64,000 nt of DNA from positions 1 through 64,000 of the forward strand of contig NZ_BCZQ01000030.1 of NCBI RefSeq assembly GCF_001598815.1. The letters are read 5' to 3'. Below the pieces are notes generated by a model. It worked only from the letters and a program-made list of their open reading frames with translations, did not search any database and was not told the DNA's origin. Shown one piece after another: positions 1 to 64,000 of the stretch (the stretch's first letter is position 1; the number at the start of each line of letters is the position of its first letter). Source of the stretch: Sphingopyxis terrae subsp. terrae NBRC 15098. GTDB lineage: Bacteria; Pseudomonadota; Alphaproteobacteria; Sphingomonadales; Sphingomonadaceae. Both the position numbers and the translations under genes were made by a program.

Positions 1-723
1 GACCAGCTCCTCGAAGCTGTAGGCCCTGTCTCCGAACCGCTTTCCGAAGGTCCGGGCCAGACGGGCCGTCCCGCCCGACCAGTGGACGGTCTCATGTGCC
101 CGGGTCGAGGCGTAGTGGTCCATTGTCTTGAACGACCGTTGATGCGGCATCTGGATAAAGTCGAAGGTGGGGTGAAAGAATGCCCGGTCTCCGCCATGGC
201 GCACGTCCGCAGGGATCGCGTGGAAGAAGTCATCGATCTCAGCCTGGCGGGCAGAAGGACCGATCGGTGCCGGATCTTCGTCAGCGGGATAGAAATAGGC
301 CGGCAGACCGTCGATCTGATCGGCGTTGAAGACGATGTAATGGCGCAGGAAGCGGATGCTCCGCTCGGTCTCGGCGCCAGTGATGGGGTCAGCTTCGGTC
401 TTCTTGAAGCTGGAATAGTAGACCGAGAGGGAGCCTTGCTCGCCTCGACGGACGTTTCCGCCCAAGGTTTCCGCCTGGCGATATGTCATCCAGTAGCGCG
501 AGCGGTATCCCTGCGCGTCCGCAATCGCCCAGAGATAGAGGACATTGATGCCGGTGTAGGGCGTGCCGCAATGACGGAGCGGGCGGTCGCCGGCGCCGCT
601 CACCCGCCACGGGCGGCTCCAAGGTGCAACGCCCTCTTCGAGCTTGCGGATGATCAGGTTGGTGATTTCGGCCGCGACATCGCGGCTCGGCTTCTGCTTC
701 GTGGGCATGTCGGTCGATCCCAT
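1..723 (-). CDS. ardC: ArdC-family antirestriction protein, C-terminus cut by the window edge
   Basis: The reverse strand reads open for 241 codons to base 1. An N-terminal ArdC-type single-strand DNA-binding domain (residues about 15-125, with the typical APWSRPW and GINVLYLW stretches) is followed by the start of the metallopeptidase-like domain, whose zinc motif HETVH is near residue 210. ArdC proteins bind ssDNA and protect incoming plasmid DNA from restriction. The start is either ATG at 723 or ATG at 708. The second fits the family better (MPTKQK), but neither has a strong ribosome-binding site. It is the last visible member of a leftward block with the ParB-like and helicase genes, so an establishment role during transfer is a reasonable inference. 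An ORF in another frame (389-772) is a shadow. Confidence 0.88.
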   Translation of the reverse strand, partial: MGSTDMPTKQKPSRDVAAEITNLIIRKLEEGVAPWSRPWRVSGAGDRPLRHCGTPYTGINVLYLWAIADAQGYRSRYWMTYRQAETLGGNVRRGEQGSLSVYYSSFKKTEADPITGAETERSIRFLRHYIVFNADQIDGLPAYFYPADEDPAPIGPSARQAEIDDFFHAIPADVRHGGDRAFFHPTFDFIQMPHQRSFKTMDHYASTRAHETVHWSGGTARLARTFGKRFGDRAYSFEELV

Positions 724-835
724 GGCTGGAAAGGGAGACCGCCGATGCTGGGGAGCACCGGCGGTCTGTCACTCGGTGGCGAAATGGCCGGCGGCGAAGC
801 CGGGCGGCCTGCCGGGTCGGCGCCGTGATCGCGGA

Positions 836-2935
836 TCAGGCGGCCACGGATTCCCCGAGCTCTTCGTCGGCGATGGGCGCCACCTCGTCACTGGCCACCT
901 CGTCCTCGTCCTCGGCCTCGGGAGCCTCGTCAGCTCGTTCTCCGGTCGGATCGACGGGAGTTTCCGACGTCCGATCGAGGAACATCATCGCATTGGGCAC
1001 CCAGGCAAGAGCGGCTTCCTTGACCTCGGGCTCGACGATCACCTCACCGGCGAACAGCTTCTGACAGCTCTCCGAGATCTCGGTCTTCTTGAGAGAGGCG
1101 TGACGAACGGTCAGCGCTGGACCGCCGATCTCCGTGAGCAGGCTGAGGATGCTGCCCTTGTTGACCCGGTCGAAGAAGTTCTCCGAGGTCGGCCGCCACC
1201 AGCTCGCGACGTCAATCTCGAGGATCGAAGCGAGGCGGTTGTGCAGCGCGATCTGCTCGTTCGAGTAACCTGGTTTTGCCTCGAGCGAGAGCGCGACGAT
1301 GTAGGCGAGCCAATTAGCCTTGCTGTCATCGTCGAGCGCCCGGAATGCCTCGAACCGGTCGACCTCGCACTCGGGCTCCGTCCAGGCCGCGTCCAGCCCG
1401 TCCCGAGCCTCGGCGAGATAGTCGCGGGCGCGGGACGCCGGCAGGTCGCCCGAGACCGGATCCTGAGGGCTGCTCGCGCGGATGGTGGTCCCATATTTGA
1501 CCGAGCTGAGATAGCGCGACGCCGAGTTCGTTCGCGCGTCGACCATGACGAACAGCGCATAGTCGAGCGCGAGCGCCGGTTGGGCGAGGATACAGGACGC
1601 GAGGATGTCGCGGCGCTGGACCGAGAGCTCGTCGTAGAGCCGGGCGCTGAGCGGCTTGCCACCGGGCGCGACAGCCTCGGGTCGGTATTTCGGCTCGGAG
1701 CTGCTGTTGCCCCGCTCGCGGGCGCCCTCGCCCCCACCGTCCCCCTGATCGTCGCCGTCCTCGCCGTCAGGTTCGTCGATCACCAGCTCCTGCTCGCTGT
1801 AATACTGGGTATCCAACCGCATTTCGCCCTGCGGCGTGAGGAGCAGGAAGGCGCCGACATGGCCCTTCATGGCTTCGGGAAGGACCGGAGGACGGTTTTC
1901 GATCGTCTCGGCCTCGACGATGAGGCGATCATCTTCCTGATCCAACAGCTTGAACGCCTCGTCGGAGAGGTCGCCCTCCTCCATCTCGGCTTCGAGCATG
2001 GTGCGCCGCTCCTCGATCTCGGCCAGGCGCGCGGCCTGCTCCTCCGTAAGGGGAGGCTGCTGCAAGATCGCTCGGTACAGCCCATGTGCGGCGTTGTGGG
2101 CATAGTTGCTGGCGATGGGCCGGATCCAGGCGAGACCGGTCTCCTCGCCGATACGCTTCGCTTCGGCTTCCATGATCTCGCCGGCGAGACGATGCGCGAT
2201 CTCCGGATCAATCCAGCGGTCGTTGCCGTCGGTGAACAGATCGCCATCGATCTTGCCGCCGGCTTCCCGATAGCGCGCCTCGCCGACCAGGACTGCGATC
2301 GGATCGCTGGCCTTCATCGTCTCGTTCGCGATGACGCGGCGGATCGTGTCGGCCGTGACATAGTTCGTCTGATACCCATTCCAGACGAGGAGCTGCTTCT
2401 CCTGGTTCTCCGTCGAAGCATAGGCCTTGGCGATGTCGAGGGTGATCTCGCCGCGGCTGAGCGCTTCAAAGATCGGCTCGGCGAGCGACGCCAGACGCAA
2501 GCGACCCTCGACGAACCGACGCGTGACGCCGAAGCGCTTGGCGACGGCATCGAGATCACCGGTCGCCCCGATGAAATGTTGGAACGCACGGCATTCCTCG
2601 GCAGGCGTCATCTTGAGCTGGTGGAAGTTGGTCGCGGTCGACTTCTCGGAGAGCTCCGCGTCGTTGCCCGTCAGCACCATGACGGGGACGTCAAAGTCGG
2701 CGTCCGAAATCGTGCCGCGATCGGCAAGGAGGCGCAGAGCCCGCCACCGGCGGCCGCCGTCGAACACCTCGAACATGCCGCGCGGCTTTTTGGCCGGCGT
2801 GATGAGAAGGTTCTGCAGAACGCCCTCGGCTTCGATGCTCGCCGCCATCGGTTCGATCTGAAGCTGCTCGTCCGGCGCGGTGCGGACGTTGACGGGCGAA
2901 AGACGCAGTTTGTTGAGCTTGATAGTCCGGATCAC
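836..2935 (-). CDS. ParB/Srx-superfamily DNA-binding protein, large plasmid type (about 699 aa)
   Basis: The N-terminus (residues 1-75) is a ParB nuclease-type fold, with an FDGGRRWRAL segment like the ParB box. A helix-turn-helix follows (AVAKRFGVTRRFVEGRL, about residues 130-150), then a long C-terminal region that ends acidic. It is far longer than chromosomal ParB (about 300 aa) and lacks a ParA partner beside it, so it is probably not the segregation ParB (that is at 11488). I chose GTG at 2935 because AGAAGGAG lies 8 bases upstream; the longest open frame reaches 3010 but has no ribosome-binding site. Large ParB-like proteins of this kind occur beside ArdC and strawberry-notch genes on sphingomonad and rhizobial plasmids. 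Their function is not established; transcription control or a plasmid-establishment nuclease are both possible. Confidence 0.82.
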   Translation of the reverse strand: MIRTIKLNKLRLSPVNVRTAPDEQLQIEPMAASIEAEGVLQNLLITPAKKPRGMFEVFDGGRRWRALRLLADRGTISDADFDVPVMVLTGNDAELSEKSTATNFHQLKMTPAEECRAFQHFIGATGDLDAVAKRFGVTRRFVEGRLRLASLAEPIFEALSRGEITLDIAKAYASTENQEKQLLVWNGYQTNYVTADTIRRVIANETMKASDPIAVLVGEARYREAGGKIDGDLFTDGNDRWIDPEIAHRLAGEIMEAEAKRIGEETGLAWIRPIASNYAHNAAHGLYRAILQQPPLTEEQAARLAEIEERRTMLEAEMEEGDLSDEAFKLLDQEDDRLIVEAETIENRPPVLPEAMKGHVGAFLLLTPQGEMRLDTQYYSEQELVIDEPDGEDGDDQGDGGGEGARERGNSSSEPKYRPEAVAPGGKPLSARLYDELSVQRRDILASCILAQPALALDYALFVMVDARTNSASRYLSSVKYGTTIRASSPQDPVSGDLPASRARDYLAEARDGLDAAWTEPECEVDRFEAFRALDDDSKANWLAYIVALSLEAKPGYSNEQIALHNRLASILEIDVASWWRPTSENFFDRVNKGSILSLLTEIGGPALTVRHASLKKTEISESCQKLFAGEVIVEPEVKEAALAWVPNAMMFLDRTSETPVDPTGERADEAPEAEDEDEVASDEVAPIADEELGESVAA

Positions 2936-3001
2936 TGGGGTCACTCCTTCTAGCGTCCGGCAAATCCCGGACACCATCCCAGCTCCCCCTTCCCTCTCTC
3001 T

Positions 3002-3017
3002 CTCAGGCATGCCTGAG
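3002..3017. repeat. 16-bp perfect palindrome upstream of the ParB-like gene
   Basis: CTCAGGCATGCCTGAG is self-complementary and follows a CT-rich run. It sits 67 bp upstream of the GTG start of the ParB-like gene and 58 bp past the stop of the helicase gene. It could be an operator for the ParB-like protein or a transcript hairpin; the sequence does not decide between them. Confidence 0.5.
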
Positions 3018-3075
3018 GACGATGATGCTCACGCCCCGCGTGGGGCGGCTCGAACCGTCAAACCAGGGGACCGGA

Positions 3076-6000
3076 CTAGCCGGCCCCGGCAATAAGCCGC
3101 TCGACGATGTCGGCCGCGCTCGGGACGGGCAGGAATACCCGCGTGCGATACTGGATCACCTCGGTGAAACAGCCGAGCGACTTGAGCCAAGCAAGCTGAC
3201 TGGGCGGCGCGCCGACCAGTTCGATGCGCGACGACCCATTCACGAGCGCACGCTTGATGGTCATCGGGAACGGGCGCGTGAGATCGACGCTTCGACCAGA
3301 CATTGCCGATTTGACGATATTGGGTGCCGGCAGGGTCTCGGCCTGACCGATGCCGAGTTTCGTGAAGAGCTGAACGACGTGCTCGTCGAAGACGAGGCGG
3401 CCAAGCCAGGAATTACCAGCCTTGTCGGCGATCCTGTTGACCACGAGATGATCGCTCGGAAGCGCGGACCAGATCGGAAGGAGAAGACCGGTAGCAAGGC
3501 GGATGGTTTCGGTGTCGACCTTGTTCGCGGCCTCCTCAGCTTCTTCGAGCCACTTCGCACAGAAGGCCTCGCGGTCGATCGGCGCCCAGGCGCTCTCATA
3601 GAGGTCGTCCTCGCGCATATATTCCCGGCGGGTCGGACGCGTGAGCTCGATGCGCGGAATGGGCGTGCCCTCCTTCTCTTCCATGAGCGCGCGGGCCCGC
3701 GTTTGAAGTGCCACCTTTCCGGATTTGGCGTTGACCATGAACTCTGCCGTGCCGTCGCAGTCTCCGATCCTGAGTATCCGCTCCAGTGAAACGGGCGTCC
3801 GGCGCCGGGCGATCTCGATCGTAAGGAGATGGGAAGTCGCGCCGCTCACCGGATCGGTCCGCAGCAAGGTGTCGTCGGTCAGGGTTGCCGTGTCGACGAG
3901 GATGGTCTCGACGCCGACATCCAGGCGACCGGCCTCGCGCGCGGCGGAGACACGGGTCTCGACGAGCGAGAGGAACTCGTCGAAGATCTTGTTCTGCAAA
4001 GCGATCGGCAGCGCGAGTATCCGGTTGAGCCACCGCTGGATGGGCGGGAGATCGTCCTTCATGACGCCATCCATGTCGCAGAGCTCAAGGCCGGTGCGAC
4101 GCTCGAACTCGGCGTGGGAGATGCTAGTCAGCTTTCCACCGACAAGCAGATGGAACCAGCTCACCAAGGCCGCGCAGGCATATTCGCTTTCAAGGTTGTC
4201 GGCGGGGTCGAAGAGGTTCTGACCGCCGGTCTGGCGCTGCCCGCGCGTCAATGCGCCCAAGCTGTCGAGGCGGCGGGCGATCGTGCTTGTGAATCGCAGC
4301 TCACCCTTGCAGTCGGTGGTCACCGGCCTGAACAGCGGTGTGCTCGCCTGGTGGGTGCGATGGGTACGCCCCAGGCCCTGGATCGCGCGATCGGCACGCC
4401 ACCCCGGCTCGAGCAGCAGATGAACACGCTGCTCCTGATTGGGGACATCGCGCGAGGCGTGATATGAGCGCCCCGTCCCACCGGCATCCGAAAAGACGAG
4501 GATCCGCTTGCGGCCCTGCATGAACGCGGCAGCCTCGGCCTGGCTGGTCCTGGCTGAGCGGTTTTCGAGCTTCTGCCGCCCGTCAGCGGTCGAAACGAGG
4601 CGCTTGGTTCGTCCAGTCACCTCGGCGACGTCGTCGGGTCCGAACTGCTCGAGGATGCCATCGAGCGCGGAGGTAATCGGCGGCAAAGCGCAGAGATGTT
4701 CGATAAGGCGAGCCCGCGCGGCCTCGGCCTCGGGATTGTAGACAGGATTGCCCGCGTCATCCTCCATCGGAAGCGAGCGCTGCGCGCCGGTATCGTCCGT
4801 GAAGACCCGCATCTGCCGTGTCGGAAAGGCGCGTTCGAGATAGTCGATCACATATTCGCGGGGAGACAGATCGATCTCCAGTTCGGCTCGTTCATCTGGA
4901 CTGAGCGCACCCAGGCGCCGGTCGAGGATGGATTCGGCGGTGGTGACGAGTTGCATCACGACCGACTGGTTCGCCTTGAGGTGCTCCCGGACGGCGGCGA
5001 TCACGGTTGGCAGCTTCATCGAGAGGAGCACTTGGCCGAAGAAGCGCTGCTTGGTGGATTCGAAGCGCGAGCGGGCGGAGGCTTTGGCCCCGCTATTGAG
5101 TGTCGCATTTTCGAGTCCGTCGACCACGCCCGTCAGTTCGAGCGCCCGCTCCATGTTCTGATGGATGATCGACCAGGCGTCGGCGTAGGTGTCGTAGATC
5201 TCGATCTGGGCGGGGGTCAGCTCGTGCCGCAGGATCTCATACTCGACGCCAGCGAAGCTGAGGGCCCGGGCCACATAGAGACCCGTCGCCTTGAGGTCGC
5301 GCGCGACAAGCTCCATCGCTGCGATACCGCCCTTGCTGATCCCGCTGATGAATTGCTCGCGATCGGGAAAGGCCGTGCCCGGTCCCCAAAGCCCGAGCCG
5401 CACGGCATAAGCGAGATTGTTGACGACTGACGCGCCGGTGGCCGAGGCATAGAGAATCCGTGCCGCCGGTAGATGGTTCTGTAGCAGCACCCCGCAGATG
5501 CCCTGCTGGGATCCGTCCTTGGCGCCAAGAGCCCCCTCCCCGCCTGCGACGCCGCCCATCTCATGAGCTTCGTCGAAAGCGATGACACCCTCGAAGTCAG
5601 CACCGGCCCAATCGATGATCTGCTTCAACCGCGTCGAATCGCCCCGCATGGAGCGCAGAGTCGGATAGCTTACGAACAACACACCCTGATCGAGGGCGAT
5701 CGGCTCATCGATTTTCCAGTTGGAAAGTGGCTGAATGTCACCGCTGAGACCGCCCAACGCCGTCCAATCGCGGCGCGCATCTTCGAGGAGAGGGGCGTTC
5801 TTGGAGATCCAGATATTGCGGCGACGGCCCTGCAGCCAGTTGTCGAGTATGCAGGCCGCAATCTGGCGTCCCTTGCCGGCGCCGGTGCCGTCGCCAAGAA
5901 AGAAGCCTTTGCGATAGGTATGACCGTCCTCGGCGAGGATCAGGCCGACGCCCTCTTTGTCGGGTTTGAAGTTTCCGGGGATCCATTGAGCCCAGGCGTG

Positions 6001-7299
6001 ACCGGCATAGACAACGGTCTCGAGCTGCGAGGCCGATAGGAGACGTTCGCTGACGGTCCGTTCGGGGAGAGATGGCACGTAGTCCGGGATCGGTGCCGGG
6101 ATCGACCCCATCGCAACGGATTCGACGAGGGCTGTCGGATGCTCGCCAGCCTTGGCGAAGCTAATGCGGCTCGGGCGGTAGGGCAGATAGACGCCGGTCT
6201 GCTCGAGCAGCGGAGCAGCAACCTCGAGCTTCGAATATTCGACCGGCAGGACGTTGTTGCGTGTCGGGGCGTGATAGGCACGAGGCGCTGGTCGGCTGCT
6301 CTTGACCGCGCGGAAGAGGGACACCCCCGTCGATCGCTTCGGAGCGGGCACCACCACATTGGGCCGTGCGGACGATCGTTCGGGAATGACGAGGACATCG
6401 ATGAGATCGGCGATCGACCCGCGCTGGATGACCGCGGGCGGCGATTTGCCCGGGACCTTGTCGATGACGAAGATGCGAACCGCGATCGAGGTCCCGTGCT
6501 TCTGGTAGCATTTTTCCAGGCGGATGGCGGTTCGGACGGTCACGTCGCGCAAAACGGTTTCGTACTGGTCGCGCATCCGGGCGCCCGGGCCAAACCAGTC
6601 GGGCATGATTGCAACCAGTCGGCCACCCGGGACCAGGCGACGCAGTGCCGCCTGCAGATGGCGAACAGCGGCATAGTCGTCAGCTCCGCGGCCGATGGAC
6701 CGTGAGAATGGCGGATTCATCAGGATCAGCGTGGGCCGATCAAGCGAAGCGAGTGTCGAGTTGATCGTCGCGCCATCGTGCGCGGTGACGATCGCCGCAG
6801 GGAAAGCCGCGTGAAGCCGCCCCCGACGGAGCGAGTCCAGTTCGTTGAGATGGAGCGCCTTGTGGGTCGGGAGCTGCGCGACCAGGAGCCCGTTACCGGC
6901 ACTCGGTTCGAGGATGACATCCTCCGGCTGCACGTCAGCTAGCAAGGTGAGGATGGCCGCGATATCGATGGGGGTCGAGAATTGCTGCCATTCGATCTGA
7001 TCTTCGCTGCGGACGGTCTGGGTCGGCAGGCGCTCGGAGAGGGCGATCAGGGGACGGACATCCGCCATCCCGGAGAGAATTGACCCGCTTGCCTGCAGAT
7101 GGATGGAAAGCGCGTGCTCGAGGAGTTCAAAGCTACCGTGCTGGGTCCAGTGACCATCGGCATCGGACCCACCGAAAGCCGCCGACATCGCCTGGTTTAG
7201 TACGCGGCGGTGGACGGGAGCGCCGGACTGGAGATGAGGAAGGAGGAGGCGGACAGCCTCGCGATCAGCCTGGGCGGCCGCGTCGAAGAGATTGGACAT
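3076..7299 (-). CDS. N6-methylase-like / strawberry-notch superfamily 2 helicase fusion protein (1407 aa)
   Basis: Residues about 100-330 carry a methyltransferase fold with SAM motif I (EPSAGNG, 131-137) and the catalytic NPPF motif of N6-adenine methylases (195-198). Residues about 400-1000 form a strawberry-notch-like helicase with a Walker A variant (GDGTGAGKGRQ, 469-479), a DEAH box (576-579) and a motif VI-like GLGRTHRTHQ further on. The C-terminal 400 residues match nothing I recognise. A single protein could thus modify and translocate on or remodel DNA. The start ATG at 7299 has AGGAGC 9 bases upstream. It lies between the toprim gene and the ParB-like gene, all co-directional. This fused architecture recurs on alphaproteobacterial plasmids, but its biochemical role is not known; antirestriction or replication support are inferences. 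Confidence 0.87.
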   Translation of the reverse strand: MSNLFDAAAQADREAVRLLLPHLQSGAPVHRRVLNQAMSAAFGGSDADGHWTQHGSFELLEHALSIHLQASGSILSGMADVRPLIALSERLPTQTVRSEDQIEWQQFSTPIDIAAILTLLADVQPEDVILEPSAGNGLLVAQLPTHKALHLNELDSLRRGRLHAAFPAAIVTAHDGATINSTLASLDRPTLILMNPPFSRSIGRGADDYAAVRHLQAALRRLVPGGRLVAIMPDWFGPGARMRDQYETVLRDVTVRTAIRLEKCYQKHGTSIAVRIFVIDKVPGKSPPAVIQRGSIADLIDVLVIPERSSARPNVVVPAPKRSTGVSLFRAVKSSRPAPRAYHAPTRNNVLPVEYSKLEVAAPLLEQTGVYLPYRPSRISFAKAGEHPTALVESVAMGSIPAPIPDYVPSLPERTVSERLLSASQLETVVYAGHAWAQWIPGNFKPDKEGVGLILAEDGHTYRKGFFLGDGTGAGKGRQIAACILDNWLQGRRRNIWISKNAPLLEDARRDWTALGGLSGDIQPLSNWKIDEPIALDQGVLFVSYPTLRSMRGDSTRLKQIIDWAGADFEGVIAFDEAHEMGGVAGGEGALGAKDGSQQGICGVLLQNHLPAARILYASATGASVVNNLAYAVRLGLWGPGTAFPDREQFISGISKGGIAAMELVARDLKATGLYVARALSFAGVEYEILRHELTPAQIEIYDTYADAWSIIHQNMERALELTGVVDGLENATLNSGAKASARSRFESTKQRFFGQVLLSMKLPTVIAAVREHLKANQSVVMQLVTTAESILDRRLGALSPDERAELEIDLSPREYVIDYLERAFPTRQMRVFTDDTGAQRSLPMEDDAGNPVYNPEAEAARARLIEHLCALPPITSALDGILEQFGPDDVAEVTGRTKRLVSTADGRQKLENRSARTSQAEAAAFMQGRKRILVFSDAGGTGRSYHASRDVPNQEQRVHLLLEPGWRADRAIQGLGRTHRTHQASTPLFRPVTTDCKGELRFTSTIARRLDSLGALTRGQRQTGGQNLFDPADNLESEYACAALVSWFHLLVGGKLTSISHAEFERRTGLELCDMDGVMKDDLPPIQRWLNRILALPIALQNKIFDEFLSLVETRVSAAREAGRLDVGVETILVDTATLTDDTLLRTDPVSGATSHLLTIEIARRRTPVSLERILRIGDCDGTAEFMVNAKSGKVALQTRARALMEEKEGTPIPRIELTRPTRREYMREDDLYESAWAPIDREAFCAKWLEEAEEAANKVDTETIRLATGLLLPIWSALPSDHLVVNRIADKAGNSWLGRLVFDEHVVQLFTKLGIGQAETLPAPNIVKSAMSGRSVDLTRPFPMTIKRALVNGSSRIELVGAPPSQLAWLKSLGCFTEVIQYRTRVFLPVPSAADIVERLIAGAG

Positions 7300-7377
7300 T
7301 TTTGGGGGCTCCTGCGTGGCTGCACCTTCGGCAGCGACACATTCCCGGCCCCCCTCCCCTTTTTCGGCGCTCGGCGC

Positions 7378-8232
7378 CTAGATGCGGCGAAGCCGCTCGT
7401 GAGCATCAAGTGCCTGGGCCCAATCCTTGTAGATGGAGGGCGGCGGCACACGTTCGATCGAGAGACCTGGCCGGATGTAGCACTGTTGAGCGTTGGCCGC
7501 GGCTCGCCGTCCCTCCAGATCGTTGTCTTCGGCAATCAGGAGCGTGGTGACGCCGGGAGGAATGATCAGTTGGTCGAGGCGGCGGGCCCCGAGCGATGCC
7601 CAGCACGGGATGTCGTGCATTCGGGTGAAGGCGTCCGCCGTTTCGAAGCCCTCGGCGATGGCCAGGACCGAACTCCCTGCCCTACCCCGCCATGCGCCGC
7701 TGCCCGGGACGCCAAGCATGACCTTGCGCACATAGTCGGCGGACGCGGGGTCGAGGAAGATCCGCTGAATGGCGACGAGCTGGCTGATTTCGCGCACCGC
7801 GACGAGCAGAGCCGGTTGATAGACCGTTCTCGGCTTCGGCATATAGGGGCATTGCGGGTGATAGCGGACGTCGGGCGGCGCTGGGAGCAGATTGCGTCGA
7901 TCCAGATAGCGCTCAGCAAGCGTTCCGGTAATCTCGATAGCCTGGTCCCAGATGTGCGCGCCGGTTGAGGGTCGGTGGTACTGGCCTTCATCGGGAATCG
8001 GATAGTGATGGCCTGATCGTACACGCCTGAGTTCGCGGAGCACATCTTCACGGGCGCAGCCTGCGAAGCAGGTCACGAGGATTCCGCGATCTCCCTGTCT
8101 GATCGAGAGGCTTGGGTCGCTGTCGTTATGCGCGGGGCATTTGCACATCGCAACATAGCCGGACCATTTGCCGCCGAGGGTTCCGACAATGTCGACGAGT
8201 TCCTGGGTCGGGCGCTTTGCTGTGAGGGGCAT
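7378..8232 (-). CDS. Toprim-domain primase-like protein with N-terminal zinc finger (284 aa)
   Basis: A CHC2-like zinc-binding region (CKCPAHNDSDPSLSI, residues about 30-45, and CFAGC near 55) precedes a toprim fold with the conserved acidic turn AIAEGFETADAF and the metal-binding AEDNDLEGR near residue 233. This is the architecture of plasmid and phage primase/toprim proteins (DUF7146-type). At 284 aa it is shorter than DnaG and has no helicase domain. The start ATG at 8232 follows AAGGAGGATGAACC, a strong ribosome-binding site. It is the first gene of the leftward block, beginning next to the iteron origin, so a role in priming plasmid or transferred-strand replication is plausible but inferred. 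Confidence 0.85.
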   Translation of the reverse strand: MPLTAKRPTQELVDIVGTLGGKWSGYVAMCKCPAHNDSDPSLSIRQGDRGILVTCFAGCAREDVLRELRRVRSGHHYPIPDEGQYHRPSTGAHIWDQAIEITGTLAERYLDRRNLLPAPPDVRYHPQCPYMPKPRTVYQPALLVAVREISQLVAIQRIFLDPASADYVRKVMLGVPGSGAWRGRAGSSVLAIAEGFETADAFTRMHDIPCWASLGARRLDQLIIPPGVTTLLIAEDNDLEGRRAAANAQQCYIRPGLSIERVPPPSIYKDWAQALDAHERLRRI

Positions 8233-8410
8233 GGTTCATCCTCCTTGCTCGCCCACGGCAGCCCCCCTCATCTCTTCCATCTGGAGCCATGGGGTCGTCT
8301 TGGCCTATCCTGAGGCGCTCGTGGAGGTGGAGCGAGTCGGGCGAGGCATTCGCCGACTCACTTCTTTCAAATCACATTTTGAAAAACGCCCGGCGCGCCA
8401 GCGGCGGGGT

Positions 8411-8440
8411 GATTCTCAGATTCTAATGATTCATAGATTC
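8411..8440. other. AT-rich GATTC repeat tract, candidate DNA-unwinding element
   Basis: GATTC occurs four times, starting at 8411, 8419, 8428 and 8436, at a spacing of 8-9 bp, in a locally AT-rich stretch immediately before the iteron array. This layout (short AT-rich repeats beside initiator-binding iterons) is typical of theta-replicating iteron origins. Assignment as the melting region is inference. Confidence 0.45.
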
Positions 8441-8481
8441 AGGGAGGGCAACTGATTGTATTTGTTCAGAGATTTGACGTC

Positions 8482-8730
8482 ATTCCTGACCTGATGGGGG
8501 CATATAACTGTCTTCTTGGGGGCTTTATCCTGCCTGCGCGGGGGACTTATCCTGACCCCTTGGGGTCTAGCCTGTCCTTTTGGGGGAGGGCTCCCCAGGC
8601 ACGGTAATGTGGGCGTTTTCTAGCTGTTTGACCTGTCCAATTGGGGCGGGCCCTTCGGATTGTGCGACTCAGCAGAATTGCTGGAATTTTGGCCGAGTCA
8701 CACGGCGATTCTATCCTGACCTCCTGGGGG
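8482..8730. repeat. Iteron array of the plasmid replication origin (oriV)
   Basis: Seven direct repeats fit TATCCTGACCNNNTGGGG, starting at about 8482, 8503, 8526, 8548, 8568, 8629 and 8712. The first five are spaced 20-23 bp apart, about two helical turns, so initiator monomers would sit on one face of the DNA; the last two are more isolated. They lie directly upstream of a Rep_3-type initiator gene and beside an AT-rich tract. The intergenic stretch 8233-8801 (569 bp) contains no gene; it is best read as oriV plus the repA promoter. Confidence 0.82.
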
Positions 8731-8746
8731 CGGTTTCCGCCAATTA

Positions 8747-8782
8747 GCCTGTCCTGACTTGACGAGAGAGGTCAGGACAGGC
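8747..8782. promoter_or_regulatory. Inverted repeat built from iteron cores, candidate repA operator
   Basis: GCCTGTCCTGAC (8747-8758) is exactly inverted at 8771-8782, with a 12-bp spacer. The arm contains the iteron core CCTGACC/CCTGTCC. A -35-like TTGACG sits at 8759-8764 inside the spacer, though the -10 region is poor. In iteron plasmids Rep dimers bind such inverted half-iterons to repress their own gene while monomers bind the direct iterons; the same arrangement is inferred here. Confidence 0.72.
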
Positions 8783-8801
8783 AACTTTCCCGCAGATTGG
8801 G

Positions 8802-10037
8802 GTGACTCGCATGGGAGAACCAGCGGAAAACGAGCAAGACGTTGGCGGCGATGAAGTCTCGACCGCCCGGTCTATGCGCGTGGCCGCTGCCCTCGCCCGC
8901 AAAGGCGGCGACGAGTTTGTCAAACCCGGTAGGCTCGTCGAGGTTCGATTCGTCAAGGGCCAGTCTCTCAGTCTCACCTCCTCACGCCTGCTGGCACTGA
9001 TGATCCTGACCGCGGGCGGCGATGCGTGGCAAGACATAACCCACCGGATGCGAAAGGCGGATATCCGCCGCGGCCACAAGGGCAACGAACGCATTGGCGA
9101 TATGCTTGAGGAGCTTCATCGCACGCTGTTCGCCGAGGACGACAAGTCCTGGCGCGGGAAGCGAACAACCAAGCGTTTCAACCTAATCCAGGCTTCCTGG
9201 GAGGAAGTCGAGGAGGTCGGAGACGGCGGTAAGGAGACGGGCTGGATCGAGTGGCAGTTCACGCCGGATGCTCGCCGCCTGATCCAGGAGTCCGAAACCT
9301 ATGCCGTGATGAACCGTCAGGCCGTCCTGGGTTTCCGGTCTGCTTATGCGCTCAAGCTCTACGAGGAGGGTGCGCTTCGTCTGCATCGGCGTCAGCCGGT
9401 GTGGAAGGTCGATATGGTCGGCCTGCGTGCGGCGCTTGGGATTGATCCGGATAAATACGGCGACTTCGCCCAGTTACGGCGAAAGGTCCTGACCGTTGCC
9501 AAGGCAGAAATCGATCAGCTCGCCCATTACACGGTTGAGTGGCAGGAGATCCGACGCGGCCGCGCGGTAACCGAGATCGAGTTCCGTTTTGCGCCGAAGG
9601 ACGCGCCTGCGCAGATCGCGACGGTCGATGAACTTGGTCGGCACTCAACCGGGCGGAAGGCGCGCCGGGAGGATGCGGTCGAGGAAGTCGTTGCCATTGA
9701 GAGCGCCCTCCCTCGCAGCGACGCAGTCGATAGTGCGGCGGTGGCTGACGTCCTCAAGCGCGTGACGGCGTCTCTTGCCACCCCGGAAAGTTCCTCTGGG
9801 GTGAACGCTGAGCCATGGGCGCGTTTCCCGCGGGGGAAGCTGCACTTTGGCGTGACCGAGGATGCGGCGCGTGGGATCGGGTTGCGCCACGGTGGTGGAT
9901 GGGACGTCGATCTGATCGCAGACGCATACCGTGAGCATATGGGGGATCGTCTCAATACGCTCTCAGGGTCTAAACTCGAGAAGTCCTGGAAGGGATTCTG
10001 CGAAGCCTTCCTTACGCGCCGGGGACGGCCGGGCTAG
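8802..10037 (+). CDS. repA: Rep_3-family plasmid replication initiator protein (about 411 aa)
   Basis: The protein has the two winged-helix layout of Rep_3 initiators (residues about 40-270), including a segment with FRSAYALKLYE and a later LRRKVLTVAKAEID helix. The C-terminal 130 residues carry an additional conserved-looking tail. Initiators of this class bind iterons and recruit host DnaA and helicase; the seven upstream repeats are the expected target. The start is GTG at 8802 or ATG at 8811, neither with a clear ribosome-binding site. The upstream inverted repeat implies autoregulation. The gene ends directly at the first parS-like palindrome, and parA follows in the same direction, so replication and partition are linked in one region. 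Confidence 0.9.
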   Translation: MTRMGEPAENEQDVGGDEVSTARSMRVAAALARKGGDEFVKPGRLVEVRFVKGQSLSLTSSRLLALMILTAGGDAWQDITHRMRKADIRRGHKGNERIGDMLEELHRTLFAEDDKSWRGKRTTKRFNLIQASWEEVEEVGDGGKETGWIEWQFTPDARRLIQESETYAVMNRQAVLGFRSAYALKLYEEGALRLHRRQPVWKVDMVGLRAALGIDPDKYGDFAQLRRKVLTVAKAEIDQLAHYTVEWQEIRRGRAVTEIEFRFAPKDAPAQIATVDELGRHSTGRKARREDAVEEVVAIESALPRSDAVDSAAVADVLKRVTASLATPESSSGVNAEPWARFPRGKLHFGVTEDAARGIGLRHGGGWDVDLIADAYREHMGDRLNTLSGSKLEKSWKGFCEAFLTRRGRPG

Positions 10038-10060
10038 AAAATTGCACGCGTGCAATTTTC
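10037..10060. promoter_or_regulatory. parS-like palindrome, copy 1 (24 bp perfect)
   Basis: A perfect 24-bp palindrome with core TTGCACGCGTGCAA (10042-10055) lies just after repA and 143 bp before parA. The same 14-bp core recurs twice between parA and parB. The symmetry, GC-rich centre and link to parAB make it a candidate ParB-binding centromere site that may also serve as an operator for the par genes. Confidence 0.75.
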
Positions 10061-10202
10061 CGCAGCCCCCACCGAGTCAGGATAGGACCGCAGAAGCGCA
10101 GAAAGCACGCCGCGAGCGGATGCGCACTTTCGCAATTTGTGATGTTCTTGACCGAAAAGCGCAAGTTGAAGTACCACCTGCTTGATTGCGAAAGGTGGGC
10201 AT

Positions 10203-11408
10203 GTGTCTAACGGACTCGATATTGAGGAAGCCGAACGTCTCGTCTCGGTTGCGACGCTTGCCGCGCGAACGTCGTCGGTGCTGGAAAAGCTGAGGGATTC
10301 TGCGCGTAGCGCACGAGCTGATGACCGCCGCGAGCCGACTTTCACGATCAGCAAGGCTGCGGAATTGGTGAACCGCACACCGGCTGCGATTCGCGACGCG
10401 GAGAAGGATGGCCGCCTGCCAGAGCCCTCGCGAGGCGATAATAACCGACGTGAACGCTATACGCTGGCGCAGCTCAATGACATGCGGGGTGTCTTCGGAA
10501 CACGGCCATATCGGGCACCGGGAGACCCGCCCTGCGTCATTGCGGTTCAGAACTTTAAGGGCGGCGTGGGGAAATCGACCGTTGCTGTCCATCTCGCCCA
10601 GTATCTCGCCATCAGAGGCTATCGGGTGGCGCTCGTCGACTGTGACAGCCAGGCCTCCGCGACGACGTTGTTCGGCTATGTGCCTGACCTCGACTTGACC
10701 GAGGACGACACGCTCTATCCGTTCCTCCGGGAGGATGAACGGACCTCACTCGATTACGCGCTCCGCAAGACTCACTTTGACGGTCTGGAGCTGATCCCGG
10801 CCAATCTGCGGCTGTTCAATTCGGAGTATGAGCTGGCCGCGCGGATGGCGAGGGGAGGGTTCGATGCGCTGTTGAACCGCCTCAAGGTCGGTATCGACAG
10901 CATTGCCGATCGCTTCGATGTCATCGTGATGGACCCGCCGCCCGCGCTCGGGGCGATTTCCCTGTCGGTGCTTCGTGCCGCGAACGCGCTGGTGGTGCCG
11001 GTCCCGCCGACGGTCATGGACTTCTCCTCGACTGCCGCCTTCCTTTCGATGCTCGACGAGACGATCGAACAGCTTGCAGAGCGAGGTATGGCGCCGCAGC
11101 TACAGTTCCTCCGATTTGTGGCCTCGAAGGTCGACGAAAACAAGTCGATGCAGAAGGAGCTGTTGCAGTTGATGCGGACCTTGTTCGGCCACGCGATGGT
11201 CCGCACGCCGCTCAAGGATTCGGCCGAGATTGACAATGCGACCGCACGGCTCATGACTGTTTATGAGCTCGATGGACCGGCCACCAGTTCGGCGGTTCGC
11301 AACCGATGCTTGGGTTATCTCGACGGCGTAAACAGTGAAATCGAGGTCGATATTCGGTCGATGTGGCCGAGCCACCAACCGGCTCTGCGAAAGGCTGCGC
11401 TGGCATGA
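10203..11408 (+). CDS. parA: ParA-family partition ATPase with N-terminal helix-turn-helix (401 aa)
   Basis: Residues about 50-75 form a MerR-like helix-turn-helix (ISKAAELVNRTPAAIRDAEK). The ATPase domain follows with a deviant Walker A, KGGVGKST (119-126), the Walker A-prime segment LVDCDSQAS and the Walker B segment VIMDPPPALG. This is a type Ia ParA: the ATPase moves plasmid copies apart, and the DNA-binding domain represses the operon. I prefer GTG at 10203, with AAAGGTGG just upstream, over TTG at 10182 in the same frame. It lies between parS-like copies 1 and 2, and parB follows after an 79-bp gap that holds two more copies. Confidence 0.93.
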   Translation: MSNGLDIEEAERLVSVATLAARTSSVLEKLRDSARSARADDRREPTFTISKAAELVNRTPAAIRDAEKDGRLPEPSRGDNNRRERYTLAQLNDMRGVFGTRPYRAPGDPPCVIAVQNFKGGVGKSTVAVHLAQYLAIRGYRVALVDCDSQASATTLFGYVPDLDLTEDDTLYPFLREDERTSLDYALRKTHFDGLELIPANLRLFNSEYELAARMARGGFDALLNRLKVGIDSIADRFDVIVMDPPPALGAISLSVLRAANALVVPVPPTVMDFSSTAAFLSMLDETIEQLAERGMAPQLQFLRFVASKVDENKSMQKELLQLMRTLFGHAMVRTPLKDSAEIDNATARLMTVYELDGPATSSAVRNRCLGYLDGVNSEIEVDIRSMWPSHQPALRKAALA

Positions 11409-11418
11409 AAATACCGAA

Positions 11419-11432
11419 TTGCACGCGTGCAA
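11419..11432. promoter_or_regulatory. parS-like palindrome, copy 2
   Basis: TTGCACGCGTGCAA, identical to the core of copy 1, lies 10 bp after the parA stop codon. It is followed 34 bp later by copy 3, so two sites form a cluster in the parA-parB gap. Confidence 0.75.
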
Positions 11433-11449
11433 GATCGGAAGAACGAAGA

Positions 11450-11469
11450 AAATTGCACGCGTGCAATTT
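11450..11469. promoter_or_regulatory. parS-like palindrome, copy 3 (20 bp perfect)
   Basis: The same 14-bp core (11453-11466) is extended to arms AAATTGC/GCAATTT. It ends 18 bp before the parB start codon and just before its ribosome-binding site, so bound ParB could both mark the centromere and affect parB expression. Confidence 0.75.
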
Positions 11470-11487
11470 CGGTGAAGGGAGGCTCGC

Positions 11488-12504
11488 ATGAGCAGGAAAA
11501 ACAGTGGCTTTGCGGCCGATCTGGCGGCAGGGATCGATCTGTCGGATGAACCTGCGCCGCAGCGCCGAACCGGGATCGCATCGAACGTCCTGACCGGCCG
11601 ATCGAACCGGCTGTCTGACCTCGCGTCGGGAGCCATCGTTACCCGGACCCATGAGCTGGTGGACCCGGCTCGCTGCCGCATGTGGGCCGGCCACAACCGC
11701 GATTACGCTTTGCTCACCGAAGAGCGCTGCGCCGATCTCATTGAGAGTATGAAGGCCCAAGGGCGCCAGGAGATGCCCGCAATCGTCCGGCGCGTGTCGG
11801 GCGACGCTGACTTTGATTTTGAGGTGATCTGCGGTGCGAGGCGGCATTGGACGATAAGCTGGCTGCGCTCGCACAATTATCCTGATTTCAAGTTCCTCGT
11901 CGACGTCAGGGAGATCGGCGATGAGGAGGCATTCCGGCTTGCCGACATTGAGAACAGAGCCCGCGATGATCTGACCGATCTCGAGCGGGCAAGGGACTAC
12001 CTCCGGGCGCTGGATCTCTATTATGACGGGCGACAGCGGACGATGGCCGAACGCCTGAATGTGAGCGAGAGCTGGCTCACGCGGTATCTCGATCTCGCGC
12101 GTCTGCCGGCCGAGCTGACGCGGGCCTTTGCCAATCCCCAAGAGCTGGGCGTCCGCAATGCCATAGCGCTCAAGGCGCTGTTGAAGCCGGATGACCGCAA
12201 GGCGAGGGCCTTCGCGGAAGCGGCGCGGATTGCGGAAGCGCGGGACGCTGGCGCAGAGGCTCAATCGATCCTGGAAGTCATCAAGACGCTAAGCCTCGCG
12301 GTCGATGCCCCCAAGAAGACAGGATCCCCCAAGAAGACAGGAAAAGCCGAGACGGTATCGAGTGCCGGCGGAAAGCCCGTGCTCAGGATCGAGGGCGCTG
12401 ATCGCAAGGGGATCCGCTTGACGCTGCTCAACAAGGGTGGGGCGACACGCCAAGATGCGGAGCAGGCGATCCGGGCGCTCCTGGACCAGCATTGGCCTCA
12501 GTGA
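11488..12504 (+). CDS. parB: ParB-family plasmid partition protein (338 aa)
   Basis: The N-terminal part (residues about 55-150) is a ParB nuclease-type domain (ICGARRHWTISWLRS corresponds to the ParB box). A helix-turn-helix follows (TMAERLNVSESWLTRYLDLARLP region, about 185-215). The C-terminus carries two tandem PKKTGSPKKTG-type basic repeats and a short dimerisation-like end. Length and order match RepB/ParB of alphaproteobacterial plasmids. The start ATG has GGGAGG 7 bases upstream. It is the likely binder of the three TTGCACGCGTGCAA palindromes. Four bases separate its stop from the stop of the convergent downstream gene. Confidence 0.93.
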   Translation: MSRKNSGFAADLAAGIDLSDEPAPQRRTGIASNVLTGRSNRLSDLASGAIVTRTHELVDPARCRMWAGHNRDYALLTEERCADLIESMKAQGRQEMPAIVRRVSGDADFDFEVICGARRHWTISWLRSHNYPDFKFLVDVREIGDEEAFRLADIENRARDDLTDLERARDYLRALDLYYDGRQRTMAERLNVSESWLTRYLDLARLPAELTRAFANPQELGVRNAIALKALLKPDDRKARAFAEAARIAEARDAGAEAQSILEVIKTLSLAVDAPKKTGSPKKTGKAETVSSAGGKPVLRIEGADRKGIRLTLLNKGGATRQDAEQAIRALLDQHWPQ

Positions 12505-12506
12505 TC

Positions 12507-13418
12507 CTATGCGGCCGCCAATTTGGCCTGGGCAGCAAGCTTCGCCGCGCCTTGCGGCGATATGTCGAGCAACCGGGCGATCGCGGGCACCCGCAGTCCA
12601 GGGTAGGCCAATTCTAGGCGAATGAGCGTTGGCAACTTGCTCCGGCGAGTAACGCCAAGGTCCGAGGACAGGGCGGCGACCGCGCGTTCGAGCTTGTCGA
12701 GTTCAGCGAGACCCGACCAGGCGGTACGACCGAGCGCAGTCTCGATCTCCCCGGCGAGTTCGGCGGCGCTCCCGGTCAGGAACTTCGGAAGCCACACCAA
12801 GGAGGGGATCTGCTGTATCGTCACGCCCGCCGCAGCCAAGGCCTTGGGCAGCATGCAGGCGAGCAGCCACACGATCCCGAAGCTTCTCGGATCGACGTTG
12901 AGGAGGCGTCCATCGATGGTCGTGACGCGGCGGCCCTCCGTCGGATTGATCTCCAGCTCTCTATGGATCGCCTGGAGGCGCTCTGCGACTGCTAGAAGGG
13001 TAGGGGAGGGGTACGGGGCGCCGAGCCTTGCCCGGGCCTCCCTGAAGGCCCGGCCGAAGCGCACAAGGTCATCGCGGCCCCACATCTCGGCTTGCGTGCG
13101 ATCGTCGAGCAACGTGCGCAGTGTATTGAGCGAAGCGCGGGCAAGGGAGTCGGGGCCATCCTCCCCCAGGAGCAGGAAGTGCATGATTGCGGCGACCGAC
13201 AGCGGATCGTTGAGGCCCTCGCTGTGGCGAGGCGGCGGGGTGCGTCCGCAAATCCAGTCAAGGATGGAGTCCGGGTCGACCGGAACGCCGGCGATACCGG
13301 CGACAGTCGCTGCGGCTTTCACGCGAGCGCGGGCAAGCCAGATATCTCGCGCCGGGCTTCCAAAGAGACGGCCATCAAGTCGACCGATCGACAAGAGGGG
13401 AGGGGCCGGGCGAGGCAT
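12507..13418 (-). CDS. Helix-turn-helix protein of unknown role (303 aa, possibly DUF1612-like)
   Basis: I do not recognise this family securely. The protein is alpha-helical throughout, without signal peptide or membrane segment. The C-terminus has a clear helix-turn-helix (VPAIARLLDISPQGAAKL), preceded by a basic patch (RRSKLPTL). Rhizobial plasmid proteins with DUF1612 and a C-terminal HTH have a similar layout. It converges on parB and is divergent from the tyrosine recombinase, sharing a 100-140-bp regulatory gap with two perfect inverted repeats, so it may repress itself and/or the recombinase. No ribosome-binding site is obvious at the ATG at 13418. Confidence 0.68.
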   Translation of the reverse strand: MPRPAPPLLSIGRLDGRLFGSPARDIWLARARVKAAATVAGIAGVPVDPDSILDWICGRTPPPRHSEGLNDPLSVAAIMHFLLLGEDGPDSLARASLNTLRTLLDDRTQAEMWGRDDLVRFGRAFREARARLGAPYPSPTLLAVAERLQAIHRELEINPTEGRRVTTIDGRLLNVDPRSFGIVWLLACMLPKALAAAGVTIQQIPSLVWLPKFLTGSAAELAGEIETALGRTAWSGLAELDKLERAVAALSSDLGVTRRSKLPTLIRLELAYPGLRVPAIARLLDISPQGAAKLAAQAKLAAA

Positions 13419-13440
13419 TGTAGGAGCCTATCTCCTATCT

Positions 13441-13463
13441 CAACCAAAGTCACCCTTTGGTTG
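13441..13463. promoter_or_regulatory. Inverted repeat in the divergent HTH-protein/recombinase gap (9-bp arms)
   Basis: CAACCAAAG and CTTTGGTTG flank a 5-bp spacer. It lies 22 bp upstream of the leftward HTH protein gene, where an operator or its promoter would be expected. Confidence 0.5.
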
Positions 13464-13492
13464 TTGTCTCTTAGACTGACGCAAGATGAACC

Positions 13493-13514
13493 TGTGATAA
13501 TTGCAGTTATCACA
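13493..13514. promoter_or_regulatory. Inverted repeat before the tyrosine recombinase (8-bp arms, 6-bp spacer)
   Basis: TGTGATAA and TTATCACA flank TTGCAG. Arms of this kind with a 6-8-bp central region are also the geometry of tyrosine-recombinase crossover sites, so besides an operator it could be the core site for the adjacent recombinase, for example for multimer resolution. Both readings are inference. Confidence 0.45.
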
Positions 13515-13559
13515 TAAGCGGATTTGACGCTTCTCTATACGTGCGCTACATCGCCATCG

Positions 13560-14813
13560 ATGGAGGCGAGTGGAACAGACAAGGTGGAAAGCCCAGAAAA
13601 CGGCGACTCTGCCGTTCCGACCGGGGCGCTCGTCGCCGCGCCGGCCGTGCCAATGCCTGAGATCGCCTGGACCGTAACGCAGATGCGCGCCGGCGAGCGA
13701 ATCGTCATCAACCCAGAGCTGATCGCGGCATATCAGGCTGCAAGTTCGCCGCATTCGGTCCGTGCGCTCAAATCCGACCTCGAGGCGTTCGATCTGTGGT
13801 GCCGCCGGACGAACCGGGTCGCGCTGCCGGCGACGCCCAAAATCGTCGCCGACTATCTCGACGCGCGGGCGGGGCAGGGGGCCAAGCCCGCTTCACTCGG
13901 CCGCTACAAGGCATCGATCGCCAAGATCCACCAGCTGCTCGACCTCAAGGATCCGACCCAGGCCGAGTTGATCAAGCTGCGTCTCCGCGCCATCCGCCGC
14001 GAGAAGGGGACTTCGCAGCGCCAGGCGCGGCCGCTGCGGTTCAAGGGGCCAGTCAAGGACGTCGAGAGGGACAAACCCCGTGGGATCAACGTCAGGGCGC
14101 TCCTGGAGGCTTGTGCGGACGATTTGCCGGGGCTCCGCGATCGCGCCCTCCTGTCGGTTGCCTACGATAGCGGCCTGCGGGCGTCCGAGCTGGTGGCCGT
14201 GTGCGTGGAGCATATCATTGAGGCACTCGACCCTGAGGCGCGGCTGCTTGCCATCCCGCGCAGCAAGGGCGACCAGGAAGGGGAGGGGGCAACCGCATTC
14301 CTGTCGCCGCGGTCGGTGCGCGCGATCGCAGCCTGGACCGATGCCGCAAGTATCAGGAGCGGACCGCTTTTCCGACGCGTGCAGGTGCGGCGCTACACGG
14401 CGCGCGCGGCGGTGCAGGGCAGGCCGATCGACAGCATCTCCGCGCGCGAGATCTGGGATTTACGCAAGACGCTCTCGAGGCCGGCGGTGCCGGCGCGGGT
14501 GGAGTATGATCTTGGGTCGGCAGCGCTGCACCCCGGGTCTATCGGACCGATCTTTCGGGCGATCGTCCAGCGAGCGTTCGACCGCGGCGCCCTGGACGAT
14601 CTTACCAGCGACGACCTCGCTCGGTTGCTCAAGGGGATCAGTGCTCACTCGACGCGAGTTGGGCTCAACCAGGACCTGTTCGCGAGCGGCGAAGATCTTG
14701 CCGGCATCATGGACGCTCTTCGCTGGAAGAGCCCGCGCATGCCGCTCGCCTACAATCGCAACCTAGCGGCAGAACAGGGTGCGGCGGGCCGCCTGATGGC
14801 GAAGATTAGCTAG
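13560..14813 (+). CDS. Tyrosine-type site-specific recombinase (about 417 aa)
   Basis: An N-terminal SAM-like DNA-binding domain (residues about 60-150) precedes the catalytic domain. The visible catalytic residues are Arg in YDSGLRASEL, a Lys-containing beta hairpin (IPRSKGDQEGE), His-x-x-Arg in SAHSTR and the nucleophile Tyr in MPLAYNR near the C-terminus. All are present, so the enzyme looks intact. The start is uncertain: ATG at 13560 is the first ATG, but TTG at 13524 is in frame. Being beside parAB, it may resolve plasmid multimers or drive integration. It closes the backbone block, and the accessory iron genes begin about 430 bp further on. Confidence 0.88.
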   Translation: MEASGTDKVESPENGDSAVPTGALVAAPAVPMPEIAWTVTQMRAGERIVINPELIAAYQAASSPHSVRALKSDLEAFDLWCRRTNRVALPATPKIVADYLDARAGQGAKPASLGRYKASIAKIHQLLDLKDPTQAELIKLRLRAIRREKGTSQRQARPLRFKGPVKDVERDKPRGINVRALLEACADDLPGLRDRALLSVAYDSGLRASELVAVCVEHIIEALDPEARLLAIPRSKGDQEGEGATAFLSPRSVRAIAAWTDAASIRSGPLFRRVQVRRYTARAAVQGRPIDSISAREIWDLRKTLSRPAVPARVEYDLGSAALHPGSIGPIFRAIVQRAFDRGALDDLTSDDLARLLKGISAHSTRVGLNQDLFASGEDLAGIMDALRWKSPRMPLAYNRNLAAEQGAAGRLMAKIS

Positions 14814-15116
14814 TCAAATCGCGAACGATTTGGGTGAGCAAAGCCAACTGGATACACACCTGCGGGAATAGCTTTCGGAAGCAGCACATATATCCCCGGT
14901 GAATATCGTGCGTGGACGTGCTGGCAATCAGCGGGGGACAGCCGGGGAGCGGGGGCAATACGATGGAATGGAATGGAATTGGTTCTGGATCGGAACAGTT
15001 CCGCCAACCTCAAGCCACGTAATCCAGCGGCTGTCCGGCTCATATGCACGAACAACGCAGTGTGGGGAACGGAGCCCTCTACGGCGTCAGTGCGGGTGAA
15101 CGCGCCCCGGTAGCCG

Positions 15117-15135
15117 AAATTGCCCGGTGCAATTT
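15117..15135. repeat. Degenerate fourth parS-like palindrome
   Basis: AAATTGC and GCAATTT are the same arms as in copies 1 and 3, but the centre is CCGGT (5 bp) instead of ACGCGT (6 bp). It lies 3.6 kb from parB, past the recombinase. The surrounding gap, 14814-15247, has no convincing gene; besides this site it holds a short GGAAT triplication (about 14964-14979) and the Fur-like box at 15162. Confidence 0.45.
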
Positions 15136-15161
15136 GGTGCACCGCAGATCGCGGCGGGAGT

Positions 15162-15178
15162 TTGCGATTGGTTCGCAA
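15162..15178. promoter_or_regulatory. Fur-like box upstream of the FecI-like sigma gene
   Basis: TTGCGA-TTGGT-TCGCAA is a perfect 6-5-6 inverted repeat, 69 bp before the sigma factor ATG. The same pattern precedes several other iron genes here. It resembles alphaproteobacterial Fur operators, so iron-repressed expression of the sigma/anti-sigma pair is inferred. Confidence 0.7.
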
Positions 15179-15247
15179 TAGAGAAAATGCTACCCGATCC
15201 GCTCCTAATTCACTGGCAGAAAGAGGTTGCCGTAGCGGGTGTCAAAA

Positions 15248-15748
15248 ATGGAGAGTCTTGATGTCTTCCTTGCGGCGAAGGCGGACCTGCTTCGTTATGC
15301 GACGAGGATTACGGGCGATCCTAACGAGGCCGAGGACGTGGTGCAGGATGCGTGGCTGCGGTTCCGCGCGGTCGCCACCACGAGCGTGCTTGAGGAGCCC
15401 AGCGGTTACCTGTTTCGGATCGTCCATAATCTTGCTTTGGACCGACACCGACACCAGACACGACAAAACCGGGTTTTCGTGGGCGGCGCCGATCGCGCGA
15501 CGACGCAAGTGCCGAGCAATGAGCCCTCGCAGCATTCGCGCGCCGAGGCTAGGGACGAGCTTGCCATGTTGCATAAGGCCGTGGCGCAGCTACCGAAACG
15601 CACCCGCCGGGCTTTCGAAATGCATCGCTTTGATGGAATGAAACTGGTGGAGATCGCGGAAGAGTTGGGAATATCGAAAAGCTTGGCGCAGGAACTTGTT
15701 ATGGATGGGGTAGAGTGTTGCAAGCGGGCGCTACGGCAGCGCCAATGA
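15248..15748 (+). CDS. fecI: FecI-like ECF sigma factor (about 166 aa)
   Basis: Region 2 is visible at the N-terminus (RITGDPNEAEDVVQDAWLRF) and region 4 at the C-terminus (KLVEIAEELGISKSLAQELV), with the short linker of group 4 sigma factors. Together with the FecR-like gene and the receptor with an STN domain that follow, it forms a cell-surface signalling cascade: the loaded receptor signals through FecR to release this sigma factor for transcription of the receptor operon. ATG at 15248 is chosen; GTG at 15239 is in frame and possible. The FecR-like gene starts 104 bp downstream. Confidence 0.93.
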   Translation: MESLDVFLAAKADLLRYATRITGDPNEAEDVVQDAWLRFRAVATTSVLEEPSGYLFRIVHNLALDRHRHQTRQNRVFVGGADRATTQVPSNEPSQHSRAEARDELAMLHKAVAQLPKRTRRAFEMHRFDGMKLVEIAEELGISKSLAQELVMDGVECCKRALRQRQ

Positions 15749-15852
15749 GCCGCCTCTGCAGAATTTCCCGGAATTATGTGCGTGCCGTTCGTTGAATGGG
15801 TAACAGCCTTAGAGGGCCATGCCACCGGCGCGTTCATCAATATGGAAACAGA

Positions 15853-16824
15853 ATGAGTGGGAGATCGGAGGAGCGGACGCCGGGCGAAATAAGCCGCCGG
15901 GCTACTGCTTGGATGTTGCAGCTTGACGATGAGCCGGATGACGAGGCGTTGCGCGCGGAATTCGAGAATTGGCTCACGTCTCATCCAGCGCATCTCGCGG
16001 CCTGGGAGGAAACCGAGCACGTTTCTGACTTGATTTCCGCCGCCGGGCCGTTGTCTCAGAACAGGCCACCACCGGGATCGGCGCACCCAATTTCGTTCTC
16101 CAAGTTCATGTCCGCCAGGGCGTTTGTCTCGCTTGCGGTGGCGGCGTGCCTTGCTTGGATCGTTGTACCCAGTATTGCACTTCAGCTTCGAGCGGATGAG
16201 GTCTCGCGAGCTGGGGAACCGCGCATTGTTAGCCTCGATGATGGCAGCACCGTCCATCTCGCGCCGGCGACGGCGATAGCCTTCACCACTGGCGCGAAGG
16301 GGAGGTATCTGGAACTTCTGCAAGGCGAAGCATGGTTCGACGTGGCACATGATGAGGCGCGGCCATTCCGGGTCATGGCGGGTGATAGCATCGTGACCGT
16401 TCTCGGCACCGCCTTTTCCGTTCGGAAGACGGACACCGGAACCGACGTCGCCGTTCAGCGCGGTCGCGTCGCGGTGGCAACGAATGATGCTGCCCCGCCT
16501 GCCCGTGTAGAGTTGGTTGCTGGCCAGTCACTCTCATTGAGCAAGGGGGCGTCAACGCTCGCTGAGATACGCCCCGAAAACGTCGCGAGCTGGCGTGAGG
16601 GGGTTGCTATCGTCAGCGATCAATCAATCGGCGAAGTGATCGAACGCCTCCGCCCCTGGTATAAGGGCTTTATTGTCGCGAGGGGACCGGGCCTGATGCG
16701 TCGCCGTGTCAGTGGGATTTATGATCTGCGCGACCCCGATCTGGCACTCGAGGCGATTGCGCGAGCGCATAGGGTGAAGGTTTCCCGGGTCTCGCCGTGG
16801 CTGCGCATCGTGACCGTTGGCTAG
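15853..16824 (+). CDS. fecR: FecR-family anti-sigma regulator (about 323 aa)
   Basis: The cytoplasmic N-terminus has the DUF4880-like helices (about residues 10-55, ending LAAWEETEHVSDLI). One transmembrane segment follows (AFVSLAVAACLAWIVV), then the periplasmic FecR domain (GEPRIVSLDDGSTVHLAP and onward) and a C-terminal STN-like region that contacts the receptor. It holds the sigma factor inactive until the receptor binds its ligand. The open frame begins at 15796, but the ATG at 15853 gives the normal FecR start. It sits between the sigma gene and the receptor gene, the standard order. Confidence 0.93.
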   Translation: MSGRSEERTPGEISRRATAWMLQLDDEPDDEALRAEFENWLTSHPAHLAAWEETEHVSDLISAAGPLSQNRPPPGSAHPISFSKFMSARAFVSLAVAACLAWIVVPSIALQLRADEVSRAGEPRIVSLDDGSTVHLAPATAIAFTTGAKGRYLELLQGEAWFDVAHDEARPFRVMAGDSIVTVLGTAFSVRKTDTGTDVAVQRGRVAVATNDAAPPARVELVAGQSLSLSKGASTLAEIRPENVASWREGVAIVSDQSIGEVIERLRPWYKGFIVARGPGLMRRRVSGIYDLRDPDLALEAIARAHRVKVSRVSPWLRIVTVG

Positions 16825-16892
16825 AACCGCGAGCTTTTTTCCTGTCATCGACATTTTTTTCCGGAATTCCTGAACGCTCGAACGTCTAAGAT

Positions 16893-16909
16893 ATGCGACT
16901 GCTTCGCAT
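16893..16909. promoter_or_regulatory. Fur-like box upstream of the hemophilin-receptor gene
   Basis: ATGCGA-CTGCT-TCGCAT is a perfect inverted repeat with the same 6-5-6 geometry as the box at 15162, 13 bp before the receptor start. A repressor here would overlap the promoter or ribosome-binding region. The receptor operon could thus be under both Fur-like and FecI control. Confidence 0.58.
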
Positions 16910-16921
16910 TAGCGATGCAGA

Positions 16922-19900
16922 TTGAGCATTAAACTTAGGTCGAGAGGTACGGGCGAAGTGCGTTCGGGGGGTATTTTCAAAAGTCATGGTGGCCGCCGGC
17001 TTCTGGCGAGTGCGCTGCTCGCTTCGGCATCGTTCAGCGGGCTGCTCGTTCCGGGAGCTGTGCACGCGCAGGTAGTGGAGGCCGAGGCGCGGCGATTCAA
17101 CATCTCGGCGCAGTCGATGGCCAGCGCGCTGGCGGATTTTGGTCGGCAGTCGGGGCTTCAGGTGAGCATGGACGCCGATCAGGTCCGCGGCCTTTCTACG
17201 CAGGGCGTCCACGGCACAATGACGCCTTCGCAGGCGCTCGATCGCTTGCTTGCCTCCAGCGGCCTTGAAGCGCGTATCGAAGGAAGGATCGTGTCCTTGC
17301 GCCAAGTGCAGCCTGCGCGAGGTGATCAGCTCCGGCCGGATACGGTCGTCCTGGATTCCCTTCGGGTCGAAGGCGATGAAACCGCCCGGGCGAACGAGAC
17401 CGGCATAGAGCGCGACGCTCGCCGGAAAAATGAAGTCTACGATCAGGATGTTTCCACCACCTTTGCAAGCCGGGAGGAAGTCGAGCGCTACAGGGGCACC
17501 AACACCGCCGATGTGCTCAAGGGCATGGTCAATGTGTTCAGCGGCGATGCGCGCAACGGCGGGGCGCTCGATCCCAGCATTCGCGGCATCCAGGGGCCGG
17601 GCCGTGTTCCGGTCATCATCGACGGCACCGAACAGGCGCTAACCGTCTGGAAGGGCTATAATGGCGCTGGCAATCGCAGCTATATCGATCCGAGCCTGAT
17701 TTCAGGCATACAGGTCCTCAAGGGACCGGTTTCAACGCGCGGGGTCAATGGCTCGACCGGCGGCGCCGTGATCGTCAACACGCTTGACGCCGCTGACATC
17801 CTCCAGCCCGGTCAGACCTTCGGCATCGAAGCGAAGTTGGAAGGCGGCAACAATTCGACCAAGCCGCGCTGGCCGACGCTGCTGACGGGGCAGGACCATC
17901 GCGCTGTGCCCGGCTTTCCAACGAGCTGGTTGGCTAGCTTCCCCTATGGCGATCCTTCGCTGCGGGTGAATTTACGCACCAAGGACGACAACGAGGCCTT
18001 TTCTTTCGGTGATCGCGCGATCCGGATCGCGGCAGCGGGGCGCGTCGGCGATTTCGAGCTGTTCGGTGCTTATGCCTTTCGTGAGCGCGGCAACTATTTT
18101 GCCGGCAAGCATGGGGCCGATTATTACCAGCAGGCCCAACTGGAGCTCAACGCGGCCAACTACGTGCGCGTGCTCGGCCTCCATTACAAGCCGGGCAACG
18201 AGGTGCCGAACACGTCGAGCGCGATGGACTCCATCATGCTCAAGGGCACCTGGCACATCGCCGACGACCAGGCGCTGCAAATCGGCTTTCGCGATACCCG
18301 CTCGAGATTCGGTGAGATCATGCCCTCTCGCATCATGACGATGGGCAAGGGCTATACCTTCGGCAATATCCAGTGGCCCGAGAGCAAGGTCCACGCCCAA
18401 GCATATAATGCCGAGTATAAATGGCAGCCGGACAGCCGCTTCATAGACTTCAAGGCCACGGCCTGGCTGACCAACACGGTGAGCGACACCTATAGCGCCG
18501 GCGGCTTTCCCAATGTTGCCTCGCCTTCAGCGCCTATCATCGTCAACAGCGCAATCGCGAATTCCCAGAATCATCGCTTCGGCTTCAGTGCGAGCAACCA
18601 GTTCAACCTGTCTTCAACGCTGAGCTTCCTGCTCGAAGGCAACTGGCAGCATGAGAAGCTCAGTTCGGACGACGATTATGCGGTCACACGAACGTTCCCC
18701 GGCGTGCGTGCCTATCCCCGCGCTGGCCGCCGTGAGGAGTATCGCATCAATCTAAGCGGGGAATGGAAACCGTTCAGCTTCCTGAAGTTCAATGCTGGCC
18801 TGGCCTATACCGGCTATTGGGCAAAGGATGATTTCCTGCCGAAGTTGATCGCAGCCAGCGGCGGGTCAGTGCCTGTTTATACCGCCAGAAGCAGTATGAC
18901 CGACTACCAGACGCTGGAAACCTCGGTCGAGGCCTATGCGGCGTCTCGCCGGGAATATTGGGCCGACGACAAGAATAACTGGGGCGCGACGCCAGCCGAA
19001 CAGGAAGCTGTCATAGCCCGGGAAGTGGCCGAGTTTGCCGCCAATCCTTACACCTTCACCTGGACCCACGCTGGCCCTGACTGGGTACCGGATGCGAACG
19101 GCAAATACCGGCGTGCCGACAACATTTGCATAAACGGGTTTCTCGATAAGGTACCTAACTATATTCAAGGGACCTGCAATGCAGGCGGCAGAAACATCGT
19201 CGTCGATGTCACCGAAGCAAAACGTAAATCCGGACATGGGTGGGTTCCCAGCGCATCGGCGACGCTCTCTTTTAGCGACAGCAGCCGGGCATATGTCCGT
19301 TACGCCGAAGCCCTGCGCTGGCCGAGCCTGTTTGAAAGCACGATTGGCTTCTCCGCTTCGATCGATCCGCTGCGCGATTTGAAGCCGGAGCGCATGAAGT
19401 CATGGGAAGCCGCTTTCATCCAGGATTTGCGGCCGCTTTTCGGGTTGCGCGGCGACGGCCAGCATGCCGATGTCAAGCTGACCTGGTATCACAACACCAC
19501 GCACAACGTGATCGAGCGCAACAGCAGTTTGTTCTTCAGCAATCTCGATCAGCAGACCATCGCTGGGTTTGAGCTTCAGGCGCGCTTCGACAATGGCCGC
19601 TTCTTCACCGACCTCAGCGCCGGTCATATGACCAAGAATCAGGTGTGCGATGAAAGCACGGCCGTCGGAATAGATGCCGCCCGGGGTTATCGTGTGCCCG
19701 ATTGCGTCAAATATGGCTTCGTCAGCAGCTTCCTGCTGACTCAGGCCACGCCGGAGACGAGCGTCAACTGGAACGTCGGCGGCCGCTTTTTCGACCGGCG
19801 TCTCGAGGTGGGCGGGCGACTGATCTGGTACAGCGCCTATGACAATCCAGACCCGATCGGGGAATGGACCACCGGCGAGACCTGCGTCGGCGGCTGCTCT

Positions 19901-20092
19901 CTCAACATCCCCTACACCTGGGGCGAGATCATTACGTTCGATGCCTATGCGCGCTTCCGGATCAACGAGCGGTTCAGCGCCGAGCTGGCCGGCACGAACC
20001 TCAATGACCGCTATTATATGGACCCGCTTTCACGCTCGATGATGCCCGCTCCGGGACGGACGGTGCGCTTCAGCCTGACAGGAAGGTTCTGA
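16922..20092 (+). CDS. TonB-dependent signalling receptor with STN domain, probable hemophilin/haem receptor (1056 aa)
   Basis: A signal peptide (RRLLASALLASASFSGLL, cleaved near AHAQ) is followed by an STN signalling domain (about residues 55-125, FNISAQSMASALADFGRQSG), a plug domain (about 170-290, with the RGIQGPGRVPVIIDG strand) and a 22-strand barrel ending in Phe (VRFSLTGRF). At 1056 aa it is larger than most siderophore receptors, with long extracellular insertions (about residues 650-760), as in receptors that take haem from a protein. It follows fecI/fecR and precedes the hemophilin-like gene, so I infer that it imports haem from that carrier and signals to FecR. The start is TTG at 16922, the only start compatible with the signal peptide; weak initiation is possible. 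Confidence 0.9.
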   Translation: MSIKLRSRGTGEVRSGGIFKSHGGRRLLASALLASASFSGLLVPGAVHAQVVEAEARRFNISAQSMASALADFGRQSGLQVSMDADQVRGLSTQGVHGTMTPSQALDRLLASSGLEARIEGRIVSLRQVQPARGDQLRPDTVVLDSLRVEGDETARANETGIERDARRKNEVYDQDVSTTFASREEVERYRGTNTADVLKGMVNVFSGDARNGGALDPSIRGIQGPGRVPVIIDGTEQALTVWKGYNGAGNRSYIDPSLISGIQVLKGPVSTRGVNGSTGGAVIVNTLDAADILQPGQTFGIEAKLEGGNNSTKPRWPTLLTGQDHRAVPGFPTSWLASFPYGDPSLRVNLRTKDDNEAFSFGDRAIRIAAAGRVGDFELFGAYAFRERGNYFAGKHGADYYQQAQLELNAANYVRVLGLHYKPGNEVPNTSSAMDSIMLKGTWHIADDQALQIGFRDTRSRFGEIMPSRIMTMGKGYTFGNIQWPESKVHAQAYNAEYKWQPDSRFIDFKATAWLTNTVSDTYSAGGFPNVASPSAPIIVNSAIANSQNHRFGFSASNQFNLSSTLSFLLEGNWQHEKLSSDDDYAVTRTFPGVRAYPRAGRREEYRINLSGEWKPFSFLKFNAGLAYTGYWAKDDFLPKLIAASGGSVPVYTARSSMTDYQTLETSVEAYAASRREYWADDKNNWGATPAEQEAVIAREVAEFAANPYTFTWTHAGPDWVPDANGKYRRADNICINGFLDKVPNYIQGTCNAGGRNIVVDVTEAKRKSGHGWVPSASATLSFSDSSRAYVRYAEALRWPSLFESTIGFSASIDPLRDLKPERMKSWEAAFIQDLRPLFGLRGDGQHADVKLTWYHNTTHNVIERNSSLFFSNLDQQTIAGFELQARFDNGRFFTDLSAGHMTKNQVCDESTAVGIDAARGYRVPDCVKYGFVSSFLLTQATPETSVNWNVGGRFFDRRLEVGGRLIWYSAYDNPDPIGEWTTGETCVGGCSLNIPYTWGEIITFDAYARFRINERFSAELAGTNLNDRYYMDPLSRSMMPAPGRTVRFSLTGRF

Positions 20093-20204
20093 CAGAGGTT
20101 CAGGGCCGCCACCGCATCCATCATTTTGAGCAAAGCGGGATGACGGCGACGACCCTGGATGAAGGCACCTGAACGTCAGGTGTTTCGATCGCAGGAGAAG
20201 TAGT

Positions 20205-20984
20205 ATGAAATTCGCACATCTCAAAGCCGTCGTTGGGGCCATGGCGCTCTCCATTGCCATGGCAGGCACCGCACAGGCCCAGATAACGTCGGGTACGAGC
20301 GACAACACCAGGGTCCGGATCGGCACGAGCACTGTGGTCGGGGGGCCGCACTCCGCCGGCAAGGTCGGCATTTGGGTGCCCAATCTGCCGACTATGCCGG
20401 TTCGATGGTTTGTCGACTTCGAAGGCTTGCAGGCTGTTTCCCCGCCGGTGGGTGCCGGTCCCGGCGTGACAACCGTCAATAATCCTTCGGGGACAATCTC
20501 CGATCACTCGAAATATGGCCGTTTCGACTTCTCAAAGGTCGATGGCCACAATGTCTATTATGGCGAGTGGAGCCAAACCGGTTCGGCCTCCGCCGGCGAC
20601 CACACCGTCTATTTTGGCGGCACCGGCGCCACGGCCGCCGGCAGCATCCCGACCAGCGGTACGGCCAGCTATAATGTCTACGGACTGAGCAACTACGCCG
20701 GTAACGGCCAACTATCCGGGACGTTCAATGCCAATTTCGGCACAAAGACGCTGACCGGCTCGATCTCGTCGGCGACTTACGCCCTGAATATCGGCACCGC
20801 TACCATTGCCGCCGGCGGTTTCACAGGGTCCGGGGCCACCGCCTCCAATCCGGCCACGAGCACGACGCTGGCGACGGGCGGCAGTGTGAGCGGCAAGTTC
20901 TTCGGCTCTGCCGCGCAGGCGCTCGCCGGGATCGCGACGTTCAGCAATCGCCAGTACAACGCCGCTTTCGGCGGTAAGCAGTAA
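20205..20984 (+). CDS. hphA: Hemophilin-like secreted haem-binding protein, Slam substrate (259 aa)
   Basis: A Sec signal peptide ends at TAQA|QITSG (cleavage after residue 25) and there is no lipobox Cys, so the product should be soluble rather than a surface lipoprotein. The C-terminal half is a small glycine-rich beta-barrel with the TbpB-like closing motif GKFFGSAAQALAG, typical of Slam substrates and of Acinetobacter hemophilin HphA. The N-terminal half (about residues 26-150) would be the ligand-binding handle; it contains several His and Tyr residues (for example DGHNVYYGEW). It lies between a TonB receptor and a Slam gene, with HemO just after. The ribosome-binding site is AGGAGAAG. 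Haem as ligand is inferred from the neighbours. Confidence 0.8.
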   Translation: MKFAHLKAVVGAMALSIAMAGTAQAQITSGTSDNTRVRIGTSTVVGGPHSAGKVGIWVPNLPTMPVRWFVDFEGLQAVSPPVGAGPGVTTVNNPSGTISDHSKYGRFDFSKVDGHNVYYGEWSQTGSASAGDHTVYFGGTGATAAGSIPTSGTASYNVYGLSNYAGNGQLSGTFNANFGTKTLTGSISSATYALNIGTATIAAGGFTGSGATASNPATSTTLATGGSVSGKFFGSAAQALAGIATFSNRQYNAAFGGKQ

Positions 20985-20999
20985 TCGCGCATTCGAACA

Positions 21000-21030
21000 G
21001 GATCAGGGCCGGATTTTCCGGCCCTGATCC
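21000..21030 (+). terminator. Strong hairpin between the hemophilin-like and Slam genes
   Basis: GGATCAGGGCCGG and CCGGCCCTGATCC form a perfect 13-bp stem with an ATTTT loop, followed by TTCTT. It lies 15 bp after the hphA stop and 8 bp before the Slam open frame. It could terminate most transcripts or protect the hphA 3' end, giving far more hemophilin than exporter. Confidence 0.75.
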
Positions 21031-21037
21031 TTCTTAG

Positions 21038-22564
21038 GTGAATGCCCCGCGGAAGCCGAAACCACGCATGCCGACTCTGAACAACTCCAGCTTGGCCCGG
21101 ACTTTATGTGCCTGTGTTGTGTGCCTTCCCTTGCCGGCTCTCGCGCAGAACGCTGGCGAGCAAGATACAAGACTGCGCCTCGACCAGGAAATACAACGGC
21201 AGCAGCGGAAGGCGGAATCGCAGATTCTTGACGGCGCCGATGCGCTGGATGGGCCGCCAACTTCTCTGGAGATCGACGGCAATAGCTATTCCGTCGGCGA
21301 TAATGTCGATGAGATGGGGCAGGCCCTCTATATCTCCGTCAGGCGGCAGCAATGGGCCGACGTGCGCCGGTTCCTTATTGCCTATGAGCGTTATCCCGAT
21401 CGTGATCCGAAGCTCCTCCTATTTGCGAGGGGCGCGCTTGCGCGCCAGACCGGCAAGCTGAGCGAGGCCGAGCGCTATTACCGCGAACTGGTGGAGCTCG
21501 ATCCCGGCCTACTGTCCGGGCAACTCGAACTGGCGCGCGTGCTGTTCGAGAACCGGAAGGATCGTGAGGCGCGGGGTGCATTCGAGCACGTGCGCGTCCA
21601 GCTCGTCGCCGAGGGCGACAAGTCGGTAGGGGTCGTCCGCAGCGTGGACGCCTTCCTTGCTGCCCTGAAGCAACGGCGAGGCTGGCGGGGCACCATCGCC
21701 ATAGGCCCCGGCTACAGCACCAATCTCAACCAGTCTTCGGCCAGCTATACTTGCCTTCTCGCGAGCGAGGACGGCACCTGCCTCATCGACCGGAAGGTGC
21801 CCGATCCGATCAAGGCCGCCGGCATCAATTTCGAAGGTACCCTGGGACGTAGCATTCCGATGTCCGGACATCATGGCGTACGCGCCAGCGCGCTTCTGTT
21901 CGGCGACATCTATCCGGACGAAAACGCCTATTCGCAGGCGACCCTCATCACGCGGGCGGGCTATCAGTATCAGTCCGCTCGCAACAGCCTTTCGCTGTCG
22001 CCCTCGTTCGAGGCCAGCACCTTTGGTCCCTCGGTGCTCTACACCGCCTGGGGCGCCAATCTGGATTGGTCACATACAGCCGCGCACAACATCCTATTCC
22101 GGGCGGAAGCAAACTATCGTGATTTTCACTATCGCCAACGCGCCTTCGCCTCACAGGACGGGCCCCAAACAGACGTCAGCCTGACGGCCTTTTACCTCGC
22201 TTCCCCAAGCTGGACCCTGTTTGGCGGACCGGATTTTATCACCAAGGATGCCCAGGCGGCCGAGGACGCCTATCGGCAATGGGGTGCGCGCGTCGGCATA
22301 AGCAAATCGTTCGGCACTCGCGCGAGCCTGCTCGTGATCGGTTCATACCGCCGCCGCGACCATCGCGCTTATAGCGAGCTATTCGAAGCCAGGCGCAGAG
22401 ACGACCAATACAACATCACGGCGATCGCACGCTTCCCGGTGCTGAAGTTAGCGGGCCTTACACCCGAGTTCGTGATTCAGGACAATCGGGTCGAGAGCAA
22501 CATCGACTGGCTGTATTCCTACAAGCGTACGACCGCCAGCGTAAGGCTGAGCCATGTCTTCTAG
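21038..22564 (+). CDS. Slam (surface lipoprotein assembly modulator, DUF560) outer-membrane exporter (508 aa)
   Basis: After a signal peptide (VVCLPLPALAQ), the N-terminal half has TPR-like helices (LLFARGALARQTGKLSEAERYYRE region, about residues 110-180). From about residue 215 a 14-strand DUF560 beta-barrel follows, opening with GTIAIGPGYSTNLNQ and ending in Phe (SVRLSHVF). Slam proteins move TbpB-like or hemophilin proteins across the outer membrane; the adjacent hemophilin-like gene is the obvious client. GTG at 21038 is the open-frame start; ATG at 21068 gives a more normal signal peptide. The upstream terminator-like hairpin suggests low expression. Alternative: a DUF560 protein for another client, less likely given synteny. 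Confidence 0.88.
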   Translation: MNAPRKPKPRMPTLNNSSLARTLCACVVCLPLPALAQNAGEQDTRLRLDQEIQRQQRKAESQILDGADALDGPPTSLEIDGNSYSVGDNVDEMGQALYISVRRQQWADVRRFLIAYERYPDRDPKLLLFARGALARQTGKLSEAERYYRELVELDPGLLSGQLELARVLFENRKDREARGAFEHVRVQLVAEGDKSVGVVRSVDAFLAALKQRRGWRGTIAIGPGYSTNLNQSSASYTCLLASEDGTCLIDRKVPDPIKAAGINFEGTLGRSIPMSGHHGVRASALLFGDIYPDENAYSQATLITRAGYQYQSARNSLSLSPSFEASTFGPSVLYTAWGANLDWSHTAAHNILFRAEANYRDFHYRQRAFASQDGPQTDVSLTAFYLASPSWTLFGGPDFITKDAQAAEDAYRQWGARVGISKSFGTRASLLVIGSYRRRDHRAYSELFEARRRDDQYNITAIARFPVLKLAGLTPEFVIQDNRVESNIDWLYSYKRTTASVRLSHVF

Positions 22565-22756
22565 ACCGTTCAGTCAGCATTTGCGACCGCCATGGAAGCC
22601 GTTTCGCAGACCCATGCGACGCGAGCCCATTCACCGACTTCGTCCCCCAGGCCGAGCTTCACTCCCTCCCTGGGCGACGATCCAAAGGGGGTGGCGGCCC
22701 AAAGCCCGCCACCCCCGAACACTTCCATTCGACAAACAAGCGGAAAGGGATTGTCC

Positions 22757-23362
22757 ATGAACGTAACCACCTCCGAACGGTCCATTGAGGCGCAAAGCCG
22801 CGCGAAGCGCCTCAAGGCGTTGACCAGCACTGTCCATGAGGGCGTCGACCGTTCGATCATGTCGGCATCGTCCTTCGCCACGATCGACCGCTACAAGCGG
22901 TTCCTGGCGATTCAGTATCTCTTCCACCGCGACGTGGCAGCCCTCTATGCGGAATCGCGCTTGCAAGCCGCCTTCCCGGATCTCGTCCACCGGTGCCGGC
23001 TACCGCTCGTGATCGCCGATATGGAGGATCTCGGCGTCGCAACGCCGGATGCAGGATCGCCGATTTTCATTGCCGGGGGCCCGGTGGACATGGGCACCGC
23101 GCTGGGCTGGCTCTATGTCGCCGAAGGATCCAACATGGGCGCGGCCGTGTTGCGCAAGGAAGCGCACAAGCTTGGTCTGACCGATGATGTCGGTGCCCGC
23201 CATCTGGCGCCTGCGCTCGAAGGCCCGGCTCCCCACTGGCGCGCATTCACCGCCGCGCTCGATGCGGTCGAACTAAGCGATGATGAAGAAACGCGCGCCA
23301 GAGAAGGCGCGCTGGAAGCCTTCGCGCAGGTCCAGGCCCATGTCGATGCGCGGCTTGACTGA
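22757..23362 (+). CDS. hemO: HemO-type haem oxygenase (201 aa)
   Basis: The protein resembles Neisseria HemO along its length. The proximal haem ligand is His27 in STVHEGVDRSIMS. The distal-helix segment GWLYVAEGSNMGAA with its conserved glycines and the motif GARHLAP are present. It cleaves haem in the cytoplasm to release iron, biliverdin and CO. Size (about 200 aa) is normal. The start ATG at 22757 follows GGAAAGGGA; the open frame extends upstream to 22592 but without family similarity. It is overlapped by the DUF454 gene (22 bp), so the two are probably translated together. Confidence 0.93.
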   Translation: MNVTTSERSIEAQSRAKRLKALTSTVHEGVDRSIMSASSFATIDRYKRFLAIQYLFHRDVAALYAESRLQAAFPDLVHRCRLPLVIADMEDLGVATPDAGSPIFIAGGPVDMGTALGWLYVAEGSNMGAAVLRKEAHKLGLTDDVGARHLAPALEGPAPHWRAFTAALDAVELSDDEETRAREGALEAFAQVQAHVDARLD

Positions 23363-23768
23363 AACTTCGAAGGCCGGCCTGCTCCGGCGGGGCCGAACGG
23401 CGCGCGCCGGTTGGCTCGTCCTCGGCCTGATGCTGGTTGCGATCGGCATCGTCGGCATTTTCGTGCCGTTGTTGCCGACCACATCCCTTATGGTGCTGGC
23501 GATGCCCTGCTTTGCGCGCTCATCCCCCAGACTGGAAGCATGGCTGCTCGATCATCCTCGCTTCGGACCGGGCGTGCGTGCGTGGCGCGCGGAGGGCGCC
23601 GTGCCCCGCCATGCCAAGATCGCGGCATGCATCGGCATGGCGGCGGGGTTTGGGCTGTTCTGGCTCCACGTCCGGCCCGGCGCGCTGCTGACCTGCGCGG
23701 GAGCGGGGTTCATGCTGTTCTGGGCGGTATGGATCGTACGCCGGCCCGAGCCGGGGGTATCACAATGA
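23340..23768 (+). CDS. DUF454 (YbaN-like) small inner-membrane protein (142 aa)
   Basis: DUF454 proteins are small membrane proteins of unknown function. Three hydrophobic segments are visible (AGWLVLGLMLVAIGIVGIF, IAACIGMAAGFGLFWL, LLTCAGAGFMLFWAVW), with the family motif PLLPTTSLMVLAMPCFARSSPR between the first two. Starts at 23340 or 23346 overlap the end of hemO; the open frame itself begins at 23280. It ends in an ATGA overlap with the tonB gene. DUF454 genes often lie beside haem-oxygenase or haem-uptake genes, so a link to haem handling is plausible, but nothing in the sequence shows a reaction. Confidence 0.85.
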   Translation: MSMRGLTETSKAGLLRRGRTARAGWLVLGLMLVAIGIVGIFVPLLPTTSLMVLAMPCFARSSPRLEAWLLDHPRFGPGVRAWRAEGAVPRHAKIAACIGMAAGFGLFWLHVRPGALLTCAGAGFMLFWAVWIVRRPEPGVSQ

Positions 23769-24637
23769 AACCGGGAAACTACCGCGGGGCGCAGCTCGCC
23801 GCTGCGAATGATGGAGCCACCCTCTTCGAGGACCATGTCGTCTTCCGAACCTGTTGTCCTGACAGTCCGCTGCAGCGGGGGAACACGTCGCCCGTGCCTG
23901 TGGCGAGCCCGCAACTTGCCGAGTTCTCGCGCAGCTACAGCCGTTATTGTGATCAGCCGATGGACTGGCGCACACGCCTTTTCGGCATTGCCGGCACTGC
24001 CGCGGTTATAGGGCTGGTCCTTGCTGCCGCCCTGTTCACGTGGACGACAGTTTACCAGCCTGTGCGGGCCACCTCGCCGCCGCTGACGGTGGTAGAGCTA
24101 CAACCGCTGGCGGCACCCCCAGAACCGGTCCGCAACGTGGCGCCGGGGCGGGAACAAGTGGAAAAGCAGGAAGCCGAGCTTGAGCCGGTCACCGAGCCGA
24201 TCCCAATCCCGCTCGTCCAGATCGCGGCACCGACCATGTCGGCGCGGGACTTGCGTGCGCCGGTAAAGATCGTTGATCCCGGCCCTGCCGTGCCGGAAAC
24301 GACCGCGCCCAAAAGCGTCGCCGCTCCGACCGCCGACCGATTGTCCAATGACGTACGGCCAGATTGGGAAGGATTGATCCTCGCCCGACTGGAGCGCTAC
24401 CGGCGTTATCCAGCCAGAGCACGCGCCGCACGCCAGCAAGGCACCGTCTATGTTCGTTTCAAGATGAACCGGTCGGGGATGGTGCTGTCGTCTGCCATCG
24501 TTAAGAAGTCGGGCTCCTACGACCTCGACCAAGCCGCGCTCCAAACCCTCGACCGCGCTCAGCCGCTTCCCGCAATTCCCGCGGACAGGCCTGATGTCGT
24601 CGAGTTGACCATCCCTGTCGAGTTCTTCCTGCGTTGA
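23765..24637 (+). CDS. tonB: TonB-family energy transducer (about 290 aa)
   Basis: One N-terminal transmembrane segment (FGIAGTAAVIGLVLAAALF, about residues 72-90) is followed by a Pro/Glu-rich periplasmic spacer (EPVTEPIPIPLVQ) and the C-terminal TonB domain with the YPARARAARQQGTVYVRF strand-helix motif. It delivers proton-motive energy to the outer-membrane receptor of the island. No exbB/exbD are in the window, so they must be supplied elsewhere. The ATG at 23765 overlaps the DUF454 stop (ATGA); this gives a 64-residue cytoplasmic extension of unknown purpose. A start at ATG 23960 (MDWRTRL) gives a normal-length TonB. Confidence 0.87.
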   Translation: MKPGNYRGAQLAAANDGATLFEDHVVFRTCCPDSPLQRGNTSPVPVASPQLAEFSRSYSRYCDQPMDWRTRLFGIAGTAAVIGLVLAAALFTWTTVYQPVRATSPPLTVVELQPLAAPPEPVRNVAPGREQVEKQEAELEPVTEPIPIPLVQIAAPTMSARDLRAPVKIVDPGPAVPETTAPKSVAAPTADRLSNDVRPDWEGLILARLERYRRYPARARAARQQGTVYVRFKMNRSGMVLSSAIVKKSGSYDLDQAALQTLDRAQPLPAIPADRPDVVELTIPVEFFLR

Positions 24638-25014
24638 GCAGGGTACCCAGTCCCGAACCTAAATTTGCCGACGCCAAGTCCACCATGCTGGTGCCGATAC
24701 TGTTGTCCTCGCAGTGAAAACACGGCCAGTGGTTTGCTCCACAGCTGGTTACCACGCCTATTTAGCCGTTCCAGCGCTGCGCCGAACGATACGCTCGACG
24801 ATGCTGGCGTCGAACTCGGGCTAGTGATCGCAAGAAGCATCACGCAAGCGCGCGATGGAGCCCTCACGCCCGGCAGGCGGGCTTTGCGTCATGGCGCGCG
24901 CGGCCGCCGCGGCTTTTCACGTTCCGGATGGGAGCGCGTTCCAAGTCGCGAAGTATCGGGAGAGCGGCCCGACGAGCCTGCATGGCGCTGCTTGAATGAG
25001 CGGCGAAGGCAACT
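24638..25014. other. Intergenic stretch without a convincing gene, downstream of tonB
   Basis: This 377-bp gap separates convergent transcription units (tonB rightward, ABC exporter leftward). Short open frames exist on both strands, but none resembles a known family. The bases around 24658-24690 (CAAGTCCACCATGC) resemble bases following the tonB relic near 30,770, which supports common ancestry of the two loci. Confidence 0.5.
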
Positions 25015-26811
25015 TCAGTGCGTCGACCGCACCAGCTCTGCGTACACGCCGCCAATCTTGAGCAACGCATCATGATCGCCGCTCTCGACCACGCGCCCCT
25101 TCTGCATGACGATGATCTGGTTGGCGTGCCGGACGGTCGAAAGCCGATGCGCAATGGTGATGGTGGTGCGATCCCTGGCCAGGGTTTCGAGCGCCTGCGA
25201 CATCGCTCGCTCGGTCGTGGGGTCGAGGGCGCTGGTCGCCTCGTCCAACAAAAGGACATGCGGATTGCGCAGGATCGTCCGCGCCAGCGCGAGGCGCTGC
25301 TTCTCACCGCCGGAAAAGCGATAGCCGCGTTCTCCGACCAAAGTGCCATAGCCCTCCGGAAGCGAGGCGATCATGTCGTCGATTTGCGCGATCCTGGCGG
25401 CCGCGATCAACTCTTCATCGGTCGCGTCCGGTTTGGCGAAGCGCAGATTTTCGGCGATGGTCGCGTTGAACAGGTAAGGATCCTGCGTGACCACGCCGAG
25501 CGAGTCGTTCAAGGACTCAAAGCTCAGATCGCGGACATCGACGCCGTCATAGCTGATCGAGCCTGAATCCACATCGTACAGCCGTGCAAGGAGATAGCCG
25601 AGCGTGGTCTTCCCCGAGCCGGTGGCGCCGACGATCGCGGTGTGCGACCCGGCTGGGATGTCAATCGAGACGCCGTCGATCGTCGGCGGCTCAGATTTGT
25701 CATAGGCGAAGGTGACATCGTGGACGCGCACGGCGCCACGTATCCCGTCGCGGTCGAGAACGACCGGGTCCGACCGCTCGCGGATCTCGACCGGCCGGTC
25801 GAGATATTCGAAGATGCGCGCGAACAGGGCCCGGGTCGTTCTCATCTCGACGCCGGATTCCAGCACTTCTTCGAGCGGCCAGAGAAGCTGCTCCTGGAGC
25901 GCGATCATGGCGACCAGCGTGCCGATCGTCACTGCGGTGGCGCCCTGGCTCATCAACAGGCCGCCGAGCAAAAGGGTGAGCGCCGGCAGCGCCTGAAGCA
26001 CCAGGTCGATAATCGCCCATTGCCATTGGCCCGCGGTATGCGATCGCGTCTCGAGGTCTGCGACGCCTTGCGAGGTGTGAATGAACCGCCGCGTCAGATG
26101 TCCGGTGCGGCCCATGGTGCGCGCCAGGATGATGCCGGATATCGACAGCGATTCCTGCACCGCCGAGGACATGTCGGCGATCCGCAGCTGCTGCTCGTAG
26201 GTGAGTTCTTCACGCAACTGCCCGACGCGATGACTGATCCAGACGGCGAGCGGCAGGACGAGGAAGGAGAACAGCGCCAGCCGCCATTCCAGCGCCAGCA
26301 TGGCGATGATGGTCATCACCACCACACTGACGTTGCGCGTCAGTTCGCTGGCGGTGTGGGTGACGAGCGCCTGCAGTCCGCCGATGTCGCTGGCGATACG
26401 GGACTGGACCTCACCCGTCCGGGCCGTGGTGAAGAAGCCGAGGGAGAGGGATTGCAGATGTGCGTACACCCGCACCCTGAGATCGTGCATGATCGACTGG
26501 CCGACCTTCGAGGTGATCAGCACCTGGAGGACGCCGACGGCGGTGCCGACGCAGGAAATCGCGATCAGACCGCCGGCCAGCAGCGCCAGCAGGTTCAGAT
26601 CGCCGGCGGGAAGCGCCTCGTCGATGATGGCGCGCAGCAGGAAGGGCGCGGCGATCCCCACTGCCGATGACAAGAGGATGAGGGCGAGGATGACGGCCAG
26701 GCGGCCGCGATAGGCTTTGAACAGCCCGAGCACGCGCCGCAGCGACACATGCTTCGCCGCTAGCGCGTCATAATCAAGGTCGTCGTCCTGTTCGTGGTTC
26801 TCATTTGTCAT
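25015..26811 (-). CDS. ABC exporter, fused transmembrane and ATPase domains (598 aa)
   Basis: Six transmembrane helices (about residues 35-320) precede a nucleotide-binding domain with Walker A GATGSGKTT, signature SGGEKQR and Walker B VLLLDEATSALD. This is a half-transporter of the MsbA/multidrug type that works as a dimer. Residues 1-20 are acidic and cytoplasmic. Its start overlaps the end of the MFS gene by 11 bp, so the two are one leftward operon. With iron and haem genes on both sides, export of a siderophore or toxic ligand is possible, but the sequence cannot name the substrate. Confidence 0.92.
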   Translation of the reverse strand: MTNENHEQDDDLDYDALAAKHVSLRRVLGLFKAYRGRLAVILALILLSSAVGIAAPFLLRAIIDEALPAGDLNLLALLAGGLIAISCVGTAVGVLQVLITSKVGQSIMHDLRVRVYAHLQSLSLGFFTTARTGEVQSRIASDIGGLQALVTHTASELTRNVSVVVMTIIAMLALEWRLALFSFLVLPLAVWISHRVGQLREELTYEQQLRIADMSSAVQESLSISGIILARTMGRTGHLTRRFIHTSQGVADLETRSHTAGQWQWAIIDLVLQALPALTLLLGGLLMSQGATAVTIGTLVAMIALQEQLLWPLEEVLESGVEMRTTRALFARIFEYLDRPVEIRERSDPVVLDRDGIRGAVRVHDVTFAYDKSEPPTIDGVSIDIPAGSHTAIVGATGSGKTTLGYLLARLYDVDSGSISYDGVDVRDLSFESLNDSLGVVTQDPYLFNATIAENLRFAKPDATDEELIAAARIAQIDDMIASLPEGYGTLVGERGYRFSGGEKQRLALARTILRNPHVLLLDEATSALDPTTERAMSQALETLARDRTTITIAHRLSTVRHANQIIVMQKGRVVESGDHDALLKIGGVYAELVRSTH

Positions 26812-28360
26812 GTTTCATCTCCCGCCCGGCGGTGATCCGACCTGTGTTCAGCCGGATGAGGAGGGCCGTTGCGATAAGGATTGCCGCCGCAACGCCGATT
26901 ACGACGACGAACGCTTCGTCGAACGCGGCGCGCGCGAGCGTCCGGAGGTCGTCTGCCGAGGCGCCATCCAATCGTTCGGCGACCATCAGCGCCTGATCGA
27001 GCCCGTCATAAGCGAGGTCGGGCGCTCCCAACGACACAGGCAGGACGAGCGAAGCCGAATAGACCGCCGACAGCAGGCTGCCGAGGATGGCGATGCCGAA
27101 CGTCCCGCCCAGCTCATAGGACACTTCCTCGACGGACGCCGCCATTCCGGCGCGATCCGACGGCGCCGACAGCATGATCATGCTCGATGCGGCGGTCATC
27201 GCGGTGCCGGCTCCCATCCCCAGTGCCGCAAGGCTCGCGATCTGGTAGATCGCGGCTGCCTCGAACAGAAAGAAATATCCCCCAAGCCCGATGGCGGCCA
27301 ACAGCATGGCGCGCCAGAGGATGACCGCGCCACCCCAGCGCGGCAGCAGGATACCAGCCAGCGGACCGCCGACGAACGCGCCAAGCGGAACCGGCAGGAT
27401 GAAGAGACCGGCCTGGAGCGGCGACAGCTCGAGAACGAGCTGGAGCCGCTGGCTGACCACGAGCTCGACCCCGATGATCGCGAGCGAAGCGATCAGCGCC
27501 GTCGCAACGCCCGCCGAGAAGCCGCCGTCGCGGAACAGTTTGAAATCGATCAGCGGATGCGCGGAGCGGTTCTGCCGGCGAACGAACAGGATGAGCGCCA
27601 GAACGCCGATGAACGCGGCCGTCCCCATCGCCGCATAGGACGGGGCGGGTTTTGCGAGTTCCTTGATCGCGTAGGCGACCCCGACCAGGCCCGTCATGAT
27701 CTGGACCGAGGCGATCAGATCCCAGGGGCGATTGCTACGTGCCGATGCGGCCGGGATGACGGCCACGCCGAGCACAAGAGCGATGATCACGATCGGCAGG
27801 TTGATCAGGAAGACCGATCCCCACCAGAAATATTCAAGCAGCAAACCGCCAACGATGGGACCGAACGCCGCGCCGCCGGAGGCGACCGCCGCCCAGATCC
27901 CGATCGCCAGCGAACGCTCGCGTTCGTCGTGAAAGGTCAGCCGGATTATCGAGAGAGTCGCCGGCATCATCATCGCCGCACCGATCGCAAGCAGGACCCG
28001 CGCCGCGATCAAAACAGACGGCGCCCATGCATAAGCGGCGGCCAGCGACGCGAGCCCGAAGACCACGAGTCCGCCGATGAAGAGCTTCTTATGGCCAAGC
28101 CGGTCGCCGAGCGTGCCGAGCCCAGGTACGAGCCCCGCGACCACGAGCGGATAGGCGTTGACGATCCAGAGCTTTTCCGCCGCGGACGCGCCGAGGTCCC
28201 GCGTAAGGCTGGGCAGCGCCGTATAGAGCACCGTCATGTCGATGACGATCAGGAACAAAGCTAAGGATACGATGGCCAGAACTAGCCACCGGTTCGCGGA
28301 TGCCATGAAAATCACCGAATTTCTCGTTGCTGGGTCCACGGGCCAACGCGGTAGGTTCAT
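26801..28360 (-). CDS. MFS exporter of the DHA2 (EmrB/QacA) family, 14 transmembrane helices (519 aa)
   Basis: The 14-helix pattern, the DMTVLYTALPSLTRDLGA motif after helix 1 (DHA2 motif D1), the GDRLGHKKLF loop between helices 2 and 3 (motif A) and the motif C region GPIVGGLL place it among drug:H+ antiporters. The start at 28360 has GAGGGA upstream; the more common MFS start would be M19 (MASANRW). It is the first gene of the MFS-ABC operon. DHA2 exporters handle drugs or siderophores; no substrate can be deduced. Confidence 0.92.
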   Translation of the reverse strand: MNLPRWPVDPATRNSVIFMASANRWLVLAIVSLALFLIVIDMTVLYTALPSLTRDLGASAAEKLWIVNAYPLVVAGLVPGLGTLGDRLGHKKLFIGGLVVFGLASLAAAYAWAPSVLIAARVLLAIGAAMMMPATLSIIRLTFHDERERSLAIGIWAAVASGGAAFGPIVGGLLLEYFWWGSVFLINLPIVIIALVLGVAVIPAASARSNRPWDLIASVQIMTGLVGVAYAIKELAKPAPSYAAMGTAAFIGVLALILFVRRQNRSAHPLIDFKLFRDGGFSAGVATALIASLAIIGVELVVSQRLQLVLELSPLQAGLFILPVPLGAFVGGPLAGILLPRWGGAVILWRAMLLAAIGLGGYFFLFEAAAIYQIASLAALGMGAGTAMTAASSMIMLSAPSDRAGMAASVEEVSYELGGTFGIAILGSLLSAVYSASLVLPVSLGAPDLAYDGLDQALMVAERLDGASADDLRTLARAAFDEAFVVVIGVAAAILIATALLIRLNTGRITAGREMKHDK

Positions 28361-28685
28361 CTTGGCGTCCCTCTAGATGCACTTCTTTCGCGGAGGGTTC
28401 GTGGAGCAAGTATGGCGATTGCGTGGAGATCTTGCGGGTCCGCATCGGTTAGGTTTGAGCATTCATACCGCTGCTAGCGACACTGACTGGTCTCCGTGAG
28501 AGGCCCGGCTTTCTCCAAAATGATAAGGAAATCGAGGCGCCGCACGTTCGGAGCACCTGGTACTCGTTTGCGCGTGAGTCGGTCCTCGCGGTTGCTGGTG
28601 CCCTACGCTCGATTTGCTCTAGCCATTGCTTGTCCGGTTGAAGCCTTCATTCCGACTTGTCGAAGTCATCATCGAGAGCTAGTAG
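28361..28685. other. Divergent intergenic region between the MFS operon and the Cys-pair gene
   Basis: About 325 bp hold no supported gene. The only clear element in the whole gap is the Fur-like box at 28686. Promoters for the leftward exporter operon must lie here, but I see no convincing -35/-10 pair. Confidence 0.4.
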
Positions 28686-28702
28686 TTGCGAGTAATTCGC
28701 AA
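28686..28702. promoter_or_regulatory. Fur-like box upstream of the Cys-pair/PPOX unit
   Basis: TTGCGA-GTAAT-TCGCAA is a perfect 6-5-6 inverted repeat, 37 bp before the ATG at 28739. It shares both half-sites exactly with the box before fecI. It implies that the two-gene unit downstream is iron-repressed. Confidence 0.7.
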
Positions 28703-28738
28703 TAAGCGATGAGAGGGGCAGCGTAGGAAGGACAAAGC

Positions 28739-29140
28739 ATGGCCCGCAATTTCCCGGCACACGCGTTCGAGACGAGGGGCGTTCCAGCGATTCTGATCGA
28801 CGCCGCGCGGTGCTGGCGGGAAGCGCGCGACAACGGGCGATCGGTCCAGCCTTGCCTGAGCCGGACACTCGACCGGCACGAATGCGCGATTCTTGCGCCG
28901 GTGCTCGACAGCCTCTGTCTATTTTATGAAGCGGCGCTCGGTCGGCCGATGGCGGTCGGTGAGGCGCTGACGTTGTCCGACGACGAGCATCTTCTGCTCG
29001 GCTTGGTGAACGGCTCCATACCCCGCCAATGCCTGAACTGTCCGAGAAGACGAGCGGCGACGCTCGACTGCGCGCTTTGCTCGGCACGGATCATGGTGGC
29101 GCTCACGCTCGGCCAGCCTGCGTCAGGGACGCTGCAATGA
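28739..29140 (+). CDS. Small Cys-pair protein of unknown function, probably iron-regulated (133 aa)
   Basis: I do not recognise the family. The C-terminal third has a CLNCP...CALC arrangement (two CxxC pairs about 12 residues apart), typical of zinc or Fe-S binding. The N-terminal part is helical, with a Cys in ARCWREAR and another in CLSRTL. There is no signal peptide, so it should be cytoplasmic. A GGAAGGA site precedes the ATG, and the Fur-like box is 37 bp upstream. It overlaps the PPOX-like gene by ATGA, so the pair is co-translated. A redox partner or metal sensor for the flavin protein is a guess. Confidence 0.75.
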   Translation: MARNFPAHAFETRGVPAILIDAARCWREARDNGRSVQPCLSRTLDRHECAILAPVLDSLCLFYEAALGRPMAVGEALTLSDDEHLLLGLVNGSIPRQCLNCPRRRAATLDCALCSARIMVALTLGQPASGTLQ

Positions 29141-30150
29141 GCGGGGCCGCGATCAGCACGGTCGAGGCACTGGAAAGCGTGATCGGCAAGACTCCACCGC
29201 CAATGCACCTCAAGGTCATCGATCATCTTGACGCCGGTGCGCTCCGCTGGATCAGTCAGTCGCCCGTCATGTTCGCTGCAGTCGGTGGCGGATCCGGCGT
29301 CGGCGTCACGCTGGCCGGCGGCATCCCTGGTTTCGCCGTCGGCGATGCACGAGAACTGCAGCTGCCGATCGCGCTTCTCGACGATCCCACGCTCGCGCGG
29401 TCGGGCGCCGGGTTCGGTTCGCTGTTCCTACTGCCCGGCATCGGCGAGACATTGCGCGTCAACGGTCGGGTGACCGGCGTCGACGCCGAGAAAATCCGCA
29501 TCACGGTGGAGGAGTGTTACGGCCATTGCGCCAAGGCGCTGATCCGCTCCGAGCTGTGGTCGGCGCAACCGATCGCGGGCACGCAGGACGACATAGCGGC
29601 CTTTGTCGCGCGAAGCCGGTTCCTGGCGCTGGCGACAATCGGCGCGGAGGGTCACGCCGACCTCAGCCCGAAAGGGGATCCTGCCGGCTGCCTGGCGCAA
29701 CTCGACGGCGACACCCTCTGGTTCGCCGATCGTCCGGGCAACCGCCGTGTCGACAGTTTTCGCAATATCCTCGACAGAGCGCATGTCGCGCTCGCGCTCC
29801 TTATCCCAGGCTCCTCGCACGTCGCCGTACTACGCGGCGAGGCCCGGCTGACGACCGACGAAGCCGCTCGCGCGCGCCTCACCGTGCAGGACAAGACGCC
29901 GCAGCTCGCAATTCGAGTGGACATCAGCTGTATTGAGATGTGCGCGAGTCCCGCGCTGGAGCGCGCGAACCTGTGGCCGGCCGATGCCGAAAGCGACATC
30001 GATCCGGCCACATTGTTCGTCGAGCATATCAAGCTCAACAAGGTCAGGGGCATCGGCCCCACCTTGGCCCGCGCCAGCCTCTCGGTACCCGGGGTCACCG
30101 GGCTCCTGAAGAAAGGCCTGGAAAAGGACTATAAGGACAACCTCTACTAG
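29137..30150 (+). CDS. Pyridoxamine 5'-phosphate oxidase-like FMN-binding protein (about 337 aa)
   Basis: The C-terminal part holds a split-barrel flavin fold of the PPOX class (FLALATIGAEGHADLSPKGD, then LWFADRPGNRRVDSFRNIL), resembling the MSMEG_1061-like group. The N-terminal 140 residues form a second, related domain without a clear flavin loop. PPOX-fold proteins include FMN oxidases and HugZ-type haem-degrading enzymes; given the Fur-like promoter and the haem island nearby, a haem or siderophore-reduction role is possible but unproven. The ATG at 29137 overlaps the stop of the Cys-pair gene; the open frame extends to 29029 inside it. Confidence 0.82.
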   Translation: MSGAAISTVEALESVIGKTPPPMHLKVIDHLDAGALRWISQSPVMFAAVGGGSGVGVTLAGGIPGFAVGDARELQLPIALLDDPTLARSGAGFGSLFLLPGIGETLRVNGRVTGVDAEKIRITVEECYGHCAKALIRSELWSAQPIAGTQDDIAAFVARSRFLALATIGAEGHADLSPKGDPAGCLAQLDGDTLWFADRPGNRRVDSFRNILDRAHVALALLIPGSSHVAVLRGEARLTTDEAARARLTVQDKTPQLAIRVDISCIEMCASPALERANLWPADAESDIDPATLFVEHIKLNKVRGIGPTLARASLSVPGVTGLLKKGLEKDYKDNLY

Positions 30151-30203
30151 GCTCGGCTGAGACTCACGCCTAGCCCGACGGGAGGGCCTCTCCCATGCGC
30201 ACC

Positions 30204-30479
30204 TCAGCCGTTCAGCTTGTCCTTGATTGCCTTGGCTGGCGCGAATGCGAGTTTCTTCGAGGCCTTGATCGTCATGGCCTCACCGGTGGCGGGATTACGG
30301 CCCTCGCGCGCCGGGCTGTCCTTCACCTTGAACTTTCCGAATCCATTGAGCGCGATTTCGTCGCCCTTGGCGGCGGCATCGCCGATCGCAGTGAAGATCG
30401 CGTCGACGAACCTGCGGGCGTCCGCTTTGGCGACGCCATGGTCGGCGGCCAGCTTATCGGCGAGTTCACTGTTGTTCAT
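30204..30479 (-). CDS. HU-family histone-like DNA-binding protein (91 aa)
   Basis: Full-length HU: N-terminal dimerisation helices (LADKLAADHGVAKADARRFVDA) and the arm motif GREGRNPATGE-like (AREGRNPATGEAMTIKASK). It bends and compacts DNA; plasmid-borne copies can serve replication or silence foreign genes. It converges on the PPOX gene (53-bp gap). The ATG at 30479 has only a weak ribosome-binding site (GAAGT). Confidence 0.95.
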   Translation of the reverse strand: MNNSELADKLAADHGVAKADARRFVDAIFTAIGDAAAKGDEIALNGFGKFKVKDSPAREGRNPATGEAMTIKASKKLAFAPAKAIKDKLNG

Positions 30480-30609
30480 TACTTCACCACTTCCTTGATG
30501 TTGATTCGCTCGCGAGGTTTATCCGCAACCGTGGTCGTCGTCACCGCTGGTGCGCCAGTGCGACGGCGATTCGAGCAAAGCATCACACCGATCAGCGCGA
30601 ATGGCTCAG

Positions 30610-30728
30610 CGCCGCACGCCAGCAAGGCACCGTCTATGTTCGTTTCAAGATGAACCGGTCGGGGATGGTGCTGTCGTCTGCCATCGTTAAGAAGTCCGGC
30701 TCTTACGACCTCGATCAAGCTGCGCTCG
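30610..30728 (+). pseudogene. Fragment of a second tonB gene (C-terminal domain)
   Basis: These 119 bp match 24424-24542 of the intact tonB at 115 positions, encoding the same AARQQGTVYVRFKMNRSG stretch and onward. The four differences all fall at third codon positions and are synonymous. Similarity stops abruptly on both sides, and no start or transmembrane part is present, so it is a relic. The rest of the gap (30480-31098, 619 bp) has no gene; bases near 30,770 again resemble those downstream of the intact tonB. Confidence 0.85.
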
Positions 30729-31019
30729 ATAGGCTCAACCGCTTCCTGGATCTCAATTTGTCAACGACAAGTCCACCATGCGGATGCTGATCGTAGATGT
30801 TGCGGAGGGGGCGGCGTACACTGGGTTGAAGGAGACGACGGCCCCTTTGGGCTCAAGATCCTCGAATCGGATGCCTGTTTGCACCTTCTAATCGCGACGT
30901 TTTTCTCGGGACATGAACGAAGGTAAGTTAGTGATGCGGTGCGGGTGTCGCGCCTCCCACTGAAGGCTCTGCTCGCTCCACGGAACCTACACACCCCCGC
31001 CACAAAAGTCTTAGGTGCG

Positions 31020-31039
31020 CTATTGCGAATCAATAGCAG
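31020..31039. promoter_or_regulatory. Weak Fur-like or operator element before the second TonB receptor
   Basis: CTATTG-CGAAT-CAATAG (31020-31036) is a perfect inverted repeat, and TTGCGA-ATCAA-TAGCAG (31023-31039) keeps one full Fur-like half-site with a degraded second. It lies about 60 bp before the receptor start. Iron control is plausible, but weaker than at the other boxes. Confidence 0.4.
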
Positions 31040-31098
31040 CGAGGAGATACTCGTTCCGCCGAGACTGGCGTTCATCTATTGGAACGTGGGGACATAAA

Positions 31099-33267
31099 TT
31101 GAGACTTAAGACAGCGCTAATCCTCGGACCCGCGTTCGTAGTATCGGCGCTTCCAGCGGTCGCGCAGACTACAGAGGAAGAAAAGACTCGAAACACGACG
31201 GAAGGGCACGCAGACGTCGATATCGTCGTTACGGGACGCTACACTCTGCCTGACAAGATCGACACGGCCACAGGCCTCGGTCTGACGGTACGTGAGACCC
31301 CGCAGTCGGTCACGATTGTTACCGCGCAGCGCATTCTCGACCAGAATCTGATCACCGCCGCGGACGTACTGGCCAATGGCGTAGGTATCTCCGTTAACCA
31401 GCTCGACGACATTCGTAACCAGTTTTACGCGCGCGGTTTCGAAATCCGCAATTTCCAATATGACGGCATTCCACTCGCCTGGACGCTCGCCGGTGGCGCG
31501 GGAGAGACGAGCGCCGACGTCTCGATCTATGATCGCGTTGAAATCGTGCGCGGCGCGACCGGCCTTTTGACCGGCGCCGGCGATCCCTCCGCTTCGGTGA
31601 ACTTCGTCCGGAAGCATGCCACAAGCAAGGACCTGGCCGGCTACGTCAACGGCAGCTACGGCAGCTGGAGCACGTGGCGCGGGTCGGCCGACATTGGCGG
31701 CGCGGTGACGTCCGATGGGCGCGTGCGTGTCCGTGCGGTCGGCCGCTATGAACAAGGTGACAGCTTCATCGACCTCTTTCACAACAAGAAGTACGTGCTG
31801 TACGGCACAGTAGACGCCGATCTGACCGATAGTACATTGCTCCGTGCTGGCATCAGCCACCAGCAAACCGACAAGGACGCTCCGTCCTGGGGGAATCTCC
31901 CGACCTTCTATAGCGACGGGACGTTCGCGGTGTGGCCGAGGTCGAAAAGTCCGACTGCGGATTGGACCTACTGGGACACCACCAATCAGAACATCTTCGC
32001 CAGCATCAAGCAGGATCTCGGCGACCGCTGGAGCATCGTCGCCAACTACAACCGCCTCAAGAACGCGCAGCAAACCGAAATTCTCTATCTGTTTGGCCAT
32101 GTCGATAAGGCGACCGGGACGATCCAAGGCAGTAACGCCTATAGTGACGACGGGGTTAGCTTACAGAACAGCTTCGACGCACAGTTGAAAGGCGCCGTGA
32201 GCCTGTTCGGACGCGACCACGAACTGGTTCTGGGCGGTTTGACGAGCCTTCAGAAGCGTCGCACCGATACGTTCGCGGCGCCCGCCGAGGCGTCCCGACA
32301 GAACGTCCAGTTCGCAAACGCGACCAGCCGGACATTTCCCCGCCCCAACTTTTCGACCACGCCATTCCGTGCGGTCGAAGAGCGGATCAAGCAGACCGGT
32401 CTGTACGGCGCGCTACGCATCAATCTGGCCGACAGCCTCAAGGTGATCGGCGGCGGACGCTTGGCCAGCTGGAAGCAGCAGGGCATCAGCTATGGCGTCG
32501 CCAGCGATTACGGCGACGACAATGTTTTTATCCCTTATCTCGGCGCGCTGTACGACGTCGCGCCAAACCATCGCCTTTATGCGAGCTATACGAAAATCTT
32601 CCAGCCCCAGGGCGCGCTCGATCGCAATTTCCGGCAGCTCGATCCGCTCGAGGGGAACGCTTATGAAATTGGGTTGAAGAGCGCCTTTTTTGGCGAGAGA
32701 TTGCAAACATCGGTTGCACTCTTCCAGATAGAGCAAGACAATTTGGCCGTCATCGACGGCGCACCCGTTTCGCCTCCCGGTGGCGGACTGCCGCAACAGC
32801 TCTATCGCGCCGCCCAAGGAACGAAGAGCAAAGGCTTCGAAGTCGAGATCAACGGCAGCCCGCTCGAGAACTGGAACGTCAACTTCGGCTACAGCCAGTT
32901 CACCGCCAAGGATGCGGCCGGCAATGCGATCGCCGTGGAACAGCCGCGCAAGCTGATGAAGCTGTTCACCACTTACACGCTACCCGACGTGCTGCATGGA
33001 CTGACCTTTGGCGGCGGGGTGAATTACCGCAGCAAGGCCTATTCGGTCGGCAGCAACCCGGTGACGAACGCGCCGTTCCGCTTCCAGCAGGACGGCTACG
33101 CGTTGGTGAGCTTGATGGGTCGCCTGGCGGTGAACGAAACGTTCTCGGTCCAGGCCAATCTCGAGAACCTGTTCGACAAAACCTATTACGCTCAGATCGG
33201 ATTCTACAGCCAGTATCGCTATGGCGCGCCGCGGAACTTCACCCTCAGCGCCAATTACAAATTCTAA
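31099..33267 (+). CDS. TonB-dependent siderophore receptor (about 722 aa)
   Basis: A signal peptide (LKTALILGPAFVVSALPAVAQ) is followed by the TonB box region (DVDIVVTGRY), a plug with the typical RETPQSVTIVTAQRI segment, and a 22-strand barrel ending in Phe (LSANYKF). The similarity is to the FhuE/FoxA/FpvA type that imports ferric hydroxamates or mixed siderophores; there is no STN domain. The open frame starts at 31015, but that would place the upstream box inside the gene; TTG at 31099, preceded by GTGGGG, fits the signal peptide. A periplasmic DUF4198-like protein follows. Confidence 0.9.
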   Translation: MRLKTALILGPAFVVSALPAVAQTTEEEKTRNTTEGHADVDIVVTGRYTLPDKIDTATGLGLTVRETPQSVTIVTAQRILDQNLITAADVLANGVGISVNQLDDIRNQFYARGFEIRNFQYDGIPLAWTLAGGAGETSADVSIYDRVEIVRGATGLLTGAGDPSASVNFVRKHATSKDLAGYVNGSYGSWSTWRGSADIGGAVTSDGRVRVRAVGRYEQGDSFIDLFHNKKYVLYGTVDADLTDSTLLRAGISHQQTDKDAPSWGNLPTFYSDGTFAVWPRSKSPTADWTYWDTTNQNIFASIKQDLGDRWSIVANYNRLKNAQQTEILYLFGHVDKATGTIQGSNAYSDDGVSLQNSFDAQLKGAVSLFGRDHELVLGGLTSLQKRRTDTFAAPAEASRQNVQFANATSRTFPRPNFSTTPFRAVEERIKQTGLYGALRINLADSLKVIGGGRLASWKQQGISYGVASDYGDDNVFIPYLGALYDVAPNHRLYASYTKIFQPQGALDRNFRQLDPLEGNAYEIGLKSAFFGERLQTSVALFQIEQDNLAVIDGAPVSPPGGGLPQQLYRAAQGTKSKGFEVEINGSPLENWNVNFGYSQFTAKDAAGNAIAVEQPRKLMKLFTTYTLPDVLHGLTFGGGVNYRSKAYSVGSNPVTNAPFRFQQDGYALVSLMGRLAVNETFSVQANLENLFDKTYYAQIGFYSQYRYGAPRNFTLSANYKF

Positions 33268-33410
33268 TCTGGTTGGGCGTGATGCGTCGAACCGGAAGTT
33301 AGAATCTATCGCAATCCGCCAACTCCCGCGGCCCGGCCACCTGACTGGACTGCCGCGCTAGTCGTTGTCGAGCCGGCATTAACGTGACGCAAAACTAGAA
33401 ATGGAGCCAG

Positions 33411-34052
33411 ATGATGAAGAGTACGAGCTACCTGTTTGCTCTGGTCGTAGCACTCGCGGGCAACCCCGCAGCTGCGCATGAAGTTTGGATCGAGCGCAAT
33501 GCGACGGGGCCTGCGCGCATCTATTTGGGCGAGCCGGCGGAGGTGATGCCGGACGCCGGCGACCCCGAATTTCATCACCTGCAGAGGCCGCAGTTCGTCG
33601 GAAGCTCCAGCAGGCCGGTCCCGCTGATTCGCCGATCCAATCATATCGAGGCGGAAGTGGGTCCCGGCGACGTCCGCGTCCGTGACGATGCTGTCTTCGC
33701 GCCCTGGAAGTCGGGGGAAACTATGCAGGGCGCCATTTTCTACGCGCGCAGCGGTCTCGCCGAGACAAACGCGGCACTGGATTTGGAACTGGTTCCTGTG
33801 ACCGCTGGAGCGAAGCGGCTCGTAGTGATGTTCCGGGGCAAGCCTCTGCCCGGCGCGAAGGTTACGGTCATCACACCGGATCGCTGGCAAAAAGCCTTCG
33901 TATCCGATGACAAGGGCGAATTTGAGGTGCCGCAGCAGGGTGTTGGCCGCTATCTCGTCAGCACGTCGCATACCGAGGAAAAGGCGGCGAAGCTGGGCGG
34001 GCAGGATGTAGCAAGCGTCATTCATACCTCAACGTTGACATTCGCGGACTAG
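33411..34052 (+). CDS. DUF4198-like periplasmic protein (213 aa)
   Basis: A signal peptide (YLFALVVALAGNPAAAHE) yields a mature protein starting HEVWIER, the usual opening of DUF4198 proteins, which are associated with nickel, cobalt or iron uptake. The C-terminal part has the carboxypeptidase-regulatory-like beta sandwich (GKPLPGAKVTVITPD and SDDKGEFEVP). It follows the siderophore receptor by 143 bp in the same direction, so a periplasmic accessory role in that uptake is likely. The start ATG ATG has GGAG 7 bases upstream. Confidence 0.82.
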   Translation: MMKSTSYLFALVVALAGNPAAAHEVWIERNATGPARIYLGEPAEVMPDAGDPEFHHLQRPQFVGSSSRPVPLIRRSNHIEAEVGPGDVRVRDDAVFAPWKSGETMQGAIFYARSGLAETNAALDLELVPVTAGAKRLVVMFRGKPLPGAKVTVITPDRWQKAFVSDDKGEFEVPQQGVGRYLVSTSHTEEKAAKLGGQDVASVIHTSTLTFAD

Positions 34053-34220
34053 GTAAGGGACGCAGAAGACAGAATAACGATCTGAATTCTTCGGCACTGG
34101 GCTGGCGGAGTTTCGGGGGAGCACGTCACTGGACGCAAAGAGCTTTTGTCTCTGGCTCGGCTCTCAACCCTAAGGCTGTGCGTAATTCAGCCGGTCTTTT
34201 TCGACAATAGTTTGTGCTCG

Positions 34221-34577
34221 TTATTCCATCTTGGCGTGCGCCGAGCGCCGATAAAGGGTGTAGGCTCCAGGAATGGCGGCAATGCCCGCGGCCCACGCCT
34301 CCAATGGCGCGACAGGCAGGCAAACATGCAGCAGCGCGAGCAAATCGATCCAGATCGGATCATTCTCGCCGACGATCAGGCTGCGCTCGCCATCTTCTCC
34401 GTCAATGCCGATCGCAACGAACACCAGGTTGCCATCCCGCTTCGATGCTCCTGCCGCAATACTGGAAACCTTCGCCCAAGTGATGGAATGGCGCTTACCA
34501 TTGATTCGCACCGACAGGCCGCTTTCAGAGACGCTGACAAGGTATGTTCCGTTCTGTTCCTGCGGTGCTTCTGACAT
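34221..34577 (-). CDS. Hypothetical small protein (about 118 aa)
   Basis: No family recognised. The N-terminal part is beta-rich (GTYLVSVSESGLSVRING) and the C-terminal part hydrophobic (IDLLALLHVCLPVAPLEAWAAGIAAI), perhaps one membrane segment. ATG at 34577 (MSEAPQ) is preferred over the open-frame start at 34622. It follows the SMR gene on the same strand after 144 bp. Codon use looks coding, but the gene is not proven. Confidence 0.5.
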   Translation of the reverse strand: MSEAPQEQNGTYLVSVSESGLSVRINGKRHSITWAKVSSIAAGASKRDGNLVFVAIGIDGEDGERSLIVGENDPIWIDLLALLHVCLPVAPLEAWAAGIAAIPGAYTLYRRSAHAKME

Positions 34578-34721
34578 TACTCGCTGCCTTCGCTTCTCGA
34601 CTACGCGGTTCTCGCGAAACATAGCACCCCGACAGCCAAGTATCAGGTTCTCTTCGATCGACCCTGCCGGCTTAGCATGGCCTCGCCATCGATCCGGTGA
34701 GTGCGGCCCGCCGAGCGTTCG

Positions 34722-35051
34722 TCAGTGGGGCACGACGCGCGAAAAGACGTTCAGCACGACCACGCCGGCGAGGATGAGAGCCATGCCCAGCATCGCGGGG
34801 AGGTCCAACCGCTGGCCTTGGAATATCCAGGCGATCGCCGCGATCAGCACGATCCCGGCGCCCGACCAGATCGCATAGACCACGCCAGTCGGCATCGTCC
34901 TCAAGGTCAGCGACAGAAGATAGAAGGCCACCGCGTAGCCGCAAAGCACGATGAGCGTGGGCAGGGGCTTCGTGAACCCGTCGGACAGTCTCAGAAAGGA
35001 CGTAGCGATGACCTCGGCGGCGATCGCTATTGTGAGATAAACATAATGCAC
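34722..35051 (-). CDS. SMR-family small multidrug exporter (109 aa)
   Basis: Four transmembrane helices, the conserved membrane Glu in [16 protein letters not shown] and the family segment [15 protein letters not shown] identify an EmrE-like proton/drug antiporter. The true start is GTG at 35051 behind AAGGAGCAGGAC; the open frame runs on to 35366 only as an overlap with the outer-membrane-factor gene. It begins 31 bp after that gene and thus joins the RND efflux operon, an unusual addition. Confidence 0.92.
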
Positions 35052-35082
35052 GTCCTGCTCCTTCGTGATCGTGCGACCTCGT

Positions 35083-36477
35083 TCAACGATCGCCCCCGCC
35101 AAGAGCGCGATAAAGTCCGCTCGCGGATAACAGCTCCTCGCGCTTGAGATCGAGCAGCGTCCGGCGCGCGGCATATTCGCTGCGCTGTGCGTCCAGGAGT
35201 TCCAGGCGGCTGTCGACGCCGGCCCGATAGCGCAGGTTCGCCAGCGATGTTCTTCGCCCCGCCGCATCGACGGCGGCGCTTTGGGCCTGCGACTGGCGGG
35301 CATAGGTCGCGCGGCCTGCGAGCCCGTCGGAGACTTCGCGAAAGGCCGCCTGGATCGCGCGTTCATATTGCGCGACCGCTATCGACTTGCGAACCCTGGA
35401 CAGTCGCAGTTCACCACGCAGGGCACCGCCGCGGAAGATCGGGTTGGTGATCTGGGGTACGAACGACCAGCTGCCGCCCGCGCCTTCGAACAGCCCGTCA
35501 AACGTGGGGCTCGCCATCCCCAGCAACCCCGTGATCGACAGACGCGGAAAGAAAGCCGCGCGCGCAGCGCCCACGTCGGCATTGGCGGCGATCAGCTCAT
35601 GCTCGGCCTGGCGGATGTCCGGCCGGTTCGCGAGCAGCTCGGACGGGAGCCCGGCGGGCAGCGTAGTCAGGATTGGTTGCCCCATCAGAGGGATTGGCGG
35701 TGGGAGCTCGGGGGGAAGAGGGGCGCCGACGAGAAACTGGAGCTGGTTCACCGCCTGTGCCCGTCCGCGGGTCCGCGCCTCGCGGTCCGCTTCGGCCTGC
35801 CGCACCAGCCCCTCTGCCTCGCTCACCTCAAGACCGCTGGTCTGATCGGCGGCTCTGAGGCGGCGCGTGATGGCGAGGGAGCCGCGCCAGGCGACGAGCG
35901 TGCGCTCCGTCAAGGCCAGCTGCTCCTCCGCCAGGCGCTCGTCGAGATAGGCATCGACCACGCCGCCGATGAGCGCGATCCTGGCGGCGCGGCGTCCTTC
36001 CGCGGAGGCGAGGTAGCGCTCGAACGCCGCCTCGCTCTGCGAGCGCAAGCGGCCGAACAGGTCGATCTCGAAACTGGTCAATGCCACCTGGGCCCTGAAC
36101 TGACCGAACTCGCTGCGACCGGTCCGTCCGGCTGCGCCGGCGTTCGTCTCGATCGGCATTCGCTCCCGCGTATAATTGCCCGCCGCGTCAAAAACCGGGA
36201 GCTGGGCGCCGCGCGCGATCCGGGATTGCGCACGCGCGGCTTCAACGTTGAGCGCGGCGATCCGCAGGTCGCGATTATTGTCGAGCGCGAGCGCGATCAG
36301 CCGCTGAAGGCGCGGATCGCGAAACATGTCCCGCCACTCGATCGCCGCCGCGCTCGCTGGTTCATTCGTCGCGGCGCCCGAGAAGGTAGGCGCGACGGGA
36401 AGTGCGGGACGCTCGAGCTTCGGGTTCATCGAGCAAGCGGCGATGAGCAGAATGGCGGGCAGAGCGAATGCACGCAT
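35083..36477 (-). CDS. Outer-membrane factor lipoprotein of the RND pump (NodT/OprM type, 464 aa)
   Basis: A lipoprotein signal peptide with lipobox IAAC ([15 protein letters not shown]) is followed by two OEP (outer-membrane efflux protein) repeats, each with long coiled helices (for example [20 protein letters not shown] and [13 protein letters not shown]). It forms the trimeric tunnel that docks on the RND pump. The ATG at 36477 lies 2 bp after the pump stop codon. The open frame extends to 37059, but only inside the pump gene. Confidence 0.92.
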
Positions 36478-36479
36478 CG

Positions 36480-39400
36480 TCAGTCTTCCCTGTCCGCGGC
36501 CAGACCGTCGCCACGCCTCGGCCGAACGAGCCGCTCGACGAGACCGAGAACCACGACGAAGAACACCGGCACGAAGAAGATGGCGAGAACGGTGGCGCTG
36601 ATCATGCCGCCGAACACGCCGGTCCCGATCGCCTGCTGCGTCTCCTTGCTTGCCCCGCCGGCGATCATCAGCGGCACCACGCCGAGCGTGAAGGCGAGGC
36701 TGGTCATCAGGATCGGGCGCAGCCGCAGGCGAGCCGCCTCGATCACGGCCTGTGCCGTCGTCTTGCCCTGCATCCGTGCGGTCCTGGCGAACTCGACGAT
36801 GAGGACTGCATTCTTGGCGCTGAGGCCGATGATGGTGATCAGGCCGACCTTGAAGAACACGTCGTTGGGAAGCCCACGCAGCATGACCGCGGCGACGGCT
36901 CCGATCAGCCCCAGGGGCACGACCAGCATGACCGACAAGGGAATCGACCAGCTTTCGTAAAGAGCCGCGAGGACGAGGAATACGACCAGCATCGATAGGG
37001 CCAGCAGCATCGGGGCCTGTGCGCCCGCCTCCTTCTCTTGGAGCGACTGGCCGGTCCACTCGATCGCGAAGCCGGGGGGAAGCTGGGCAGCTAGGCGTTC
37101 CATCTCGCGCATCGCCGCACCGCTCGACCGGCCTTCCGCTGCCGAACCGGAGATGCGGGTGGCAGGGTAGCCGTTGTAGCGCGTCAGCTGGAGCGGCGTT
37201 CGTTCCCAGCGCGGCGTGATCAGCTCGGACAAGGGCACCATGTTGCCGGCGGTATTGCGGACGTGGAGGTTCAGCACGTCGTCGAGCTTCATCCGCGACG
37301 CCGCGTCGGCTTGGACGATCACCTGCTGGACGCGGCCCTGGTTCGGATAATCATTGACGTAGGACGATCCGATCGCACCGGACAGCGTATCGGCGATCGC
37401 AGCGAACGGAACGCCCATCGCCCGAGCCTTCTGCCGGTCGATGACGAGCCTGATGCTGCTGCCGGGCGGCAAGCCGTCGGGATAGACGCCGGTCACTACC
37501 TCGCTTCGGGCGGCGAGCGCCAGCAGCCGGTCTTGTGCCGCCATGAGCGCCGCGCTGCCGCGTCCCGCCCGATCCTCGAGCCTGAGCGCGAAGCCGGACG
37601 TGGTGCCGAGCTCGTCGATCGAGGGGGGCAGCAGATTGGTGACCGTGCCTTCCAGGATCGTCGCGGCCGCGCGGTTGGCCCTTGCCGCTTCATCGGCGGC
37701 GGTGGCGTCGCCCCGCTCGCCCCAGTCCTTGAGGACCACATACATCAAGGCCGCATTGGGGCCGCTGCCGGAAAAGCTGAACCCTTGCATGCTCTCACTC
37801 GACTGGATGGCGGGGCGGCCGGCGTTGTGACGCTCGAGCACGCCGATCGCCTCCCAGGTGCGGCTGGCCGTCGCGTCCGCGGGGAGCTGGATTGAGGTCA
37901 AGAAATAGCCTTGATCCTCTTCGGGCAGAAATGCGGAGGGCAGCTTCACAAAGGCGAAGCCGAGCAGGCCGACGACGACCGCGAACGCGGCCATCATTCT
38001 GCCCGACCGTTTGATCAGCCGAGCGACCCAACCCTGATACCCGTCCGCCAGCCGGTCGAAGGAGCGGTCGAACCAGGCGAAGAACCGGTTCTTCCCCCCA
38101 TACCCGGCAACCGGCTTGAGCAAGGTCGCACACAGCGCCGGCGTGAGCGTCAGCGCCAGGAAGGCGGAGAAAAGGATCGAGATCGTCATCGCGAGCGCGA
38201 ACTGGCGGTAGATCGCGCCCACGGAGCCGCTCGCCATCGCCATGGGGAGGAACACCGCCGAGAGCACGAGCGTGATGCCGATCACCGCGCCCGTGATCTC
38301 CTGCATGGCCTTGGCGGTGGCCTCCCGCGGCGCAAGCCCTTCCTCGGCCATGATCCGCTCGACATTCTCGACGACCACGATGGCGTCATCGACGATGATG
38401 CCGATCGCCAGCACCATGCCAAACATGGTGAGCACATTGATCGAGAAGCCGGCCGCCAGCATCACGGTGAACGTGCCGAGGAGCGCGATCGGGGCGACGA
38501 TCGCCGGGATGAGCGTGTAGCGGATCTTCTGGAGGAACAGGAACATGACGAGGAACACCAGCACCATCGCCTCGGCCAAGGTCTGCACCACTTTCTCAAT
38601 CGAGATGCGGACGAACGGTGCCGTGTCGAACGGCGCCGACCAGGTCATGCCCGTCGGCATCGAGCGGGCAAGCTCCGTCATCCTCGCCTGAACAGCGGCC
38701 GATGTCGCGACGGCATTCGCTCCTGGCGAGAGCTGGACCGCGAGCGTGGCGACAGGACGGCCGTTCGACTTAGCCGAATAGGCGAAGTTCTGCGGTCCTG
38801 ATTCCACGCGCGCGACGTCACCGAGCAGCACGCTCGATCCGTCGGGGTTGGCGCGCAGAACGATCTGCCGGAACTCCTCGGGGGTCTGCAGCTGGCCCTC
38901 GGCGGTGAGCGGCACCGTGACCCGTTGCTGCCCCACGGTCGGTTCGGACCCGATTGCGCCCGGAGCGATCTGGACGTTCTGGGCGGCGATGGCGGCCGTG
39001 ATGTCGCCCATCGCGAGGCCGTAGGAAATCAGTTGCGCAGGATCGACCCAGATCCGCATCGCCCGCTCGGTGGCGAACACCTGGATCCGCGCGACACCGG
39101 GCAATCGCTTGAGCTCGTCCGCCACGTTGCGCACGGCGTAGTCGCCCAGTGTCACCTCGTCATACTGGCCGCCCTGCGACCCGATATTGACGAGCATGAG
39201 GAAGCCCGCCGAAGCTGCTTCCACGAAAAGCCCCGTTTGACGGACAACCTGCGGCAGGCGGGGCTCGACCGCCTTCAGACGATTCTGGACGTCGACCTGG
39301 GCAAGCTCGGGGTCCGTGCCGGGCTTGAACGTCGCGGTGATCGAGGCCGAGCCCGATGCGTCGGCCGAGCTCTCGAAATAGAGCAGATTGCGAACGCTCG

Positions 39401-39608
39401 ACAGTTCACGTTCGATGAGGCCCACGACGCTGTCATTGAGCGTCTGCGGGGTGGCGCCGGGATAGGTCACGTAGATGCTGATGCTGGGCGGCGCGATCTG
39501 AGGATAGCGCTCGGTCGCGAGGCGCGGGATCGCGAGGATGCCGCCAAGCGCGATGACGATCGCGATCACCCAGGCGAAGATCGGCCGATCGATGAAGAAG
39601 CGAGGCAT
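36480..39608 (-). CDS. RND multidrug efflux pump, HAE1 family (1042 aa)
   Basis: Twelve transmembrane helices and two large periplasmic loops give the AcrB/MexB/AdeB size. The proton-relay Asp pair is in GIIVDDAIVVVENVERI (helix 4), and the N-terminus MPRFFIDRPIFAWVIAI is typical. The pump takes drugs from the periplasm and membrane and expels them through the outer-membrane factor. It lies between the adaptor (15-bp gap) and outer-membrane factor genes. Two-component genes divergent to the operon are likely its regulators. Confidence 0.95.
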   Translation of the reverse strand: MPRFFIDRPIFAWVIAIVIALGGILAIPRLATERYPQIAPPSISIYVTYPGATPQTLNDSVVGLIERELSSVRNLLYFESSADASGSASITATFKPGTDPELAQVDVQNRLKAVEPRLPQVVRQTGLFVEAASAGFLMLVNIGSQGGQYDEVTLGDYAVRNVADELKRLPGVARIQVFATERAMRIWVDPAQLISYGLAMGDITAAIAAQNVQIAPGAIGSEPTVGQQRVTVPLTAEGQLQTPEEFRQIVLRANPDGSSVLLGDVARVESGPQNFAYSAKSNGRPVATLAVQLSPGANAVATSAAVQARMTELARSMPTGMTWSAPFDTAPFVRISIEKVVQTLAEAMVLVFLVMFLFLQKIRYTLIPAIVAPIALLGTFTVMLAAGFSINVLTMFGMVLAIGIIVDDAIVVVENVERIMAEEGLAPREATAKAMQEITGAVIGITLVLSAVFLPMAMASGSVGAIYRQFALAMTISILFSAFLALTLTPALCATLLKPVAGYGGKNRFFAWFDRSFDRLADGYQGWVARLIKRSGRMMAAFAVVVGLLGFAFVKLPSAFLPEEDQGYFLTSIQLPADATASRTWEAIGVLERHNAGRPAIQSSESMQGFSFSGSGPNAALMYVVLKDWGERGDATAADEAARANRAAATILEGTVTNLLPPSIDELGTTSGFALRLEDRAGRGSAALMAAQDRLLALAARSEVVTGVYPDGLPPGSSIRLVIDRQKARAMGVPFAAIADTLSGAIGSSYVNDYPNQGRVQQVIVQADAASRMKLDDVLNLHVRNTAGNMVPLSELITPRWERTPLQLTRYNGYPATRISGSAAEGRSSGAAMREMERLAAQLPPGFAIEWTGQSLQEKEAGAQAPMLLALSMLVVFLVLAALYESWSIPLSVMLVVPLGLIGAVAAVMLRGLPNDVFFKVGLITIIGLSAKNAVLIVEFARTARMQGKTTAQAVIEAARLRLRPILMTSLAFTLGVVPLMIAGGASKETQQAIGTGVFGGMISATVLAIFFVPVFFVVVLGLVERLVRPRRGDGLAADRED

Positions 39609-39623
39609 GGCGATCCTTCGCGT

Positions 39624-40760
39624 TCAGCGCCGGCCGGGGCCGGGACGCTCGCCGCGCCACGGCATCGCCCTCACCGCGGCGCCGGGCTGAACCCGATCCT
39701 GCCCTTCGACAATCACCGACTCGCCGGGTTTCAAACCCTGCTCGACGATCACCCGCCCGTCGATCTCGGCGCCCGTTTTCACGCTGCGGCGCGCGGCCTT
39801 CTTGCGGGCGTCGACAATATCGATCCACGCCCCACCATTGCCGTCACGCTGCACTGCCTGGAGCGGGACCAGCAAGGCGTTCGACCGCGTCTCGCGCGGC
39901 AGTCGGGCGCGCACGAACATGCCGGGAAGCAGCACCCGCCCGGTGTTTTGAACCTCCACGCGTACCACCGACGCGCCGGTGCCGGGATCGACGCTGATGC
40001 CCGAGAAGAGCAGTGTGCCCCTGATCGGATGGGCGCTTCCCTCCGGGGGCAGGATCTCGACGGACGCGCCCTGGCCGGTCCCGTTTCGCGCCAGCGCGCG
40101 GAGTCTAGTGAGCCTCGAAGCGGGCTGGCGCACATCGATATAGACGCGGTCGATCTGCTGCACGGTCGCTAGCGGGCTCGCGTCACCGACGCCGACCAGC
40201 GCGCCCTCGGTCAGCACCGCCTGATCGATGCGCCCGCTGATCGGCGAGCGGATGGTGGCGAAGCCGAGGTCGAGCTGCCGCCGTTCAAGCATGGCCCGGC
40301 CTTGGGCCACGTCGGCCGCCGCTTGATCGCGCGCCGTCACGGCATCGTCATAGGCCTGCCGGCTGATGGCGTCGGCGCCGAGCAGCGGCTCGAGGCGCCG
40401 CGTCTGGACGCGGGCGCGGCCCAAGGCCGCCTGCGAGCGCTGCAGGGTCGCCGCCGCGATGTTCGCCTCTGCCCGGAACGGGGCGGGGTTGATCTGGAAG
40501 AGCGCCTGGCCGGCACGCACCTCGCTGCCCTGTTCGAACAGGCGGCGCTGGACGATGCCTCCGACCTGCGCCCTGATCTCCGCGATGCGGTAGGCGACAA
40601 CGCGACCGGGAAGTTCGTCCACCACCGTGACCGGTTCCGGCGCGACCTGGACAACGGAGACGACAGCCGGGGCCACCATATCCGATTGCTGCTCGGCGCC
40701 GCACGCCGACAGGGTCAGGGCGCCTGCGAACAGGAAGCAACTCGTCAGCGCACGTGAAAT
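39624..40760 (-). CDS. RND periplasmic adaptor lipoprotein, probable ATT start (378 aa)
   Basis: The membrane-fusion-protein layout is complete: lipoyl half-motifs (RIAEIRAQVGGIVQRRLFEQG), a coiled hairpin and the beta-barrel region. The first ATG (40679) would leave no export signal. The same frame upstream codes a textbook lipoprotein signal ending LTLSAC (Cys near residue 20), but offers no ATG, GTG or TTG. ATT at 40760 lies 8 bases after GGAG and gives the expected protein. Initiation at ATT is rare (known for infC), so the alternative is a base error. It is the first gene of the adaptor-pump-OMF-SMR operon. Confidence 0.9.
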   Translation of the reverse strand: MSRALTSCFLFAGALTLSACGAEQQSDMVAPAVVSVVQVAPEPVTVVDELPGRVVAYRIAEIRAQVGGIVQRRLFEQGSEVRAGQALFQINPAPFRAEANIAAATLQRSQAALGRARVQTRRLEPLLGADAISRQAYDDAVTARDQAAADVAQGRAMLERRQLDLGFATIRSPISGRIDQAVLTEGALVGVGDASPLATVQQIDRVYIDVRQPASRLTRLRALARNGTGQGASVEILPPEGSAHPIRGTLLFSGISVDPGTGASVVRVEVQNTGRVLLPGMFVRARLPRETRSNALLVPLQAVQRDGNGGAWIDIVDARKKAARRSVKTGAEIDGRVIVEQGLKPGESVIVEGQDRVQPGAAVRAMPWRGERPGPGRR

Positions 40761-40870
40761 GACCGGAAGCTCCGTCTGGGTTCGACAAGCGGCGGCTATG
40801 AACGGTCGCGGTGGGCGTAGCGTGTCGGTAGTGTGGAGGTATTGTGCAGACCGCTGGTAATCACCGGTCC

Positions 40871-40905
40871 AGCGAGCCTACATTGCGCAATTAGCGAGGC
40901 AGACA
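40871..40905. promoter_or_regulatory. Imperfect direct repeat between the RND operon and its regulator genes
   Basis: AGCGAGCCTACA (40871-40882) and AGCGAGGCAGACA (40893-40905) recur at a 22-bp spacing, two helical turns, with the palindrome ATTGCGCAAT between them. OmpR-type regulators bind such direct repeats, and AdeR does so in the adeRS-adeABC gap. Assignment as operator is inferred. Confidence 0.45.
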
Positions 40906-41601
40906 ATGGACATTGACAATCCTCTCGTCCTGATCGCCGAGGACGAAACGGAAATCGCCGACATCATCTCGGCCTATCTCGAACGCGAAGGCATGCGCAC
41001 CGTGCGGGCGGCCGACGGCCGCAGCGCGCTCGATCTCCATCTCCTGCTGAAGCCGGACCTCATCATGCTCGACGTCCTGATGCCGAAACTCGATGGCTGG
41101 CAGGTGCTGTCGGAAGTGCGCAGCCGGGGCGGGACGCCGGTCATCATGTTGACCGCGCTCGACCAGGACATCGACAAACTGCAGGCCCTGCGGATCGGCG
41201 CCGACGATTATGTCGTGAAGCCCTTCAATCCCGTCGAAGTGGCCGCGCGGGCGCGCGCCGTGCTGCGCCGGAGCGGCGGAACCGCCAGCCATATGCTCCG
41301 CGTCGGTTCGATCGAAATCGATCTCGACAGCCATCTGGCCACGGTCCTGACCGAGGCCGGTCCGGTCCATCCGGCGCTCACATTGACCGAGTTCCGTCTG
41401 CTCTCGCACATGGCGCGCGCGCCGTCGCGGGTGTTCAGCCGGGGCGATCTGATCGACGCCTGCCTCCCTGGCGGCGAAGCGCTCGAGCGGACCGTGGACA
41501 GCCATTTGAGCAAGCTGCGCCGTAAGCTCGAAGAGGCCGGCGCGCCGGGCCTGGTCAACAATGTCCGCAGTGTCGGCTATCGACTGGCGGACGTGCGATG
41601 A
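40906..41601 (+). CDS. OmpR-family response regulator (231 aa)
   Basis: The receiver domain has the acidic pocket (AEDET), the phospho-acceptor Asp56 in IMLDVLMPKLDGW and the conserved Lys in YVVKPFNP. The C-terminal winged helix ends VNNVRSVGYRL. It resembles AdeR/BaeR. It is divergent from the RND operon and overlaps the kinase gene by ATGA, so the two-component pair probably controls the pump. Confidence 0.94.
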   Translation: MDIDNPLVLIAEDETEIADIISAYLEREGMRTVRAADGRSALDLHLLLKPDLIMLDVLMPKLDGWQVLSEVRSRGGTPVIMLTALDQDIDKLQALRIGADDYVVKPFNPVEVAARARAVLRRSGGTASHMLRVGSIEIDLDSHLATVLTEAGPVHPALTLTEFRLLSHMARAPSRVFSRGDLIDACLPGGEALERTVDSHLSKLRRKLEEAGAPGLVNNVRSVGYRLADVR

Positions 41602-42668
41602 CAGCGGTCCGCGGGCTGGGCCGGCAGATCCTCTTGTCGATGCTGGCGACCACGCTGGGCGGCGTGGTGGCGAGTGTCGTCGGTCTCTACGGCTTCTATG
41701 CGGTGGTCCTGAGCGTGGCGCCGCAACTCATGCCCGACGATGATAGCTGGTGGCCGAGCAACCCCGAGTGGCTGGCGATCGGGGCGATCAGCTTGGTCGG
41801 AGCGGCGGTCGCGGCGCGCGCTGCCGTCCGGCTGACGCGACAAATCCTCACGCCCCTGAACTCTGTCGCCACCAGCGCGCGCGAGATCGCGCATGGCCAT
41901 CTGGCGGCGCGGGCAGTTGCGGGCGAGCGAACGCTCGGCGAGGCGGCCGCCCTGATCGGGGACTTCAACCGGATGGCCGCCAATCTCGAGAAGGCTTCGG
42001 CCGGCGTGGCGCACTGGAACGCGATGATCGCCCACGAACTGCGGACGCCCGTGACCATCTTGCGCGGGCGCCTCCAGGGGCTCGCCGACGGTGTCTTCGA
42101 ACCCGATCCTGCGCTCTTCCGGTCGCTTCAACTCCAGGCGGAGGGGCTCGCCCGGCTGGTCGAGGACCTGCGGACCGTCAGCCTTGTCGATAGCGGCCGG
42201 CTGGAGCTGATACGTAGCGACATCGACATGGCCGAGGAGCTCGGCGCCGTCCTCGACCTGATGCGCCCTGGACTCGAAGCGGCCGGGTTTTCGCTTGCTG
42301 CCGAGCTGGAACCCGGCATCTTCCACGCCGATCCCGTGCGGATCAGGCAGGCCTTGATGGCGCTGCTCGACAATGCCGAACGCCACGCGACACCCGGAAG
42401 GCTGCGGGTCATCCTGTCCCTCAATCATCGGCGCGCCCTGATCGAGGTTGTCGACGAGGGGCCCGGCCTCTCCCCGGAGCTTGCGGAGGAAGCGTTCACA
42501 CCCTTCCGCCGCTATCCGAGGCCCGACTCTCCCCACATGGGAAGCGGCCTGGGGCTGGCGGTCGTAAGGGCGATCGCGCGCGCGCATGGCGGTGATGCGA
42601 CCTACAAGGCCCGTAACGGGGGAGCCTGCTTCTGTCTCGAATTGCCGCGGCATCAGGCAGCGGTTTAG
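41598..42668 (+). CDS. Sensor histidine kinase, AdeS/BaeS-like (356 aa)
   Basis: Two transmembrane helices (about residues 10-35 and 50-75) enclose an unusually short periplasmic loop of about 20 residues. HAMP domain, H-box (IAHELRTPVTIL), N-box (LMALLDNAERHA) and G-box (GSGLGLAVVRAI) follow. The short loop suggests that it senses within the membrane, as AdeS does. It is translated with the response regulator. It ends 62 bp before the Fur-like box of the next operon. Confidence 0.93.
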   Translation: MTAVRGLGRQILLSMLATTLGGVVASVVGLYGFYAVVLSVAPQLMPDDDSWWPSNPEWLAIGAISLVGAAVAARAAVRLTRQILTPLNSVATSAREIAHGHLAARAVAGERTLGEAAALIGDFNRMAANLEKASAGVAHWNAMIAHELRTPVTILRGRLQGLADGVFEPDPALFRSLQLQAEGLARLVEDLRTVSLVDSGRLELIRSDIDMAEELGAVLDLMRPGLEAAGFSLAAELEPGIFHADPVRIRQALMALLDNAERHATPGRLRVILSLNHRRALIEVVDEGPGLSPELAEEAFTPFRRYPRPDSPHMGSGLGLAVVRAIARAHGGDATYKARNGGACFCLELPRHQAAV

Positions 42669-42729
42669 GCGCTCTCCACGGAGTCTACACCAACTCTCCA
42701 ACCTTTTCTCCAGACGGCAGCTATAGCTC

Positions 42730-42746
42730 TTGCGAATCGTTCGCAT
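42730..42746. promoter_or_regulatory. Fur-like box before the siderophore-receptor operon
   Basis: TTGCGA-ATCGT-TCGCAT matches the 6-5-6 pattern at 11 of 12 half-site bases, and a further TTCGCAA (42746-42752) continues it, so more than one dimer could bind. It lies 36 bp before the receptor ATG. Confidence 0.7.
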
Positions 42747-42781
42747 TCGCAACATTGCACGCGACTGGAGAAAGACGTCGA

Positions 42782-44902
42782 ATGAACAGCTTCAATCGCC
42801 CCGTGTTTACAGCCGCGCTCATCGTCAGCGCCGTGGCATCCCAGGCGCACGCCCAGGTCGCCAATTCGTCCGAGAAGGACGCCAGCGACATCGTCGTGAC
42901 GGCGACGCGCGCCACGACCGCGACCAAGACCGATACAGCCATCCTCGAGATCCCGCAGGCGATCGGCGTCGTAACCGCTGAGCAGATCAAGAGCCGGGGT
43001 GCCATTGGCCTTCAGGAGGCATTGCGCTATTCGGCCGGGCTGCGCACCGAGCCCAACGGATCGGACTTCCGCTTCGACTATGTGACCGCGCGGGGAGGGT
43101 TCAACGCCGCGCGTTATGTCGACGGCATGCGGATGCCGGACTCTTCATTCGTTCCGCGAACCGAGATCTACAATCTTGAGCGGATCGAGGTGCTGCGGGG
43201 GCCATCGTCCGTCCTCTACGGGCAGGGCGCGCCCGGCGGCATCGTCAACAGTTTGACCAAACGGCCCGATTTCACCAACCGGGGCGAGATCGGCGTGGAA
43301 TATGGCAGCTTCGACCGCAAGCAGATCGAAGGCGACATCACCGGCGCGCTTAATGCGGATGGAACGGGCGCCGCACGGCTGGTCGGGCTGTTCCGCGACG
43401 CCGGCACCCCGATCGATTTCGGCAAGGACAACCGGCTGATGCTGGCGCCTTCGGTTCGCTTCAGGCCAGGCGAAGGGACGGACATCGTCCTGCAGGGCCT
43501 CTACCAGCGCGACCGCGCCGCCTCGATCTCGACCTTCCTGCCGATCAGCGCCACGTTGCTGGCGCCGAAAGGGCGCGAACTGCCCCGCGGGGTGTACCTT
43601 GGGGAACCAAGCCACAATTTCTACAACAGCGAACAGCTGGCTGGCACCTTGTCGGTGACGCACCGCTTCTCCGACGCGCTGACCTATAGCGGTACGCTGC
43701 GTTACAGCCATTCGACCGCGCATAATGGCGCGATCGAGGCAACTGTGTTCAGCGGTCTCGTCAACCCGTTTCTCGATCCCGACAAGCGCGTGATCGGCCG
43801 CAGCCGTTACGATTCCCGCGGCACCGCCAATATGTTCACAACCGACAACAACCTGCGCGCCGATTTCTCCACGGGTCCGTTTCGCCACAAACTGTTGCTC
43901 GGCGTCGATTACCTGCGCTCGCGATTGAGCAGCGCCACGATCAGTGTTCCGGCGGGGCCGATCGACATTTACGCACCCGCCTATAATCCGGCGAATGTGC
44001 CCGCCGCGGACTTCGTGGATGATCCCCGGGCGCTCAACACCCAGCTCGGCTTCTATCTTCAGGACCAGATCGACTTCCGCGAGGCCGCGACGTTGCTGCT
44101 GGGCGTACGCCGCGATCGCGCGGTCAGCGATGTCGCCGGAACTCCGCGACAGGTCGACAAGGCGACCACCTTCCGCGCCGGTCTCGTCCTGCACCCGCTG
44201 CCGGGGCTAGCGCCTTATGTCAGCTATTCGGAATCCTTTCTCCCGACCATCGGCCGGAATTTCTACGGCGTGCCATTCGTGCCGCAGAAGGGCGCGCAAT
44301 ATGAAGCGGGGATCAAATGGCAACCCGACCGGGAGACCCTGGTGGCGGTGAGCGCGTTCACGATCGAGGGCACCAACCGGATCGAGACCGATCCGATGAA
44401 CGGCAACAACCAGATCCAGCAAGGCGTGGTGAAGTCTCGCGGGGTCGAGGTCGAGGCCAGCCGCACGGTGGCGCGCAACTTCACCGTGTTGGCTTCCTAT
44501 TCCTATGTCCACGTCCGCACCGGGCGCAGCCCGGACACGCTTGGGGAGGCGCTGCCGATTTCGGGGGTTCCGACACACCAGGCGTCGGTCTTCGGCGAAA
44601 AGACCTTCGTCCTGCCGCATGACCTCCTCCTTCGCGTCGGTGGCGGCGTTCGCTACGTCGGCAAGTCCGCCGATGCGGCCGTGTTCCGCGACATCGTTTT
44701 GACTGGGGCCGTGGAGCGGCTGGTCACGCCGGGGTTCACCCTGGCGGACGCGCTGATCGCGCTGGAGCGGGATCGCTGGACCCTGTCGATCAACGCGACC
44801 AACCTGTTCGACAAGCATTATTATGCGAGCTGCTCGCCGCGCTCCGCATGCGGGCCGGGCTATAAGCGTAACATCGTCGCCAGCCTCGGCTATCGCTTCT
44901 GA
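42782..44902 (+). CDS. TonB-dependent siderophore receptor (706 aa)
   Basis: A signal peptide (VFTAALIVSAVASQAHAQ), TonB box region (DIVVTATR), plug domain (EIPQAIGVVTAEQI; YGQGAPGGIVNSLTKRP) and barrel ending in Phe (IVASLGYRF) mark a ferric-siderophore receptor of the FhuA/FhuE class without STN domain. The barrel holds a Cys pair near its end (YYASCSPRSACGPGY), probably one extracellular disulfide. The ATG at 42782 follows GGAGAAAG; the open frame begins at 42755. It heads a four-gene operon with DUF3649, PepSY and DUF3325. Confidence 0.93.
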   Translation: MNSFNRPVFTAALIVSAVASQAHAQVANSSEKDASDIVVTATRATTATKTDTAILEIPQAIGVVTAEQIKSRGAIGLQEALRYSAGLRTEPNGSDFRFDYVTARGGFNAARYVDGMRMPDSSFVPRTEIYNLERIEVLRGPSSVLYGQGAPGGIVNSLTKRPDFTNRGEIGVEYGSFDRKQIEGDITGALNADGTGAARLVGLFRDAGTPIDFGKDNRLMLAPSVRFRPGEGTDIVLQGLYQRDRAASISTFLPISATLLAPKGRELPRGVYLGEPSHNFYNSEQLAGTLSVTHRFSDALTYSGTLRYSHSTAHNGAIEATVFSGLVNPFLDPDKRVIGRSRYDSRGTANMFTTDNNLRADFSTGPFRHKLLLGVDYLRSRLSSATISVPAGPIDIYAPAYNPANVPAADFVDDPRALNTQLGFYLQDQIDFREAATLLLGVRRDRAVSDVAGTPRQVDKATTFRAGLVLHPLPGLAPYVSYSESFLPTIGRNFYGVPFVPQKGAQYEAGIKWQPDRETLVAVSAFTIEGTNRIETDPMNGNNQIQQGVVKSRGVEVEASRTVARNFTVLASYSYVHVRTGRSPDTLGEALPISGVPTHQASVFGEKTFVLPHDLLLRVGGGVRYVGKSADAAVFRDIVLTGAVERLVTPGFTLADALIALERDRWTLSINATNLFDKHYYASCSPRSACGPGYKRNIVASLGYRF

Positions 44903-44912
44903 CGCGCCGGCG

Positions 44913-45191
44913 ATGCGGCTTGCAAAGCGTTTCGATATCGCCGCGCGCACGCTGGGCGCGACGGTTGGCGCCTATGCCTTGGCCGCGCTTGTTGCGTACG
45001 CTTTGGCGCGGCTGTGGCCGGGCAGCGACGCCGAGGCCGTCGTGACCGGCACCATCGTGGGCGTGCTCGCCATGCCGGCGGCCGCAATCTGGATGTTCGG
45101 CGCGTCGAGCATCCGCCGCGCCTGGGGCGGGCTCGCGCTCGCCGGAGGCGTAGCGACCATCATTACCTGGGCTGCCGGGCTGCCCACGTGA
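44913..45191 (+). CDS. DUF3649-like small membrane protein (92 aa)
   Basis: Three hydrophobic helices are visible (VGAYALAALVAYALARLW; GTIVGVLAMPAAAIWMF; AGGVATIITWAAGL). Size, order and neighbours match DUF3649 proteins that stand between a siderophore receptor and a PepSY reductase in pseudomonads. Its role is unknown; an accessory of iron reduction in the inner membrane is inferred. It starts 10 bp after the receptor stop and overlaps the next gene by 4 bp (GTGA). Confidence 0.78.
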   Translation: MRLAKRFDIAARTLGATVGAYALAALVAYALARLWPGSDAEAVVTGTIVGVLAMPAAAIWMFGASSIRRAWGGLALAGGVATIITWAAGLPT

Positions 45192-46720
45192 CGGCCCAAC
45201 CTGCGAGTTTTCGCCAATCGATGGCTTGGTTGCACGGCTGGGCGGGCCTTGCGCTTGGCTGGCTCGTCTACGCGATCGCACTCTCCGGAACAGCCACCGT
45301 GTTCAAGGGCGAACTCGGCGACTGGATGCGGCCGGAAATCGTGGGCCGCGCCGGTCAGGTGGAAGCCGTGGCCGCCGCGCTCGACTATCTGGCGAAGGCA
45401 GCGCCGGCGTCGCCCGACTGGTATCTGAGCGCCCCCAACGCCCGCTCATCGGCCACGATCGCGAGCTACGAAGCGCCCCGCGCTGACGGCGGCCGGAACT
45501 ACCGCCTCGTGGCGCTCGATCCGATCACCGGGCGGCCCGACGGGATCCGCGATACGCTCGGCGGCGAGTTCCTCTACCGGTTTCACTTCGAGCTGCAGCT
45601 GCCCTATCCCTGGGGGCGGTTGCTGGCGTCGGCGGCCGGGATGATGCTGTTGGTCACGCTGATCTCCGGGATCGTCACGCATCGGCGGATATTCGCGGAC
45701 TTCTTCACCTTGCGCCCAGGCAAGGGCAAGCGCTCATGGCTCGACGCGCACAATGTCCTGGGCGTCGTCGCGATGCCGTTCCATCTGATGATCGCCCTGA
45801 CCGGCGTCCTCTCTCTGGTGGCGCTCACTCTGCCCTGGGCCGCGTCAGCGCGCTACGGCGACGATATGGCGCGGTATGTGGCGGAGGCGGCGCCCGGTCT
45901 CGTCGCGCCGGCTGCGACCGGTCGGGCCGCACCGCCGGCCGACGTTCGGATGATGCTTCGCGATGCGGTCTCGCGGTTCGACGGGGGGACGATCGGGCAG
46001 GTCGCGGTGATCCATCCGGGCGACGCCGCTGCCGTCCTGCGGGTGACGCGCAGCGATGGCGACCAGCTGGCCTATGGCGCGGCAACCTCGACATATGCGA
46101 TGGCGACCGGCCGGCTGGTCAGCTTCTATGCCGAGGACCGCCCGGCCAAGCGCACCTACGACATCCTCTACGGACTCCACATGGGCCGCTTTACGCCCGT
46201 CCTAGCCCATTGGCTCTATTTCCTCAGCGGCCTCGCGCTCAGCGCGACGATCGCGACCGGCCTGATCCTGTGGACGCAGAGCCGGGACCCGGCCCGGACC
46301 GGTCATCGGTTTGTCTCGCGGATCACGGTCGGGATCGTCGCCGGCATGCCGCTCGCAATCGCTGCCTTCTTGTGGGCGAACCGGCTGCTTTCACCGACGC
46401 TGGCGGGACGCGCCGAGGCGGAGGTGAGCCTGTTCTTCCTCGTTCTGGCTGCGGCCGTTCTTTATGCGGTGGCGATGCCGCCCCGACGCGGCTGGGCCTG
46501 GTTGATGGTGCTGTGTGGTGCCACGTGGCTCATGCTGCCGCTGGCATCGGCAATCGCGACGGGCCGCGGGTTGTTCGCCGGCGGCGCCTTGGGCGGCGAC
46601 CGGCTGTTCGTGGCAGCGGACCTTTTGTTCTTGGTGCTTGGCGGGGCCGGCATCGCGATCGCGGTGGTCACCGCCCGGCACAAGCCCCCGGCTCCCCGGC
46701 GCAGGCGGGCCGCCGCATGA
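45188..46720 (+). CDS. PepSY-domain inner-membrane protein, probable ferrisiderophore reductase (510 aa)
   Basis: The four-helix PepSY_TM arrangement is clear: first helix GWAGLALGWLVYAIALSGTA, then a His-bearing helix (FHLMIALTGVLSLVALTLPW), LHMGRFTPVLAHWLYFLSG, and four further helices at the C-terminus. His residues within helices (HGWAG, HNVLGVV, HLMIA, HMGRF, HWLYF) could bind haem, as in the FpvG-type reductases that release iron from siderophores. The GTG start overlaps the DUF3649 stop. The gene is followed by DUF3325 with an ATGA overlap, indicating coupled translation of the inner-membrane set. Confidence 0.88.
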   Translation: MTAQPASFRQSMAWLHGWAGLALGWLVYAIALSGTATVFKGELGDWMRPEIVGRAGQVEAVAAALDYLAKAAPASPDWYLSAPNARSSATIASYEAPRADGGRNYRLVALDPITGRPDGIRDTLGGEFLYRFHFELQLPYPWGRLLASAAGMMLLVTLISGIVTHRRIFADFFTLRPGKGKRSWLDAHNVLGVVAMPFHLMIALTGVLSLVALTLPWAASARYGDDMARYVAEAAPGLVAPAATGRAAPPADVRMMLRDAVSRFDGGTIGQVAVIHPGDAAAVLRVTRSDGDQLAYGAATSTYAMATGRLVSFYAEDRPAKRTYDILYGLHMGRFTPVLAHWLYFLSGLALSATIATGLILWTQSRDPARTGHRFVSRITVGIVAGMPLAIAAFLWANRLLSPTLAGRAEAEVSLFFLVLAAAVLYAVAMPPRRGWAWLMVLCGATWLMLPLASAIATGRGLFAGGALGGDRLFVAADLLFLVLGGAGIAIAVVTARHKPPAPRRRRAAA

Positions 46721-47049
46721 TCGCCTCGTCCCTGCTTCTGGCATCGGCCGGGCTCGCGCTACTGGCGCTGTCCATGCAGCGGCATGCGGCACAGGCCGGA
46801 TGGCCCCGCACCGCGCCGGGCCGCGCCGCGTGCCGCATCGGCGGCTGGGGCGCCCTGGCGGGCTCGGCGGCGCTGCGCATAGCGGGCGGCGATTGGCCGA
46901 TCGCGCTCGTCGAATGGACCGGAATCGTCGGCCTGGCTGCCGCACTTGTGACGCTGACGCTGACTTACCGCCCTACGTTTGCGCGCACGGCGCTGGCACC
47001 TCTCTTCATCCTCGCCGCGCTCCTTGCCGCGCTCCTTGCCGCGGTGTGA
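46717..47049 (+). CDS. DUF3325-like small membrane protein (110 aa)
   Basis: Four hydrophobic segments (SLLLASAGLALLALSM; GWGALAGSAALRIAG; EWTGIVGLAAALVTLTL; LAPLFILAALLAALLAAV) and the Gln-Arg-His motif SMQRHAAQ after the first helix fit DUF3325, the usual last gene of receptor-DUF3649-PepSY operons. Function unknown. The C-terminal LAALLAALLAA is coded by a short tandem repeat (CGCTCCTTGC), a site prone to slippage. Confidence 0.78.
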   Translation: MIASSLLLASAGLALLALSMQRHAAQAGWPRTAPGRAACRIGGWGALAGSAALRIAGGDWPIALVEWTGIVGLAAALVTLTLTYRPTFARTALAPLFILAALLAALLAAV

Positions 47050-47282
47050 GAGGTGCCTTCACGCCGACCTCCTACGCCCTCCACGAAATCGCCATCGTTC
47101 CTCCACGAACGCTCCGCGAAAAGGGTGCATCCGCAACCGCTTGAAGAGCATGGGTCGATGACGCCACCTCATATGTCGCTCGTCTTCGATAAGGCAGTCA
47201 CTTGCAGCGTCGCTCGTACCCATGGGGCGGCCAGCCGTGCTGGTCTCGACCACTTCTTCATGGCCCCCGATCATCGACCGCA

Positions 47283-48434
47283 ATGGGTGACAAGAACATG
47301 CGCCTGACCCGCCGCATGCTGTTGAATGTCGCCTCGTCCCTGTCAGTCTTCGGTGCTGCCCGCCAGGCCGCAGCTGAGCGGCCGCTGGCATTCCCGGCGA
47401 AGGAACTCCCGCCGAATGGAAAGGCTGCGGCGGCTCGTCGAGTGCCGGGCAAGTTCGAACCCCATGCGCGAACCTGGATGCAATGGCCTGCACGAGCCGA
47501 CATCTGGGGCGACGAAGGCTTGGCGGCAGTGCGGCCAGTGTTGGCGAGGGTGGCTCAGACTGTGGCCCGCTTCGAGGATGTGATCATGCTGGCCCGCCCG
47601 GAGCAAGCTGTCGAGGCGGAACAACTCTGCGGTCCCGCAGTCAAGGTCCATCCGATGGCCGTCGACGATCTCTGGGCAGCGGATTCAGGCCCCGTTTTTG
47701 TCCTGGACCAGCGAGGGCAGATGGCAGTCGCCGACCTCGGGTTCAACGGCTGGGGAAACAAGCAGATCCACGAGGCCGACGCAGGGATCGCCAGACGCGT
47801 TGCTGCAGTGTGCGGTGTTCGTCATTTCTATACCGGGTTTGTGGCCGATGGTGGCGCCATCGAGGTGGATGGCGAAGGCACCCTCATCACGACGGAAAGC
47901 ACGCTCCTTATCGAGAATCGCAATCCGGGGCTCGGGAGAGCAGAACTCGAAAATCGGCTGAGGGCGGCGCTCGGCATCGAGAAGGTCATCTGGATCCCGG
48001 GGCTTCGCGGTGAGGATATCACGGACGCGCATCCGGATGCGTTTGTGCGCTGGGTTCGGCCGGGCGTCGTCGTCGCTGAGCTCCCATCAGAGGACGACGG
48101 TTTGTGGTTCGGCGCAGCGGAGGAAGCGATCGCCATCCTCAAGGCCGCCACCGACGCACGCGGGCGACGTTTGGAGGTGGTCATCGTGCACGGACCGGGG
48201 GCGCTTCGCTCGGACGTCAAAGTCGATGAGTTCGCTGCGAGCTACATTGGCTATCATGCCTGTAACGGCGGATTAGTCATGCCCGAGTTCGGCGACGCGG
48301 CTGCCGATCAGAAGGCATTCGAAATCCTCTCTCGCCTCCATCCCGGACGAGAAGTGGTGCAGCTCAACGTGGATCGCATCTGCGAAGGCGGAGGCAGCAT
48401 TCACTGCGTGACGCGTCAGCAGCCAGCTGCGTGA
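47283..48434 (+). CDS. Agmatine-deiminase-family (PAD_porph) protein, exported (383 aa)
   Basis: The five-fold beta-alpha propeller family of agmatine and peptidyl-arginine deiminases is recognised by GEGTLITTES, the catalytic His in AHPDAF and the nucleophile Cys in GGGSIHCVTRQQP. Two features differ: the N-terminus looks like a Tat or Sec signal (LTRRMLLNVASSLSVFGAARQ), placing it in the periplasm, and the substrate-site motif normally W-x-R-D is WAAD here, losing the Arg. Agmatine itself may therefore not be the substrate. ATG at 47283 or 47298 are both possible. It stands alone, without agmatine-pathway neighbours. Confidence 0.87.
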   Translation: MGDKNMRLTRRMLLNVASSLSVFGAARQAAAERPLAFPAKELPPNGKAAAARRVPGKFEPHARTWMQWPARADIWGDEGLAAVRPVLARVAQTVARFEDVIMLARPEQAVEAEQLCGPAVKVHPMAVDDLWAADSGPVFVLDQRGQMAVADLGFNGWGNKQIHEADAGIARRVAAVCGVRHFYTGFVADGGAIEVDGEGTLITTESTLLIENRNPGLGRAELENRLRAALGIEKVIWIPGLRGEDITDAHPDAFVRWVRPGVVVAELPSEDDGLWFGAAEEAIAILKAATDARGRRLEVVIVHGPGALRSDVKVDEFAASYIGYHACNGGLVMPEFGDAAADQKAFEILSRLHPGREVVQLNVDRICEGGGSIHCVTRQQPAA

Positions 48435-48949
48435 TATGAAAAGCAATCCGGCGAGCATCGACACACCTCTGGGTTTTATCATCCAGGAACCGAGGTCTCA
48501 CCTCTCGCGCGCACTTAAGTTTGTCTGACTAGGAGCATACATCGAAGGTGGTCCGTCCCAAAGTTGCATGAATAAGACCAGTTCCCCTTCCGCCGGAATC
48601 CTTATGCCGCAGACTTGCTATCCGTCTTATGCACTCGCCCCGATGTCCTGCTGACGCTTGCGCGCATCTGGAGAACGCTTGTCGGGGAGATTTCGCGCCC
48701 AAGGACGTTGCCGCCCAATGGCCCATACCCCTCCGGCCTGATAAGCTGCAGGATGGCTGGCCAGTACGCGCGAAGCGTATCTGCGACGGAAGGCCGATGA
48801 TTGGTCCGCTCAACGGCGAGAGGCCCGACATGTGGCCGATGGATTGGGCGGACGCGTAGCAGCTCTCTGGTCGTAGAAATCCTATACTTCGCTACCTCTT
48901 AAGTTTTGAGAATTTCGCGACATGCTCAATCTCATATGGAGATAAGAAG
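48435..48949. other. Intergenic region, possible small gene or remnant at 48629-48859
   Basis: This 515-bp gap holds a forward open frame (48629-48859) whose C-terminal 50 codons (KRICDGRPMIGPLNGERPD) look coding, while its first 25 do not and no ribosome-binding site is present. It may be the 3' remnant of a gene broken by rearrangement. A reverse open frame over the same bases looks like its shadow. Nothing else is evident. Confidence 0.3.
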
Positions 48950-49309
48950 ATGGCCGATCACGCGACGCCAAATCTACCCAGCCGAAACTTTGAAACTTCA
49001 TCGTGCTTCTACCAAAGGCTCGGTTTCAAAGAAGCCTGGCGCGACGATGAGTGGATGATCCTTCGCCGTGGTAACATTCAGCTGGAGTTTTTTCCCCACC
49101 CTGAGCTTGATCCGGCTACAAGCTGGTTTAGCTGCTGTATCCGGCTCGAGAATCTCGCTGGGTTCTATAAGATCTGCAAAGATGCAGACTTGCCGGAGAC
49201 AAGCGAAGGATGGCCCCGTCTGCACGCTCCGAAGAAGGAACCGAGCGGGCTTACGGTTGGCGCGCTGATCGATCCGGACGGAACGTTAATAAGGCTGATC
49301 CAAAATTAG
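48950..49309 (+). CDS. ble: Bleomycin resistance protein, VOC family (119 aa)
   Basis: The opening TPNLPSRNFETSSCFYQRLGF, the central EFFPHPELDP and ASWFSCC-like (TSWFSCCIRLENLAGFY) segments and the end DPDGTLIRLIQN match Ble proteins, including the type found beside NDM genes. Such proteins are dimers that sequester bleomycin-type glycopeptides without modifying them. The length is normal. The ATG follows GGAG and AAGA within about 15 bases. Neighbours do not suggest an operon; no beta-lactamase or transposase is nearby. Confidence 0.9.
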   Translation: MADHATPNLPSRNFETSSCFYQRLGFKEAWRDDEWMILRRGNIQLEFFPHPELDPATSWFSCCIRLENLAGFYKICKDADLPETSEGWPRLHAPKKEPSGLTVGALIDPDGTLIRLIQN

Positions 49310-49617
49310 GAAAACGCGCTTGCCTATTCTGTGTGCTCATCTGCCATGAACGGCCGCGCGGGAGGCAAAACCTGAAAGCTGGTATTCGCGTGAGCCAGGC
49401 GTTGACACGGCGCTACCGCCCCAGTTTCGGTCCTGCGGTTCGCCGTTGCGTGCCGTAAGCGGAAAATAGATTTAGGGGCACTCGGTTGATGGATGTAGTA
49501 GGTCGCAGCCGGCGTTCGCGGGACATCGCACGGCGGGAGTGATCCCACCGTCACTTTCATCGATGAGTTCAGCTCTCCCCCGTCGTCCGGATCGCCGCGC
49601 GAGGCGGACCAGCGGGG
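49310..49617. other. Intergenic region without visible features
   Basis: The 308 bp between the ble stop and the stop of the leftward DUF418 gene contain no supported gene, hairpin or box. Confidence 0.5.
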
Positions 49618-50799
49618 TCAAACCGGCAGGGCCGCGCGAGGCTGTGTACTGTCGTGCCAGCCACATTTGACCAACGAGCGCCAGAGCCACTCGAGCGGGC
49701 CGCTTTCGAACCGGAGAAGCCACAGGTTGGCGACCAACAGCTGTAAGCTCGCGACGACCGCCGCGACAGCAGCCAGACCGGCAGGACCGAGGCTGCCCCC
49801 GTCCAGGACGCCCCAAGGGGCAAAAAGCACCCAGATGCCGATGATGCTCTGCATCACGTAGAGCGAAAAGGCAGTGCGTCCGGCGGCGGCAAACGCTCCG
49901 AGCAGGCGACGGCCAACCCCGCTGCTCCACGCCAGATTGATCAACGCGACATGGCCGACGGTTACGGCGATCCTGCCTAGTTCGCTCATATCCAGCCCTG
50001 CCGGGACGTTGCCCTCGACCTCGGACATGCTCCAAAGCCGCATTGCGAAACCCGCGCCATAGGCCATGACGGCCAGCACCAGATAGAAGGCGCGCGAGCG
50101 CAGGCACTGGATGATGCCCCATTTAAAGAGCGCGACGCCGATCAGCATGGTGCTCACGGCCTCGACGATGCCGTTCCATGAGCCGACATCGTCGATGTCC
50201 CACATCCCCGGGGCGGGGTCGATCTTTGCCGGCGCGGCCTCTTGGGCCAACCAGGCACCGGACGTAAGATCGCCATCGTAGCCGCTAAAGGCACCAACAG
50301 CCCCGTCGACCACGGTGAACAGGGCATAGCCCAGGCCGAGGGCCAAAGCCCACGAGGGGGTCAAACGACGGAACGGGAACAGAAACAAGGCGGCGATGGC
50401 GTAGATGTGAAGGATGTCGTCCGGCCACCTCACCAGATACAGGTGCAACAGACCGAAGCCGAGCAGCCAGAGATTGCGACGGAAGTAGGTGTCGGCGACG
50501 CCGATCGGTCCGTCGTCGCGCATGGCCCTGGCGGTCAGGAGCATCATCCCCGCGCCGAACAGCATCTCCAGCATGCCGCGCTGGGTCCCTTCCAGGATCA
50601 GACCGTCGATCCAGCCGACGGCCTGATCGAGTCCAGTTGCCGAGGCCGCCGCCTCACCACTGCTCAGCCACAACTGCGCCATGGTGGGAATGTTGAGGAA
50701 AAAGATGCCGAGGATCGCGATCCCGCGCAGGACATCCAGGATTTCGATACGCGCGCGGGCATCGGAATGCGCAACGGGCAGGATCGCGGCTTCACTCAT
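49618..50799 (-). CDS. DUF418-domain inner-membrane protein (393 aa)
   Basis: About nine to ten transmembrane helices, the YeiB-like opening IEILDVLRGIAILGIFFLNI and the C-terminal DUF418 region (LGAFAAAGRTAFSLYVMQSIIG) define the family, related to acyltransferase-like membrane proteins; its substrate is unknown. It is divergent from the FTR1 gene and shares its 248-bp upstream region with the Fur-like box at 50983, so iron may affect both. Confidence 0.9.
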   Translation of the reverse strand: MSEAAILPVAHSDARARIEILDVLRGIAILGIFFLNIPTMAQLWLSSGEAAASATGLDQAVGWIDGLILEGTQRGMLEMLFGAGMMLLTARAMRDDGPIGVADTYFRRNLWLLGFGLLHLYLVRWPDDILHIYAIAALFLFPFRRLTPSWALALGLGYALFTVVDGAVGAFSGYDGDLTSGAWLAQEAAPAKIDPAPGMWDIDDVGSWNGIVEAVSTMLIGVALFKWGIIQCLRSRAFYLVLAVMAYGAGFAMRLWSMSEVEGNVPAGLDMSELGRIAVTVGHVALINLAWSSGVGRRLLGAFAAAGRTAFSLYVMQSIIGIWVLFAPWGVLDGGSLGPAGLAAVAAVVASLQLLVANLWLLRFESGPLEWLWRSLVKCGWHDSTQPRAALPV

Positions 50800-50982
50800 G
50801 ACTTTAGGACGACGCTCTCAAAAATCGCATGGACGACGAGCGAAGCGGTGCAAGCCTTCGCGCGGGATGGTCACGTCTGTCAGGCTAAGGTGGGCTTTGC
50901 GTCGAGAGGCAGTGGAGGAGATGTGGAGCACTCCACCTCCACACACTCTTCATAGATGACCAACAATCCTCGAGGTTTGTTG

Positions 50983-50999
50983 TTGCGAATACGTCGCAG
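50983..50999. promoter_or_regulatory. Fur-like box between the DUF418 and FTR1 genes
   Basis: TTGCGA-ATACG-TCGCAG keeps 11 of 12 half-site bases of the 6-5-6 pattern, 48 bp before the FTR1 start. Nearby, at 50912-50941, GTGGAGG...CCTCCAC forms an additional inverted repeat of unknown role. Confidence 0.62.
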
Positions 51000-51047
51000 G
51001 TAGAGAAGATCGTCGCTCTTCCATCTTGAGCACAAAGGTTCGCGATC

Positions 51048-53039
51048 GTGCCTACAGATTTTCGGCACGTCTCGGATGTGTCATCGTCCTTCTTCAATCG
51101 TCCGATCGCGGGGCATAACTGGATCTGGGGCTGCGCACTCGCCCTCCTTTGCGCGATCTGTCTCGCCGCGCCAGCGTCCGCAAAGCCTGCTCCCGTCCAG
51201 ACAGTCTGGCGACTGCTCGACTATGTCGCCGTCGACTATCCCGAGGCGGTCGAGGCGGGGAGGGTAGTCAACCCCACGGAATATGCCGAAATGAAAGAGT
51301 TTTCGGCAACCGCGTCCAGGTTGATTGACGAACTTCCTTCATCTCCGGCCAAGGCCTATCTCGTGCGACAGGCGGCGGCGCTGGAACGGCACATCGCCGC
51401 CAAGGCGCCACCACAGGTCATCGCTGGCGCTGCACGCGGGCTCGCGGCCGAACTTATCAAGGCCTATCCGGTGCCGCTTGCGCCGACGGTCGCGCCAGAT
51501 TTCGCGCGCGGCAGGACCCTCTACGCGCAGCATTGTGCGAGCTGCCATGGCGCGGCCGGGAAGGGCGATGGTCCGCAGTCCGCCGGTCTCGATCCGCCGC
51601 CCATCGCCTTCACCGATCCAGCGCGCGCCCGCGAACGCAGCATTTTCGCGCTTTTTCAGGTCATCGAACAGGGTCTGGAAGGCACCAGCATGGCAAGCTT
51701 CGCGCAGCTGCCGCCGCAGGATCGCTGGGCGCTCGCTCTCTACGCCGGATCGTTCGCCTATCCTGAGGGTCTGGCGCGTGAAGGCGAGGCGATCTGGCGC
51801 GGCGATCCTGCCCTGCGCAGCGCAACCGACCCGGAGACGCTGGTGGGGATGACGTCCGCCAGCCTTGCGGGCGACATCGGCGAGGACAAGGCGAACGCAG
51901 TCTTTGCCTATCTGCGCCGCCATCCCGAGGCAGCCTTCGCGGCGCCCGCCGCCGGTACGTTGACACTGGCGCGCACCCGGCTCGCAGACGCGCTGGCGGC
52001 CTATGCGCGGGGCCAGCGGAAGCTCGCGACCGAGCGCGCGCTTTCGGCCTATCTCGATGGGTTCGAGCCGGTCGAGGCGGTGCTGAGCGCACGGGATAAG
52101 GCGCTGATGATCCGAATCGAAGAGGCAATGGCGGAACTGCGGAGCGCCATTGGCAGAGGCGACTCACTCAAGGCTGTCAGAGAGCGCGCCGATGCGCTCG
52201 ACGGCCTGTTCAGGGATGCCGAAGTCGCTCTGGGCTCAAATCAAGCTTCTACGACGTCCAGCTTCGTCGCCGCCTTCACCATACTCGTCCGGGAAGGGCT
52301 CGAGGCGCTCCTCATCGTAATCGCCATGATCACCTTTCTCGCCAAGTCTGGACGACGCGACGTCCTTCCCTATGTGCACGCGGGGTGGATCGCCGCGCTC
52401 GCCGCAGGTGCCGCGACATGGGCTGCGGCGATCTCGTTCATCACGATCAGCGGGGCCAGTCGCGAACTCACGGAAGGACTCGGCGGTGTGATAGCGGCGC
52501 TGGTTCTGCTCTGGGTCGGGATCTGGATGCACGGCAAGAGCCAGGCCGATGCGTGGCAGCACTACATTCGCGAGACGGTCGGTCGCGCCCTGAACCGCCG
52601 CTCTGCATGGCTGCTCTTCGGGCTCTCCTTCATCGCGGTCTACCGCGAGGTGTTCGAAACGATACTGTTCTATGCGGCGATCTGGGCGCAGGGACAGGGG
52701 AGCGCCGTCCTGACGGGCGCTGGCGCGGCACTTCTCGTGCTCGCGTTGATCGCGCTTGCGATGCTCCGGTACAGCCGCTCACTGCCGGTCGGCACGTTCT
52801 TCGCCTACAGTTCGGTCCTCGTCGCCGGGCTAGCGGTCGTGCTGATCGGCAAGGGCAGCGGCGCACTCCAGGAAGCCGGCTATCTTCCCATAACATCATG
52901 GCCGGGTGTCCCCCGCAGCGAACTGCTGGGAGTATACCCAACGCGTGAGACGTTTCTCGCCCAACTCGTCATGATCCTGCTGCTTGCCGCAGGCTTCCTC
53001 TGGAACCGGGCGCGTGCCCATGGCTGGCGGGCCGAATGA
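51048..53039 (+). CDS. Cytochrome c - FTR1 iron permease fusion (663 aa)
   Basis: After a signal segment (GCALALLCAICLAAP) comes a periplasmic region with a c-type haem site (CASCH, residues 163-167, within LYAQHCASCHGAAGKGDG). A helical linker follows, then the FTR1 permease with seven transmembrane helices and both iron-binding REXXE motifs: REGLE (415-419) and REVFE (533-537). FTR1 imports iron coupled to ferrous oxidation; the fused cytochrome would accept the electron. The GTG start at 51048 is the only one that keeps the signal segment near the N-terminus. A Fur-like box is 48 bp upstream. No separate P19 or multicopper oxidase gene is next to it. Confidence 0.92.
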   Translation: MPTDFRHVSDVSSSFFNRPIAGHNWIWGCALALLCAICLAAPASAKPAPVQTVWRLLDYVAVDYPEAVEAGRVVNPTEYAEMKEFSATASRLIDELPSSPAKAYLVRQAAALERHIAAKAPPQVIAGAARGLAAELIKAYPVPLAPTVAPDFARGRTLYAQHCASCHGAAGKGDGPQSAGLDPPPIAFTDPARARERSIFALFQVIEQGLEGTSMASFAQLPPQDRWALALYAGSFAYPEGLAREGEAIWRGDPALRSATDPETLVGMTSASLAGDIGEDKANAVFAYLRRHPEAAFAAPAAGTLTLARTRLADALAAYARGQRKLATERALSAYLDGFEPVEAVLSARDKALMIRIEEAMAELRSAIGRGDSLKAVRERADALDGLFRDAEVALGSNQASTTSSFVAAFTILVREGLEALLIVIAMITFLAKSGRRDVLPYVHAGWIAALAAGAATWAAAISFITISGASRELTEGLGGVIAALVLLWVGIWMHGKSQADAWQHYIRETVGRALNRRSAWLLFGLSFIAVYREVFETILFYAAIWAQGQGSAVLTGAGAALLVLALIALAMLRYSRSLPVGTFFAYSSVLVAGLAVVLIGKGSGALQEAGYLPITSWPGVPRSELLGVYPTRETFLAQLVMILLLAAGFLWNRARAHGWRAE

Positions 53040-53093
53040 CTCCGTACAGCCGCGGTCCCTTTGACCGCCTATTCTCCAACAAAAGGAACTGAA

Positions 53094-53816
53094 ATGCGCC
53101 TTACAGGAACTTTGCTCGCCCTGACGATCGCCACGGCGATCTGCCCTGTCGCCGCGACTGCCCAGATGGCGGCGGCACCCACGCTCATTGACGGAACGGT
53201 GCTGGAACTGGTCTCGGAGGGCAAGGCGGAGCGCAATCCAAACCTGGTAACCGTCAACGCCGGGGTCGTCACCCAGGCGCCCACCGCTGCCGAAGCATTG
53301 AGCGCCAATGCCAGCCGGGTACGGCGCGTCGTCACGTCGCTGAAGGCGAGTGGGCTTGAGGATCGAGATCTTCGAACGGCGCAGATTTCGTTGCAACCGC
53401 AGTATATCTATGCAGAGAACAAGGCTCCGGTGATAACCGGCTATCAGGCGTCCAACAGCATCTCGGTCAGGTTCCGCGACGTCGCGCGTGCCGGATCTAT
53501 CCTCGATCTGCTCGTGCGCGAAGGCGCGAACCAGATCGATGGCCCGACCTTCCTGACCGACAATCCGGAAGTGGCACTGGACGAAGCCCGCACCGACGCG
53601 CTTGCCAAGGCACGCGAGCGTGCTGCCCTTTACTCTCGCCTCTCAGGCTTGAACGTGGACCGCATTCTATCGATTTCCGAGAGCCCGGTTACGAATGTTC
53701 CGATGATCACAACGCGCGCGTACGCCGGAGCTGAAGCGGCCGCCGACTCAACGAAGCTGATGCCCGGGGTTCAGGAGGTCACGACCAACCTCGTGGTCCG
53801 TTTTCTGCTGAAATAA
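53094..53816 (+). CDS. SIMPL-domain (DUF541) periplasmic protein (240 aa)
   Basis: A signal peptide (GTLLALTIATAICPVAATAQ) precedes the SIMPL/DUF541 domain with its repeated betas (LVTVNAGVVTQAPTAAEALS; DLRTAQISLQPQYIY; GYQASNSISVRFRDV). Members form large periplasmic or surface oligomers and are linked to oxidative or envelope stress; the exact role is open. The ATG at 53094 has AAAGGAAC just upstream. It follows the FTR1 gene by 54 bp and may share its transcript. Confidence 0.88.
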   Translation: MRLTGTLLALTIATAICPVAATAQMAAAPTLIDGTVLELVSEGKAERNPNLVTVNAGVVTQAPTAAEALSANASRVRRVVTSLKASGLEDRDLRTAQISLQPQYIYAENKAPVITGYQASNSISVRFRDVARAGSILDLLVREGANQIDGPTFLTDNPEVALDEARTDALAKARERAALYSRLSGLNVDRILSISESPVTNVPMITTRAYAGAEAAADSTKLMPGVQEVTTNLVVRFLLK

Positions 53817-54052
53817 AGGACGGAGGGTAACCGGGTCGAGCCGTTCTTGAGCAAGGCCGGCGGGGTGGCAATATTCCGTATTAAACTGCTAGGGGACGTA
53901 TAAATTCCACCCGGAGTTTACCGTGGTTCCTCTGGGAAAGAACGGCCGCTGGCCCTTCATCTGCTTCTCCCTCAGCCAAAACAGGTCACTTATCCCGGCC
54001 ACTTCTCGGAGCCTGAATCCGATCGTGAGGCTCAGATCAATCTGCACTGACC

Positions 54053-54679
54053 CTAGCCTGGGGGCGTAAGTCCCGCGAGGTAAGCCGAAATACCTAGCTC
54101 GAATCTGGTCTCGAAGCTCCCCGACAAGATGGCGTCGAGGCATCGTGCGAGTGCGGGAAAGCGACCGGAAGCGGCATCCTGAAATTGCTGCCGAACCGAC
54201 GCGTCGGCTGTCTCTTCGCGCCATCGCGCAGCGAAGCCTTGCTCCTCGATCGCAAAGCCAAGCACATAGTAGACGAGATTGAACATCGAGTCTGTCGCCA
54301 GGCGTTCATCCAAGCCTTTACGGAGCAGCGCACTCAGCGCGGCGTCGCCAACAGCGAGGACGTTATCGCCCATCACGTACGTACCGGCGTAGATTCGCGC
54401 GCCATCGCGCCGTGACAACAGGGCTGCACGAAGGGCCCCGGCTAGGGATCGGAGCACATCGTCCGGGTCGGCATCCACATCCACCGTGTCCAACACTGGT
54501 GCGATCAACGCATTGGCCATCTGGTCCAGCAGGTCCTGCTTGGACGGAAAATGCCAATAGAGCGTCGGCGCCTGCACGTTCAGCGCCTTCGCCAGCACCC
54601 TCATCGTCAGTCCGTCGCTGCCTACCTCGTCCAAGAGTGCGAGGGCCGTGCGCACAACCGCCTGTTTCTCGATCGCCAT
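54053..54679 (-). CDS. TetR-family repressor, TetR_C (tetracycline-repressor-like) class (208 aa)
   Basis: The N-terminal helix-turn-helix (TMRVLAKALNVQAPTLYWHF, about residues 25-45) and the C-terminal half resemble TetR of the tet operons rather than generic TetR regulators. It should bind the two palindromes in the 56-bp gap to the monooxygenase gene and release them on binding an aromatic ligand. ATG at 54679 is preferred; the open frame begins at 54793, inside the divergent gene. Confidence 0.92.
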   Translation of the reverse strand: MAIEKQAVVRTALALLDEVGSDGLTMRVLAKALNVQAPTLYWHFPSKQDLLDQMANALIAPVLDTVDVDADPDDVLRSLAGALRAALLSRRDGARIYAGTYVMGDNVLAVGDAALSALLRKGLDERLATDSMFNLVYYVLGFAIEEQGFAARWREETADASVRQQFQDAASGRFPALARCLDAILSGSFETRFELGISAYLAGLTPPG

Positions 54680-54687
54680 GGTTGACC

Positions 54688-54723
54688 CTCTAACACCGTT
54701 AGAGCAATCTAACAACGTTAGAT
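54688..54723. promoter_or_regulatory. Two TetR-type operators between the repressor and the monooxygenase
   Basis: CTCTAAC-ACC-GTTAGAG (54688-54704) and ATCTAAC-AAC-GTTAGAT (54707-54723) are two perfect 17-bp palindromes with 7-bp arms, their centres 19 bp apart. The pairing in a divergent gap, the 17-bp size and the CTCTA/TAGAG ends recall tetO1/tetO2 of tet operons. One or both probably cover the promoters of both genes. Confidence 0.85.
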
Positions 54724-54735
54724 TGGAGGCCCACG

Positions 54736-56208
54736 ATGAAGAAGGTTGATGTGGTGGTGGTCGGTGGCGGCCCTGTAGGGCTGTGGACGGCATGCGAGCT
54801 GAAACTCGCCGGACTCGACGTTGCCGTGCTCGAGCGTCGTATCGCGCGGACAGATCAGTCGCGGGCGCTGACGATCCACGGCAGGACGGTCGAGCTGTTC
54901 GCGATGCGCGGAATCGCAGATCGCTTCCTTGCCGAGGGCAAGCCGATCCCGACCGGCCATTATGCGGCGCTGGATACGCGCCTCGATTTTTCGAGCTTCG
55001 ACACGCAGTTTCCGTTCACCCTCTTCCTGGCGCAGAGCCGGACAGAGGCACTGATCGAAGATCATGCCCGTGAACTCGGTGTGGAGTTCCTGCGCGGACA
55101 TATGGTCGAGAGCATCACCGGCGATGCAGCGGAAGGCTACCAATTATCCGCCCGACAGGAGTGCGGCGTGTCCGTCTTCGGTGCTCGGGCGGTGGTCGGA
55201 GCAGATGCACGACACAGCATCGTGCGGCGGACGGCGGGCATCGCCTTCGAGGGAAGCGATGCCACCGTGAGCATCATGATGGGCGATGTCCGCCTGAAAG
55301 GTGCGAACGGGCCGCCCGTGCGAACGGTCAGTAATGAGCGCGGAGGGGTGACGATCGTGCCAGTCGGCCCCGGTGGGGTGGCACGTGTGATCGTCATCGA
55401 TCCTCGGCGCATGAGGATCCCTGTCGGCGAGCCGCTGTCGCTGGAGGAACTCGCGTCCTCGACACGCCAAGTCTTGGGTGAGGATGTGCAACTGAGCGAT
55501 CCAACCTGGCTCAGCCGCTTCGGCGACGAGACCCGGCTTGCCGCGCGTTACCGCGAGGGCAACCTGTTCCTGGCCGGCGACGCCGCGCATCTCCATTTGC
55601 CGGCCGGAGGACAGGGCATGAATGTCGGCCTTCAGGACGCAATGAACCTGGGCTGGAAGCTAGCCGCAGTCTTGAACGGCGTAGCGCCCGATGCTCTTCT
55701 CGACAGTTATCAGAAGGAACGACGACCGGTTGGCGCGCAACTCGCCCGCAACACCCTGGCGCAAGGCGCTGTGATGACCGGGTTCGACCTCGCGCATCTG
55801 GCACTCCGAGCAGAGATGTCAGAGTTGCTCGAGTTGCCGGAGGTAAACCGTAGGCTGGCGGGCGTGCTGTCGGGGTTCGACCTGCGCTATCTGGGCGGTG
55901 ATCTGTTCGGCGATGCGCTTGGCGTCGGGGAGCGCGTGGCCGACCGCGCCCTCAGGTTTGCCGATGGAACCTATACGAGCATTTATCGTCTGCTGTCGCG
56001 GGGCAAGTGGCTGCATCTGTCTTGCCAGAGCGGGATGCGGATGCCTCTGCCTGAATGGCTTCACCCACAGGCGGTGGACTTCGTTAGTGCCAGCTTTGCT
56101 GGGCTCGAAGTCCGTGACGACAGCGTGGCAGCCTGCCTAATCCGACCTGACGGCTATAACGCCGGGCATACAATCGCTTCTGGCGTAGCTGCCACAAACC
56201 CCGCGTAG
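54736..56208 (+). CDS. FAD-dependent aromatic monooxygenase, group A (490 aa)
   Basis: The Rossmann dinucleotide motif GGGPVG (about residues 11-16), the central GADARHS (the usual DG motif altered to DA) and the second FAD motif LAGDAAHLHLPAGGQGMN are present, with a thioredoxin-like C-terminal part. Relatives include rifampicin monooxygenase, PgaE-type polyketide hydroxylases and phenolic hydroxylases. It uses NAD(P)H and oxygen to hydroxylate a ring, for degradation or drug inactivation. The start has GGAGG 7 bases upstream. The TetR-type repressor with paired operators suggests induction by the substrate. Confidence 0.9.
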   Translation: MKKVDVVVVGGGPVGLWTACELKLAGLDVAVLERRIARTDQSRALTIHGRTVELFAMRGIADRFLAEGKPIPTGHYAALDTRLDFSSFDTQFPFTLFLAQSRTEALIEDHARELGVEFLRGHMVESITGDAAEGYQLSARQECGVSVFGARAVVGADARHSIVRRTAGIAFEGSDATVSIMMGDVRLKGANGPPVRTVSNERGGVTIVPVGPGGVARVIVIDPRRMRIPVGEPLSLEELASSTRQVLGEDVQLSDPTWLSRFGDETRLAARYREGNLFLAGDAAHLHLPAGGQGMNVGLQDAMNLGWKLAAVLNGVAPDALLDSYQKERRPVGAQLARNTLAQGAVMTGFDLAHLALRAEMSELLELPEVNRRLAGVLSGFDLRYLGGDLFGDALGVGERVADRALRFADGTYTSIYRLLSRGKWLHLSCQSGMRMPLPEWLHPQAVDFVSASFAGLEVRDDSVAACLIRPDGYNAGHTIASGVAATNPA

Positions 56209-56428
56209 CCCGGACCGGATTGCAATGATGGCGCACTCGACAGGATGGGATGCCGTCATGTTCAGCTAGCCGAAGTTGTTGAATTGTAGACTTGCCGGCA
56301 CGCTTGTGTCGCGCCTGTGTGCCGCGCACTGAACGTGGCAAAGAAGGAGTTTGCGTCACTTTGCGCGTCGACTTCGGCGGTTCGAGCGATCAATAATCGA
56401 TCACGAATGCCGTCGTTCGTGACATGCC

Positions 56429-57661
56429 TTAGCGAACTGGTGTCACGCTGGCGTTCCCATAAGCGCGAAGGACAGCGTTAAGTGTGCGGGACCAATTGAA
56501 GTTCATCGCGCTGGCGAGGGCACCGTCCGACAGTGTGCGGCGGAGGTCCGGCTCGGCGATCAGGCGCCGCACCCCTTCTGAGTAGGCGGGGACGAGACCT
56601 GGAGAGACGAGCAGTCCTGATCGGCCGCACTCGATCAGGACGCGATTCACCGGGACATCGGCCGCCACCACAGGAAGTCCCGAAGCCATGGCCTCGAGAG
56701 TGACGTTGCCGAACGTTTCAGTGAGACTCGGGTTGAGGAGGATGTCGGCGCTGGCCACGGCCCTTCCGAGCGCGAAGCCGGCAAGGTGACCGGTGAAGAC
56801 AGCGTCAGGCAGCCGGCGCGCCAGGCGCAAGCGCTCCGGACCATCTCCGACGATCAGGGGGCGAACCGGAATGCCCGCATTGCGAAGCGCGGCGATCGTG
56901 GTGGCGAAGGCATCGCAACCCTTTTCCGCGACTAGCCGTCCGAAAAAGAGCAATGCCAGCTCGTGGTCGGCGATGCCGACGGAACGGCGCCAACCCATAT
57001 CACGTAGCGAGGGATGAAATTCCTCGGGATCGATCCCGCGGCTCCAGATGTGAGTCGCCTCTATTCCGATCCCCGCGAGCTGCTTTGCCACCTCCATGCT
57101 TGGAACCAGCACGGCGTCGCACCGCCCGTAGAACCGGCGCAGCCAAGCCTCGGCCACGCCTCGCAGACGACGTAGCCCATAATATTCCAGATAAGTCTCG
57201 AACCGGGTGTGAACGCTCGCCACGACTGGGACGCCGATGGCCCGCGCGAGCCGGATCGCCGCTGCGCCGAGCCCGTCAGGTGCGGAGACATGCACAAGCG
57301 TGGGGGCAAAGCGACGCACATCGTGGGCGATCGCGCGCGGCAGGCCAGGGGCGTAGCGATATTCCGGCCGGAACGGGATCGGCCAGGACGGTACCGAGAC
57401 GAGCGCGCCGGCCGGCGGGAACGCAGGTCGCGCGACGGTCGGCGAATAGACCCGCACCGCATGTCCTCGCTCAAGGGTGTGCGCCACCAGGCGGTTCAGC
57501 GCGCGATTGGCGCCGTCGCGCACGCAGTTGAAGTTCCCCGAAAACAGCGCCACCCGATGCGGTTCGCCCGCGTGCGGGCCCAGGTCAGCCGGGCACGCAG
57601 GCGCGGCGTTGCCGACCTGCCTGAACGGAGCGGAAGCGGCTGCTCTGGTCGCGACGTCCAT
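56429..57661 (-). CDS. Glycosyltransferase family 4 (GT-B) (410 aa)
   Basis: The N-terminal domain opens with VALFSGNFNCVRDGANRAL and has the acceptor-side SVHTRFETYLEYYG. The C-terminal domain carries LLFFGRLVAEKG, the nucleotide-sugar region and the E-x7-E motif in SLTETFGNVTLEAMASGLPVV. It resembles mannosyltransferases that build glycolipids (MgtA/PimB-like). The start is 2 bp after the glycine-zipper gene stop, so both are co-transcribed. Confidence 0.9.
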   Translation of the reverse strand: MDVATRAAASAPFRQVGNAAPACPADLGPHAGEPHRVALFSGNFNCVRDGANRALNRLVAHTLERGHAVRVYSPTVARPAFPPAGALVSVPSWPIPFRPEYRYAPGLPRAIAHDVRRFAPTLVHVSAPDGLGAAAIRLARAIGVPVVASVHTRFETYLEYYGLRRLRGVAEAWLRRFYGRCDAVLVPSMEVAKQLAGIGIEATHIWSRGIDPEEFHPSLRDMGWRRSVGIADHELALLFFGRLVAEKGCDAFATTIAALRNAGIPVRPLIVGDGPERLRLARRLPDAVFTGHLAGFALGRAVASADILLNPSLTETFGNVTLEAMASGLPVVAADVPVNRVLIECGRSGLLVSPGLVPAYSEGVRRLIAEPDLRRTLSDGALASAMNFNWSRTLNAVLRAYGNASVTPVR

Positions 57662-57663
57662 GT

Positions 57664-58095
57664 TCAGCAGCGATTCTGGCCGCGGTCGATCGCGCGTCCG
57701 GCCAGCGCGCCCACGCCGCCCCCGATGATCGTTCCGGCCCCACGGTCGCGAGCGACTTCCCGGCCAAGCAGTCCGCCCGCCAGCGCGCCGACGATAAGGC
57801 CGCCCGTACCGCTCCGGCGGCGGCAGTGATGATAGGAACGATAGTCATCCTCGTCATCATAATAGGCGGTCTCGCGCGCGTGACGGCCGCGGTCATGCCA
57901 GCCTTCGCGCCAGCCATGGTCGTAGCCGTCGTCGCGGCCATCTTCATAACCGTCATCGCGCCCATCACCGTAGCCGTCGTACCACTCATCGCCGGATCGG
58001 TCGTGCCAGCCCCACGACTGCGCGGCCGCTCCCGTCGGCAGGGTCAGGCTGACGATTGCCGCCAGCGCCACCGCCATGTGCCCACATTTGCGCAT
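57664..58095 (-). CDS. Glycine-zipper 2TM-domain protein with Asp-Gly-Tyr repeats (143 aa)
   Basis: A signal peptide (MAVALAAIVSLTLPTGAAAQ) is followed by repeats of the type DGYxDGRDDGY (about residues 36-60) and then a glycine-zipper pair (GGLIVGALAGGLLG and GTIIGGGVGALAG). Such proteins insert in or span the envelope as oligomers; this family is often under stress control. The repeats are acidic and may bind metal. It is upstream of the glycosyltransferase on the same strand. Confidence 0.85.
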   Translation of the reverse strand: MRKCGHMAVALAAIVSLTLPTGAAAQSWGWHDRSGDEWYDGYGDGRDDGYEDGRDDGYDHGWREGWHDRGRHARETAYYDDEDDYRSYHHCRRRSGTGGLIVGALAGGLLGREVARDRGAGTIIGGGVGALAGRAIDRGQNRC

Positions 58096-58434
58096 CGCAT
58101 CCTCCGAAGTCGAATGAACACCGAGGCGGTGTCCTGGATGATCCTTCTAGGAGCGGATCGTTGTTCGACCGTGGTGGGTATGTTGAGACAAAGTGGAGAC
58201 ACCGGAGGATGTCAGCGTCTCCATCATATCGCGACAATGTATCCACCGTTCACCCATGGAGGCGGGGCATGGCCCTCGCTCAACCTCCCCGGGACGAGTC
58301 ATGACGCCGACGCGAGATAGACGACCCAGCTACGGTGGCGGCACGAAGCCTCCGACTGACTGCAGGTCAATTTTGGTCTTCCCGACCGCTACCACGGGAG
58401 CTGTTTCGCCAGCCCGTCCGATGGCAGCTCGCCG
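58096..58434. other. Divergent intergenic region before the macAB operon
   Basis: 339 bp between the leftward glycine-zipper gene and the rightward MacA-like gene. No open frame looks coding, and I see no clear box or hairpin. It must carry both promoters. Confidence 0.5.
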
Positions 58435-59628
58435 TTGACGGTGCGCTGGTTGTCGACTCCTCGCTCCCGCGCGCTCGTTCTGGTGACGCTGCTCGTTCTC
58501 GGCGTGGCGCTCTGGGCGGTGTTCTTTCGCGAGCCGCCAAAACCTGACCTCGCGACGGCGGCGGTGACGGTCGGGGACATAGACCAGACCGTCCTTGCGA
58601 CCGGAAAGCTTCGTCCCAAGGAACTGGTCAATGTCGGCGCGCAGGTGTCGGGCCAAGTCAAGCGCCTCTATGTCACGCTCGGTCAGCACGTCCGTGCAGG
58701 CGATCTCATCGCGGACATCGACCCCCGGCCGCAGGAACTGGCGCTGCGCAGTGCGGAAGCGGCCGAGGAAACCTTGCGGGCACAACGCTCCGGACGTGAG
58801 GCGGCTATGGAACAGGCCGACCTTGCCTTCCGGCGTCAGCAGACGATGCTCGCCGCGGACGCGACGGCACGCGCGGACTTCGAGGCGGCCCGCGCATCAT
58901 TGCGTTCGCTCCGAAGCGAGCTCCGCTCTCTCGATGCCCAGCTCGTGCAGGCGCGGACTCAGGTCGATACGGCGCGCATCAATCTCGGCTTTACCCGCAT
59001 CACGGCGCCGATGGACGGCGTGGTGGTCGCGGTCGTGACCAAGCAGGGCCAGACGCTCAACGCGTTCCAGACCGCGCCGACCATCGTGATGCTCGCCCGG
59101 CTCGATGTGATGACCGTCCGCGCGGAAATCTCCGAAGCCGACATTCAAAAGGTGAGGCCGGGACAGCCGGTGTGGTTCACCACCATCGGCGATCCCGACC
59201 GGCGCTACGTCGCGCGCATCGCGCAGGTGGAGCCGGCGCCAGAATCGATCTCGGCGGACCAGAGCGGCGGGCAGGGCACCTCCCAGGGTGGGACGAGCAC
59301 GCCCGCGGCGGTCTACTATAATGCGTTGTTCGACGTTCCCAATGCCGACGGTCACCTCCGACCCTCGATGACCGCGCAGGTCACCGTGATGCTTGCGCGG
59401 ATGCGACGTGCCGTCATCATGCCGGTGGCCGCACTGCAGCAACGTGACAGGATGGGGCGCTATTCGGTGCGGGTGCTCGACGCCCGCGGCCGCCCCGTCG
59501 AACGCAAGATCAGGATTGGGATTTCCGACGGCAACAACGTCGTCGTCCTCGCTGGCCTGACCCCGCGCGAAAAGGTGGTGATCGCCGAGGCTGCGGCCGC
59601 TCCGGCGAGCACGAGCCTGGACTATTGA
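58435..59628 (+). CDS. macA: MacA-like periplasmic adaptor protein (397 aa)
   Basis: One N-terminal transmembrane anchor (ALVLVTLLVLGVALWAVFF) precedes the lipoyl domain (KELVNVGAQVSGQVKRLYV), a long coiled hairpin (about residues 95-185), and the MacA-type end with GRYSVRVLDARGR. It links the MacB transporter to the outer-membrane channel. The first start in frame is TTG at 58435. The MacB gene begins one base after its stop. Confidence 0.9.
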   Translation: MTVRWLSTPRSRALVLVTLLVLGVALWAVFFREPPKPDLATAAVTVGDIDQTVLATGKLRPKELVNVGAQVSGQVKRLYVTLGQHVRAGDLIADIDPRPQELALRSAEAAEETLRAQRSGREAAMEQADLAFRRQQTMLAADATARADFEAARASLRSLRSELRSLDAQLVQARTQVDTARINLGFTRITAPMDGVVVAVVTKQGQTLNAFQTAPTIVMLARLDVMTVRAEISEADIQKVRPGQPVWFTTIGDPDRRYVARIAQVEPAPESISADQSGGQGTSQGGTSTPAAVYYNALFDVPNADGHLRPSMTAQVTVMLARMRRAVIMPVAALQQRDRMGRYSVRVLDARGRPVERKIRIGISDGNNVVVLAGLTPREKVVIAEAAAAPASTSLDY

Positions 59629-59629
59629 T

Positions 59630-61588
59630 ATGAACATGCCGCCGCTGCTGCAGCTCAGTGACCTTCGGCGCGAGTTTCCGGCCGGGGACGACATGATCGC
59701 GGTGCTCAGGGATGTGCACCTCGAGATCCACGCCGGCGAACTGGTGGCGATCGTCGGCGCCTCCGGGTCGGGCAAATCGACGCTCATGAACATCCTCGGC
59801 TGCCTCGACCGGCCGACGTCGGGAACGTACCGGTTCGCCGGCCGCGATGTCAGCGCCCTCGATCCGGACGAACTGGCCGCGCTGCGCCGCGAACATTTCG
59901 GCTTCATCTTCCAGCGCTACCATCTTCTCGCCGACCTCGACGCGGCCGGCAATGTGGTCGTACCCGCGATTTATGCGGGCCGGACGCCGACTGCGCGTGC
60001 CGAACGCGCCCGCATGCTCCTCGAGCGGCTCGGCCTGCGCGATCGCCTGCACCACAGACCGGGCCAGCTCTCCGGCGGGCAGCAGCAGCGCGTCTCGATC
60101 GCGCGCGCCCTGATGAATGGTGGCGACGTCATCCTCGCGGACGAGCCGACTGGCGCGCTCGATGCGTCGAGCGGCGAGGGGGTGATGCGGATCCTTCAGG
60201 AACTGAATGCCGAAGGCCATACCGTCATCATCGTCACTCACGACATGGGTGTCGCCGCCCACGCGCGACGGATCATCGAGATCAGCGATGGGATCATCGT
60301 CGCCGACCGCCCTACCTTGCCGGTCGGTTCACGTGAGCACCGCTCGCAGCTTCGGGCCACCGGTCAGCCGGCCGCCTCCAAATGGCGGGCGATCGCCGAC
60401 CGTTTCGGCGAAGCGTTCCGCATGGCGTTGCTGGCGATGGCGGCGCACCGGCTTCGGACCTTCCTGACGATGCTCGGCATCATCATCGGCATCGCTTCCG
60501 TCGTCTCGGTCGTGGCCCTGGGGAAGGGGGCGGAAGCCAAGGTAATGGCCGAAATCAGCGAACTCGGCACCAACACAATCGAAATCTTCCCCGGCCGCGA
60601 CTTCGGCGACCCGCGCGCCGGCGAAATTGCGACTCTTGTCGAAACGGATGCCTCGGCGCTCGCCCGCGAACCCTATGTCGACAGCGTCTCGCCGAACCTT
60701 TCGACCAGCGTCACCGCCCGCTTTCGCGAGCGGGCCGTCACGAGCCAGGTCAACGGCGTCGGCGCGCAACATTTCCGCGTGCGCGGGCTGCGCCTTGAAA
60801 AGGGGGCGGTGTTCGACGAATCGGCTGCGGTCGGTTCCCGTCAGGTGGCGGTGCTCGACGAGAAGGCCCGCAGGACGCTCTTCCCCGGCCCGACCGATCC
60901 GATCGGCGCGACGATCCTGCTGGGCGCGACGCCCGTACGGGTCATCGGCATCCTGGCGCCGAGCCCGGGCGGCGGATATGGATCGACCCCGACCGTCTAT
61001 TTGCCGTATCAGACTGTCGCCACACGACTTCTCGGCAGGGGGCGGCTCGAGAGCATCACGATACGCGTCGCGGACGGGGTCTCGAGCGGCGCCGCCGAAC
61101 AGGCCGTGACCCGGTTGCTCACGCAGCGCCACCGGACGAAGGACTTCTTCGTCTTCAATTCCGACCAGGTCCGCAAGGCGATCTCCCGAACGAGCGCGAC
61201 CCTGACGCTGCTGATCTCCGCGATTGCCGTGATCGCCCTGGTCGTCGGCGGTATCGGGGTCATGAACATCATGCTGGTGTCGGTGACCGAGCGCACCCAC
61301 GAAATCGGTATCTGCATGGCGGTTGGCGCCCGGCAAAGCGACATCCTCCAGCAGTTCCTCATCGAGGCGGTGTTGGTCTGCCTCATCGGCGGCGCGGCCG
61401 GTGTGGCGCTTGCGCTTGGCCTCGGCCTTGTCATGAGCCTTGGCGGAAGCGAGTTCCAAATGATCTTCAGCCTGCCGTCGATCATGCTCGCCTTCGTCTG
61501 CTCGACAGCGATCGGCATCCTGTTCGGGTTCCTGCCCGCGCGCAACGCCGCGCGGCTCGACCCGGTCGTGGCACTGGCGCGCGACTGA
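59630..61588 (+). CDS. macB: MacB-type ABC transporter (652 aa)
   Basis: The N-terminal ATPase has Walker [11 protein letters not shown], signature [15 protein letters not shown] and Walker [13 protein letters not shown]. After a linker come four transmembrane helices of the FtsX-type, the first at [22 protein letters not shown], and a periplasmic domain between helices 1 and 2. MacB works as a mechanotransmitter exporting macrolides, peptides or lipids through the outer-membrane factor. Its TGATG overlap with the next gene couples translation. Confidence 0.94.
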
Positions 61589-62967
61589 TGCGCCAGCCGC
61601 TCGCCGCCGCCTCGCTGGCGCTCATTCTGACGGGCTGCGCGCCTCTGAGCCGCACACCCTATGTTGCACCAGTCGTTCCACTACCCCCGAACTTCGCCCA
61701 CGCGCCATCGTCCGACCGGGATCCCCTGCCGGCGATGCGGCACGATCGCTGGTGGCGCGAATTTCGCGATCCCTCCCTCGATGCGGTGATCGACCTCGCC
61801 ATCGAGCGCAATCCGGATCTCGCCGCGGCGGCTGTTCGAGTCCGCCGCGCAACCCTGCAGGCGCGCCTCACGGCCAATGCGCTGCGGCCGATACCGGGCG
61901 GCAATCTCTCGACAGGCGCCAGTCGTGCGCTGTCGGGGCCAAACCAGCGGTCGATCGAAAGCGGGGCTGGTGCGATCGACATCAGCTGGGAAGCCGATCT
62001 GTTCGGCCGCCTGGGCGCCGAGCGCGATGCTGCGCGTTTCGAGGCCCTTGCCACCGCGGAAGATCGGGACGCTGCGTTCCTGTCGCTCGTCGGCACGGCC
62101 GCCACGCTCTATTGGCAGATCGCGTCCGCCAACGAGCGTATCGCCGCGGCCGACCAGAGCCTGAACTATGCTCGACGCACCCAGTCGCTGGTCGACGTCC
62201 AGTACCGCGCCGGCGCCGTTTCCATGCTTGAACGGCGCGAGGCTGAACAGAGCGTTACCGTTCAGGAAGCGGCGCTCAGCCAGCTCCGTCAAACCCGATC
62301 CGAGGCCCGTCAGGCGTTGATGATGTTGCTCGCCGGCGATCCGCCGGCATCGGCGGAGCGGCAGGCGCTCGATCGCTCGCCCATGCCACCGATCGCCGCG
62401 GGAGTTCCAGCCGAGCTGCTGGGTCGGCGTCCGGATTTGCGCGCGGCCGAACTGCGCCTGCGTGCAAGCCTGGCAGGCAGCGACGCGGTCCGTGCAAGCT
62501 ATTATCCGGCATTGACGTTGACGAGCTCGATCGGCACCTCGAGCACCAGCCTGCTCAATGTCCTTGCCAATCCGGTTGCTGCGCTGGGCGCCGGTCTGAC
62601 CCTTCCATTCCTCAACGCGCGGGCAATGCGGCTCGATACGGCGGTTGCACGCACGCGCTACGAGGAAGCTGTGATCCTGTTTCGCAAGTCGCTCTACACC
62701 GCGCTCGGCGAGGTGGAGAACGCGCTCTCGGCCCGCGCCGAACTCGTGGTCCAGGGCGGCGCGCTCCTCCGCGCCTACACGGCTGCGGCGGAGGCGGAAC
62801 GGCTCTATGGCGTACGCTACCGCGCAGGTGCGGCGCCGTTGCGGGCCTGGCTCGACGCGCAGGAGCGGCGGCGAAACGCCGAGCAGGACTTGTCCGCCAA
62901 TCGCCTCATGCAGTTGGAAGCGCATGTTCGGCTTCACCAGGCGCTGGGCGGAGGGTTCGGCTCGTAG
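61588..62967 (+). CDS. Outer-membrane factor lipoprotein of the MacAB system (459 aa)
   Basis: A lipoprotein signal with lipobox LTGC (LAAASLALILTGC) and two OEP repeats (for example AIERNPDLAAAAVRVRRATLQ and LGRRPDLRAAELRLRASLAG) identify a NodT/OprM-type channel. Its ATG lies within the MacB stop, so MacA, MacB and this channel form one complete tripartite exporter. Confidence 0.92.
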   Translation: MRQPLAAASLALILTGCAPLSRTPYVAPVVPLPPNFAHAPSSDRDPLPAMRHDRWWREFRDPSLDAVIDLAIERNPDLAAAAVRVRRATLQARLTANALRPIPGGNLSTGASRALSGPNQRSIESGAGAIDISWEADLFGRLGAERDAARFEALATAEDRDAAFLSLVGTAATLYWQIASANERIAAADQSLNYARRTQSLVDVQYRAGAVSMLERREAEQSVTVQEAALSQLRQTRSEARQALMMLLAGDPPASAERQALDRSPMPPIAAGVPAELLGRRPDLRAAELRLRASLAGSDAVRASYYPALTLTSSIGTSSTSLLNVLANPVAALGAGLTLPFLNARAMRLDTAVARTRYEEAVILFRKSLYTALGEVENALSARAELVVQGGALLRAYTAAAEAERLYGVRYRAGAAPLRAWLDAQERRRNAEQDLSANRLMQLEAHVRLHQALGGGFGS

Positions 62968-63219
62968 AAGCGGAGGAAGCCGACACGGGGACCCGCGAAG
63001 GGGAGCAGGCAATATCATCCCGATCGGAGCTGTCTGGCAATGTGTTCCCCGCGCTGGGGCCAGGCAGCGCGATGCAAGCGCCAATGCTGCCAAGGCGACT
63101 GGCTTGGGCTTGGGGCTGGCTGTCAATGCTTCCCTGTCCGGAACTCAATCGGAACTGAGATGGATCTCATTTGCGGCAGCAACTTGATGTGAAGCGCCGG
63201 CAAGACAATATACTTCTCT

Positions 63220-63576
63220 ATGGTGAGGAAAGGATCATTGGCGCCGGCAATGACAGCCGCGATGCTCGCGATCAGTGCGGCCTCGCCGATCGCTGCGCAG
63301 TCGGCCGAGCGCGAGCATACCAGTCCGCACGCGCGCATCGTCAACGTACCGGGGCACGGCACCGTCTACGTCAAGCCCGTGCCGTCGAGCGACACCCGCT
63401 CGCAACCCCGTACAGTCAATGTGCCGGGATACGGCGAGCTTTACGTGGTACCCGTCCGGCCGAAGGACACCCGCACGCCGAGGCAGCGTTGTGTGGATGA
63501 GGAAATCGCCGCCGGCGGCGGCTCTCCTTCTCGGCTAACGATGGGCACGATCGATCTCAAGTGCAGCCAGCGCTGA
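63220..63576 (+). CDS. Small exported protein with two internal repeats (about 118 aa)
   Basis: No known family. A signal peptide (MTAAMLAISAASPIAAQS, starting at ATG 63250) is followed by two copies of a motif: RIVNVPGHGTVYVKPVP and RTVNVPGYGELYVVPVR. Each is followed by a DTR tail. Two Cys residues near the end (RCVDE and LKCSQR) could pair. Starts at 63220, 63238 (TTG, right after AGGAAAGGA) or 63250 are possible. It stands 252 bp after the MacAB operon. Confidence 0.6.
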   Translation: MVRKGSLAPAMTAAMLAISAASPIAAQSAEREHTSPHARIVNVPGHGTVYVKPVPSSDTRSQPRTVNVPGYGELYVVPVRPKDTRTPRQRCVDEEIAAGGGSPSRLTMGTIDLKCSQR

Positions 63577-63613
63577 CGCTTGTAGCGTGGCCCGATATGG
63601 TGGGCGGCCTGAC

Positions 63614-64000
63614 TTAGCCTCCGACATTGTCCCGGTCGCGCAATACCGCCTCGCCGGTCAGGGGATTGGTCAGCGTCACGTTTTCGAGCGCCTTGATTCG
63701 CCACGAGTCTCCGGCTCGAGGGAGCACTGCAAGGATCAGAGTATCGACCGAATGCGGACCGGCGGGGATGCGCTCTTCCAGCGGTGAGGCGGCTCCAGAA
63801 GTGGACCACGGTCGCCCCCTCAGCGATCGGGATCACGTCGATCGCCTCATTGTCGAGAGTGGAATCGCTATAGGTCGTTTCATGAATTGGTGTGTGCAGA
63901 GTAATAACCGCGTTGTCACCGCTGAGATAATATCCAAAGCAATACACGAACGTAGCATGTTCATGGAAGAGCGATCCCAGAGTAGTCATGCCATGGGCGT
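63614..64000 (-). pseudogene. SnoaL-like (SgcJ/EcaC-type) protein, frameshifted and cut by the window end
   Basis: The reverse strand encodes an NTF2/SnoaL-like sequence in two frames. Bases 64000-63785 give HEHATFVYCFGYYLSGDNAV and onward to ATVVHFWSRLT. The continuation (EERIPAGPHSVDTLILAVL to the stop at 63614) lies in the next frame. Removing one C of the GG pair at 63783-63784 (forward strand) joins them. So there is one extra base: a real frameshift mutation or a sequencing error. The true start is beyond the window, since the M at 63989 is probably internal. Confidence 0.7.

Follow-up and report, generated by a model that had tools for sequence, protein, structure and literature searches.

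The window analysed here, a 64,000-nucleotide stretch of Sphingopyxis terrae subsp. terrae NBRC 15098, carries eight co-directional, uninterrupted genes on its plus strand between positions 15239 and 24637. In order, they encode a FecI-type ECF sigma factor (15239-15748; Pfam/NCBIfam, Sigma70_r2 1e-13), a FecR anti-sigma factor/transmembrane sensor (15796-16824; Pfam FecR 3e-20, DUF4880), an HphR-like TonB-dependent haem/haemophore receptor with an STN signalling domain (16922-20092; Plug 1.5e-15, STN 4e-10, barrel 4e-24), a hemophilin, that is, an HphA-like soluble haemophore, of 259 residues (20205-20984; HphA_N 1e-30, HphA_C 8e-30), a 508-residue Slam, the T11SS outer-membrane exporter (21038-22564; SlipAM (DUF560) 1.4e-43, TPR_Slam 2e-22), a HemO/pa-HO-type haem oxygenase (22757-23362; Heme_oxygenase 6e-17), a DUF454 (YbaN-type) protein (23340-23768, start approximate; DUF454 1.5e-32) and TonB (23765-24637; TonB_C 2e-16). 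In a whole-protein search all eight products scored above the curated Pfam cut-offs, with E-values far beyond chance, and the domains and gene order bear out the hemophilin, Slam, receptor and hemO identities proposed in the initial annotation. The sigma factor falls below the NCBIfam cut-off of the FecI-type family. The haem oxygenase reading frame was listed from 22592, but its start is most likely 22757, since the resulting 201-residue form matches the solved HemO and pa-HO from residues 6-8; these two are the only PDB sequences it matched at E ≤ 0.001, and the long form matched no NCBIfam model at 0.01.

The 259-residue protein exceeds both curated hemophilin thresholds, with 106.8 bits for HphA_N (cut-off 22) and 104.1 bits for HphA_C (cut-off 31). 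Its best sequence matches in the PDB are solved hemophilins; it aligns with the six solved relatives over residues 31/34-258 in three cases and 95/98-258 in the other three. The predicted haem ligands are H49 and H101, and the two corresponding columns both hold histidine in all six sphingomonad hemophilins and in 11 of the 14 aligned rows. These residues align with His 42 and His 105 of Acinetobacter baumannii HphA (alignment numbering), whose axial histidines are H43 and H106 in the available text of PMC8560813; I read the one-residue offset as a matter of numbering. Pairwise alignment with PDB entry 7re4 sets H49 one column away from the first histidine of that protein. The AlphaFold model, computed from a two-row alignment to which one relative (L009) had been added, has a pLDDT of only 31.6, so that the predicted fold, an eight-stranded barrel plus clamp, rests on sequence homology. 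Of the haem site and barrel expected by the initial annotation, the former is thus upheld at the level of sequence, both histidines being kept, and the structural model does not bear on the latter at such a pLDDT. I infer from the homology that the protein has a barrel with a haem pocket and binds haem through the two histidines. The NCBIfam model matched by the protein bears the name 'lipoprotein'. Judged by eye, the N terminus is hydrophobic and ends in AQA, like an export signal, and there is no cysteine anywhere in the protein, which, having no lipidation cysteine, is of the soluble type.

The DUF560 match of the 508-residue protein, looked for as a check on the Slam assignment, corresponds to a SlipAM barrel (150 bits) preceded by an N-terminal TPR domain (80 bits), and the protein is the sole PF04575 match in the genome. 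A PDB search found no sequence relative of the barrel among solved structures, yielding TPR and chance-like matches only. Because hphA and slam are adjacent, the hemophilin is presumed to be exported by Slam; the two genes adjoin each other in all 14 longer loci, and the pair was not found in the short loci L018, L019 and L023. The initial annotation had described Slam systems outside Gammaproteobacteria and Betaproteobacteria as little described, which holds in part, there being two earlier reports: in the text available, PMC8406197 defines a subcluster 1C made up mostly of sequences from environmental Sphingomonadaceae, and PMC12282271 treats Sphingomonas surface proteins and a haemophilin-like cargo specific to Rhodobacteraceae/Roseobacteraceae.

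The receptor is nearest to TonB-hemin families, lies below the NCBIfam cut-off of a specific haem-receptor family, and has HasR as its nearest solved sequence (best PDB match, residues 53-313). The Has system, in which HasA and HasR are associated with a sigma/anti-sigma pair, has the same logic of a haemophore, an STN-bearing receptor and an ECF sigma factor; HasA, however, is a haemophore unrelated to hemophilin and leaves the cell by type I export, whereas the exporter of the window is a Slam.

Two other functions of the secreted protein can be weighed against these data. T11SS cargo is diverse and includes the cobalt receptor protein CrpC (PMC12282271, available text), so that the ligand might be some other metal complex rather than haem; I regard this as extremely improbable in view of the HphA_N haem-binding domain, the presence of both histidine ligands, the kinship of the receptor with TonB-hemin families and the HemO-type oxygenase encoded in the cluster. 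Alternatively, the protein could chiefly withhold haem from competitors, uptake being secondary, as for the hemophilin of Haemophilus haemolyticus: according to the available text of PMC10964412, the hemophilin of non-pathogenic Haemophilus lowers colonisation by non-typeable H. influenzae. The hemophilin gene nevertheless shares its run with genes for a receptor, TonB and a haem oxygenase, an arrangement that several sphingomonads have in unchanged order; this points to iron use and makes a primary role in haem denial very unlikely.

All eight components of the A. baumannii hemO cluster (haem cluster 2), namely sigma factor, anti-sigma factor, receptor, hemophilin, Slam, TonB, haem oxygenase and DUF454 protein, are found together in the window. 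The first five genes have the same order in both, whereas the last three run hemO-DUF454-tonB in the window and tonB-hemO-DUF454 in A. baumannii; gene order was not treated as defining for a hemO-type cluster. Amino acid identity to the A. baumannii proteins is 33-39% for HphA, Slam, HphR (39%), HemO and DUF454, and 24-25% for the sigma factor, FecR and TonB, over 71 residues only in the case of TonB. Experiments in A. baumannii have established that Slam secretes HphA and that haem use needs HsmA, HphA and HphR (PMC8560813, available text). The cluster is therefore very probably a system for haemophore-dependent acquisition of haem iron, of the same type as the A. baumannii hemO cluster with its HphA, HphR and HsmA, borne here on a plasmid, in contrast to the chromosomal location given for A. 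baumannii in the available part of PMC10483418.

The STN domain of the receptor and the neighbouring FecI and FecR genes form the layout of a FecIR-type signalling receptor. The initial annotation saw this signalling as added to the system, and that view has to be abandoned: ECF sigma and anti-sigma genes are present in the A. baumannii hemO cluster (PMC10483418, available text), and the A. baumannii receptor also has an STN domain, which rules out FecIR as a sphingomonad addition. The sigma/FecR pair and the STN receptor emerge as a signalling arm conserved in Acinetobacter and sphingomonads, but neither 'FecI' nor 'anti-sigma' is used in the main text of PMC8560813, which describes HphA of A. 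baumannii.

Putative regulatory sites were looked for by motif and pattern searches. A Fur-like palindrome, TTGCGATTGGTTCGCAA, lies upstream of the sigma gene at 15162-15178, its first base being the position at which the initial annotation had the island begin. In each of the six sphingomonad loci it recurs, with no more than one mismatch, ahead of the sigma frame or at its 5' end. Candidate ECF promoters, CCGGAATT-N14-CGTTGAA (15768-15796, plus strand) and CCGGAATT-N14-CGTCTAA (16861-16889, plus strand), precede fecR and the receptor gene, respectively, and a second Fur-like palindrome (16894-16908) lies just downstream of the latter. Since the fecR promoter is predicted to cover 15768-15796, FecR probably starts at ATG 15853. 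Six Fur-like sites were observed against 0.28 expected and two ECF-type sites against 0.12, figures that are optimistic because both motifs were derived from these same loci before testing. The 14-base ECF gap was taken post hoc from a side-by-side reading of the loci; a pattern with a 15-base gap was dropped, giving chance-level matches only. The final pattern also matched two unrelated places at two mismatches. TTGCGA-type boxes and the ECF pattern are features of the window that distinguish it from the A. baumannii cluster.

These sites bear on whether the neighbouring sigma/FecR pair is the signalling route at all, or whether the pair regulates other genes and the cluster is merely Fur-repressed. 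The Fur-like boxes, one ahead of the sigma gene and one ahead of the receptor gene, would fit the latter idea, as would genome G336, which has kept the sigma, receptor, hemophilin and Slam genes and has no fecR match. It is nonetheless quite unlikely, given the STN domain on the receptor and the predicted ECF promoters that precede both fecR and the receptor gene in four of the six sphingomonad loci examined (at most two mismatches; the pattern is absent at that threshold in L009 and L044). I infer from its predicted promoter that transcription of the receptor gene depends on the sigma factor.

The proposed sequence of events is as follows. When iron is low, Fur would no longer repress from the palindrome upstream of the sigma gene, and the ECF sigma factor and FecR would be synthesised. 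The hemophilin would cross the inner membrane via Sec, leave through Slam as a free soluble protein, take up haem by its two histidines and pass it to the TonB-dependent receptor, for which the TonB encoded in the cluster would provide the energy. The occupied receptor would then signal through its STN domain to FecR and from there to the ECF sigma factor, which would transcribe fecR and the receptor-hemophilin-Slam-hemO-DUF454-tonB run, presumably as a unit. Haem oxygenase would finally open the haem and free the iron. Because none of the eight genes encodes an inner-membrane haem transporter, one from the host is assumed.

The replicon carrying the cluster is a plasmid, as indicated by a replication initiator (Rep3_N/Rep3_C; 8802-10037), ParA (10182-11408) and a SopB-type ParB (11488-12504), all on the plus strand and identified by Pfam. 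A plus-strand tyrosine recombinase/integrase gene (13524-14813) adjoins the cluster and is common to the conjugative plasmid p1 of Sphingomonas morindae (81% amino acid identity). DNA identity to p1 is 94% over window positions 1-13471 and 92% over the replication/partition backbone at 1-14792, where the homology stops, inside the integrase gene just short of its stop codon. The backbone matched 40 plasmid records, mostly from Sphingobium or Sphingomonas, which points to a sphingomonad host. A conjugative plasmid of the p1 type would also have a MOBF relaxase and an F-type transfer region. A second contig, C31, carries p1-type relaxase and transfer genes, matches p1 piecewise from base 4 on (88% in the relaxase stretch, 72-83% in the transfer stretch) and abuts the cluster contig, C30, on the p1 map; this link is based on that map rather than on reads, and TrwC-type relaxases occur on three other contigs too. 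C30 has no exact terminal overlap of the kind a circular contig would show. The plasmid machinery beside the cluster looks transferable, in agreement with the initial annotation, which had placed the genes on a mobile alphaproteobacterial plasmid. Around the cluster, no flanking repeats marking a transposon or insertion target were found, the repeat families being short and degenerate. Besides the cluster, the plasmid encodes two more TonB receptors as well as an FTR1 iron permease, and a Fur-like box accompanies each of the three.

A scan of the genome's contigs with a single protein as query found one locus. The gene order of the window recurs in Sphingobium vermicomposti, in genome G386 and, as the gene-order search suggested for sphingomonad plasmids confirmed, on the 1.76-Mb megaplasmid pSA1 of Novosphingobium resinovorum SA1, which has all eight genes. 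HphA and Slam of pSA1 are 65% and 68% identical to those of the window, and its cluster has the same TGCGATTGGTTCGCA box and two perfect ECF-pattern sites. Two sphingomonad carriers come from soil and rhizosphere. Protein trees were built from 14 rows (13 for the receptor), excluding second hemophilin copies and L015, L016 and L018-L023. The six sphingomonad clusters form one clade in each of the three trees. Two of the trees conflict over RL4: the receptor tree pairs it with S. vermicomposti (99/99), whereas the Slam tree places S. vermicomposti with G386, the window and pSA1 (97/96).

Such a distribution could reflect an old sphingomonad inheritance lost from most lineages, the plasmid location being incidental. 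The sphingomonad clade is indeed deep and well supported, and G336 has the cluster on a 3.49-Mb contig. Against this, HphA_C is rare (1 of 80 genomes of the genus, 3 of 397 of the family and 1 of 385 of the class, the strain's own genome being counted in each), the nearest relative is on a Novosphingobium megaplasmid, and flanking genes are not common to the loci within the few kilobases compared, pSA1 and the window included; I therefore judge old inheritance unlikely. To the proposal that sphingomonads share an eight-gene haem-piracy cassette that moves between replicons, and that it sits here on a self-transmissible-looking, iron-devoted plasmid, I give an even chance. If it is right, sphingomonads could pass on the use of haem iron as a trait tuned by Fur, since the cell has no Slam-family exporter and no haem oxygenase (the sole PF01126 match in the genome) other than those that the plasmid encodes.

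In the literature searched, which excludes supplements, Shin 2024 and Grossman 2024 (J Bacteriol), no title or abstract opening reports the cluster from sphingomonads. The window extends to sphingomonads, and to a type of plasmid that has transfer genes, a haemophore system studied chiefly in bacteria associated with animals. The predicted Fur and ECF sites open its signalling arm to direct testing, and N. resinovorum SA1, a strain from soil, would be one suitable host. Plasmid carriage extends beyond this group: an HphA relative occurs in four A. baumannii records filed as plasmids, and plasmid pPsKG3_1 of Pseudoalteromonas sp. KG3 bears the same eight parts near replication genes, with order and strands rearranged relative to the window and 35% identity in HphA.

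Between 15239 and 24637 of the window, eight genes lie in one direction without interruption, each with a Pfam match: an ECF sigma factor, FecR, a TonB-dependent receptor (STN, plug and barrel), a 259-aa protein with HphA_N and HphA_C, a protein with SlipAM and TPR_Slam, Heme_oxygenase, DUF454 and TonB_C. The initial annotation's reading of this run as a hemophilin-type haem-acquisition cluster is therefore borne out, as is the DUF560 match of its exporter (Pfam SlipAM; PF04575, 151.5 bits). The 259-aa protein falls in the NCBIfam family of Slam-dependent surface lipoproteins (122 bits; cut-off 80), and the families nearest to the receptor are haem/haemoglobin receptor families, with scores under their cut-offs. 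The exporter gene is the host's sole PF04575 match. Of 199 sampled genomes of the family, host included, 61 have some match to this profile and the top score besides the host's is 95.7 bits, so the window Slam stands apart from the DUF560 proteins typical of its family. Solved HemO (2e-38) and pa-HO (2e-36) are matched by the haem oxygenase, and no other host gene matches PF01126.

Six PDB sequences match the hemophilin at 1e-10 or better, four of them named hemophilin, one haemophore and one transferrin-binding-protein-like; the best is 8gmm (2e-28), and 7re4 (2e-21) and 6om5 (7e-18) are also found. Since the AlphaFold model (mean pLDDT 31.6) was uninformative on the fold, a hemophilin fold is predicted from homology to these solved structures. 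HphA of Acinetobacter baumannii binds haem by two histidines, according to PMC8560813. Among 14 aligned hemophilin relatives, 11 have His in both ligand columns, including 6/6 sphingomonad rows; the other three rows belong to genomes G1146, G1024 and G1104. The window hemophilin is devoid of cysteine and therefore offers no residue for lipidation.

PMC10483418 lists, for the A. baumannii hemO cluster, an ECF sigma factor, an anti-sigma factor, hphR, hphA, hsmA, a TonB-related gene, a haem oxygenase and a hypothetical protein. Record NZ_CP043459 names this eighth gene YbaN, in agreement with DUF454, and encodes a receptor with an STN domain. The two clusters thus have the same eight parts in kind, with protein identities of 24-39%. 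FecIR signalling, which had been proposed as an addition to the system, is therefore no sphingomonad addition: the A. baumannii cluster has sigma factor, anti-sigma factor and STN-bearing receptor. The window cluster is a sphingomonad branch of an already known kind of system. For A. baumannii, PMC8560813 reports that Slam-dependent release of HphA was shown by experiment, and that HphR, HphA and HsmA are all required for growth on low-concentration haemoglobin.

Two motifs bear on regulation. Perfect matches to CCGGAATY-N14-CGTYNAA, a pattern that resembles promoters of FecI-type sigma factors, occur at two places in the window, ahead of fecR and of the receptor gene, versus 0.12 expected; as many sites were obtained in 1 of 100 shuffles. 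The motif is present at both places in Novosphingobium resinovorum pSA1 (perfect) and, with 1-2 mismatches, in Novosphingobium RL4 and genome G386, and was not found before fecR or the receptor gene at up to two mismatches in Sphingobium vermicomposti or genome G336. Stray matches at two mismatches, neither promoter-placed, lie within the window fecR and in pSA1.

The second motif, the palindrome TGCGAYTNNTTCGCA, has six window sites at up to one mismatch versus 0.28 expected, either at or a short way upstream of the listed starts of fecI, the cluster receptor gene, a second and a third TonB receptor gene, an FTR1 permease gene and an ORF preceding a PNPOx-domain gene. Among the six sphingomonad loci it lies before the sigma frame or at its 5' end in 6/6 (at most one mismatch) and at the receptor gene in 5/6 (at most two), S. 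vermicomposti being the locus in which it was not found at the receptor gene at this threshold. Genome-wide, TTGCGAYTNNTTCGCA has eight sites at up to one mismatch, four of them on the window's 65-kb contig, and its reversed control pattern has none. Off this contig, one site precedes a TonB receptor gene and one is at the gene of a class-V aminotransferase, read as a cysteine desulfurase; the other two, by a LysR gene and inside a leucine-rich-repeat gene, have no evident iron link. The palindrome is taken for a candidate Fur box; the available part of a Caulobacter paper (PMC3751524) mentions a 19-bp palindrome, its letters not being given. Two further TonB-dependent receptors and a cytochrome c/FTR1 iron permease are encoded at 31015-33267, 42755-44902 and 51048-53039, each with the palindrome at the listed start or within about 70 bases of it, and the plasmid looks iron-dedicated. 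At 28687-30150 the palindrome precedes a 133-aa ORF and a PNPOx-domain protein.

Under iron starvation, relief of Fur repression would allow the ECF sigma factor and FecR to be made. Hemophilin would leave via Slam, gather haem and hand it to the receptor, whose STN domain would signal through FecR to the sigma factor, raising receptor-run expression; TonB would power uptake and haem oxygenase would free the iron. This whole sequence of events is inferred from the experiments in A. baumannii and from Has and Fec precedents, the anatomy alone being observed here.

Distribution was counted by HphA_C matches, with the host one of the hits in every sample: 1/80 genomes of the genus, 3/397 of the family, 1/385 of the class and 11/398 of the phylum sample (10 over the cut-off), the ten besides the host falling outside the class. 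Eleven of 72,556 public plasmid records, some of them chromosome-sized, encode a hemophilin relative. All eight genes occur in window order in pSA1, S. vermicomposti and G386; RL4 keeps the order with no DUF454 match, and G336 has a divergent cluster with no fecR match. In each of the trees of HphA (14 rows), Slam (14 rows) and the receptor (13 rows), one branch (98/98, 100/100 and 100/100, respectively) separates the six sphingomonads from the other rows and the window is sister to pSA1; the cluster core thus stayed together. However, RL4 and S. vermicomposti are paired in the receptor tree (99/99) and unpaired in the Slam tree, which speaks against a simple history. For 24 other window genes, no ortholog-like match was found in the other five loci, which include only some kb of flank; three weak TonB-receptor matches (25-31%) were seen. 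Farther from the cluster, the RL4 megaplasmid has a MacB-like match that covers 7% of the query at 74% DNA identity. Transfer of the cluster as one unit within sphingomonads is favoured by its sparse distribution, its carriers in several genera and the lack of shared genes in the near flanks. Elsewhere, Pseudoalteromonas pPsKG3_1 has a hemophilin cluster followed by TonB/ExbD/ExbB and a second sigma/FecR pair (13262-16708 of that locus), near ParA and a replication initiator, which is another plasmid-borne case; two genomes of one genus (G1109 and G924; loci L015, L016, L021 and L022) have two adjacent hemophilin genes ahead of one Slam gene.

The proposal that the island sits on a mobile plasmid is strengthened. 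Rep3, ParA and a SopB-type ParB are encoded at 8.8-12.5 kb of the window, and window 1-14792 matches (92%) p1 of Sphingomonas morindae, a 163-kb plasmid typed conjugative (MOBF, MPF_F). The match stops just ahead of the stop of an integrase gene, past which p1 carries other cargo; the cluster proteins had no tblastn match at 1e-6 in p1 30000-162990 of 162990 (three stretches). The window's first base corresponds to p1 base 62955, and host contig C31 (63,345 bases) matches p1 from base 62956. C31 also matches the F-type transfer region of p1, in pieces, at 72-83%, and its TrwC-type relaxase is the only one of four in the host genome to match p1 (88%). Very probably, therefore, the island belongs to a p1-type plasmid that measures at least 128 kb and has transfer genes of its own. 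The two contigs are joined by the p1 map, not by reads, so the assignment to the conjugative p1 type is provisional. TrwC/MobF relaxase genes are on host contigs C26, C29, C31 and C47, and several conjugative elements seem to be present in the host.

An RND efflux set (OEP, AcrB-type, HlyD) and a MacB-type tripartite set occupy 35083-40679 and 58435-62967 of the window; short stretches of the latter set have matches in plasmid records whose annotation is pyoverdine export/recycling. The gene at 47202-48434 encodes a member of the Porphyromonas-type peptidyl-arginine deiminase family (PAD_porph, 2e-96), presumably an agmatine deiminase relative.
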